Positions 1-34,512 of a stretch of DNA of 34,512 nucleotides are shown one piece after another (positions within the stretch are counted from its first letter, which is position 1; the number at the start of each line of letters is the position of its first letter). The stretch is from Bacillota bacterium. GTDB lineage: Bacteria > Bacillota > Sulfobacillia > JAJZYS01 > JAJZLH01. The notes below the pieces were generated by a model. The model searched no databases and was not told the DNA's origin. It saw only the letters and a program-made list of their open reading frames with translations. Position numbers and translations under genes: made by a program. The stretch covers positions 1 to 34,512 of the forward strand of contig JAKAUI010000008.1 in the NCBI GenBank assembly GCA_021827745.1, written 5' to 3'.

Positions 1-43
1 CAGGCTGCCCGTCAGGCCGGCGCCTTGATCCACACCGGGGGGC
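1..43. repeat. Left copy of 43-bp terminal direct repeat
   Basis: These 43 bases are identical to the last 43 bases of the window (34470-34512). They lie inside one aldehyde dehydrogenase gene whose N-terminal part is at the right end and whose C-terminal part is here. This is what an assembler leaves when it walks round a circular molecule. The repeat ends in a run of six G, exactly where the reading frame slips by one base. Confidence 0.9.
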
Positions 44-440
44 TCCTCTTCCTGGTCCCGGCTTCTTCTACCCGCCGACCGTGGTCTCGGCTGTGAGCAG
101 CGACATGCGTCTGGCCCGCGAGGAGGCATTCGGACCGGTGGTGGCAGTGATGCCCTTTGCCGACGAAGAGTCGGCCCTTGAGCTCGCCAATGCCACTGTC
201 TACGGTCTGACCGCCGCGCTGTGGACCAACGATCTCAAACGGGCCCTGCGCATGGTCCGTCAGTTGGCGGCGGGAACCGTGTGGGTGAACGCGGTTCAAG
301 TCCTCACCCCGACCGCTCCCTTCGGCGGCTTCAAGTCCAGCGGCACGGGCCGCGATCTGGGGATGGAGGGCATGGTCCAGTTCCAGGAGACCAAGACTGT
401 GATTGTCGATTTGAACGACTGGCCGATGGCCTTCTTTTAG
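1..440 (+). CDS. Aldehyde dehydrogenase, C-terminal part (continues from right end)
   Basis: This is the last ~130 residues of an NAD(P)-dependent aldehyde dehydrogenase. It shows the family's PGFFYPPTVV segment, the EEAFGPVV motif, a YGLTAALWT segment and the terminal PFGGFKSSGTGRDLG motif, then stops with TAG at 438-440. Joined to the part starting at 33423 it gives about 495 residues, the normal family length. The frame of the C-terminal part is offset by one from the frame of the repeat: six G at about 37-42 would have to be seven for a continuous protein. This is either a real frameshift or a homopolymer error at the contig ends. The gene is the fourth of an operon that begins at 30784 if the molecule is circular. 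The substrate aldehyde is unknown. Confidence 0.85.
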   Translation, partial: GCPSGRRLDPHRGAPLPGPGFFYPPTVVSAVSSDMRLAREEAFGPVVAVMPFADEESALELANATVYGLTAALWTNDLKRALRMVRQLAAGTVWVNAVQVLTPTAPFGGFKSSGTGRDLGMEGMVQFQETKTVIVDLNDWPMAFF

Positions 441-697
441 GAGCATGGATGGCAGGCTGAGCACAGCCCAGCAGTTGTCGACCATCGCCTTCAGGCTCGT
501 GCCCCCCTCGGTGATGACCCGCTCCGGCTTGGTCCTGGCGGTGGACGCCGAGAGCAACTCAAGAGGTCGCAGTAGTCCAGATCGGGAGGCCAGAAATTGA
601 AGCGGCCATTCGTCTGATGGTGGCCTCTGACGAGGGAGGAAGGGGATTGAAGGAGTCGCCTGACCACAGCCACCTGCAGCCAACGATCGGGTCCGTC

Positions 698-1915
698 TTG
701 TACCGATTTTCTCTCATCAGCTATGGGCGCAGCCTGTTACTGCGAAAGATCGGGTTGTCCGATGTGGCCGTTTCCGCCAGCCCCCTCCGCTATCAGCGCA
801 CACCTCGGCCCGAACTCCCAGGGCCAGACTGGGTACGGGTGCGGATGCATCTGATGGGCATCTGCGGATCAGACATCGGCATGCTAAAGGCAACCCTTTC
901 CCCCCAGTTGAGCCCATTCTCGTCGTTCCCGGCCGTCATGGGGCACGAGGGGGTGGGCGAGATCGTGGAGGTGGGGGCGACCAGCCCCTTTGCCGTCGGC
1001 CAGCGGGTGGTGGGAGACCCATTCCTCGGTTGCCTGGTTCGCTCACTACCGCCATGTCGACCCTGTGCGCTTGGATTCCCGGCCCTGTGCGAGCAAACGA
1101 CCAAGGGTCGCCTGGCACCCGGCATGCTGCTCGGGACCTGTCGCGATCTGCCCGGCACCTGGTCCGAGGAGACCCTCTATCATACGAGCCAGCTCCACCT
1201 GGTTCCCGATGATGTGGCGGACGACCGGGCGGTTCTGGTTGAACCGCTGGCCGTGGCTGTGCACGCCGTGCTGTCCACCCCACCGCAGCCAGGTGATCAG
1301 GTTCTGGTGGTGGGAGATGGCACGATCGGCCTGTTGATCGTGGTCGCGCTGCGCCTCCTCGACTTCGACCAGCCGGTGACCCTGATCGCCCACCATCCGG
1401 AGCGCGCCCAAGAAGCGCTGCTGATGGGCGCCAGCGACGTGCTGCTTGAGCATCACGGCCTCCCCGCCATGGCTGCTCGGCTGGGTGCCCATGTGGTGCG
1501 TGCATTGGACCGATCCGAGGTTATGATCGGCGGTGCCGACGTCGTATACGACGCCGTCGGCACCCAGGCCGGACTCGATCTGGCGCTGCGCGCAACCAGA
1601 GCCCAGGGCCGGGTGAGTCTGGTCGGCTCACCCGGGGTCCTAAGCCGGTTGGATGTGACCGGCATCTGGTCCCGAAACGTGGAGGTGAGAGGCAGCCTGG
1701 CCTATGGCAAGGAGTCTGGGTACGGCGGCCTGCATACCTTCGATCTGGTGATGAAGCTCCTGCAAGACCGGCCCCAGGTCCCGCTTGGGCGCCTGATTAC
1801 CCACCGCTTTTCTCTTTCCCAAGTCCAGGAGGCACTCGCCACTCTGACCGGCCACGGTGCGGGCCATCCCGGGAAGGTGGTCTTTGTGAACGCCCAAGAA
1901 GGAAGGTCAGCATGA
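698..1915 (+). CDS. Zinc-type alcohol dehydrogenase (MDR family)
   Basis: A medium-chain dehydrogenase/reductase. The N-terminal GroES-like domain has the catalytic-zinc motifs GICGSD and GHEGVGEIVEVG, and a four-cysteine structural-zinc lobe (C..PPC.PC...C). The Rossmann domain has VLVVGDGTIGLL. The open frame extends to an ATG at 617, but family similarity begins near a TTG at 698 (LYRFSLISYG...), so I prefer 698; neither start has a convincing ribosome site. The 257 bases after the aldehyde dehydrogenase (441-697) hold no gene I can support. The stop overlaps the next gene's ATG by four bases (ATGA), indicating translational coupling. Likely oxidises an alcohol to a carbonyl with NAD(P); the substrate is unknown. 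Confidence 0.8.
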   Translation: MYRFSLISYGRSLLLRKIGLSDVAVSASPLRYQRTPRPELPGPDWVRVRMHLMGICGSDIGMLKATLSPQLSPFSSFPAVMGHEGVGEIVEVGATSPFAVGQRVVGDPFLGCLVRSLPPCRPCALGFPALCEQTTKGRLAPGMLLGTCRDLPGTWSEETLYHTSQLHLVPDDVADDRAVLVEPLAVAVHAVLSTPPQPGDQVLVVGDGTIGLLIVVALRLLDFDQPVTLIAHHPERAQEALLMGASDVLLEHHGLPAMAARLGAHVVRALDRSEVMIGGADVVYDAVGTQAGLDLALRATRAQGRVSLVGSPGVLSRLDVTGIWSRNVEVRGSLAYGKESGYGGLHTFDLVMKLLQDRPQVPLGRLITHRFSLSQVQEALATLTGHGAGHPGKVVFVNAQEGRSA

Positions 1916-2616
1916 TCGACGCAGTGTTCTTCGATCTCGACAACACCCTATTGGAGAGCGATGGTGATCAGTTCCTCGAAGACTTCCTCGCCGCCTTGGG
2001 CAGGCGTCTGGGAGCAGACCCCGATCGTTTCGCCGAAGCCGCCATGATAGCTGGCGCAGCGGTGATGGGCGACCACCCCGACCGGACCAATCATGATCTG
2101 CTGGTGGGCATTCTGGCCAGCGAACTAGGGCTGGGCACAGGGCAGGTAGATAGTGCCGTCAGGTGCTTCGGTCGGGCCGAGCTGGAACCGCTCGGACGAC
2201 CATGGGCCTTCATCCCAGCGGCCCGGGGGGTGGTCCAGGCGGTGATCGCCATGAACAAGAAGGTGGTCCTGGCCACTTCGCCGATCTACCTGGAGGGCCC
2301 CATTCGGGAGCGGATGCGGCGGGCCAGTGTAGCCGACCTGCATTGGGATCTCCTCACCACCTCTGACCGCATGCACAGCGCCAAACCACACGCTCGGTAC
2401 TTCGCGGAGGCCGCCCAGTTGGTCGGGTGCCCACCGACCGCCTGCGTGATGGTGGGGGACAATCCGTTTCAGGACCTACCAGCCGCCAGGGCCGGGTTTC
2501 ACACCTACTTTGTGGGACAGCCCCTGCCCGGACTGGATACCGGTTCAGCCGGTACCCTCGGCGATTTCCCCCAGTGGTTGCTCACACAAGACATCGGACA
2601 AGTGGCCGGCACATAG
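1912..2616 (+). CDS. HAD-family hydrolase (phosphatase-like)
   Basis: A 234-residue haloacid-dehalogenase superfamily enzyme. Motif I is FFDLDNTL near residues 6-13 (Asp nucleophile and Asp acid/base). Motif II is the LATS threonine-serine segment near 120. Motif III is the lysine in HSAKPH, and motif IV is VMVGDNPFQDLPAA. A helical cap lies between motifs I and II, as in phosphoglycolate-phosphatase-like members. It overlaps the upstream dehydrogenase by ATGA and probably ends the operon. It likely removes a phosphate from a small metabolite; the substrate cannot be told. It ends 54 bases before the convergent regulator gene. Confidence 0.8.
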   Translation: MIDAVFFDLDNTLLESDGDQFLEDFLAALGRRLGADPDRFAEAAMIAGAAVMGDHPDRTNHDLLVGILASELGLGTGQVDSAVRCFGRAELEPLGRPWAFIPAARGVVQAVIAMNKKVVLATSPIYLEGPIRERMRRASVADLHWDLLTTSDRMHSAKPHARYFAEAAQLVGCPPTACVMVGDNPFQDLPAARAGFHTYFVGQPLPGLDTGSAGTLGDFPQWLLTQDIGQVAGT

Positions 2617-2634
2617 TGGCGATTGTCAGCCCTT

Positions 2635-2658
2635 GACGGTTGAGAGGGTTGGACCGTC
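2635..2658. terminator. Weak inverted repeat between convergent genes
   Basis: GACGGT and ACCGTC flank a 12-base loop between the convergent HAD and LuxR-type genes. There is no T-tract, so a terminator role is only suggested by position. Confidence 0.2.
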
Positions 2659-2670
2659 GGCACGTCTTCC

Positions 2671-3198
2671 TCACAGGCGCAAAAGACTGACCGCCTGGAG
2701 GCGGCTGTTCGCTCCTAGTTTAGCCATCACATTGCGCACATGCGTGCGGACGGTGGCTACTCGGATGCCCAGGCTTTGTGCAATCGAGACGGTGGATGCG
2801 CCTTGATCCAGGTGGGCCAGCACGCGCACCTCTTGCGGCGTCAGGGAATCGAGGGCCGGAAGCGGTCGCACGAAATGCACCACGGTGGGGCGTTGATCTC
2901 CTACCGCCGGTGCGCTGATGGTGGTCAGCAGGGCCGGATGCCCACCATCGGCGCCTAGCCAAATCAGAGTCCTGGCACACTCGGACCGACCGCAGCGGGC
3001 GGCCGCCAGCATGGGGCAACCCAGGTAGCACATGGGGGTGCCGTCGGTGGCTCTCCACATCTGCATGGCGGTTTCACAAGAGCCAGACCGGACGGTCTGC
3101 CAAGACCGATTGGTGAGCACCGCAAGGGCCGGATCCCAGGCCACCACCTCCCCATCGTCAGTCACTGCAAAGACATGTCCCGCGGCGAATGCTGGCAC
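2671..3198 (-). CDS. LuxR-type (GerE) regulator with Cys-rich sensory domain
   Basis: A 175-residue transcription factor. Residues 1-105 form a PAS-like sensory domain (FAVTDDGEVVAWDPA...). Residues ~113-175 are a GerE/LuxR helix-turn-helix (LTPQEVRVLAHLDQGASTVSIAQSLGIRVATVRTHVRNVMAKLGA). The sensor half holds five cysteines (41, 57, 61, 69, 74), enough to bind a metal or Fe-S cluster or act as a thiol switch; that is inference. The start is a GTG preceded by a good AGGAGG site in the complement of 3199-3215. It is transcribed towards the HAD gene. No kinase partner is nearby and its targets are unknown. Confidence 0.8.
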   Translation of the reverse strand: MPAFAAGHVFAVTDDGEVVAWDPALAVLTNRSWQTVRSGSCETAMQMWRATDGTPMCYLGCPMLAAARCGRSECARTLIWLGADGGHPALLTTISAPAVGDQRPTVVHFVRPLPALDSLTPQEVRVLAHLDQGASTVSIAQSLGIRVATVRTHVRNVMAKLGANSRLQAVSLLRL

Positions 3199-3306
3199 GC
3201 CTCACTCCTCCTCTCATAAACCTCGTTCCCGTCGTCGCACCTGCTCACCCTCCGTCTGGGCGGATACGCACTGCCCACAAACTGGGGTCATGGGACAAAG
3301 TTGTTG

Positions 3307-4173
3307 CCTAGAGGTGCTGTGAAAAATGCGGGCTGGACAGGCCAAGAGGAGCGGGAACGAGCTTAGGATTCTGGGTGGGAGGCGGCGAAGGGCTGCGGTG
3401 AGGGCCATGATGTCGAAGTCGGACGGGCAGGGTCAGGTGCTGCAGTACGTCGGGATGGAGGACCTGATGCCCAAGGATCATCTGCTGCGGCAGATCCGGG
3501 GTGAGCTAGACCTGAAGATGGTGTTCGAGGCCCCGGGGCTGTTGTTACCGCTCGAACCAGGGCCGTCCGTCGGTGGGCTCGACGGTGGCCTTTCGGATGT
3601 TGCTGCTGGGCTATCTGTACAATCTGCTGGAGAAGCGGCCGTGCGAAGAGATCGGGGGGCACGCCGGGTTCCGCTGGTTCTGCGGTCTGGACTTCAACTC
3701 GCCGCCCCCGGCCCGGACGACGCTGGTCAAGTGGCGGCTGCACACCTGGGGGAGAAGAGGTCTTCCGCCAGGTGCAAGATCGAGACCGCCTCCCTGCTCG
3801 CACCGCCACAAGGTCCGCTGCGCCCAAGGCCACCCGCCATGTCCGCAACCAGTAGCGGCCGCCGCAACTGGCCAGAGCCAGAACCCGGATCGAGCGCTGC
3901 TTCGCCAGGGCCAAGGAGCACCGCGGACGGCGCACGGCCAGGGGCATCGGGTTGGAGATGATGAACATCCAGGCCCTGATCACGGCAACCGCCCAGAACC
4001 TCAGGCGCTGGGCAGCCGCCGCCCGGAGGAACGAGGCGACGGCTGCCCAGCTGGCTCTGAACCGCCCTCTTCTGCCCCACAGCCCCTCTTTCACCCGCTC
4101 GTCACCCTCTCCCAGATCCTTCCCCGCCTCTTCGCCTCGCCGCTCAGAGCCGCTTTCTCACAGCACTTCTAGG
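3307..4173 (+). mobile_element. Degenerate IS1182-like insertion sequence
   Basis: Imperfect terminal inverted repeats bound this element. The first 20 bases from 3307 and the complement of the last 20 ending at 4173 match at 18 of 20 positions (both start CCTAGA and contain GTGCTGTGA). CTAG occurs at both edges and could be a 4-bp target duplication. Only a shrunken, frameshifted transposase remains inside, so the copy is about half the usual length and cannot move by itself. Confidence 0.75.
3408..4172 (+). pseudogene. IS1182-family transposase remnant
   Basis: The N-terminal part reads KSDGQGQVLQYVGMEDLMPKD in one frame from 3408. After a frameshift near 3560 it continues as MLLLGYLYNLLEKRPCEE and GFRWFCGLDFNSPPPARTTLVKW (3573-3750), the DUF772-type N-terminal domain of IS1182/IS5-like transposases. 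The catalytic DDE core is missing. A C-terminal tail resumes near 3885-4040 (ARIERCFARAKEHRG..., then IQALITATAQNLRRW). At least one frameshift and a deletion of several hundred bases have killed it. Confidence 0.8.
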
Positions 4174-4338
4174 GAACGGACGCCGATGGCCTTCTCCTCG
4201 TTGGAAACCAGCCGGGTGCATATCCTGCGCTAAGATGCTTAGGTGAGTTAGGACGCACTCGCCGATTGCCACGCACCATAGGAGCCACCCAGTCGCGCCA
4301 TGGCAATTCGACCATCCCAGGATCTGTTCCCGGTGCGA

Positions 4339-5451
4339 TCATGGTGTCACGCCCTCGTCCATCTGGGTGGCCACAGACCCTGCCAACTGATTGGCGGACA
4401 GCCAGCCCTGATGCCGCCAGCGTACCTTGCCGTTCACTACCAGCATATACTCAGGGCTGCCTATGAGGCTCAAGCCGCCCGCCAGTCTGCCGCCTGGGTC
4501 CATCACCACAGGATAGAGCAGCGGGCGGCCGAGCCGCCCCAAGAATTGAGAGAGTGCAGTGGCGGTGGGTTCGGTTACGGTTTCGTCGACCGCCACCAGA
4601 CTGGGCCAGCCATGTTGGCGTGCCACACTGACGTAGTCGTTCTGGTTGGCCATCGCCGTCGAGAGATTGGTCAGCTCGCTGAGCCAGGTGGCGAAGAACA
4701 GGTAGAGGTGTGCATGACTCCGACCGATTGGCAGGGTCCCACCCTGAGCCAACGGCAGGGCGGCTGACTCCTGGCTCGTGATCGGGGGCACCACGGGCAG
4801 CGCCGGGGTGAGGGCGGGATGGTCAGGCAATGTGGCGGATACCAACTGGGCGATGATTCTCGCCTGGTTCGTCACGGCGGCCTCGTCCATGGTGCTACCT
4901 AGCAGGAAGCGCAAATGGCCGCCTGGGCCGATCACGTAGATGGCGGCGGTGTGGACAACCGCTCCGTGTGAGAGTGCCACGTAGATGCCGTAGGACTTCC
5001 ACACCCGGACCAAGGCAGACCGGGTGCCAGTCACAAACCACCAGCCATAAAGGAGGCCATGGGCGCGAGAATAGGCCTGCACGTCGGCGACAGAGGTGGC
5101 GATCGGATTGGCGTTCACCGCCAATAGCTGCACCTGTCCGGTGGCCGGGCCGAGTAGGCGTGCGGCTTCCACCATCGCCGCTGAGGTAAGCGGGCAAATC
5201 GTGGTGCACTGGGAGTCGACAAAGGCGAGCACCACAGCCTTGCCGCGAAACTGGCGCAGCGAAACTATCTGGCCAAACTGGTCCGTCAGTGTGAAGTCGG
5301 GAGCCCACCGGCCGGAGATGGCGAGCACTCCGGCTGGCGGAGCAGGAGCACCACCGCTACCCAGGATGGATGGCAACAGGACTAGGCGACCACCGAGCAC
5401 CAGCGCGACGCCAACTAGGGCCACCGTTGCCGTCTGTCGCCACCGTCCCAT
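4339..5451 (-). CDS. SCO1/SenC-like copper chaperone with second thioredoxin-fold domain
   Basis: A membrane-anchored thioredoxin-fold protein, 370 residues from the ATG at 5451. One N-terminal membrane helix spans residues 8-27. A SCO domain (45-205) follows, with the copper-binding CxxxC (Cys82, Cys86 in CTTICP) and the conserved His167. SCO proteins load copper into the CuA site of oxidase subunit II, and a CuA subunit II is encoded at 27211. The C-terminal ~140 residues look like a second thioredoxin-like domain (LYLFFATWLSELTNLSTAM), but both redox cysteines expected after the FATW segment are replaced by leucines, so it should be redox-inactive. It is the last gene of the minus-strand cluster downstream of the Crp-type site at 9168. 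An upstream extension of the frame exists but lacks a good ribosome site. Confidence 0.8.
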   Translation of the reverse strand: MGRWRQTATVALVGVALVLGGRLVLLPSILGSGGAPAPPAGVLAISGRWAPDFTLTDQFGQIVSLRQFRGKAVVLAFVDSQCTTICPLTSAAMVEAARLLGPATGQVQLLAVNANPIATSVADVQAYSRAHGLLYGWWFVTGTRSALVRVWKSYGIYVALSHGAVVHTAAIYVIGPGGHLRFLLGSTMDEAAVTNQARIIAQLVSATLPDHPALTPALPVVPPITSQESAALPLAQGGTLPIGRSHAHLYLFFATWLSELTNLSTAMANQNDYVSVARQHGWPSLVAVDETVTEPTATALSQFLGRLGRPLLYPVVMDPGGRLAGGLSLIGSPEYMLVVNGKVRWRHQGWLSANQLAGSVATQMDEGVTP

Positions 5452-5580
5452 ATCGACACCGCCTTCTCGCCGGGGTCTCTGGATCGGTCGTTGGCTCCTT
5501 GGATACCGCTGGTCGGTGGCAGACTGTGCCAGAGGGCTGGCTGCCGACGCCCACCAGCTGACCAACCCAATTCCCAACCT

Positions 5581-5814
5581 TTAGGGTGCCAAGCGGCGGA
5601 TGTGGACCCGCCATACCTCGGGTCCTCGCTCCAAGTACTCCCACTCGAACTTCCCGATCTGTTCCGCCTCGAACTGGTAGTAGAGGGGCAGCGGGTCATG
5701 ATCGTTGATCAGCTCCAGCACGGCGCCGACTTTGATGGCCTGCCAACGTGCGAAGATGGTCTGGTGCTTGTGCACCGGGGCGATGGGCCGGACATCCAAT
5801 GATTCGATTTCCAT
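5581..5814 (-). CDS. DUF2249 single-domain protein
   Basis: A 77-residue protein consisting of one DUF2249 domain: LDVRPI near the N-terminus, HKHQTIFARW, the signature INDHDPLPLYYQFE, and the closing EYLERGPEVWRVHIRR. The ATG at 5814 has a GGAGGT ribosome site. DUF2249 proteins are small SirA/TusA-like folds that recur in denitrification, nitric-oxide and anaerobic-respiration clusters; their biochemical role is not established. It is nearly a copy of the C-terminal domain of the upstream hemerythrin fusion, suggesting duplication. Confidence 0.85.
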   Translation of the reverse strand: MEIESLDVRPIAPVHKHQTIFARWQAIKVGAVLELINDHDPLPLYYQFEAEQIGKFEWEYLERGPEVWRVHIRRLAP

Positions 5815-5946
5815 GGGACACCTCCAGTCTCTGGCCGGGCGCGAAACATCGGAACTCGTCACGTCAGATGAGTTGATCGGCTGATTTCGGGTGGATCTTC
5901 AATGGCTCGTCACCGTCTCCCACCAGGGCCTACAACCAGTCGGAGA

Positions 5947-6678
5947 TCAGACGCCGACGGCCTCGCGGCGTCTGATCTCGACCCGCCAAGCGTCGGGGCC
6001 TTCTTGCAGGTACGTCCAGGACATCTGGTCGCCGTGGGTAGCGTCAAGTTGGTAACGTAGAGGCAACGGGTCGTGGTCCACCTCAATCACCAACGCCTGG
6101 CCGATGGCCAACCGGTCCACCAAAGCAAAGATGGTCGTGTGTCGCATGGTGTGCGGGATGAGTCGCACATCGATGGTCACATCAGCATCTGACAGTGGTG
6201 ATGGCTGGGGAGCCTCCGTCGTCCGATGCATCTCCTCAAGCAGCGCCGTCAGGTTGACTTCGGGCGCGGCCTCTAGGACCGGGAGCAACAGATCGTTTTC
6301 CCGCCCGGCATGAGAACGGAACACCTCCTCGATGGCGCCAGCAGCCCGCATCGCCCTCACCCCCGACGTGGCCGCCTTGAGTTGACCGGTGAGACCCTCG
6401 AGCTGTCCATGCTCTTTCTTCATGTCCTGAACCAGCGCCAAAACGCCGAAGCGCGGCTCCGCCGCCCGGGCGTAAATGGTCTCTTCCTCCCCACGAGCAT
6501 GTGGCAAGATCACCTGGTTGATGTGCTGTACCAAAGAATCACGGCCCGCCGCCATCGGCTCTCCTTGTTCAAGAGTCAAGACGTAGGCATCCACTCGTTG
6601 CGTCAGATCCTCGGCCATTGCCCGGTGGTGGCCTCGGATCCGGTTTGCCGCCTGAGCGTTCATCTTGATCGCATCCAC
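5947..6678 (-). CDS. Hemerythrin (HHE) - DUF2249 fusion protein
   Basis: A 243-residue fusion. Residues ~10-140 are a hemerythrin-like four-helix bundle with the expected diiron ligands: His17/18, His60 and Glu64 (PHARGEEE), His90 (KKEHGQ), His123 and Glu127 (SHAGREND). Residues ~168-240 are a DUF2249 domain (VDHDPLPLRYQLDAT, YLQEGPDAWRVEIRRRE). Related bundles bind O2 or NO and repair or protect Fe-S enzymes under nitrosative stress. The GTG start at 6678 follows an AGGAGG site and overlaps the end of the mrp remnant, so translation was probably coupled to mrp. Confidence 0.85.
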   Translation of the reverse strand: MDAIKMNAQAANRIRGHHRAMAEDLTQRVDAYVLTLEQGEPMAAGRDSLVQHINQVILPHARGEEETIYARAAEPRFGVLALVQDMKKEHGQLEGLTGQLKAATSGVRAMRAAGAIEEVFRSHAGRENDLLLPVLEAAPEVNLTALLEEMHRTTEAPQPSPLSDADVTIDVRLIPHTMRHTTIFALVDRLAIGQALVIEVDHDPLPLRYQLDATHGDQMSWTYLQEGPDAWRVEIRRREAVGV

Positions 6679-7750
6679 AGTGATCCTCCTCCAGCGTCTA
6701 CTTGGATCTGGGTCCGTTCGGTGAGACCTGCCAGCACGGCTCTGGCGAGCTGGCCATGGGCCACCTGGGCGGGACTGCCACAGCGGGTACCTCAGAGTCT
6801 ACAAGGGGCCACGGAATGCGGGCGACCACTGCGGTACCAAGGGCCGTCGCCACCAGATCGCCGCCTTCTCGGCCTAAGGGGATGGGTTCGCTCGCCGCAG
6901 CTTTCGCAGTCCAGATAGGACATCGTCTCCACCACTCCCAGCAGCCGGTGGCCGGTGGTTATCGCCATGCGGCCGGCCCACTCCGCCCCGGGCCGCTCGC
7001 AGGTCGGATACGGTGACCACCAAAGCCTGAGCCCGAGGCAGACTCGCACGCACATCGAAGGCCACATCCTCCGTTCCTGGCGGCATATCAAGCACCATCA
7101 GGTCAGGTGCCTGCCATGCGATCTGGGTGAGCATCTGGCGAAAGGCCTTGCCCAACATCGGGCCGCGCCACATCACCACCTATCCGGGCTTGACGAAGAA
7201 GTCCATCGACATCACCGCCACACCGTGTCGAATAGGTGGGACCAGTTGTCCCGATGCGCTGGCCAGAGGCCCTTGGATACCAGCAGGTCAGCACTCCGTA
7301 GCCGTAGATGTCGCCGTCTAGGAGCGCCGTACGCCAGCCGCATCCTGCCAGGGCGACCGCCAGATTGGTGGCTACGGTCGACTTGCCGACACCTCCCTTG
7401 CCGCTCAGAACCGCCACCACTTGGGTGGTAGGCTGGGCCACCTGCTTCTCCCCACTGCTTGGGCGGGCGAAATTACGCGCCTGGTCGGCCCGTTCCCGAC
7501 TACGGGGACCCACTCGCACCTCTGCCACTGCAGGCAATTGGCGAACCCGCTGACACACCGCCTCTATCCCGACCGCAGGAGGCGGTCCATCGCCCCAGAT
7601 CTGGTCAACGTGAATGGCCACCGACGCGACCTGATCGTGCCATTCGATCACCACATCCTGGATCAGCCCCACCGCCACGGGATAGAGGTCACCGGGCACC
7701 ACTACATCGGCCAGGGCCTGCAGCACGTCCGCCTGACTCAGCCGTCTCAT
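6660..7750 (-). pseudogene. mrp: Mrp/ApbC-type Fe-S carrier ATPase, decayed
   Basis: The gene begins intact at ATG 7750 with the MIP18-like N-terminal domain, followed by the deviant Walker A motif [21 protein letters not shown] and LLDGDIYG. After DIYGYG (about 7290) the frame breaks. The next conserved stretch, [20 protein letters not shown], lies in another frame and meets an in-frame TAG near 7180 just before [17 protein letters not shown]. Further shifts fall near 7020 (then HRLLGVVETMSYLDCESCGERT) and near 6880 (then GGDLVATALGTAVVARIP). The last segment ends at a TGA overlapping the hemerythrin start. Mrp proteins carry Fe-S clusters to target enzymes. At least three frameshifts and one nonsense codon mean no full-length product. 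Operon position and overlaps are preserved on both sides. Confidence 0.85.
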
Positions 7751-9108
7751 GACGACCCCCCTCTGTCCAGGGCGGGCACATGGGACAGCGGTCGATCAAG
7801 CACCGCCCCATGATGGCCTCGCCGAACCCGCCACAACTCCCGACTGATCCCAGCCACCGCGACGAGCGCCAACACCTCTGCCAGATGGAACCAGAAAGGG
7901 CGCGCGAACCCCAGGGACAGGGTCCCCGCACCGACCGAGACGAAGTAGAGGACATAGTAAGGCATGGCCCGGCCCTCGTCGACCAGATCCTGCACCAGAG
8001 GCACTTGCTCTCGCCCCATCCGCCGTCCGTAGCGCTCGATCCAGGTGAGGAACGGCACAATCTTGTAGAGCTGGCTGAGCCCCAGCCCACTCAGCCAGCC
8101 AAAGAGCGCCAGATACACGGCGGAGATGTCCCAGGACGGATCATTCCCAAGCACCCAAGCCACTAACACCAACAGGCTGGTCAATCCCAGGCAGACAAGT
8201 GCCCAGGCTCCAATCCGGGCGTTCAGTTCCAACCGTCGCCGCCGTCTCGATCGATAGAGCCGACGCATGTCGATCAGGTAGAGGATCACACCTGCTCCCG
8301 CTACCCACCAGCCAACCAGGCTCAGTCCGGCAAGCATGGCGCTAGCTACTAGCAGGCCAGCGATGCCGGCCATCCAACCCATTGCCACCCCGGTTGCCGT
8401 CGTCATCCAGGCCGCCTCCCCCAGAGTGCCCCGCTCCTCAGGGGCCAGCATGAACATGGACAGTAGTTTGAGGGTCACCCCCATGGCGGTGAGGGTGAGC
8501 CAGCCGGCGATGCCGGCCAGGATGTGAAACGGCAGCCCGGCCCCAATCAGGGGCGCCAGCGCCTCGGGCAGGAGGCTGGTTGTGCTGATGGCGAGGGCAA
8601 AGGTGAGCCCCAACAGCACCGTCAGCAGGGAGAAGCCAAGGGCACAGGCCACATAGCGGGCCGACAGGGGGAGTGGTCGGGCAGCGAACAAGGTGACACC
8701 CAGGTTGACGATGGCCAGGATGAAGCCGATCACCACGATCCCGCCGCCCACCGGCAGGAGGACTGTGATGATCGGATGGCTCTGTAAGGGACCCCCGAGC
8801 AAGCCGAGGAATCCGACCACCATGCTCCCCAGCCCGCCACCCACCAATCCCAGAGTCCAAGCGGGAAGCGCATTGTGCCACAGTTCCCTGGTGGCGATCA
8901 CTGGTACGAACTGGTGCAGCGCTCCGAGCATCAAGAGCGACATCCAGCCGATGGTGATGAGATGCACAGCCACCAGAGTCAGCGGCGATCCGAGCGTCCC
9001 TGACGTGATCAGGGGGCTGGCCGCCAGCCAGCCCAAGGCCACCATCAGACTGACCAGAGCGGTGGCGAAGTAGCGCATCGACCAAGGTTGGACCTGTACT
9101 CCCAGCAC
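7747..9108 (-). CDS. Polytopic membrane protein, NnrS / heme-copper-oxidase-subunit-I-like
   Basis: About 12 hydrophobic helices with scattered histidines typical of heme-binding membrane proteins ([34 protein letters not shown]) and a cytoplasmic [16 protein letters not shown] loop. NnrS-like and related proteins occur with nitric-oxide and denitrification genes; assignment here is by general resemblance only. The frame opens at a GTG at 9147, but the Crp-type site at 9168-9181 leaves no room for a promoter there. A GTG at 9108 after GGGGGG, or the ATG at 9078, fits better. The stop overlaps mrp by ATGA, making this the first gene of the minus-strand operon. It is a paralogue of the membrane protein split at 18643/22240 (similar HLIT-G and FL-W--...RR-GR segments). 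Confidence 0.75.
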
Positions 9109-9149
9109 ATCCGCCCCCCGATCGCCACTAACTACAGGTATCGTCACTC

Positions 9150-9722
9150 TTGCCAGCCGACCGCTCCGTGACTGCTGTCACAGGATGGCGTCGGCCGACC
9201 TTGGTTCACCCGACCATCCCCCCGGCGTCCCGCCCGCCATCCATCGGCGGAATCGCCACTAGCTGGGCGCTTTGCACCATCGCCTATGCCCGCGTCTCCA
9301 GCCATGAGCAGAAGGATGACCTGGAGCGGCAAGAGCAGGTGCTCGAACTGTACTGCGCCGGTCAGGGCTGGACCTTCGAGGTGGTGGCCGATCTTGGCTC
9401 GGGTATGAACGACCACAAGAAGGGCTTGAAGCGCCTGCTCGACGATGTGGTGGAAGGCCGCATCGGGCGGCTGGTCATCACCCACAAGGACCGGTTGTTG
9501 CGCTTCGGCGCGGAATTGGTGCTGGCTATTTGCGAAGCCAAAAATGTGGAGGTGGTGATTTTGAACCAGGGTGAAGACACCACTTGTGAAGAAGACCTGG
9601 CGAAAGACGTGCTGGAAATCATCACGGTATTCATCGCCCGGCTGTACGGCAGCCGCTCCCGCAAGAACCAGAAACTGCTGGACGGCGTGAAAAAAGCCGT
9701 GGAGGAGGGCGCCGCATGCTGA
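9150..9722 (+). pseudogene. tnpA: IS607-type serine recombinase TnpA, 5'-truncated
   Basis: From about 9276 the protein is a typical IS607-family serine resolvase: TIAYARVSSHEQKDDLERQ (catalytic Ser in the RVSS motif), DLGSGMNDHKKGLKRLL, VITHKDRLLRFG, and a C-terminal SARLYGSRSRKNQKL-like segment. The N-terminal MerR-like helix-turn-helix that family members carry is missing. The residues before 9276 are unrelated, proline-rich sequence overlapping the neighbouring promoter. The DNA-binding half has therefore been lost and the enzyme is probably inactive for specific transposition. Its stop overlaps the start of tnpB. Confidence 0.75.
9168..9181. promoter_or_regulatory. Crp/Fnr-type operator, GTGA-N6-TCAC
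   Basis: A perfect half-site palindrome GTGA CTGCTG TCAC, upstream of the minus-strand operon starting at 9108. Its centre lies about 66 bases from the preferred start, suitable for activation from about -41. It also lies at the left edge of the tnpA frame, which suggests the upstream neighbour of this promoter was replaced by the IS607-type element. Confidence 0.65.
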
Positions 9723-11020
9723 TGGCCCACAAGATAGCGCTGAACCCGAACAACACACAGGCAACGTACTTTGCCCGTGCGTCCGGCACGGTGCGTTTTT
9801 CCTATAACTGGGCATTGGCCGAGTGGCAGCGCCAATATGAGGCGTGGCAGGCGGAAGGCCGCCTGCCCAAGCCATCCCAAGCGGCCCTGCGCCGACAGTT
9901 GAACGCGCTCAAGCGGGAGCAGTACCCGTGGATGCTGGAAGTCACCAAGAACGCCCCGCAGATGGCTATCATGCAGTTGGGCGAGGCGTTCAAGAACTTC
10001 TGGGCCGGTCGGGCGAAGTACCCGAAGTTCCGCAAGAAGGGCGTTCACGACCACTTCACACTCACCAACGACCAGTTTTCCATCGACGGCCGCCGCATCC
10101 GCATCCCCAAGCTGGGCTGGGTACGGATGCGGGAGTCGTTGCGCTTCACGGGCAAAATCATGTCGGCCACCCTCTCCCGTGTGGCGGACAGATGGTTTGT
10201 CAGCATCACCGTGGACACCGAAGATGCACCCAAACGCCGTGCCGAAAACCAAGGCGCGACTGGGGTGGATTTAGGCGTATCCGCATTGGCAACGCTCTCC
10301 ACGGGAGAAAAGGTCGTCGGTCCCAAACCGCACAAGGCGTTGCTCAAGCGATTAAAGCGGCTATCCCGCAGCTTTTAGCGCAAGCACAAAGCCGCCAAGG
10401 CAAGACTGGGGCTGGCCGCCAACGCGCCCATTCCGGAAGGCGTGCGGTTGCCGGTATCGGAGAATGCGAAAAAGGCCAGGGTCAAACTGTCCCGGCTTCA
10501 TGCCCGTATCGCCAATATCCGGGCCGACGCATCGCACAAGCTCACGTCAGAGGTTACCAGGCGGTTCCATACCACCTGCATCGAGAACCTGAACGTGGGC
10601 GGGATGCTGAAGAACCATCGCTTGGCCCGCTCCATCGCCGATATGAGTTTCTTCGAGTTCCGGCGGCAACTGGAATACAAGGCCGGACGGCATGGCGGCA
10701 GGGTGGTCGTGGTGGACCGCTGGCTTCCATCGAGCAAGATCTGCTCGGCATGCGGAACGATTCAGGAAAAAATGCCGCTGGCGGTACGCCAGTGGACATG
10801 CCCGGAGTGTGGTACGGACCACGACCGGGATGTGAATGCGGCCAGGAATCTTCTGGCCCATGGCCTGGCGGCCCTAAGCCGCTCTACGGCGAGTTCCGCC
10901 GGAAGTGAAGCCTGTGGAGAGGAGAGGCTCTGGCCTCCGTCGCAAGACGAAGACGAAACCGGCCTCGATGAAGCAGGAAGTCAGCTTTGTTCCTGTTTGG
11001 GCAGGAATGAGCAAGTCTGA
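9716..11020 (+). pseudogene. tnpB: TnpB RNA-guided nuclease, interrupted by amber codon
   Basis: A TnpB/IS605-OrfB-family protein of 434 codons with one in-frame TAG at 10376-10378 (codon 221). The N-terminal helix-turn-helix/WED-like region (KIALNPNNTQATYFARASG) leads to the RuvC-I aspartate (TGVDLGVSALATLS). After the stop, in the same frame, come RuvC-II Glu (CIENLNVGGML), the zinc finger (CSACG...CPECG) and the RuvC-III Asp (HDRDVNAARN). TnpB cuts DNA guided by an RNA that overlaps its own 3' end. All catalytic residues are present, so loss looks recent and a single nonsense change (TCG to TAG is plausible) accounts for it. Any guide RNA would lie near 10950-11040, but I could not define it. 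Confidence 0.85.
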
Positions 11021-11077
11021 CGGAACGGCCACTGATCGGAACCTTGCACAAGCGCCAACTTGTCGCTGGCACCAAGT

Positions 11078-11091
11078 GTGATGCTGATCAC
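11078..11091. promoter_or_regulatory. Crp/Fnr-type operator, GTGA-N6-TCAC
   Basis: GTGA TGCTGA TCAC, centred about 58 bases upstream of the radical SAM gene's GTG start. It sits between the end of tnpB and that gene. Confidence 0.65.
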
Positions 11092-11142
11092 GGCACACCT
11101 GCCCTCCATCCTCCACCCTGGCTGGGCGTGAGGAGGTGCGCC

Positions 11143-12279
11143 GTGCCAGACCGGGACTTCGCGCAGAACCCGTTCATTGTCATTTGGGAGACCACCCGCG
11201 CCTGCCAATTGGCATGCCGCCACTGCCGGGCGGAGGCCATCCGGCACCGTGACCCACGAGAACTCAGGACCGATGAGGCGATCGGGCTGATCGACCAAAT
11301 CGCCGCCTTGGACCACCCCCTCTTTGTACTGACCGGTGGCGATCCGATGGAGCGCGGCGACTTGGTTGATCTGGTCGGCCATGCCCGCCACCAATCTTTG
11401 GTCGTCTCGATCACGCCCAGCGCCACCCCAAAGGTGACGCCTGAGCGCATGTCCGCCCTACGCGATGCTGGACTGGCACACTGGGCGTATAGCATCGACG
11501 GCTCCACGGCCGAGGTGCATGACCGGTTTCGGGGCATCAGGGGCTGTTTCGACCTGACCATGGAACAGATTGCCCAACTCAAGGAGTTGGGCATCCCGCT
11601 GCAGGTGAACACCACGGCCAGTCAATTCAATCTGGCGGATCTGCCGCGCATCGCCGAACTGGTGGATCAGATCGAGGCAGTGCGCTGGAGCGTGTTCTTC
11701 CTCATTCCGACTGGCCGCGCTCGCCTCGCCGATCTTCTATCGCCCCAGCAACACGAAGACGTGCTCAACTGGTTGGTCGATCTGAGTATCAGGGCGCCCT
11801 TCGACATCAAGACCACAGAGGGCCCCCAGTACCGTCGACTACAGGCCGAGCGGGGCGGCCAGAGTGGTGCCTGGTTAAGTGCACGCCGCCAGTTGGGTGG
11901 CGTTAGTAGGAGCGTGGCGCCGGTCTGGGATGGCAATGGCATGGTGTTCGTCGCCCATGATGGCGACGTCTTCCCCAGCGGATTCCTACCTTTGCGACTG
12001 GGCAACATCAGGGAGCGCTCCCTGGCCGAGATCTATCGAGAGTCGCCTGAGATGCAGGTGCTACGGGATCCGGACCGGCTACTCGGCAAGTGCGGATACT
12101 GCGAGTTTCGGCGGGTCTGCGCTGGATCTCGGGCCCGCGCCTACGCCGTAACCGGCAACTTCATGGAAAGCGACCCGTTTTGCCCCTACGTGCCCGACCC
12201 GCGACGCCTTGAGAATGCGGAACTACAGGGAAGTTCCAGGGCCACTACCGGGGATGTCATCCCGACGCTTCCGATCTGA
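11143..12279 (+). CDS. Radical SAM/SPASM protein (NirJ/AhbD-like, TIGR04053-like)
   Basis: A 378-residue radical S-adenosylmethionine enzyme. The CxxxCxxC motif binding the catalytic [4Fe-4S] cluster is Cys21, Cys25, Cys28 (TRACQLACRHCRAE), followed by the GGDP SAM-binding segment (VLTGGDPMERGD). A C-terminal SPASM-type region has GKCGYCEFRRVCAGSRARAYAVTG and a last Cys in DPFCPYVPDP. This arrangement matches a NirJ/AhbD-related family often sitting near heme or respiratory genes; the substrate is not known. The GTG start at 11143 follows AGGAGG with six bases spacing and discards an upstream in-frame ATG that lies before the operator at 11078. Confidence 0.85.
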   Translation: MPDRDFAQNPFIVIWETTRACQLACRHCRAEAIRHRDPRELRTDEAIGLIDQIAALDHPLFVLTGGDPMERGDLVDLVGHARHQSLVVSITPSATPKVTPERMSALRDAGLAHWAYSIDGSTAEVHDRFRGIRGCFDLTMEQIAQLKELGIPLQVNTTASQFNLADLPRIAELVDQIEAVRWSVFFLIPTGRARLADLLSPQQHEDVLNWLVDLSIRAPFDIKTTEGPQYRRLQAERGGQSGAWLSARRQLGGVSRSVAPVWDGNGMVFVAHDGDVFPSGFLPLRLGNIRERSLAEIYRESPEMQVLRDPDRLLGKCGYCEFRRVCAGSRARAYAVTGNFMESDPFCPYVPDPRRLENAELQGSSRATTGDVIPTLPI

Positions 12280-12473
12280 CTCAGGAGATCAGCGTTCCTG
12301 ACCACTCGGGCACCGCTCTTCGCCACCGCATCACGCCAGACAGCTAGCGGCGGTCCGTCTTCACCCGCCACCCAGGGAAAGGAATCGATCCGCTCACTCA
12401 TCAGTGGGCCGGGTCCCCGGCTCGGCCCACCCACCAGGATGCGGTCATCACCGCTCAGATATCCGATGCACAC
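12186..12473 (-). CDS. Small hypothetical protein downstream of the selenoprotein gene
   Basis: A 95-codon frame starting at a GTG three bases after the selenoprotein stop (CIGYLSGDDRILVGGPSRG...). It has a protein-like composition in its first 60 codons. Its last ~30 codons run antisense over the end of the convergent radical SAM gene. I do not recognise it and its reality is uncertain. It is the only candidate gene in 12280-12476. Confidence 0.3.
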   Translation of the reverse strand: MCIGYLSGDDRILVGGPSRGPGPLMSERIDSFPWVAGEDGPPLAVWRDAVAKSGARVVRNADLLSQIGSVGMTSPVVALELPCSSAFSRRRGSGT

Positions 12474-12476
12474 CGG

Positions 12477-13298
12477 TCATGGCGGGGCCTGCTCCCCAAA
12501 CACCTCCTCCAGACTCCCTTCATCGGGGTTTGGTCCCAACTCCAACAGGCTGAGCGCCTGGTGAACAACCCGGATCTGAGTGGCGAGGTCACCTGGCGGC
12601 CCGACTGTCTGCCCCAAGGCGAAGCGCACGTACAACACGCGTGGAGGGACAACCAATTTCGTACGATGGTGAGAGACAGCAAGCATCACAGTCGGAATCT
12701 CCGAGGCCTCGAACAGGCGGGCGATCAGTCCTCCAGACTGATGGCAGAGCGGTCAGACCGGCACCATGAGTAACGCGTCGGCACCGTCCTGACGCATACT
12801 CTCCAACAGGGTTTGGCCAGCGTCGTCGAGCAGTCCGCCGGCATCCGTGCAGTAGCCGTCGATGGATCCGGCTCGCGCCGCCAGGCTGCCAATCACGCCG
12901 TCATCCACAAGGGCACGCAAGGGGTCCAATGGCAGGACTACATTCAGGTCCTGTCGGGCGGCGGTCTCGTCATAGTGGCCGTGACTGATGCTCCAGGCGA
13001 CGTGGGACAAGTCTGCAGAGAATAACCTCGCCGAGCAGTCGCCAAGCATGTGGTCAGACCGGAAGGGTGTCTGCTGGGGCAAGTGGATGCCCCCTGTGGT
13101 GATGACGCCAATCCGTGCCTGGGCGAGAGGCTTCTTAAGGAGAGCCACGGGAGTGCCGTCATTCACCACCCGTGGGTAGGCGACGAAGAATGCCTCTGAG
13201 TCGTCATGGCGTAAAGCGGCTCGGGTCTGGTCTAGGTCCAGGAACTGGGCGTACCGAGACCGCCAGTCTTCGGGGATGGGGTGAGCGAAGAGCGCCAT
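12477..13298 (-). CDS. GrdB/PrdB-family selenoprotein (in-frame UGA = Sec)
   Basis: A 273-residue member of the glycine/betaine/sarcosine/D-proline reductase subunit B family. The N-terminal half has the family's ARIGVITTGGIHL, SISHGHYD and LNVVLPLDPLRALVDDGVIGSLA segments. The conserved redox motif is PV-U-PLC at residues 180-185. Residue 182 is an in-frame TGA (12753-12755), and reading continues in frame (HQSGGLIARLFEASEIPTVMLA) to a TGA at 12477. A SECIS-like hairpin follows the UGA at the right distance. The start is ATG 13298 with AAGGAGGAG upstream. Known relatives reduce C-N bonds in amino-acid fermentation, but this short stand-alone form lacks partner subunits here and its substrate is unknown. 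Ordinary gene finders would break it into two fragments. Confidence 0.88.
12724..12742 (-). promoter_or_regulatory. Bacterial SECIS element of the selenoprotein mRNA
   Basis: Read on the minus strand: starting ten bases after the UGA, a perfect 7-bp stem (AUCAGUC / GACUGAU) closes a five-base loop UGGAG. The apical loop begins 17 bases after the UGA and has G at its second position, as bacterial SECIS models require for SelB binding. It lies within coding sequence, as bacterial SECIS elements do. Confidence 0.85.
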
Positions 13299-13360
13299 CT
13301 GCTCTCTCCTCCTTCGATGTCCGTCACCGCCAATGATGAGCACCCGGTTGAGATCTGTCC

Positions 13361-13374
13361 GTGATCCATCTCAC
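13361..13374. promoter_or_regulatory. Crp/Fnr-type operator, GTGA-N6-TCAC
   Basis: GTGA TCCATC TCAC, 63 bases upstream of the selenoprotein ATG, in the divergent selenoprotein/Rieske promoter region. It is the first of a pair 28 bases apart. Confidence 0.65.
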
Positions 13375-13388
13375 ACCAGATGCCTACC

Positions 13389-13402
13389 GTGACCTTGGTC
13401 AC
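13389..13402. promoter_or_regulatory. Crp/Fnr-type operator, GTGA-N6-TCAC
   Basis: GTGA CCTTGG TCAC, centred about 49 bases upstream of the Rieske-like ATG at 13445. With the site at 13361 it could serve both divergent genes. Its position argues against the longer upstream start at 13361 for the Rieske-like gene. Confidence 0.65.
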
Positions 13403-13444
13403 TGCCGGATCGCGGGAGTGCCCCCACCGTTAGAGAGTCTGCGG

Positions 13445-13780
13445 ATGACTGGATGGGGAGTGAACACCTTGGCTTGGGTTCCGGCTGGCGACCTGGGCAC
13501 GATAGAGGTTGGCTTGGCAGTGCATGTCGAGGCGGGTCGGTTTCCGATCGCCGTGTGTCGACTTGCGGATGGGCTGTACGCCATATCCGACACCTGCACA
13601 CACATGCAGGCCAGTCTTAGCGAAGGATCTATGTTCGGAGACCAGATCGAGTACCCTCGCCACGGTGGGCGATTCAACGTGCGGACTGGCGCCGCCACCC
13701 GGATGCCCGCGGTAAGACCGGTTGCCACCTTCCCGGTGCGAGTGAAAGATGGCCAGGTCTTGGTCCAGATTCCGGACTGA
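13445..13780 (+). CDS. Rieske-like [2Fe-2S] ferredoxin with one cluster ligand missing
   Basis: A 111-residue Rieske-fold protein resembling the small ferredoxins of ring-hydroxylating oxygenases and nitrite reductase NirD. The first ligand pair is intact (Cys51 and His53 in DTCTHMQASLSEG). The second box, normally C-P-x-H-G, reads Y-P-R-H-G-G-R-F: residue 70 is Tyr (TAC at 13652-13654) where Cys is expected, while His73 remains. A single TGC to TAC change would explain this. A [2Fe-2S] cluster with the usual two-Cys/two-His ligation is not possible. Either the protein has lost its cluster, or the position carries a point mutation or sequencing error. The start is chosen to lie downstream of both operators. 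Confidence 0.75.
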   Translation: MTGWGVNTLAWVPAGDLGTIEVGLAVHVEAGRFPIAVCRLADGLYAISDTCTHMQASLSEGSMFGDQIEYPRHGGRFNVRTGAATRMPAVRPVATFPVRVKDGQVLVQIPD

Positions 13781-13834
13781 CCCTTGATCAGCGGACGGTC
13801 CACCAGCCAGATGAAGCCCCCGTTGGAAAATAGG

Positions 13835-13863
13835 CGAGACCGGCCGTTAGTGACGGGGTCTCG
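13835..13863 (-). terminator. Stem-loop, candidate terminator
   Basis: CGAGACC and GGTCTCG pair perfectly (7 bp). A CCGT/ACGG inner stem and a five-base loop lie inside, with two unpaired G on one side. On the minus strand it is followed by CCTATTTTCC, a short T-rich run, so it fits best as a terminator of leftward transcription. It also lies 55 bases after the Rieske-like stop. Confidence 0.4.
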
Positions 13864-13990
13864 AAACGTGAGGCGTATGTGTCTTCATGAAACAGATGAA
13901 TGCCCGGAGACGTCTTGGAATACGAATACACCCTTCTGAGTGGCTGTGTGCTTCCCAGCCCAGGCACCAGCCGGATGAGGTCACAACTCC

Positions 13991-14326
13991 ATGAGGCCGG
14001 GACACACCGGCCCAAGCTCAAATGCCCTTGTGGTAGTCGAGCGCCTCTTCGCTGAATGGAACGGCGGTAAGGGTACGTCGAAGGGCCGCATAGAGATGCG
14101 CGAATGGGGTGACACCACCGCCCATGGGCGCAGATTCGACAGGTTCATCCACCGGACGCTCCGGAGGTCTACAAGCTGTGCGTCCCGACAGACCAGCCGT
14201 ATCGGCGACCTTAAGAGCCAGCTCCGTCGACTCGGAGTCGCCCCTGCGGGCGTAGGGGGCATCACTGGGAAGCCCAACTCTGACAGGGTGCGCTGCCTGT
14301 TTGGCCGCGCTCCGCGCCTGGAATGA
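13991..14326 (+). CDS. Hypothetical basic protein (uncertain)
   Basis: A 111-codon frame from ATG 13991 with a GAGG ten bases upstream. Its middle part (RRFDRFIHRTLRRSTS..., IGDLKSQLRRLGVAPAG) looks protein-like and basic, with a possible amphipathic helix. I recognise no family. Overlapping minus-strand frames of similar length make it uncertain. Confidence 0.3.
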   Translation: MRPGHTGPSSNALVVVERLFAEWNGGKGTSKGRIEMREWGDTTAHGRRFDRFIHRTLRRSTSCASRQTSRIGDLKSQLRRLGVAPAGVGGITGKPNSDRVRCLFGRAPRLE

Positions 14327-14486
14327 TCCGACCGCCACCTTTTGATCTGGCACCTTCCCCCTCCTCTTCGTGGCTGCTTGGGACAGTCTCGCGATCGCCA
14401 TCGTTCGCACCAACCTCTGCGTCCAGCGGCAGCATCTTCATCTTCTCCTGAACTCCCGTCGGCAGCTGAGTGTGATCACCGGAACC

Positions 14487-17400
14487 TCACCCATCTGTCA
14501 TCTGCAGGGCGTAGCTCCTGCCCAAATAGGCGGTGAGCGCCATCACCCGCTGGGCATCCAGACTCGTCCCCGTGCCCACTTCCCGCACAGTCCCCTCGAC
14601 CACCACCAGCCAGGCGTCTGGTCCGAAGATGGCATCTGCGTTTTGCCGGTAGACCGCCTCGGACACCGTCACATCCAAAAGGCCGCGCTCATCTTCCAGG
14701 CACAAGAACACGACTCGCTCGCCGGACCGGGTGGGTGGGCGGTGCGGACGCACCAGTGCTCCAGCCACCGCCGCCTGCATGCGGTGCGGGGCACACAGCA
14801 CCTGGTCGGTGCGCAACACACCTGCCCGCTCCAGACGAGGGCGAAAGAAGGACAGCGGATGGGCGGACACCGCCAATCCCAGTGCCGCCATCTCTTGGGC
14901 CAATCGCCGTTCGGGTGTGAAATCGGCCAGGTCCGCTACTGCCGCCTGACCCACAACCTGCCAAAGCGCTTGCCGCCGATTGGGGATCAGGCCATCAAGT
15001 GCTCCCGCCATTACCAGTTGGCGAAGTGTGGCCGGCTGCAACCGACTTTTCTCCCGAAGATCCCAGGCTGTGCGGTAGGGGCGACCGGCCAATGCCCGGC
15101 CCACTTCCTCCACTCCCATGTTCCGCACCTGTAAGAGGCCACAGGACAAGGCTCCGTCTTGGATCGTCCATGTCGGATCGCTCTGGTTCACATCGGGCAA
15201 ACGCACCTGGATGCCCCGTCGCCTCGCCTCTGTGACCAGCGTTTGCGGTGGGTAGTAGCCCATTGGCTGATGATTGAGCAGTGCTGCGTACCAGACGGCC
15301 GAATGATGTTCCAAAAGATACAAGGTGCGATAGCCGGTCAGTCCGAAGGCGGCGGCGTGCCCCTCCGCAAAGCCGTAGGATGCATAGCCAAGCAAGGTCT
15401 GCCAGATCTCCGCTGCCGCCTCCCGGTCCACTCCTCTCTCCACCGCCCGTGTGCAGAACACATCCCCCAACGACTGCATCTCGGCCTTAGAGCGAGCTCG
15501 GCTCATCGTCCGCCGCAGCCGGTCTGCCTCGGCCGGACTGAATCCAGCCACCCGCACTGCGATCTCCAGCACCTGCTCTTGGTACACCACCACACCGTAG
15601 GTGCGGCCCAACACATCCTCCAGGCCAGGGGCCGGATAGGTGATCGCCTCTTTGCCCAGCCGCCGCCGGACGAAAGGCGCCACCATCTCCCCTTTGATCG
15701 GACCGGGCCGGATCAGGGCGGTGGCAGCGATCACGTCCTCCAGCCGATCGCCTTTCATCCGCCGGTGTAGAGCCCGCTGCGCCGGAGACTCCAGTTGGAA
15801 GGCACCCACCGTCTCGGCTCGCCGCAGTCGGCGAAAGGTGGCCGGATCGTCATCTGGAATGGTCTCCCACGGCACCTGGGACACCGTGATCGCCTCATCC
15901 ACCGCAGACAGGGTCCGCAGATGAAGTAGGTCAATCTTGATCAAGCCGAACGTCTCGCAATCCCGTTTATCAAACTGACCTACCACCGTCCCCTTTGCCG
16001 CCATCTGCAACGGCATGACCTCAGCTACTGGACAGGCAGTCAAGACTAATCCTCCGAGGTGAGTGCCCAGGTGACGAGGCCAATCGGCAAGGCGCTCGGC
16101 GGCCTGCAGCAGGGTCTCGAGCCGCCCAGTCGCCACCTTCAGTTGCTTCAGTTCCGGCACTCGGGACAGGGCCTCGCGCAGGCCGTCCGCTCCCACGTAA
16201 TAGGGCACCCGCTTGGCGATGGCGCCCAGTTCCGCTGCCGGCAGCCCCAAGGCCTTGCCGATCTCCCGGATGGCCAGTCTGCCTTCCAGCCGGACATAGG
16301 TGGCAACCGCTGCCACATGGTCTTGCCCGTAACGCATGGCGACGTGGGCGGCCACCTCCTCCCTGCGGTTTGCGTCGAAGTCGAGGTCCACATCCGGAGG
16401 GTCTGTCCGACCCAGACTCAAAAACCGGGCAAACGGGAGATCGCGGGCAAAAGCGTCGACGTCCGTGAGACCCAGGCAATAGGCCACCACACTATCCGCA
16501 GCAGAGCCTCGGCCAGAGGTACGGATCCCTGTCCCTCTCGCCCAGCCGGCAATATCCGCCACCGCCAGCATGTAGTCGGTGAATTGGGTCTGGGCAATCA
16601 CCGAGAGTTCTTCGTCGATGCGCTGGCGCAGTCTTGAGCCGATCTGGCCATAGCGCCAGATTGCCCCTTGTTCGGTGAGTTGGCGAAGATGGACCTGTGC
16701 ACTGGACACTCCATGCGGCAGCGAAAAGGCGGGAAATAGTTGACTGGCATCTGGCAGCGCCCTTCCGCACATATCGGCTACTCGATCGGTCATCGCCACT
16801 GCCGCCGGGTCATCCGGCAATCCGCGCACCATGTCCGCCTCGGACTGTATAAACTGCCAATCATTCATCGACCGGCCAGGGGCGAGGTCATCCACTTGGC
16901 TTTTGGTCCGGATGCAAACCAACAGATCGTGCAGCCAGAAGTCCTCATCCACGGCGTAATGGGCGTTTACTGTGGCGACCCGGGGAAGTCGCAGGTGCTG
17001 ACCAAGATCGCGGATGGCGCGCTGCAAGGGGCGATCTCCTGGCAGCCGACAAACCTCTTGCTCAAGGAAGAATTTCCCCGTCCCGAACAATCCCATCAGC
17101 CTGCTGGCCGCCTTTTCTGCCCGTTCCCAGCGGCCCGCCAGGAGATGGTTGGCCACCTCCCCCTGACGGCAGCCGCTGAGCCCGATCAGGTAGGGTGCAT
17201 GGACGGCCAGCGCGTCTTGCGACGCCATTGGCTGGCCGCGGGGTCGACTCAGGTGAGCGGCAGAGATGAGTTGCGACAGATGACGATAACCGACTTGGTC
17301 GGGGGCGAGTAGCGTCAGGTGACTGGGTACGCCAGACGGGTCCTCCACCGTGACCTCCGCCCCGATGATCGGCCTCACTCCTGCCTGCGCACAGGCTTGT

Positions 17401-17564
17401 GCAAACTCTCCGATGCCGGAAAGCGAGTTGTGGTCTGTGATGGCCAGTGCCTGCTGACCGAGCGACGCTGTCCGCGCGACCAGATCTGCCGCCGAGGAGG
17501 CGCCGTCCAGATGACTGAATGGTCCGTGCAGATCGCAGTCGGCCTGGCGGACCTCTTCGAACAC
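14487..17564 (-). CDS. dnaE2: DnaE2-like error-prone DNA polymerase III alpha, 5' end replaced by IS remnant
   Basis: A C-family DNA polymerase alpha subunit of about 1,026 residues from a GTG at 17564, close to DnaE2 length. In order: PHP domain (HLDGASSAADL, ALAITDHNSLSG), polymerase core with TSGRGSAADSVVAYCLGLT and the metal-binding PDVDLDFD, GQFDKRDCETFGLIKIDLL, GAFQLESPAQR, ALIRPGPIKG, YQEQVLEIA, YGFAEGHAAAFGLTGYRTLYLL, ALLNHQPMGYYPPQTLVTEARRRG, and a C-terminal OB-fold. The segment order and wording fit DnaE2, the SOS mutasome polymerase, better than replicative DnaE. The N-terminus is abnormal: the first ~10 residues and one His of the PHP HxH motif are replaced by sequence from a Tn5-like transposase read in the same frame (DCDLHGPF). 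The fused frame stays open to 17936, so the true start is unknown. Confidence 0.8.
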   Translation of the reverse strand: MFEEVRQADCDLHGPFSHLDGASSAADLVARTASLGQQALAITDHNSLSGIGEFAQACAQAGVRPIIGAEVTVEDPSGVPSHLTLLAPDQVGYRHLSQLISAAHLSRPRGQPMASQDALAVHAPYLIGLSGCRQGEVANHLLAGRWERAEKAASRLMGLFGTGKFFLEQEVCRLPGDRPLQRAIRDLGQHLRLPRVATVNAHYAVDEDFWLHDLLVCIRTKSQVDDLAPGRSMNDWQFIQSEADMVRGLPDDPAAVAMTDRVADMCGRALPDASQLFPAFSLPHGVSSAQVHLRQLTEQGAIWRYGQIGSRLRQRIDEELSVIAQTQFTDYMLAVADIAGWARGTGIRTSGRGSAADSVVAYCLGLTDVDAFARDLPFARFLSLGRTDPPDVDLDFDANRREEVAAHVAMRYGQDHVAAVATYVRLEGRLAIREIGKALGLPAAELGAIAKRVPYYVGADGLREALSRVPELKQLKVATGRLETLLQAAERLADWPRHLGTHLGGLVLTACPVAEVMPLQMAAKGTVVGQFDKRDCETFGLIKIDLLHLRTLSAVDEAITVSQVPWETIPDDDPATFRRLRRAETVGAFQLESPAQRALHRRMKGDRLEDVIAATALIRPGPIKGEMVAPFVRRRLGKEAITYPAPGLEDVLGRTYGVVVYQEQVLEIAVRVAGFSPAEADRLRRTMSRARSKAEMQSLGDVFCTRAVERGVDREAAAEIWQTLLGYASYGFAEGHAAAFGLTGYRTLYLLEHHSAVWYAALLNHQPMGYYPPQTLVTEARRRGIQVRLPDVNQSDPTWTIQDGALSCGLLQVRNMGVEEVGRALAGRPYRTAWDLREKSRLQPATLRQLVMAGALDGLIPNRRQALWQVVGQAAVADLADFTPERRLAQEMAALGLAVSAHPLSFFRPRLERAGVLRTDQVLCAPHRMQAAVAGALVRPHRPPTRSGERVVFLCLEDERGLLDVTVSEAVYRQNADAIFGPDAWLVVVEGTVREVGTGTSLDAQRVMALTAYLGRSYALQMTDG

Positions 17565-17930
17565 CTCGAAGATGTCGCTCTCCCGGTCGCCCACCGCCAC
17601 GACTCTTGTCTTTGGGCCCACGGCCTCCCGGGCCGTCCTCACACCCCGGCTGCAGCGAGCGCTCTCTTTGCCCTGGCCCCTCGTCCCTCTGGCCCAAATC
17701 TCCATGCCGAGAGGCCTTCCGGAACGCCGTCCGTCCGCACGGCAAGCACGGAGTGGAGGAAGAGCCCCCGGGCCCTGTCTTCCGGACCCCCGATCGGGCC
17801 CAGTCCCTCCGCCTCCTTCCGGCCGCTGAAGTTCAGCGTCGTCAGCCGCTGGCCCAGCCGCGCATCGCCGACCGCCGCCCAGCGCGACTCGCGGATCGCC
17901 CAGGTCGTGACGTCGTCCGTAGCAGAGCCC
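17546..17930 (-). pseudogene. Tn5/IS4-family transposase N-terminal remnant fused to dnaE2
   Basis: Read on the minus strand: TWAIRESRWAAVGDARLGQRL is the Tn5-type DNA-binding start. A deletion follows, then TLNFSGRKEAEGLGPIGG and LFLHSVLAVRTDGVPEGL from the region around the first catalytic Asp (itself lost). After a frameshift near 17690, VGPKTRVVAVGDRESDIFEVFEEVRQADCDL includes the GDRE-DI motif of the second catalytic Asp. The last segment is in frame with the polymerase and joins it at about 17546. Confidence 0.75.
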
Positions 17931-18040
17931 CCTCAAGACCGCATCACCCGTTGCTTCGCGGCCTCCCGGGAATCTCCTCCCCCCAGATCATGTCAGGTAG
18001 GCGGCATAGGGGCAGTGCTCAGTCCGTTGATGCCCGAGGT

Positions 18041-18054
18041 GTGATATCAATCAC
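18041..18054. promoter_or_regulatory. Crp/Fnr-type operator, GTGA-N6-TCAC
   Basis: GTGA TATCAA TCAC, about 80 bases upstream of the CopD-like start. Preceded by T, it also gives the full E. coli CRP left half TGTGA. Confidence 0.65.
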
Positions 18055-18127
18055 TACGCACCATTTCTCGCTCCTGCATCGTAGGTGCGTGGGCCTGCCT
18101 ATTCGCCGGGAAAGGTTGTGGCGGTGT

Positions 18128-18646
18128 TTGTGGCTTCGTTCGATCGTGCTCTACATCCACATCCTGGCCGCCATCTTCTGGGTCGGCGAAATGCTCTTCC
18201 TATCGACGGTGGTGAGACCTTACAGTCGCCGACTCGAGCCCCGTGAGCGCACCGAACTTTTCACCGCTCTAGGACAGCACAGCAGGCCCTGGGCATGGGG
18301 TGCAATGGTGGTGCTAGTGGTCACCGGGCTACTCAACGTCACGCTGGCTGGCATCCCGCTCACATCCTTGGTCGATCCGCACTTTTACCGGACGCCACTC
18401 GGCGCGACGTTGGACCTGAAGGTGCTGCTCGTGATTGCCATGATCGCGGTCGCCCTGTGGCATGACAGCCTGGTCGGTACGCGGGCTGCACGTCTGCGGG
18501 GCAGGCTGGCCGACCACCCCAAAGACCCTGCTCTGACCGCCGCTGTGGCGCACACCCGCCGGATGGCGTCCTGGCTTGGGCGGATGGCATTGTTGCTCGC
18601 GCTGGTGGTGGTCTTCTTGGCGGTCCACCTGGCTCTTTACCTTTGA
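18128..18646 (+). CDS. CopD/DUF4149-like four-helix membrane protein
   Basis: About 172 residues with four membrane helices: VLYIHILAAIFWVGEMLFL at the start, then GAMVVLVVTGLLNV, DLKVLLVIAMIAVALWHD, and MALLLALVVVFLAVHLALYL at the end. The first-helix His and W-x-G pattern (HILAAIFWVGE) is typical of the CopD / copper-resistance membrane superfamily. Such proteins are linked to copper or heme handling at the membrane. Two TTG codons (18116, 18128) are possible starts near GGGAAAGG; I chose 18128 without certainty. The much longer open frame upstream is antisense to the transposase remnant and not real. The stop overlaps the next start by TTGA. Confidence 0.7.
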   Translation: MWLRSIVLYIHILAAIFWVGEMLFLSTVVRPYSRRLEPRERTELFTALGQHSRPWAWGAMVVLVVTGLLNVTLAGIPLTSLVDPHFYRTPLGATLDLKVLLVIAMIAVALWHDSLVGTRAARLRGRLADHPKDPALTAAVAHTRRMASWLGRMALLLALVVVFLAVHLALYL

Positions 18647-19467
18647 TCACGCCTGTATCAGCTAAGCGAGTCGCCATTGTTCATCCTACTCAGACGCCCC
18701 CCGGTATCTGGGTGCTGGCGACTTTTCAGCTGACCACCCTTACCCTGCTCGCGATCGCCGCCTCTTGCCTGGTGATCGGTGGTCTTTCTTTTCCTCTCTC
18801 CGCTTTGGGCCTGATGACGCTACATCTGATCACCACCGGTCTCCTGGTACCGACCACCCTGGCTGCAGCCGTGCAGTTGACCCTTGCCCTGCGCCAGGCA
18901 CCGCCGCCTGCCGCCGCTGGCGGCTGGCAGTGGTTGCCTCTGGTCTGGCTCGCCGGCAACCTGCTCCCCTTCGGCTTCCTGGTCGGACCTTGGCTGCTCG
19001 CCGCCTCGGGGGCAAGTCTCTTGATCGCCGCCACAGCAGTCGCTTGGCGACTATTGCCACTTCTGGCCAACGGCAGGGGACTGGGCCCGGCACTGCGACT
19101 GGGGCTCGCAATCGGGGTGATGGGCAATGTGTTGGTACTGGCCAGCGGCAGCCTGCTCGCCTTATCTTTGGCTGGCCTGCCGACCGCTCTGGCCAGGGTG
19201 GGGCTACACCTCACCCTGGCTCTTGGCTTCGCTTATGTGCCACTTCTGATCGGGGTCAGCGGTCAACTCTTCCCCATGTTCGGCCACCTCTCGCCAGACC
19301 GTCGGCCAGACATCCGCACTGGCCTCGTGGCAACCGTTGCCGTGGGTGGCCTGGTGACCGCTGGGGCGAGCCTTTTGGGTGGGCCTGCCTGGCGAGACGC
19401 CGGTGCGGTGGTCGTAGCTCTGGCGATCGCTGGCTGGGTAGCTCGTCAGGAGATACTAAGGAGTCAC
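18643..19467 (+). pseudogene. Split membrane protein, 5' part
   Basis: The N-terminal ~275 residues of a polytopic membrane protein starting at a TTG that overlaps the CopD-like stop. About eight hydrophobic helices are visible, including LGLMTLHLITTGLLVPTTLAAAVQL, which matches the HLITIGW region of the membrane protein at 7747-9108. The frame runs into the insertion element after ...RQEILRSH and stops shortly after. The rest of the gene resumes at 21767. Compared with its paralogue it has lost the His of the LGALHQF segment. Confidence 0.75.
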
Positions 19468-21766
19468 AACCGATCAAGGTAGGGCGGGTTGACAAGACCG
19501 GGACGGGATTGTACTGTAGGGTCGGGGTGGTAGGCCACGGCCTGGCGATGGGATCCGCCGTTCTGGATCGGGGACCGGCTGTTCAGCGAAGCAGATCTTG
19601 ATCTGATCCGCTGGACGGCCGATCGCTTTTCGGGCCTGAGCCGGATGGAGTTGGCCTTCACCATCTGCGAGAACCTGCCCTGGAGGGCGCCGAACGGGCA
19701 GTTGCGCGTGCACGAGTGTCTGCCGCTGCTGGAACAGCTGGCGGCAGCTGGGCTGATCAAGGTCCCTGCGAAGCGGACGCACGCGGTCCAGCGACCCGCC
19801 CGGGTGCAGTCAGAGCCTCTGGCCGTGAGGGAGATCGAGGCGAGTCTCAACGAGTTGCAGCCGGTCACGGTGGAGCCGGTGCTGGCCGATGAGCGGGCCC
19901 GATGGGACGCGACGCTGGCGAAGTACCACCCCCTGGGGTTCCAGCGCGCGTTTGGCGCCCATCAGCGCTACTGGATTCGCGGTGATCTCGCTGGCCAGCC
20001 GGTGATCCTCGGTGGCCTGCTGTTCGCAGCAGCAGCGAGAAACGTGGCCGTACGCGACGTCTGGCTGGGGTGGACGGGCCAGCAGCAGCAGCGCTTCCGC
20101 CACCGGATCGTGGCCAACAGCCGTTTTCTCATCCTGCCCGGCGTGCAGGTGCCGCACCTGGCGAGCCACGCGCTCGCTCTGGCCCTCGGACGCCTGCCAG
20201 GCGACTGGCAGGCGCGGTACGGCTACCGGCCCGTGGTGGTCGAGACGTTCGTGGTGCCGCCCTGGCGGGGGACCTGCTACCGGGCAGCGAACTGGCTGCA
20301 TCTGGGACAGACGACGGGCCAAGGCCGGCAGGATCGGCGGTATGCCGAGGGGGGCTTGGTGCGGGAGGTCTTCGCCTATCCCCTGGTGCGGGACTGGCGG
20401 CAGGCCCTGGTGGCGGAGGGGGTAGCGCCAGCCCAGGCAGATGCGACGACGGAGCGCGACCCGCTGGCTCCGGAGGCAGGAGGCGATGGGGTGATCACCG
20501 CCGAGCAGAAGCTGAACGAGATGACCGAGGAGCGGATCAAGCAGCGCTTCGAGGCGATGGCGCCCTTTCTGGACGAGCGGCAGAGACGGCTGTTCGCCGC
20601 GGCGGAAGCCGTGGCCCACGGGGCTGGCGGTCAGACGCGCGTCGCGAGGCTTTTGCACATGTCGACGGCGACGGTGGCGCGCGGAATGGAGGAACTGCAA
20701 GATCCCCAGGCGCCGCAGATGGAGCGTGTCCGCAAGCCTGGTGGCGGTCGCAAGCGGACCGTGGAGAACGACCCCACCCTGAGAGAGGACTTGGAGCGGC
20801 TGGTGGATCCCGCAACCCGCGGCGAGCCGGACTCGCCCCTGCGCTGGACGGCCAAGAGCGCACGCACACTCTCGGCCGAGCTCAACGAGACGGGCCATAC
20901 CACCAGCGAGCACCTGGTCCGTGATCTCTTGCACGAGATGGGCTACAGCCTGCAGGCCAACCGCAAGGCCCTGGAGGGCGGTGAGACGGGCGCCGAGCGC
21001 AAGGATCGCGACGCCCAGTTCCAACACATCAACCAGCGCGTCAAGGAGTGTCAGGCACAAGGCCAGCCAGCCATTTCAGTAGACACCAAGAAGAAGGAAC
21101 TCATCGGCCCTTACAAGAACGCCGGCCGGGAGTGGCAACCCAAGGGGCGGCCCGAGCAGGTCAAGGTACACGATTTCATCGACCCCGAGCTGGGCAAGGT
21201 CGCCCCCTACGGCGTGTACGATCTCACCCAAAACAACGCCTGGGTCAGCGTCGGCACCGATCACGACACCGCCGCCTTCGCCGTGGCGAGCATCCGCACC
21301 TGGTGGCAGACGATGGGCCAGGAAGCCCATCTCGGGGCCAGCCGCCTGCTCATCACCGCCGACTCCGGCGGCAGCAACGGTGCCCGCAACCGCCTCTGGA
21401 AGGTTCAGCTGCAGGCGCTCGCTGACGAGACCGGACTCGAGATTGCTGTCTGCCACTTCCCGCCAGGAACCAGCAAGTGGAACCGAATAGAGCATCGGCT
21501 CTTCAGTTTCATCACTCAGAACTGGCGCGGCCGTCCCCTGGTCAGCCACGAGGTGGTCGTCAACCTCATTGCCAACACGACTACCCGCACCGGCCTCAAG
21601 GTGCGGGCCGGCCTCGATACCCACGTTTACCCCACCGGCACCAAGGTCTCCGACGAGGAACTGGCTGCTGTCAACCTGTCCAGAGATGCTTCCCACGGAG
21701 CGTGGAACTACACCATCCGTCCCCGTCAGCAAAAGTTAGGTTGATTTGTTGTGTCCCCTAATCACC
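19468..21766 (+). mobile_element. ISAzo13-like insertion with DruA-transposase fusion
   Basis: The borders are inferred from where the membrane-protein frame is lost and regained. A CAC occurs at both edges (19465-19467 and 21767-21769) and could be a 3-bp target duplication that restores the frame. I do not see convincing terminal inverted repeats: the right edge has a TTAGGGGACACAACAAATC-type end on the complement, and the left edge has only a loose match. It carries a single gene. Confidence 0.65.
19645..21744 (+). CDS. DruA (DUF4338) - ISAzo13 transposase fusion protein
   Basis: One 699-residue protein joining two families. Residues ~1-280 match the DUF4338/DruA domain of Druantia anti-phage systems: YHPLGFQRAFGAHQRYWI, RDVWLGWT, ANSRFLILPGVQVPHLASHAL, LPGDWQARYGYRPVVVETFV, RGTCYRAANW and the G-T-GR-DR tail. 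Residues ~300-699 are an ISAzo13/Rhodopirellula-type DDE transposase: a helix-turn-helix region (TRVARLLHMSTATVARGMEEL), then catalytic Asp in AISVDTKKKELIG, Asp in LLITADSGGSN, and Glu in SKWNRIEHRLFSFI. DUF4338 similarity (FSEADLDLIRWTADRFSGLSR) continues upstream of the ATG at 19645 to about 19579 without any ATG/GTG/TTG, so the 5' end may be damaged or use an unusual start. It interrupts a membrane-protein gene. Confidence 0.85.
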   Translation: MELAFTICENLPWRAPNGQLRVHECLPLLEQLAAAGLIKVPAKRTHAVQRPARVQSEPLAVREIEASLNELQPVTVEPVLADERARWDATLAKYHPLGFQRAFGAHQRYWIRGDLAGQPVILGGLLFAAAARNVAVRDVWLGWTGQQQQRFRHRIVANSRFLILPGVQVPHLASHALALALGRLPGDWQARYGYRPVVVETFVVPPWRGTCYRAANWLHLGQTTGQGRQDRRYAEGGLVREVFAYPLVRDWRQALVAEGVAPAQADATTERDPLAPEAGGDGVITAEQKLNEMTEERIKQRFEAMAPFLDERQRRLFAAAEAVAHGAGGQTRVARLLHMSTATVARGMEELQDPQAPQMERVRKPGGGRKRTVENDPTLREDLERLVDPATRGEPDSPLRWTAKSARTLSAELNETGHTTSEHLVRDLLHEMGYSLQANRKALEGGETGAERKDRDAQFQHINQRVKECQAQGQPAISVDTKKKELIGPYKNAGREWQPKGRPEQVKVHDFIDPELGKVAPYGVYDLTQNNAWVSVGTDHDTAAFAVASIRTWWQTMGQEAHLGASRLLITADSGGSNGARNRLWKVQLQALADETGLEIAVCHFPPGTSKWNRIEHRLFSFITQNWRGRPLVSHEVVVNLIANTTTRTGLKVRAGLDTHVYPTGTKVSDEELAAVNLSRDASHGAWNYTIRPRQQKLG

Positions 21767-22240
21767 CACGGTCGCGGTCAACCGCTTGATCCGGTGGCAC
21801 AGGGTGCTCGACTGGCCAGCCTGTCGTTGGCTCTTGCGGCCCTGGTGACGGCAACCTCGCTCCTGATCGGGGGGTCTGCCTCCGGCCTCTTGCCCGCCGC
21901 ACTAGCATTTGGCCTGACGTCCGGATTGGTCGGCTCGATCTTGTCCTACGGACGACGGATCAGCGCCTTTCTGGCCTGGCACACCCTGTTCAGGCGATTC
22001 GGTCGGACCGACTTCATCCCTAAGCTTGATCGACTGCGTCCCCCCATCTCCGGTCTGTGGGCTCCCTTCACTTGGACAGCGGGCAGCCTCAGCCTGGCGG
22101 TGTCTCTCTGGCATCCATTCCTCTGGTCGCTTGCCCTCTTGGCCACTGGTTCCCTTCTGTACGCCCTAGAGATGGGGTGGGGCGCTTTCAAGATTCTCCG
22201 CCTCTGGCGCCACCACCGTCGGGATCCCTATGTCAGTTGA
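21767..22240 (+). pseudogene. Split membrane protein, 3' part
   Basis: The continuation of the gene that starts at 18643: GRGQPLDPVAQGARLASLSLALAAL, three to four more hydrophobic helices, and the loop FLAWHTLFRRFGRTDFIPKLDRL. That loop aligns with [20 protein letters not shown] of the intact paralogue at 7747-9108. Together the two parts give about 430 residues, similar to the paralogue. The 3' part alone has no good start codon or ribosome site. Confidence 0.75.
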
Positions 22241-22273
22241 GGGGTTGCCAACGCCGGGCGGACGGGGTTAACC

Positions 22274-22287
22274 GTGACAGATATCAC
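22274..22287. promoter_or_regulatory. Crp/Fnr-type operator and promoter of ferredoxin gene
   Basis: GTGA CAGATA TCAC, with flanking C and G extending the palindrome. A TATAGA at 22315-22320 could be a -10 box. The operator centre is then about 40-46 bases upstream of the expected transcript start, the geometry of a class II activator site. Confidence 0.7.
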
Positions 22288-22343
22288 GGTTGACCTGAGA
22301 TCTGTCATTCATGCTATAGACGAGACTTGAGGAGGGGACCCGG

Positions 22344-22619
22344 ATGCCGTACGTGATCACCGAGGCCTGCATCGGGGTGAAGGATGCTGCCTGTGTCGAC
22401 GTGTGCCCGGTAGACTGCATCCACCCCACCCCAGCCGAGGCCGGGTTCGCCGCCATCGACCAGCTGTACATCGACCCCCTGTCCTGCATCGACTGTGGTG
22501 CCTGCCAGGTGGTCTGCCCAGTGAGTGCCATCTTTCCCGAGGACGAGGTACCGGCGCATCTGACCCCGTATATTGAGAAAAATCGGGTCTATTACGAGCA
22601 GGGCAGCAATACGGCGTAG
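22344..22619 (+). CDS. fdxA: FdxA-type 4Fe-4S ferredoxin
   Basis: A 91-residue ferredoxin closely following the FdxA pattern: MPYVITEACIGVKDAACVDVCPVDCIHP, then a second cluster motif CIDCGACQVVCPVSAIFPEDEVP and a C-terminal tail ending with IEKNRVYYE. The Cys arrangement fits a seven-iron or two-[4Fe-4S] ferredoxin, a soluble low-potential electron carrier. A GAGGAGG site lies 10 bases before the ATG. It is followed after 52 bases by the Crp/Fnr gene and its own promoter carries the operator that this regulator probably reads. Confidence 0.9.
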   Translation: MPYVITEACIGVKDAACVDVCPVDCIHPTPAEAGFAAIDQLYIDPLSCIDCGACQVVCPVSAIFPEDEVPAHLTPYIEKNRVYYEQGSNTA

Positions 22620-22671
22620 GATGTTTCCTGAGCAGTCGCGCTGAGGGGGTGAGTCCACGAAGCCTGAGGAG

Positions 22672-23340
22672 GTGCGCCGTTTCCCGCTGCTCCAGCATCT
22701 CGGCGACGCCGAGGCGGAACAATTGGCCAGCCGATTGTTCCGGCATCAGATGGAACGCGGGGTCGTCTTGTTCCACCAAGACGACCCCGCGGACCATCTG
22801 GTATTCATTGCCGCCGGTCAGGTGAAACTCGAACGCACGTCGTCCAGTGGTGTCGTGTCGATCGTCGAAGTGCTGGGGGCCGGCAATGTGTTGGCGGCGG
22901 CCAACTTTCTGGCGCTGGAGCCCTATCCGGTGACGGCTGTAGTTCTATCCCCGGTCGACTCATGGACGCTCTCTTACCGCGACTTCGAGATCGCCGTACA
23001 CAGGAACCCCGAGATCTCCCTAGCCCTTCTCCGCTATGTCGCCACCCGGCTCCACCGGGCTTATGCCAGGCCTCCGGGCGTGCAGCGCAGCGAGGTACGA
23101 TTGGCCAATGCGCTGGTCCGCATCGCTCAGGACGGAAGAGGCGACTCCGGCGAGGCGATCATCGTCGGCCTGTCCCACGAAGATCTGTCCCAGATGGCAG
23201 GAATGGCCCGCGAAACCGCCACCCGTCACTTGGCCAGATGGCAGAAGGATGGGTTGGTGCAACTCCATCCACGCTCAATCCAGGTCCTAGACCTCAACGG
23301 GTTGCGCCACATCGGGCAGGTGGACGGTCTCCCCTACTAG
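22672..23340 (+). CDS. Crp/Fnr-family transcription regulator
   Basis: A 222-residue regulator with an N-terminal cyclic-nucleotide-binding-type beta barrel (GVVLFHQDDPADHLVFIAAGQVKLERT), a long dimer helix, and a C-terminal winged helix. The recognition helix reads MARETATRHLARWQ: Arg180, Glu181 and Arg185 are the three residues with which E. coli CRP reads GTGA. There is no cysteine, so it is not an Fe-S sensor like FNR; a heme- or NO-sensing DNR/NNR-type or ligand-sensing protein is possible. The start is taken as GTG 22672, although the ribosome site GAGGAG abuts it closely. It is the likely reader of the nine GTGA-N6-TCAC sites in this window. Confidence 0.88.
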   Translation: MRRFPLLQHLGDAEAEQLASRLFRHQMERGVVLFHQDDPADHLVFIAAGQVKLERTSSSGVVSIVEVLGAGNVLAAANFLALEPYPVTAVVLSPVDSWTLSYRDFEIAVHRNPEISLALLRYVATRLHRAYARPPGVQRSEVRLANALVRIAQDGRGDSGEAIIVGLSHEDLSQMAGMARETATRHLARWQKDGLVQLHPRSIQVLDLNGLRHIGQVDGLPY

Positions 23341-23435
23341 GGCGAACAGCGCCGGACATCGGCTGGACGCCCAGGCCCCCTCGACGGTCTGAATCGAAGG
23401 TGGCCGTCGGCTCTGTGTCAATAACTGTGGGGTGG

Positions 23436-23618
23436 CTAAGCAGGCAGGAAGGCAAGCAGCATCTTCGGGCGGTAGCGGTCCCGATTTGAGAAATCGCAAC
23501 TGATGCGTTTGAACAGCTTGGTCTTGGTGTCAAGGCCTTCGACGGTGCCGTTGGTCCAGCGCTGGGCAGTGTGCCAACTCTCCGTTACCCACAAGTGGCT
23601 CAGTGGAGGATATCCCAC
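23436..23618 (-). pseudogene. ISL3-family transposase C-terminal remnant
   Basis: The last ~50 residues of an ISL3-type transposase: ESWHTAQRWTNGTVEGLDTKTKLFKRISCDF, then NRDRYRPKMLLAFLPA and a TAG at 23436. The NG-x-EGL-x-K-x-KLxKR motif near the catalytic Glu is kept. Everything upstream is lost. Confidence 0.7.
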
Positions 23619-24168
23619 ATGGTGGCTAGGTCAGCCAGGCTTCTGAATCCTCTCCACAGGGTCCCCGCCCGTTGCTCGCCGTCTGCGAAGCCGATATGCT
23701 GAGTTGCAATTCGTATGTGATGGAGCACACGATGGACAACCTCGACGGACCCAGCATCCAACTGAGCGCTTGGGCGCAGACAGCATGTCGGCGGTGGCGA
23801 GCAGTGGGGATCGACCTGTGGGCGGAGCGACCATGCGGCGAGAGCCAGGCGCTGGCAATGACCTGTTCTGCGGCAAGCGCCACCTACCTGCGCTTAGCTA
23901 GTAGCTGCCTTGGAAGAGGGGCTAGACGAAACGGCGTTGCGCCCTGGAGAAGACAACGCGCTCCAGCTGCGCTTCGTTGCCCGCCGCAACGACGTCCACA
24001 TGCCCGACGAAGCGATCTGGGAGCTCCTAACCCGATTACCTGCCTCACTGTGATGGTCACGGCTGGCCAAGATGGAGGAGTTCAACGGCATCTCAGCCTT
24101 TTTCCCTTTGCCTGCTTCGTGATGACCGCCATTGAGCGCCCACCAGACTATGACCTAAGGAGCAGAAG
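23619..24168. other. Gene-poor stretch before isocitrate dehydrogenase
   Basis: About 550 bases with no intact gene. On the minus strand a protein-like frame ends at a TGA at 23600-23602 (...VLHHIRIATQHIGFADGEQRAGTLWRGFRSLADLATMWDILH) and extends up to about 23770. It looks like a gene remnant, but I cannot assign it. Other frames seem to be noise. The isocitrate dehydrogenase ribosome site (AAGGAG) is at the right edge. Confidence 0.45.
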
Positions 24169-25626
24169 ATGAGCATTGATGCCATCGAGCCGGTTCCGAT
24201 CACCGTCGCATACGGCGACGGCATCGGCCCGGAGGTCATGGAGGCCGCCCTTCGGATCATCACAGCCGGAGGCGCTGATCTTGATCTGGAGACAATCCGT
24301 ATCGGCGAGGTGGTCTACGCGCAGGGGAACACCGCAGGCATCGACCCGGAAGCCTGGGAGTCCTTGCGGAGAACCAAGGTGTTCCTGAAAGCTCCGATCA
24401 CGACCCCCCAGGGTGGTGGGTTCAAGAGCCTGAACGTGACTATCCGTAAGGCGCTCGGTCTCTTCGCCAACGTGAGGCCCTGCCCGTCGTACTCCCCATT
24501 CGTCGCGACCAAGCATCCCGACATGGATGTAGTAATCATCCGCGAGAACGAGGAGGACCTCTATGGCGGGATCGAGCACCGACAAACCGAAGATGTCACC
24601 CAGTGCCTCAAGCTCATCACCCGCCCGGGAACCGAGCGGGTCGTCAGGTATGCCTTTGAGTACGCGCGCCGCTATGGACGGTCCAAGGTGACCTGCTTTA
24701 CCAAGGACAACATCATGAAGATGACCGACGGCCTATTCCACCGGGTCTTCGACGAGGTGGCCTCCGAGTACCCGGACCTCGAGTCCGAGCATTGGATCGT
24801 AGACATCGGTGCTGCCAAACTTGCCGACACCCCTGAGGCCTTCGATGTCATCGTCTTACCGAACCTTTACGGGGACATCCTTTCCGACGTGGCGGCGCAG
24901 ATCGCAGGCTCAGTCGGGCTTGCCGGCAGTGCAAACATCGGTGGCGAGATCGCCATGTTTGAGGCGATCCACGGTTCTGCACCTCGGCGAGCCGGTCAGA
25001 ACTTAGCCAACCCCTCCGGCCTACTGCTCGGGGCGGTTCAGATGCTCGTCCACGTCGGCCAATCCGAGGCGGCTGTGCGGGTCCATAACGCCTGGCTTCG
25101 CACGATCGAGGACGGCATGCACACCTACGACATCTATGATCCGGCAGTCTCCAGAGCAAGGGTCGGCACTGCCGAGTTTGCCGACGCGGTCATCGCCCGC
25201 TTGGGAGAGATGCCAAAGACGCTCAAGGCCGCCAGATATCCGTCCAACTCAGAGAGGATTGCCGTCCATGTCTCGGAGCGTTCCCGTGCTCGAAAGGAAT
25301 TGGTCGGGATCGATGTGTTCATCGACTCGCAGACGTCGGTCGAAGAGCTGGCCAAGGCTCTCGAAGCGAATGCTGGGCCGGATCTAGGGCTCGTGATGAT
25401 CACTAACAGGGGTCAGAAGGTGTACCCGGGCGGTATTCCCGAAACCTTTTGCGTGGATCACTGGCGCTGCCGCTTCCAGGGTCACTCACCCGACCACCCC
25501 GTGCCATACGAACAGGTCATTGATCTGCTGAGCCGTCTGGCTGCCGCCGGGCTCCCCTTCATCAAGACCGAAGGACTGTTCACCTTCGACGGCAAGGCCG
25601 GATTTTCCCTCGGTCAGGGGCAATGA
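24169..25626 (+). CDS. icd: Isocitrate dehydrogenase, long type with C-terminal domain
   Basis: A 485-residue beta-decarboxylating dehydrogenase that converts isocitrate to 2-oxoglutarate in the TCA cycle. Features include TVAYGDGIGPEVMEA, the substrate-binding SLNVTIRKALGLFANVRPC, ENEEDLYGGIEHRQ, the metal-binding NLYGDILSDVAAQIAGSVGLAGSANIG, and the cofactor loop EAIHGSAPRRAGQNLANPSG. The last ~140 residues are the extra C-terminal domain seen in Thermus/alphaproteobacterial-type enzymes. The Arg-Arg in the cofactor loop leans towards NADP, but I would not insist. AAGGAG lies six bases before the ATG. It stands alone, with no operator of the GTGA type, between IS remnants. Confidence 0.9.
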   Translation: MSIDAIEPVPITVAYGDGIGPEVMEAALRIITAGGADLDLETIRIGEVVYAQGNTAGIDPEAWESLRRTKVFLKAPITTPQGGGFKSLNVTIRKALGLFANVRPCPSYSPFVATKHPDMDVVIIRENEEDLYGGIEHRQTEDVTQCLKLITRPGTERVVRYAFEYARRYGRSKVTCFTKDNIMKMTDGLFHRVFDEVASEYPDLESEHWIVDIGAAKLADTPEAFDVIVLPNLYGDILSDVAAQIAGSVGLAGSANIGGEIAMFEAIHGSAPRRAGQNLANPSGLLLGAVQMLVHVGQSEAAVRVHNAWLRTIEDGMHTYDIYDPAVSRARVGTAEFADAVIARLGEMPKTLKAARYPSNSERIAVHVSERSRARKELVGIDVFIDSQTSVEELAKALEANAGPDLGLVMITNRGQKVYPGGIPETFCVDHWRCRFQGHSPDHPVPYEQVIDLLSRLAAAGLPFIKTEGLFTFDGKAGFSLGQGQ

Positions 25627-25700
25627 CCATGCTCCGCGATCCGGGACATGTCCCGCATTCTGTACCGGACACTCAGAGCGACCTGGTCTCACGGGCGAGA

Positions 25701-25839
25701 TCTCGAGCGTGTCCGCAAACAGCTCCTTCAGGGCCTCCTGAGCGTCTTCCGCCGTCTTGATCCCCTTCTCCTTGATCCCCTTCTCCTTGATCCCCTTCTC
25801 CTTGATCAGCGACCGGATCGCTTCTCGGCGGCTTTCCAT
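25701..25839 (-). pseudogene. IS256-family transposase N-terminal remnant
   Basis: Starts at ATG 25839 after an AGGAGG site: MESRREAIRSLIKEKGI..., then KTAEDAQEALKELFADTLE, the conserved opening of IS256-type transposases. Similarity stops at about 25701. The segment KEKGI is repeated three times because of a 15-bp tandem triplication. Confidence 0.7.
25757..25807. repeat. 15-bp tandem repeat, three copies plus partial
   Basis: TTGATCCCCTTCTCC is repeated perfectly at 25757, 25772 and 25787, followed by a partial TTGATC. On the minus strand it encodes the in-frame pentapeptide repeat inside the IS256 remnant. It probably arose by slippage. Confidence 0.9.
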
Positions 25840-25921
25840 CTCATCAACCTCCTGGTTTCCTCAGTCCTTGTCCCCCCAGGAAGTCCACAAAAATACGGTA
25901 CACCCGCTTGCTTGAGCTGCT

Positions 25922-26074
25922 CTACTTGTCCAGATGCTCCAGGCGAACCGCCGCCCATGCCCGGGCGGCTAGTCTGCTGGACAGCTCGTACTGACACTGG
26001 TCGCCAAGCACTCATCGTGCCTTGTCCAAAACCCGGATCACCTCATCGAGGCTCTTCTCCGATCTGCCATCGGT
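25922..26074 (-). pseudogene. Protein-like in-frame tail downstream of DUF59 gene
   Basis: In the same frame as the DUF59 gene, after its TGA, the sequence reads TDGRSEKSLDEVIRVLDKAR, a second TGA, then VLGDQCQYELSSRLAARAWAAVRLEHLDK and TAG at 25922. The helical, protein-like character on both sides of the second TGA suggests a decayed small gene. No family is recognised, and no SECIS-like hairpin is obvious. Confidence 0.3.
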
Positions 26075-26371
26075 TCAGTCCCACCCGAAATAATGTTTGG
26101 CATCGTCGCTCATCATGTCCGACGCCCACGGAGGATTCCAAACCACCGCCACGTTCACGCTCTGGACTCCGTCCATACCCAGGATGCGCTGCCGCACCCC
26201 TTCCTCGATATAGGAAGCGGCCGGGCAACCAGGTGTGGTCATGGTCATGGTAACGCCAACTCGACCATCGTCCACCACCACGCCATAGATGAGTCCGATG
26301 TCAACGATGTTGTAGCCGAGCTCTGGATCGTAGACGTCTTTCAAGGCCTCTCGCACCTCGTCTGGGGTCAC
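26075..26371 (-). CDS. DUF59/MIP18-family protein (PaaD/SufT-like)
   Basis: A 98-residue MIP18-type protein: EVREALKDVYDPELGYNIVDIGLIYG at the start, the VTMTMTTPGCPAASYIEEGVRQRI segment with the conserved reactive Cys, and VVWNPPWASDMMSDDAKHYFGWD at the end. Such proteins help deliver Fe-S clusters (SufT, PaaD, CIA2). The same domain forms the N-terminus of the broken Mrp at 6660-7750, so this may be the surviving Fe-S maturation factor of the system. The GTG start overlaps the stop of the upstream DUF2249 gene by GTGA. Confidence 0.88.
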   Translation of the reverse strand: MTPDEVREALKDVYDPELGYNIVDIGLIYGVVVDDGRVGVTMTMTTPGCPAASYIEEGVRQRILGMDGVQSVNVAVVWNPPWASDMMSDDAKHYFGWD

Positions 26372-26910
26372 TTGGCGGTCTCTCCCCGACGGATCCGCAC
26401 GTACACCCCATCCGGCTGCCGTTCGACCCGGATGGTATGACCGCGGGCCTCCAGTTCCGGGTACAAAAACAGAGGATCTCGCTCATTGATCGCCAGTAAG
26501 ACCTGACCCGGGGTCATCACCTCCAGCGTCTGCAGGATCTGCATCATCGGTTCCGGTGGCAGCAGTCCCCTGTTATCGAGGTGAACAGCCGGATCCGGCC
26601 AGTCATTCTCTGATCTTGAGTCGGGCCATGCGCCAACTGGTCCGGGTGGCAGAGAAGTCTGCTCCTCGTCCTCCGCGCGCGGTGCGAACAGAATTTCCCA
26701 GTCCTCAGTTCCGATCTGGTGGGCCGTGTGGTCAAACCCCTTGCTGGCCATTACCCGATACAGGGGAATCGGCTCAAAGGTAGCCAGCAGGCGGAACGAG
26801 GACCCCGCTCCAATCTCTCCTACGGCGGCCATGATGCGAGAAAACGGCTCCCGCCCCATCCTGAGGTCGTCTCGCACGTCGAGGGTGATCACCGGCATCG
26901 GGTCCGACAT
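26368..26910 (-). CDS. Tandem DUF2249 protein
   Basis: A 180-residue protein with two DUF2249-like domains joined by an acidic linker. Domain 1 (~6-85) has ITLDVRDDLRMGREPFSRIM, LATFEPIPLYRVMASKGFDH and EDWEILFAPR. Domain 2 (~105-178) has LDNRGLLPPEPMMQILQTLEVM, INERDPLFLYPELEARGHTI and GVYVRIRRG. I take ATG 26910 with GGGGGAGA upstream rather than the earlier in-frame start. It diverges from the oxidase-type operon across a region with three Crp-type sites and is co-translated with DUF59. The function is unknown; such pairs accompany denitrification-type loci. Confidence 0.8.
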   Translation of the reverse strand: MSDPMPVITLDVRDDLRMGREPFSRIMAAVGEIGAGSSFRLLATFEPIPLYRVMASKGFDHTAHQIGTEDWEILFAPRAEDEEQTSLPPGPVGAWPDSRSENDWPDPAVHLDNRGLLPPEPMMQILQTLEVMTPGQVLLAINERDPLFLYPELEARGHTIRVERQPDGVYVRIRRGETAK

Positions 26911-26943
26911 GACATTCTCCCCCACTTTATGCACTCCACTATG

Positions 26944-26957
26944 GTGATCATGGTCAC
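26944..26957. promoter_or_regulatory. Crp/Fnr-type operator, GTGA-N6-TCAC
   Basis: GTGA TCATGG TCAC, 34 bases upstream of the DUF2249 ATG. The central hexamer is identical to that of the next site, 32 bases away (three helical turns). Confidence 0.7.
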
Positions 26958-26975
26958 TTCCTCAAGGTGGCAGCC

Positions 26976-26989
26976 GTGATCATGGTCAC
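26976..26989. promoter_or_regulatory. Crp/Fnr-type operator, GTGA-N6-TCAC
   Basis: GTGA TCATGG TCAC, centred about 72 bases upstream of the DUF2249 ATG. It is the likelier activator site for the DUF2249-DUF59 operon, the site at 26944 being a possible second or repressing contact. Confidence 0.7.
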
Positions 26990-27099
26990 ACGGGCGGTTG
27001 CCCCTTCGTCCTACTTCTCCATCTCAGATAACCCTTAGAGGGCACAGTCCGGACTACCGACTCGGCACACCTTGCATTGGCAGACAGCCTTGTCCCGCA

Positions 27100-27113
27100 G
27101 TGATGTCGATCAC
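27100..27113. promoter_or_regulatory. Crp/Fnr-type operator, GTGA-N6-TCAC
   Basis: GTGA TGTCGA TCAC, centred about 104 bases upstream of the subunit II start. It is the only such site on the oxidase-type side of the divergent region. Confidence 0.7.
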
Positions 27114-27210
27114 AGTGCATGGCCTGCAATTGCCAGACGCTACCGTCATGCCTTCGCGGCGCAGCGCCCAGGGCATTTGAGAAGGACCGACCGGGCCTGA
27201 TCTGGGGGGG

Positions 27211-27789
27211 ATGGGCATGGTTCCGATCGCTGGAAAGCAACTGGTGATCCTGGTGCTTTGGCTGGCGCTGTCAACCATCGTCGTCATTGCCTTCTCTTGG
27301 GTGGTCTCCAGCACTAAGAGGCCCGTGCCGGTTGGCGATGTGCAACCCGGTGGATATCGGCTGCGCCGCCTCTGGGGCTGGTTCTACGGAACACTCCTCG
27401 TGGCCGCGTTCGCCGTTACGCTGTGGACGGTCCCTTACGCTTGGGCGCAGGGCTCCACCGGCAAACCTGCGCTGGTGGTTCACGTCTACGCCCACCAGTT
27501 CGCTTTCACAATGCCCAAGAAGTTGCCGTCGGGAACCCGGATCGAGTTCCTGGTCACCTCTTTGGACGTCAATCACGACATGGGCATCTACAGCCCCCAG
27601 GGCGAGTTGCTCGGTCAGGTACAGGCGATGCCGGACTACACCAACGTCTTCTTCTTCACCTTCCCTAAGCCGGGCAGATACGTCATTCGTTGCCTTGAGC
27701 TCTGCGGTGCTGGCCATTCATATATGTTCCAGCCGCTTCAGGTGTACGCGCCGGCCCCGGCCAGCACCCTGGGCGGAAGGAGTGCCTAG
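27211..27789 (+). CDS. Heme-copper oxidase/NO-reductase subunit II with CuA site
   Basis: A 192-residue subunit II. Two membrane helices (about 9-31 and 56-77) precede a periplasmic cupredoxin domain. All CuA ligands are present: His122 (VNHDMG), Cys161, Cys165, His169 and Met172 (CLELCGAGHSYM). CuA accepts electrons from a c-type cytochrome or small copper protein and passes them to the hemes of subunit I, encoded immediately downstream. The SCO-like protein at 4339-5451 would supply its copper. Two ATG codons (27211, 27217) follow a G-rich ribosome site. First gene of the operon under the operator at 27100. Confidence 0.88.
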   Translation: MGMVPIAGKQLVILVLWLALSTIVVIAFSWVVSSTKRPVPVGDVQPGGYRLRRLWGWFYGTLLVAAFAVTLWTVPYAWAQGSTGKPALVVHVYAHQFAFTMPKKLPSGTRIEFLVTSLDVNHDMGIYSPQGELLGQVQAMPDYTNVFFFTFPKPGRYVIRCLELCGAGHSYMFQPLQVYAPAPASTLGGRSA

Positions 27790-27791
27790 GC

Positions 27792-29276
27792 GTGCCAACT
27801 GAGCAGATGGGGGCCGTCGATCTGCATGGCGGCGACGTGGGCGTGACTCCTAGGTGGATGGTGGGCGTCAGTCTGGTGATCGGGTTCGGCCTCATCTTCT
27901 TCTTGGGCATGGTCGGCGGCGTAATGAAGGCGGCCCAGGGAAACCTGGTCCATTTGTCTCCCAGCACCTTCTACGCGCTGCTCACCCTGCACGGTGACGG
28001 CATGATCTCCACCGTTGTGTTACTGACCGCAGTCGCCCACTGGTACTTCCTGCGACGCCTGCTCAACCTGCGGGTAGAGGTGCTGGTGTTCGCTGTGCTG
28101 GCCATCGTCTGGGGCCTGGTGGCAGCTGCCGTCGCGATCTTGATCGGCGGTTTCGGGCCTGGATGGACATTCCTCTACCCACTTCCCTTCATTGGCAACA
28201 CGTGGCCGGTGTGGTCGACCGGCCTGTTCTTTTTCGGTGTGCTGTTCGTCGGTATTGGCTTCGCCATCTTCTGTCTCGACATCTTGGCCGGGATTATCCG
28301 CGAGTATGGCGTCTTGAATGGGTTGGCACTGGACACCATCTTTCCTCGCTTGCGCCGAGCAGATGGCAAGGTGGCTCCACCGACCGTGATCGCCGCCACC
28401 ATGGTCTCCATCGACGGCATCCTGACTGCCGCTGCCGGTACTGTCTTGGTGGTCGATCTGCTGGCCCACTGGGCGATGCCCCACTTCCCGGTCGACCCCT
28501 TGTGGATCAAGAACCTAACCTACTTCTTCGGACACACCATCGCCAACTTGACCATCTATCTGTCTGCCGGCGTCATCTATGCCGCCCTCCCCCACTACAC
28601 CGGCCGCCCCTGGCACACCAACCGGGTCTACGCCATCTCCTGGACGACATCGCTCTTGTTTGTGCCCTGGGCTTGGCCACACCATCTGTACATGGATTTT
28701 GTCCAGGCCCCGTGGCTGCAGATCTTCGGTGAAGCCTCCACCTACATTGCCACCATCCCGGCGGCGGTGGTCACCATCTTCGGAGCCTTGCTGTTAGTCT
28801 ACCGATCCGAGATGCGGTGGCGGATCGGGTCCACCTTTTTCATGGCCGGTCTCCTGGGCTGGTTGGTGGGCGGCGTGGCGGCCATGATCGACGCCACCAT
28901 CCCGTTCAACGAGGTGCTGCACAATACTCTGTGGGTGCCCGCCCATTTCCACACCTATCTCTTGGGCGGCGTGTTCTTGTTCGTGATCGGCTTTGCGTCC
29001 TACTTCGCGGGGGATGATGCACCCCCCACGCGGCTGACCAAGACGTTCGAGTGGGTCTTCTTCATCGGGATGATCGGTTTCCTCGCCATGTTCTACGCAG
29101 GGGGGATCGAGGGCGTACCCCGCCGGGAGGCCGTGCAGCCCGTTCCGGGACCGCTTCTGGCAGTGATCGGCACCGCCTTCGCAGCGGTCTTGCTCATCGG
29201 CATGACGGGCTTGCTGATCGAGATCTTCCGCCGAGGCCAGCGCAACGGTGCGACCCATGAGAGGGAAGTGACATGA
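27792..29276 (+). CDS. Heme-copper oxidase superfamily subunit I lacking the active-site Tyr (NO reductase candidate)
   Basis: A 494-residue, ~12-helix catalytic subunit of B-family (ba3-like) type. Low-spin heme ligands are His67 (LTLHGDG) and His387. The high-spin heme ligand is His385 (WVPAHFHTYLLGG). CuB ligands are His248 (FFGHTIAN) and His297/His298 (PWAWPHH). In oxygen reductases of the A and B families the residue four after the first CuB His is the Tyr cross-linked to it; here it is Asn252. Loss of this Tyr is a hallmark of nitric-oxide reductases within the superfamily, including CuA-type and NorSY-type enzymes. GTG start with GGAAGGAG upstream. The stop overlaps the next gene by ATGA. 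The NO-reductase call is inference. Confidence 0.85.
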   Translation: MPTEQMGAVDLHGGDVGVTPRWMVGVSLVIGFGLIFFLGMVGGVMKAAQGNLVHLSPSTFYALLTLHGDGMISTVVLLTAVAHWYFLRRLLNLRVEVLVFAVLAIVWGLVAAAVAILIGGFGPGWTFLYPLPFIGNTWPVWSTGLFFFGVLFVGIGFAIFCLDILAGIIREYGVLNGLALDTIFPRLRRADGKVAPPTVIAATMVSIDGILTAAAGTVLVVDLLAHWAMPHFPVDPLWIKNLTYFFGHTIANLTIYLSAGVIYAALPHYTGRPWHTNRVYAISWTTSLLFVPWAWPHHLYMDFVQAPWLQIFGEASTYIATIPAAVVTIFGALLLVYRSEMRWRIGSTFFMAGLLGWLVGGVAAMIDATIPFNEVLHNTLWVPAHFHTYLLGGVFLFVIGFASYFAGDDAPPTRLTKTFEWVFFIGMIGFLAMFYAGGIEGVPRREAVQPVPGPLLAVIGTAFAAVLLIGMTGLLIEIFRRGQRNGATHEREVT

Positions 29277-29719
29277 CCGCCTTGCAACGGCGCTGGCCAT
29301 TACCAGTGGGACTGGCCGTGGCCGCCTTGGTGTTCGGGCCGCTTTTCACCGGGCCGAGCGTCCCGCCGCTTCTCATCCACCACATGGAGCACAGCCTGAT
29401 CCTGCTGCTCGCCGGGCTGCTCGGCATCGCCTATGCCCGCCGTCACCCGCGCCTCTATGGGGATCCGACCTGGTTGCTGGGTGTGATCGTCCTGGCCACC
29501 TTCTCGGTGGTGCTGATGCTGCCGGACATCTATTCTCAGGTCGACGCCTATCCAGTCCTACACACTTTGCTCCACCTCGGCTTTGTGACCGTTGGCTACT
29601 TCGGCGGCTACATGGCCGAGCGCTACTCGCCGCGAGCCGGGACCGCCTGGACCATGCTGGTGGTAATGATGGGCGTGATCACCGCCAGCGGCTTCGGTGC
29701 CCCGCCTCCACATGTCTAG
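29273..29719 (+). CDS. Small four-helix membrane protein of the oxidase-type operon
   Basis: A 148-residue protein with about four hydrophobic segments and histidines placed at helix starts (LLIHHMEHSLILLLAGLLGIAY, YPVLHTLLHLGFVTVGYFGGY, TMLVVMMGVITASGFG). I do not recognise a named family. Position and coupling (ATGA overlap with subunit I) suggest an accessory or assembly subunit of the heme-copper complex, perhaps heme- or copper-binding through its His clusters. Confidence 0.7.
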   Translation: MTALQRRWPLPVGLAVAALVFGPLFTGPSVPPLLIHHMEHSLILLLAGLLGIAYARRHPRLYGDPTWLLGVIVLATFSVVLMLPDIYSQVDAYPVLHTLLHLGFVTVGYFGGYMAERYSPRAGTAWTMLVVMMGVITASGFGAPPPHV

Positions 29720-30032
29720 CCCGGATGGACTGATGAGACGATGGGAAAGATCAGTGCGGGTCAGACATCGCCTCCTGACTGATCGTGAGAAGCAAGGTGG
29801 TGGATCCATCAGCAAGAGCCTGCGACTCTGTTCTGCAATCCCCTACCTGCCATAGTGGAATGAGACACGGGGATACACTAATTGGATCCTGCTGAAAAAG
29901 CCGGGGGTGCGAAAGCCCTGATAGCCGCATAGACAAAGAGATTCCCGGTCCTTCTTCCGAATGGAGAAGGTGTGAGACAGCACCATCCGGAGACAAGGGG
30001 GAGAATCCCTAGACAAGGACGGGATACGCCGA
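29720..30032. other. Non-coding stretch with several small hairpins
   Basis: No gene. Several short stems occur in a row: a bulged stem near 29747-29785 (GTCAG/CTGAC inside GATCA/TGATC), CCTTCT/AGAAGG near 29950-29970, and GGTG/CACC just after. This could be the 3' end and terminator region of the operon or a remnant of a structured RNA. I could not match it to a known RNA family. Confidence 0.35.
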
Positions 30033-30185
30033 TCAGTGGCGTTCAGGGTGTAAGATCAACGCCCGCTTGACGGTGATCGATCCGCCTGAACGCTGGGCGA
30101 TGGTCTGCTGATTGTCCGCCAGCGCATTGAACACAGCTTGGCCCACCGTGCCCAGACCGAGTAGCCCGGTCTTCAGGACGCTCAC
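30033..30185 (-). pseudogene. hom: Homoserine dehydrogenase, N-terminal fragment
   Basis: About 50 residues from a GTG at 30185 behind a GAGGAG site: VSVLKTGLLGLGTVGQAVFNALADN, then IAQRSGGSITVKRALILHPERH and stop. This is the opening Rossmann motif (GxGxVG) and first strands of homoserine dehydrogenase. The remaining ~370 residues are absent, so it is a dead fragment left by a rearrangement. Confidence 0.75.
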
Positions 30186-30783
30186 CTCGCTCCTCGGAGA
30201 AAGGCGCCCGACCAATCGGGACCCCCCCGAATAGAGACAAGCCACTTCCCTGGCAACTACGGGGGTTGGCCAAGTCGCGCCATGCGTCCGGAGGTGGGCA
30301 CCGTCATTCGCAGGACACAGAGTTGGGCCAACCTAGCCTGTTGTTCCTACTCCATTTGAGGGATTCGGCGACCTCCCACCAGCCGATACAATCTGGGCGG
30401 TGGACGAGTCGGCGGCGAATTCGGAGGGGCCGACGCCAGGGCACATTGTGGCGAACCGGAGCGGGACGGGGGCGCGCAACGGGATCTGGCATTGCCCTAC
30501 GCTCGGTGATCGACAGGAGGTGATGACTGCCCCTCCGATTGCCAACCGGATTGCCGACAGTGGTTGACCGCCTACCGATCAAGGCTGAGATGACGGGGTA
30601 CCCACTGCCGTAGTCGATTGCCCGATCATCCTCGGTGTCGTCGTCGCTGGCTTATCACTGGCCACATGGCCAGTGATAAGCCAGCCTGCAGATGATTGGA
30701 CTCTCCTGTGACTCCACGAGCCGCCAGACCGCTGGGGCTAGTTCTCATCTGTCGCCGGAAATTCGGAAAAGGGGGAACGTTAC
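30186..30783. other. Non-coding region upstream of aldolase operon
   Basis: About 600 bases without a supportable gene. It holds the former leader of the hom fragment on the minus strand, where GGTTGGCC (30264-30271) and GGCCAACC (30326-30333) can close a long stem, and the 40-bp palindrome at 30646-30685. Small open frames on both strands look random. Confidence 0.5.
30646..30685. repeat. 40-bp near-perfect palindrome (19-bp arms, 2-bp centre)
   Basis: Arms at 30646-30664 and 30667-30685 are perfectly complementary around a CA centre (left arm begins GCTGGCTTATCAC). It lies 98 bases before the aldolase-like start. There is no T-tract, so an operator, a recombination site or an origin-type structure is as likely as a terminator. 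Confidence 0.85.
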
Positions 30784-31884
30784 TTGCGCTTCGCCTTTCA
30801 GGACCCGCCGGACGCGCCAGCTTGGTACGGCAGTTTTCGCCGCGGGCTTGAGCATGAGTTCCTGGCGCATGGCCATGTGCTCACCCAACCGGAGGATCCA
30901 GATCTGGGTCTTATCTTTCATGTCGTTGACCTCGACGCCCCTCGCCCCTTCGTCCGCAAGCACCGAGCCACCTTCTCCGTCGGCCTGGTCGCCATCTCGG
31001 GAAGCCATGGTGGCGATCTGTTGCGAGACGTCTATCCCTACTTGGTGCGCACAATCTCAAACGGCCTGATCGCCCTGGACACATCCGGCCCAGTGCGTCC
31101 CTGGCTGATCACGCCGGAGCTTGGATGCTACGCGTTGAGCGACGGACCGACACAGCGCCCGTACCCTGCACTCTATCGAGCCCTGACCCCGATGGCCATG
31201 TCCCGGCTGATCATCGACAACCGCTTTGTGCCTGACCTTCCAGAGACCCTGTGGGCAGGCACGGCTGAGACCCAGGAACTCACCTGGGCCAGCCGCGTTG
31301 TCGACGACTGGGGGCTCCTGCCCAGCCCCTTCCCCATCCAGAGTCTGCTCTCTGCCGCCGACTGGAGGTACCTCAGGCACCTCTACGGGATCGGTGGCCT
31401 CAGTTATGGCAACTTCAGCATCCGACACGACGACTCCCGGTTCTGGATGAGCGCCAGCGGCGTGAACAAGGGCAATCTGGTGGAAATCGGCCGGGACATC
31501 CTGCTGGTCACAGACTACGATGCCGAGGCGGAGGCCATGGTGCTGAGCGTGCCGCCCCCAGTGAAGCCGCGGCGGGTTAGCGTCGATGCCGTCGAACATT
31601 GGATGATCTACCGGAACTTTCCTGAGATCACGGCCATGATGCATTTGCATGCTTGGGTGCCAGACATTCCGGTGACCAGTTTCAACTACCCCTGTGGCAC
31701 CCGCGAGGTCGGTGAGGAGATGTCGGCACTGCTGGCCCAAGAGGCCGATCCCGGGCGGACGGTGATCGGTCTGCGCAATCACGGCATCACCGCCACCGGT
31801 CCCAACTTCCACGACATCATCTCCCGACTGGAGGGCAAGGTTCGTTCGCAAGTTCCGATGGCGGCCGCCGGGAGTCCGACTTGA
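30784..31884 (+). CDS. Class II aldolase/adducin-domain protein with N-terminal extension
   Basis: A 366-residue protein. The first ~165 residues form a domain I do not recognise (FAFQDPPDAPAWYGSFRRGLEHEF...LGLIFHVVDLDAPRPFVRK). Residues ~175-355 are a class II aldolase/adducin domain: YGNFSIRHDDSRFWMSASGVNKG, the zinc-binding HLHAW, and GLRNHGITATG with the last His. Members use Zn to split or epimerise sugar phosphates or related carbonyl compounds. The TTG start has GGGGGAA upstream. Its stop overlaps the next gene by TTGA. First gene of the carbonyl/alcohol operon. Confidence 0.78.
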   Translation: MRFAFQDPPDAPAWYGSFRRGLEHEFLAHGHVLTQPEDPDLGLIFHVVDLDAPRPFVRKHRATFSVGLVAISGSHGGDLLRDVYPYLVRTISNGLIALDTSGPVRPWLITPELGCYALSDGPTQRPYPALYRALTPMAMSRLIIDNRFVPDLPETLWAGTAETQELTWASRVVDDWGLLPSPFPIQSLLSAADWRYLRHLYGIGGLSYGNFSIRHDDSRFWMSASGVNKGNLVEIGRDILLVTDYDAEAEAMVLSVPPPVKPRRVSVDAVEHWMIYRNFPEITAMMHLHAWVPDIPVTSFNYPCGTREVGEEMSALLAQEADPGRTVIGLRNHGITATGPNFHDIISRLEGKVRSQVPMAAAGSPT

Positions 31885-33023
31885 GGACACGGGCCGCCGT
31901 CCTCCGAGATTATGGGGGTCCGATCGAGATCGCCGAGTTGGATCTGAGGCCCCCGCAACTGGGAGAGGTCCTGGTCGAGATTGCCGCCAGCGGCGTCTGC
32001 CACTCCGACCTGCACGCCGTGAATGCCGACCTGCCGCTGCCCATCCCGTTGGTGCTGGGCCATGAGGGAGCGGGAGTGGTGCGCGCCGTCGGCCCGGGTG
32101 TGATGCGACCTCGGGTCGGCGACCGGGTTGTGCTCTCCTGGATTCCGGCCTGCGGCAACTGCCGTTTCTGCCGGGAGGGAGCCCCCCATCTTTGTACCAC
32201 CGCTGCCGATGCCACTCGGGAGGGGCGCCTTTTGACCGGTGAAGCCCCGTTCTCCGACCCCTCGGGGCCGGTTCACCCGTTCAGCATGACCGGAACTCTG
32301 TCCGAGTTCACGGTCGTACCCGCTGCCGGTGCCATCCCCCTGCCCGACGGTGTCCCGCTGCAGATGGGCGCTCTCTTTGGTTGCGCCGTCATGACCGGCG
32401 TTGGAGCTGCCCTCCGCACCGCACCGGTCCGTCCTGGCGACCGGGTGGCGATCTTCGGGGCAGGAGGGGTGGGGCTCAACATCGTCCAAGGGGCACGCAT
32501 CGCCGGCGCCCTATCGATCATCGTGTTGGACCGGGTCCCGGCCCGGCTCGAACTGGCCCGCACCCTGGGTGCCACCGCCACCGTCAATGTTCTCGACGAG
32601 GAGCCGATTCAGGCTGTGCTCGACCGCACCGCTGGCTTCGGAGCGGACCTCAGCTTCGAGGCCATCGGCTCGCCGGATACCATCGCCCAAGCCTTCAACG
32701 CCACTCGGCGGGGTGGGACGGCCGTGATCGTGGGCGTGTCACCACCGCACGAGGAGGTTAGCCTGAACGCCTTTGCCTTCCCCTCGCAGGAGAAGACGCT
32801 CAAGGGCTCCTGGTACGGGAGCGCCAACGGCCCCCGGGACCTGCCGCTGCTGGCCGACCTCTACCTCACCAGCCGACTCCTCTTGGCCCCGTTCGTCACC
32901 CGTACCTACTCTCTTGACGAGGTCTCGGCCGCCTTGGACGATCTTGCCGCTGGACAGGTGGGACGCCCCTTGGTCACCATGGCATTGGCGCAAGGGAAGG
33001 AGTCTCCTGATGGCGCGTTTTGA
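31881..33023 (+). CDS. Zinc-dependent alcohol dehydrogenase (class III-like MDR)
   Basis: A 380-residue MDR alcohol dehydrogenase. Catalytic-zinc ligands lie in SGVCHSDLHAV, LGHEGAGVV and a third Cys (GALFGCAVMTGVGAA). The structural-zinc lobe is CGNCRFCREGAPHLC. The Rossmann motif is VAIFGAGGVGLNIVQGA, with Asp in IVLDRVPARL pointing to NAD. It resembles glutathione-independent class III / Rv2259-like enzymes that oxidise primary alcohols or hydroxymethyl-thiol adducts. The TTG start overlaps the aldolase stop. The last residues overlap the start of the SCP2-like gene by 14 bases. Confidence 0.88.
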   Translation: MRTRAAVLRDYGGPIEIAELDLRPPQLGEVLVEIAASGVCHSDLHAVNADLPLPIPLVLGHEGAGVVRAVGPGVMRPRVGDRVVLSWIPACGNCRFCREGAPHLCTTAADATREGRLLTGEAPFSDPSGPVHPFSMTGTLSEFTVVPAAGAIPLPDGVPLQMGALFGCAVMTGVGAALRTAPVRPGDRVAIFGAGGVGLNIVQGARIAGALSIIVLDRVPARLELARTLGATATVNVLDEEPIQAVLDRTAGFGADLSFEAIGSPDTIAQAFNATRRGGTAVIVGVSPPHEEVSLNAFAFPSQEKTLKGSWYGSANGPRDLPLLADLYLTSRLLLAPFVTRTYSLDEVSAALDDLAAGQVGRPLVTMALAQGKESPDGAF

Positions 33024-33426
33024 GAGCACTGAGCAGCTGGAAGAGGTACTGGGCGGTTTCTTCGACCGGGTCACCTTCACGCCACAGGCCCACCTCATTC
33101 ATCAGGTGGGCGGCATCATCGACTTCGTCTATCATCGCCCGGAGGCAAGGCTGAGATGGATCCCGACACCGGGTGCCGCCCAGCCCTTCGCAGTCGAGAA
33201 AGGCGTCGGCGCCGCCTTGCCCCTGCTCGTCTTCGAGCAAGACGGCGACACCGCACACCGCTTCTGGCTGGGTCGCTTGAACCTGCAGGACGCGCTGGCC
33301 CGCCAGCTGGTACGCGCTCGGGGCCCGCTATCTCGGGCCATGAAGCTGATTCCGAATCTTGATGATGTCTATCCGATCTACGCCGCATTCCTGCGCGAAA
33401 CAGGTCGAGAGAGTTGGCTGGAGTGA
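33010..33426 (+). CDS. SCP2 sterol-carrier-domain-like protein
   Basis: A 138-residue protein. The central part (IIDFVYHRPEARLRW, LPLLVFEQDGDTAHRFWLGRLNLQDALARQLVRARGPLSRAMKLIPNLDDVYPIY) has the strand-helix pattern of SCP2-type lipid or hydrophobic-ligand carriers, in which a low-affinity substrate sits in a tunnel. AAGGAG lies seven bases before the ATG. It overlaps both neighbours (14 bases upstream, GTGA downstream). It may carry or present a hydrophobic alcohol or aldehyde to the dehydrogenases; that is inference. Confidence 0.7.
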   Translation: MARFESTEQLEEVLGGFFDRVTFTPQAHLIHQVGGIIDFVYHRPEARLRWIPTPGAAQPFAVEKGVGAALPLLVFEQDGDTAHRFWLGRLNLQDALARQLVRARGPLSRAMKLIPNLDDVYPIYAAFLRETGRESWLE

Positions 33427-34512
33427 GTTCCGACATCTTCTCCCGAGCGGCGGGCCAGATTTGGCTGGCGGGTCGCTGGGCGCCCACCAGCGGCGGTCTT
33501 TGCGACATCGTCTGCCCGGCCACCGGCAGCGTGGTCGGACACAGCGCCAAGGCCAGCCTCGAAGATTTGGGTCAGGCCGTGGCGGCCGCCCAGCAAGCGC
33601 ACCACAGCCGCATCTGGTCCTCGATCCCCAGTCTGGAGCGGGGACGGATTCTGTCTCGAGCCGCTGGTGGCATTCGGGCGCGGGAACTGGAATTCCAGTC
33701 CGTCATCTCGGCTGAGAACGGCATGCCCCCTTCGGCTGCCCGCTTCATCGAGGTGGCGATGGCAGCTGACGTATTCGACTACTACGGCGGGGCGACTAGC
33801 CGTCCCTACGGCGAGGTCCATCCCTTCAACCTGCCGGGGGCGAGCAGCGACTATCTAGTCCTGACCATGCGCGAGCCAATCGGTGTTGTCGGCCTCATCA
33901 CGCCGTGGAATTTCCCGCTCCTGATGCCCGCTTGGAAGGTGGCCGCAGCGTTGGCCGCTGGCTGCCCGGTGATCCTGAAGCCAGCTCCGGAGACTCCCTT
34001 TACCGCGCTCCTCCTGGCCGAGGTGTTGGCTGAGGCCGGCTTGCCGGAGGGGGTGTTGAGCGTCCTGCCCGGAGGGGACGATATCGGAGAGGCGATCGTG
34101 CGCCACGACGGCATTCCCAAGGTGGCCCTGACTGGAGGCCTGGCTGCCGGCGCCCAGGCCGCGCTTGCCGCCGCCGAGTGCGGCAAGCGGTTGAGCCTTG
34201 AGCTGGGTGGCAAGTCGCCGCTCATTTTGTTCGAGGATGTGGATTTGGAGTCTGCTGTCGACGCCGCCCTATTTGGGAGTTTCTTGAACGCCGGGCAGGT
34301 CTGCCAGGCATCCAGCCGGGTTTTGGTTCAGGTCACCATCCACGACCCCTTCCTGGTCCGCCTCTCGGAGCGAGCCCACGCCCTGCGCGTGGGTCCCCCT
34401 CACGACACCCTCGCCGACATCGGGCCGGTCATCAGCGCTGAGCGCCTGGCAGCGATCGACGCCATGGTCCAGGCTGCCCGTCAGGCCGGCGCCTTGATCC
34501 ACACCGGGGGGC
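33423..34512 (+). CDS. Aldehyde dehydrogenase, N-terminal part (runs off the right end)
   Basis: 363 residues of an NAD(P)-dependent aldehyde dehydrogenase from a GTG that overlaps the SCP2-like stop. Visible motifs are REPIGVVGLITPWNFPLLMPAWKVAAALAAG, the cofactor-binding ILKPAPETP, the catalytic Glu in LELGGKSP and the catalytic Cys in NAGQVCQASSR. It oxidises an aldehyde to the carboxylic acid, probably the product of the alcohol dehydrogenase just upstream. The C-terminal part is at 1-440, across the 43-bp terminal repeat, with a one-base frame offset at the G-run. Confidence 0.9.
   Translation, partial: MSSDIFSRAAGQIWLAGRWAPTSGGLCDIVCPATGSVVGHSAKASLEDLGQAVAAAQQAHHSRIWSSIPSLERGRILSRAAGGIRARELEFQSVISAENGMPPSAARFIEVAMAADVFDYYGGATSRPYGEVHPFNLPGASSDYLVLTMREPIGVVGLITPWNFPLLMPAWKVAAALAAGCPVILKPAPETPFTALLLAEVLAEAGLPEGVLSVLPGGDDIGEAIVRHDGIPKVALTGGLAAGAQAALAAAECGKRLSLELGGKSPLILFEDVDLESAVDAALFGSFLNAGQVCQASSRVLVQVTIHDPFLVRLSERAHALRVGPPHDTLADIGPVISAERLAAIDAMVQAARQAGALIHTGG
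34470..34512. repeat. Right copy of 43-bp terminal direct repeat
   Basis: Identical to 1-43. Removing one copy leaves a circle of 34,469 bases in which the carbonyl/alcohol operon is continuous from 30784 to 2616. Confidence 0.9.

Follow-up and report, generated by a model that had tools for sequence, protein, structure and literature searches.

NO reductases make N2O, a greenhouse gas. The purified NO reductase of Bacillus azotoformans (qCuANOR) has asparagine at the position of the cross-linked tyrosine of oxygen reductases (PMC3475470). The type II qCuANOR of B. azotoformans and Geobacillus (BAZO_04695-04710) comprises a 493-amino-acid subunit I with 12 transmembrane (TM) helices and the same asparagine, a CuA subunit that has two such helices, a protein with 4-5 of them, and SenC (PMC3475470). 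Another type, eNOR, has been characterised biochemically (PMC11388526). For sNOR, Table A4 of PMC8756737 lists "N" and names Silicibacter, and sNOR has been placed with the B-family enzymes (PMC11388526). In Ruegeria (Silicibacter) pomeroyi, the cluster SPO_RS20760-20755-20750 encodes a CuA protein, subunit I, and an SCO protein, and is followed by genes for a hypothetical protein and a formate/nitrite transporter. We found no report in the literature of an sNOR that had been purified and assayed, so we infer the NO reductase function of these enzymes.

We analyzed a 34,512-nucleotide stretch of DNA (the window) from an uncultured Bacillota bacterium whose genome assembly is 1.62 Mb and 97% complete. 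These are the features of the window that bear on the enzyme:

27211..27789, + strand: CuA subunit II, 192 amino acids (COX2, E = 3.5e-7), a cupredoxin with intact CuA ligands
27792..29276, + strand: heme-copper subunit I, 494 amino acids, GTG start, intact open reading frame (Pfam COX1, E = 5.3e-50)
29273..29719, + strand: TM148, a His-rich protein of 148 amino acids and five helices, directly downstream of subunit I, weakly similar to Caa3_CtaG
26368..26934, - strand: double-DUF2249 protein (PF10006, E = 5.3e-35), divergent from the putative NO reductase genes
26075..26371, - strand: DUF59/MIP18-type Fe-S assembly protein (PF01883, E = 2.9e-22)
22672..23340, + strand: Crp/Fnr-family regulator (HTH_Crp_2 and cNMP_binding)
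22344..22619, + strand: ferredoxin, adjoining the Crp/Fnr regulator, a pairing that is kept in relatives
7747..9147, - strand: membrane protein with multiple TM helices and no Pfam assignment, found beside the reductase genes in some relatives
5947..6678, - strand: hemerythrin-DUF2249 protein (PF01814 and PF10006)
5584..5898, - strand: single DUF2249 protein (PF10006, E = 5.1e-28)
4339..5577, - strand: SCO1/SenC protein (PF02630, E = 1.4e-15), about 20-22 kb from subunit I

We propose that 27211-29719 probably encodes a CuA-containing NO reductase of the sNOR group, whose members have asparagine at the cross-link position.

Subunit I has the fold and the six histidines of the heme-copper oxidase superfamily, to which it belongs. 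Alignment to A- and B-type enzymes identifies His67 and His387 as the ligands of the low-spin heme, His385 as the ligand of the high-spin heme, and His248, His297, and His298 as the CuB ligands. An AlphaFold model has 12 TM helices (pLDDT 89, pTM 0.90) and superimposes on cytochrome oxidases over 457 residues (Z 38.8, rmsd 2.8). All six histidines, which had been noted as present in an earlier reading of the sequence alone (the sequence-only reading), are invariant in 57 aligned sequences, as are Asn252, Tyr256 (one helical turn below Asn252), Tyr263, and His377.

The cross-linked tyrosine of oxygen reductases, four residues after the first CuB histidine, is replaced by Asn252 (codon 28545-28547, within FFGHTIANLTIY). 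In an alignment with reference enzymes, this position is tyrosine in all of the A- and B-type oxygen reductases that we compared (8 A-type and 6 B-type), glutamine in five eNOR-type proteins (one of them from a plasmid of Thermus thermophilus), and asparagine in the window's protein, its relatives, R. pomeroyi, and Thermomicrobium roseum. A profile alignment also places the family's asparagine over the tyrosine in the Thermus ba3 motif GHPIVY (PDB 1ehk). Furthermore, asparagine is found in a second copy of subunit I on another contig of the same genome (C57; 89% identical), in six relatives from the same order (56-78% identical), and in 80 of 80 loci taken from 467 candidates, which rules out a sequencing or assembly error, or chance, as the source of Asn252. 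The substitution noticed in the sequence-only reading is therefore confirmed by both alignments, by the second copy, and by every locus sampled. An A- or B-family oxygen reductase is excluded by Asn252, as tyrosine would be expected there.

In cbb3 (C-family) oxygen reductases, the alternative tyrosine lies six residues before the CuB histidine pair; this position matches the sequence FYIQNGPHH of locus L145. The corresponding residue of subunit I is Val291, and the aligned family members do not have tyrosine there either, which excludes a C-family enzyme. The K-channel of ba3 (Tyr248, Thr312, Tyr244, Ser309, and Thr315) is only partly kept: Tyr248 corresponds to Tyr263, and Thr312 corresponds to Thr328, a match that hinges on a one-residue gap. 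In the alignment, the window's subunit I has no counterparts of Tyr244, Ser309, or Thr315.

The best NCBIfam models for subunit I are oxidase subunits I, with scores far below their cut-offs; a standard annotation pipeline would thus label the protein a cytochrome c oxidase or give it no name. Profile scores put Thermus ba3 (81.4 bits) slightly ahead of human aa3 (78.7 bits). Searches with Foldseek and VIA-align for a PDB structure that would identify the subfamily listed A-type oxidases for the most part and could not tell the subfamilies apart.

We built a maximum-likelihood tree of 56 proteins, including the reference enzymes, and it contained four clean groups: proteins with asparagine, A-type with tyrosine, B-type with tyrosine, and eNOR with glutamine. 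The asparagine proteins form a single clade (support 100/100) that includes SPO_RS20755 of R. pomeroyi, which rules out a placement of the window's protein among the tyrosine-bearing oxygen reductases. The eNOR proteins form a separate clade (100/100) beside the B-type enzymes; this and the presence of asparagine instead of glutamine exclude eNOR. Taking R. pomeroyi as the sNOR reference, the window's enzyme is, on its position in the tree, a member of the sNOR group. Because it shares a single clade with the Ruegeria sNOR, apart from the tyrosine and glutamine groups, it is most likely an NO reductase. The proposal in the sequence-only reading of a candidate CuA-type NO reductase agrees with this placement, and one of the outcomes that would have spoken against it, a position among the tyrosine-bearing enzymes, did not arise. 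The "B-family" label in the same reading stands less firmly. When the tree is rooted on the C-family enzymes, the best-scoring topology joins the asparagine group to the B family (support 74/46), but neither a union of the asparagine group with A (p-AU = 0.365) nor one of A with B (p-AU = 0.37) could be rejected. Our trees neither confirm nor refute the published placement of sNOR with the B family.

In 81 of 82 loci, the gene for subunit II immediately precedes that for subunit I, and the CuA ligands (His122, Cys161, Cys165, His169, and Met172) are conserved in 85-86 of 86 homologues. The N-terminal membrane part has one clear TM helix and a weaker second one.

On the other side of subunit I lies TM148. 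We identified homologues of TM148 in 62 of 84 loci: 55 are directly downstream of subunit I and 7 are fused to its C terminus (in Actinomycetota and one Burkholderiales). Five histidines (His36, His37, His40, His97, and His101) and Met82 are invariant across 45 TM148 sequences, and the structural model has five TM helices (pLDDT 93). TM148 had no clear match in Pfam or the PDB. The Pfam family that most of the matching members hit is Caa3_CtaG, which is tentatively a CuB-insertion factor with conserved histidines (PMC9145763); the hits are weak (7 of 45 sequences, best E = 2.1e-5), and the pairwise hhalign probability is 12%.

The TM148-bearing subclade that contains the window comprises 61 loci and has a single origin. 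Among the 68 loci with enough sequence, an SCO gene lies within 3 kb in 0 of 50 loci with TM148 versus 17 of 18 others. Treated as a count, this gives p = 4e-15 (Fisher's exact test), but because the tree shows a single change in TM148, the exclusion amounts to one evolutionary contrast and the p-value is not independent evidence. The exchange of SCO for TM148 is a single replacement event. The sequence-only reading had likened the locus to norSY-senC, and that likeness fails at this point: the gene beside subunit I encodes TM148 and not SCO/senC, so this is not a canonical norSY-senC locus. Similarly, contig C57 encodes an SCO homologue that is not adjacent to the second copy of subunit I.

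TM148 is probably a third subunit or a copper-insertion factor. It may have taken over copper delivery from SCO, or it may be a metal-binding subunit. More tentatively, and with somewhat less than even confidence, we suggest that asparagine-type enzymes have two architectures, and that in the one seen here a dedicated protein with five helices and five histidines, either a shrunken relative of CtaG or a metal-binding third subunit, has replaced the SCO copper chaperone and can even be fused to the catalytic subunit. In that case, a widespread NO reductase, whose lineage may not descend from B-type oxidases, would have in TM148 a component for metal delivery or electron transfer that has not been described before.

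The immediate neighbors of subunit I are the genes for CuA, TM148, the double-DUF2249 protein, and the DUF59 protein. Of the accompanying genes that the sequence-only reading had named, CuA and DUF2249 are indeed beside subunit I, but the SCO gene (4339-5577) and the hemerythrin gene (5947-6678), although present in the window, are about 20 kb away. Loci with TM148 often adjoin genes for DUF2249 proteins, DUF59, and Crp/Fnr regulators, and homologues of the window's Crp/Fnr regulator are found in 23 sNOR-type loci. In one relative (G004), a hemerythrin-DUF2249 protein, CuA, subunit I, TM148, a membrane protein, a double-DUF2249 protein, and DUF59 are encoded in this order on one strand, and a ferredoxin gene and a Crp/Fnr gene are divergent from them. 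In Haloferax mediterranei, DUF2249 genes near nirK and nor are induced together with these genes under denitrifying conditions, and in Thermus such genes have been associated with the respiration of nitrate (PMC11218638, PMC6282519). All five of the DUF2249 matches in the window's genome are on the two contigs that encode the enzyme. However, DUF2249 genes also occur in several relatives that lack the enzyme, which weakens the value of DUF2249 as a marker for it.

Several other observations concern this neighborhood. Ten Crp/Fnr regulators encoded beside the reductase have an N-terminal DUF2249 (L025:4123-5166, L026:9832-10824, and eight similar loci); it is possible that this fusion is a direct sensor. 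Another recurrent neighbor of the reductases is a multi-TM protein that matches nothing in Pfam (7747-9147 in the window, L182:2956-4557, and L025:5663-6859); it may represent a new family of membrane proteins related to NO. A genome from the same genus that lacks the reductase (G002, contig C74, locus L181) keeps the block of CopD, membrane protein, ferredoxin, and Crp/Fnr genes and of DUF59, DUF2249, and hemerythrin genes. At 18259-22231 of the window, a gene for a membrane protein, uninterrupted in G002 (L181:3736-5397), is split by a transposase gene of the ISAzo13 type (19645-21744; PF07592), whose product is DruA-like in its N-terminal part. A resolvase gene and an IS605 OrfB-type gene (9150-10378; an IS607-like element) separate the SCO/hemerythrin block from the other genes. 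The window also encodes a Radical SAM/SPASM protein (11044-12279; TIGR04053) that is related to heme-synthesis enzymes such as AhbD and NirJ, and, within 14487-17936, a DNA polymerase III alpha-type protein (PHP, DNA_pol3_alpha, and finger domains).

Among 398 sampled genomes from the phylum, subunit I was found only in the window's genome and in one relative from the same order, and two genomes from the same genus do not have the gene. In a scan of contigs from one genome collection, the 467 candidate loci are spread over many phyla. In the window's genome, the region 2321-11466 of L093 (G000:C57) has the second copy and, after it on the same strand, genes of complex I. The first of these encodes a NuoBCD fusion, which we recognized by Pfam; NuoE, F, G, and I, which we recognized by eye, come next. 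We did not find any membrane subunits of complex I on contig C57. The second copy's place at the head of a run of complex I genes suggests that it is used in respiration.

If the window's enzyme is an NO reductase, then a periplasmic donor would deliver electrons to the CuA of subunit II, and they would pass via the low-spin heme (His67/His387) to the site formed by the high-spin heme (His385) and CuB (His248/His297/His298), where two NO would be joined to form N2O. Asn252 stands where oxygen reductases have the His-Tyr cross-link for splitting O2. We infer both the main substrate, NO, and this electron path. The genome encodes one A-type oxidase with a normal GHPEVY motif (including the tyrosine), so the window's enzyme is not needed for respiring O2. 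The best NirK match in the genome is below the cut-off (29.6 versus 296.3 bits) and we did not find NirS there. There is thus no obvious internal source of NO, which favors detoxification of NO over denitrification. The likeliest role would be detoxifying or respiring NO from outside the cell, under control linked to Crp/Fnr and DUF2249.

Against reading this enzyme as an NO reductase, the genome has no evident NO source of its own, G002 has the DUF2249/Crp block without the enzyme, all three CuB histidines are kept, and Tyr256 is invariant. These residues could fit a high-affinity oxygen reductase that lacks the His-Tyr cross-link, that uses another donor residue such as Tyr256, and for which NO is a side reaction. 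All of the CuB ligands and CuA are retained, Tyr256 and Tyr263 are both invariant, and the sNOR of Nitrosomonas has been proposed to be a high-affinity oxidase, as it is induced by O2 limitation (PMC6967387). Nevertheless, we consider an oxygen reductase unlikely: every tyrosine-bearing oxygen reductase groups elsewhere in the tree, the cbb3-style position is not tyrosine, an A-type oxidase with the tyrosine is already present, and the neighboring genes are linked to denitrification.

A CuB site with asparagine could also permit both substrates, and NO reduction under micro-oxic conditions has been discussed for the related bNOR and eNOR (PMC11388526). A dual enzyme, tolerant of O2 and able to remove NO under micro-oxic conditions, seems less probable still, as the genome gives no direct evidence for it and a sequence does not reveal the range of substrates. 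It is very improbable that the enzyme is bNOR (the CuA-Nor of B. azotoformans) instead of a member of the sNOR group: both have the asparagine and CuA, but bNOR's subunit I has about 560 amino acids and 13 TM helices and is accompanied by a 46-amino-acid peptide (PMC3475470), while the window's has 494 amino acids and 12 TM helices, a distinction that we draw from the published description. An NO reductase of the sNOR group remains our preferred explanation.

The sNOR group was already known; what we add is a distinct subclade with TM148. Enzymes of the sNOR type commonly bear the annotation cytochrome c oxidase, and a simple rule, GH-x-x-x-N in subunit I with an adjoining TM148 or SCO gene, tells their loci apart from those of oxygen reductases. 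The Bacillota gene pair is now placed, and TM148 is a concrete candidate for a third component. The compact three-gene cassettes make it possible to test whether an asparagine site acts on NO, O2, or both.

Compared with known systems, the window's enzyme shares the fold and the six histidines with the ba3-type (B-family) and A-family oxygen reductases, but they have tyrosine at the cross-link position and fall in separate clades. The heme-copper NO reductase eNOR resembles the window's enzyme in having a cupredoxin subunit and a replaced tyrosine, but the replacement is glutamine and not asparagine, and eNOR forms its own 100/100 clade. Type II qCuANOR fits the window by its description (12 TM helices in subunit I and a partner with five); in contrast to the window, the genes for its SenC and subunit I are linked. 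We likened the norSY-senC genes of Nitrosomonas to the window from their description in the literature. The Ruegeria sNOR resembles the window's enzyme in its asparagine, its six histidines, the CuA gene directly upstream, and membership in the same 100/100 clade, but SCO/senC is directly downstream of subunit I, where the window has TM148 and its SCO gene is about 22 kb away. Finally, for the sNOR of Ca. Methylomirabilis (Damo_0801-0802; PMC6094997), the Methylomirabilis-type loci L047, L049, and L051 fall within the window's asparagine clade, and L049 appears to be the orthologue of Damo_0801. These loci are about 42% identical to the window's, and L047, L048, and L049 carry TM148, as the window does.
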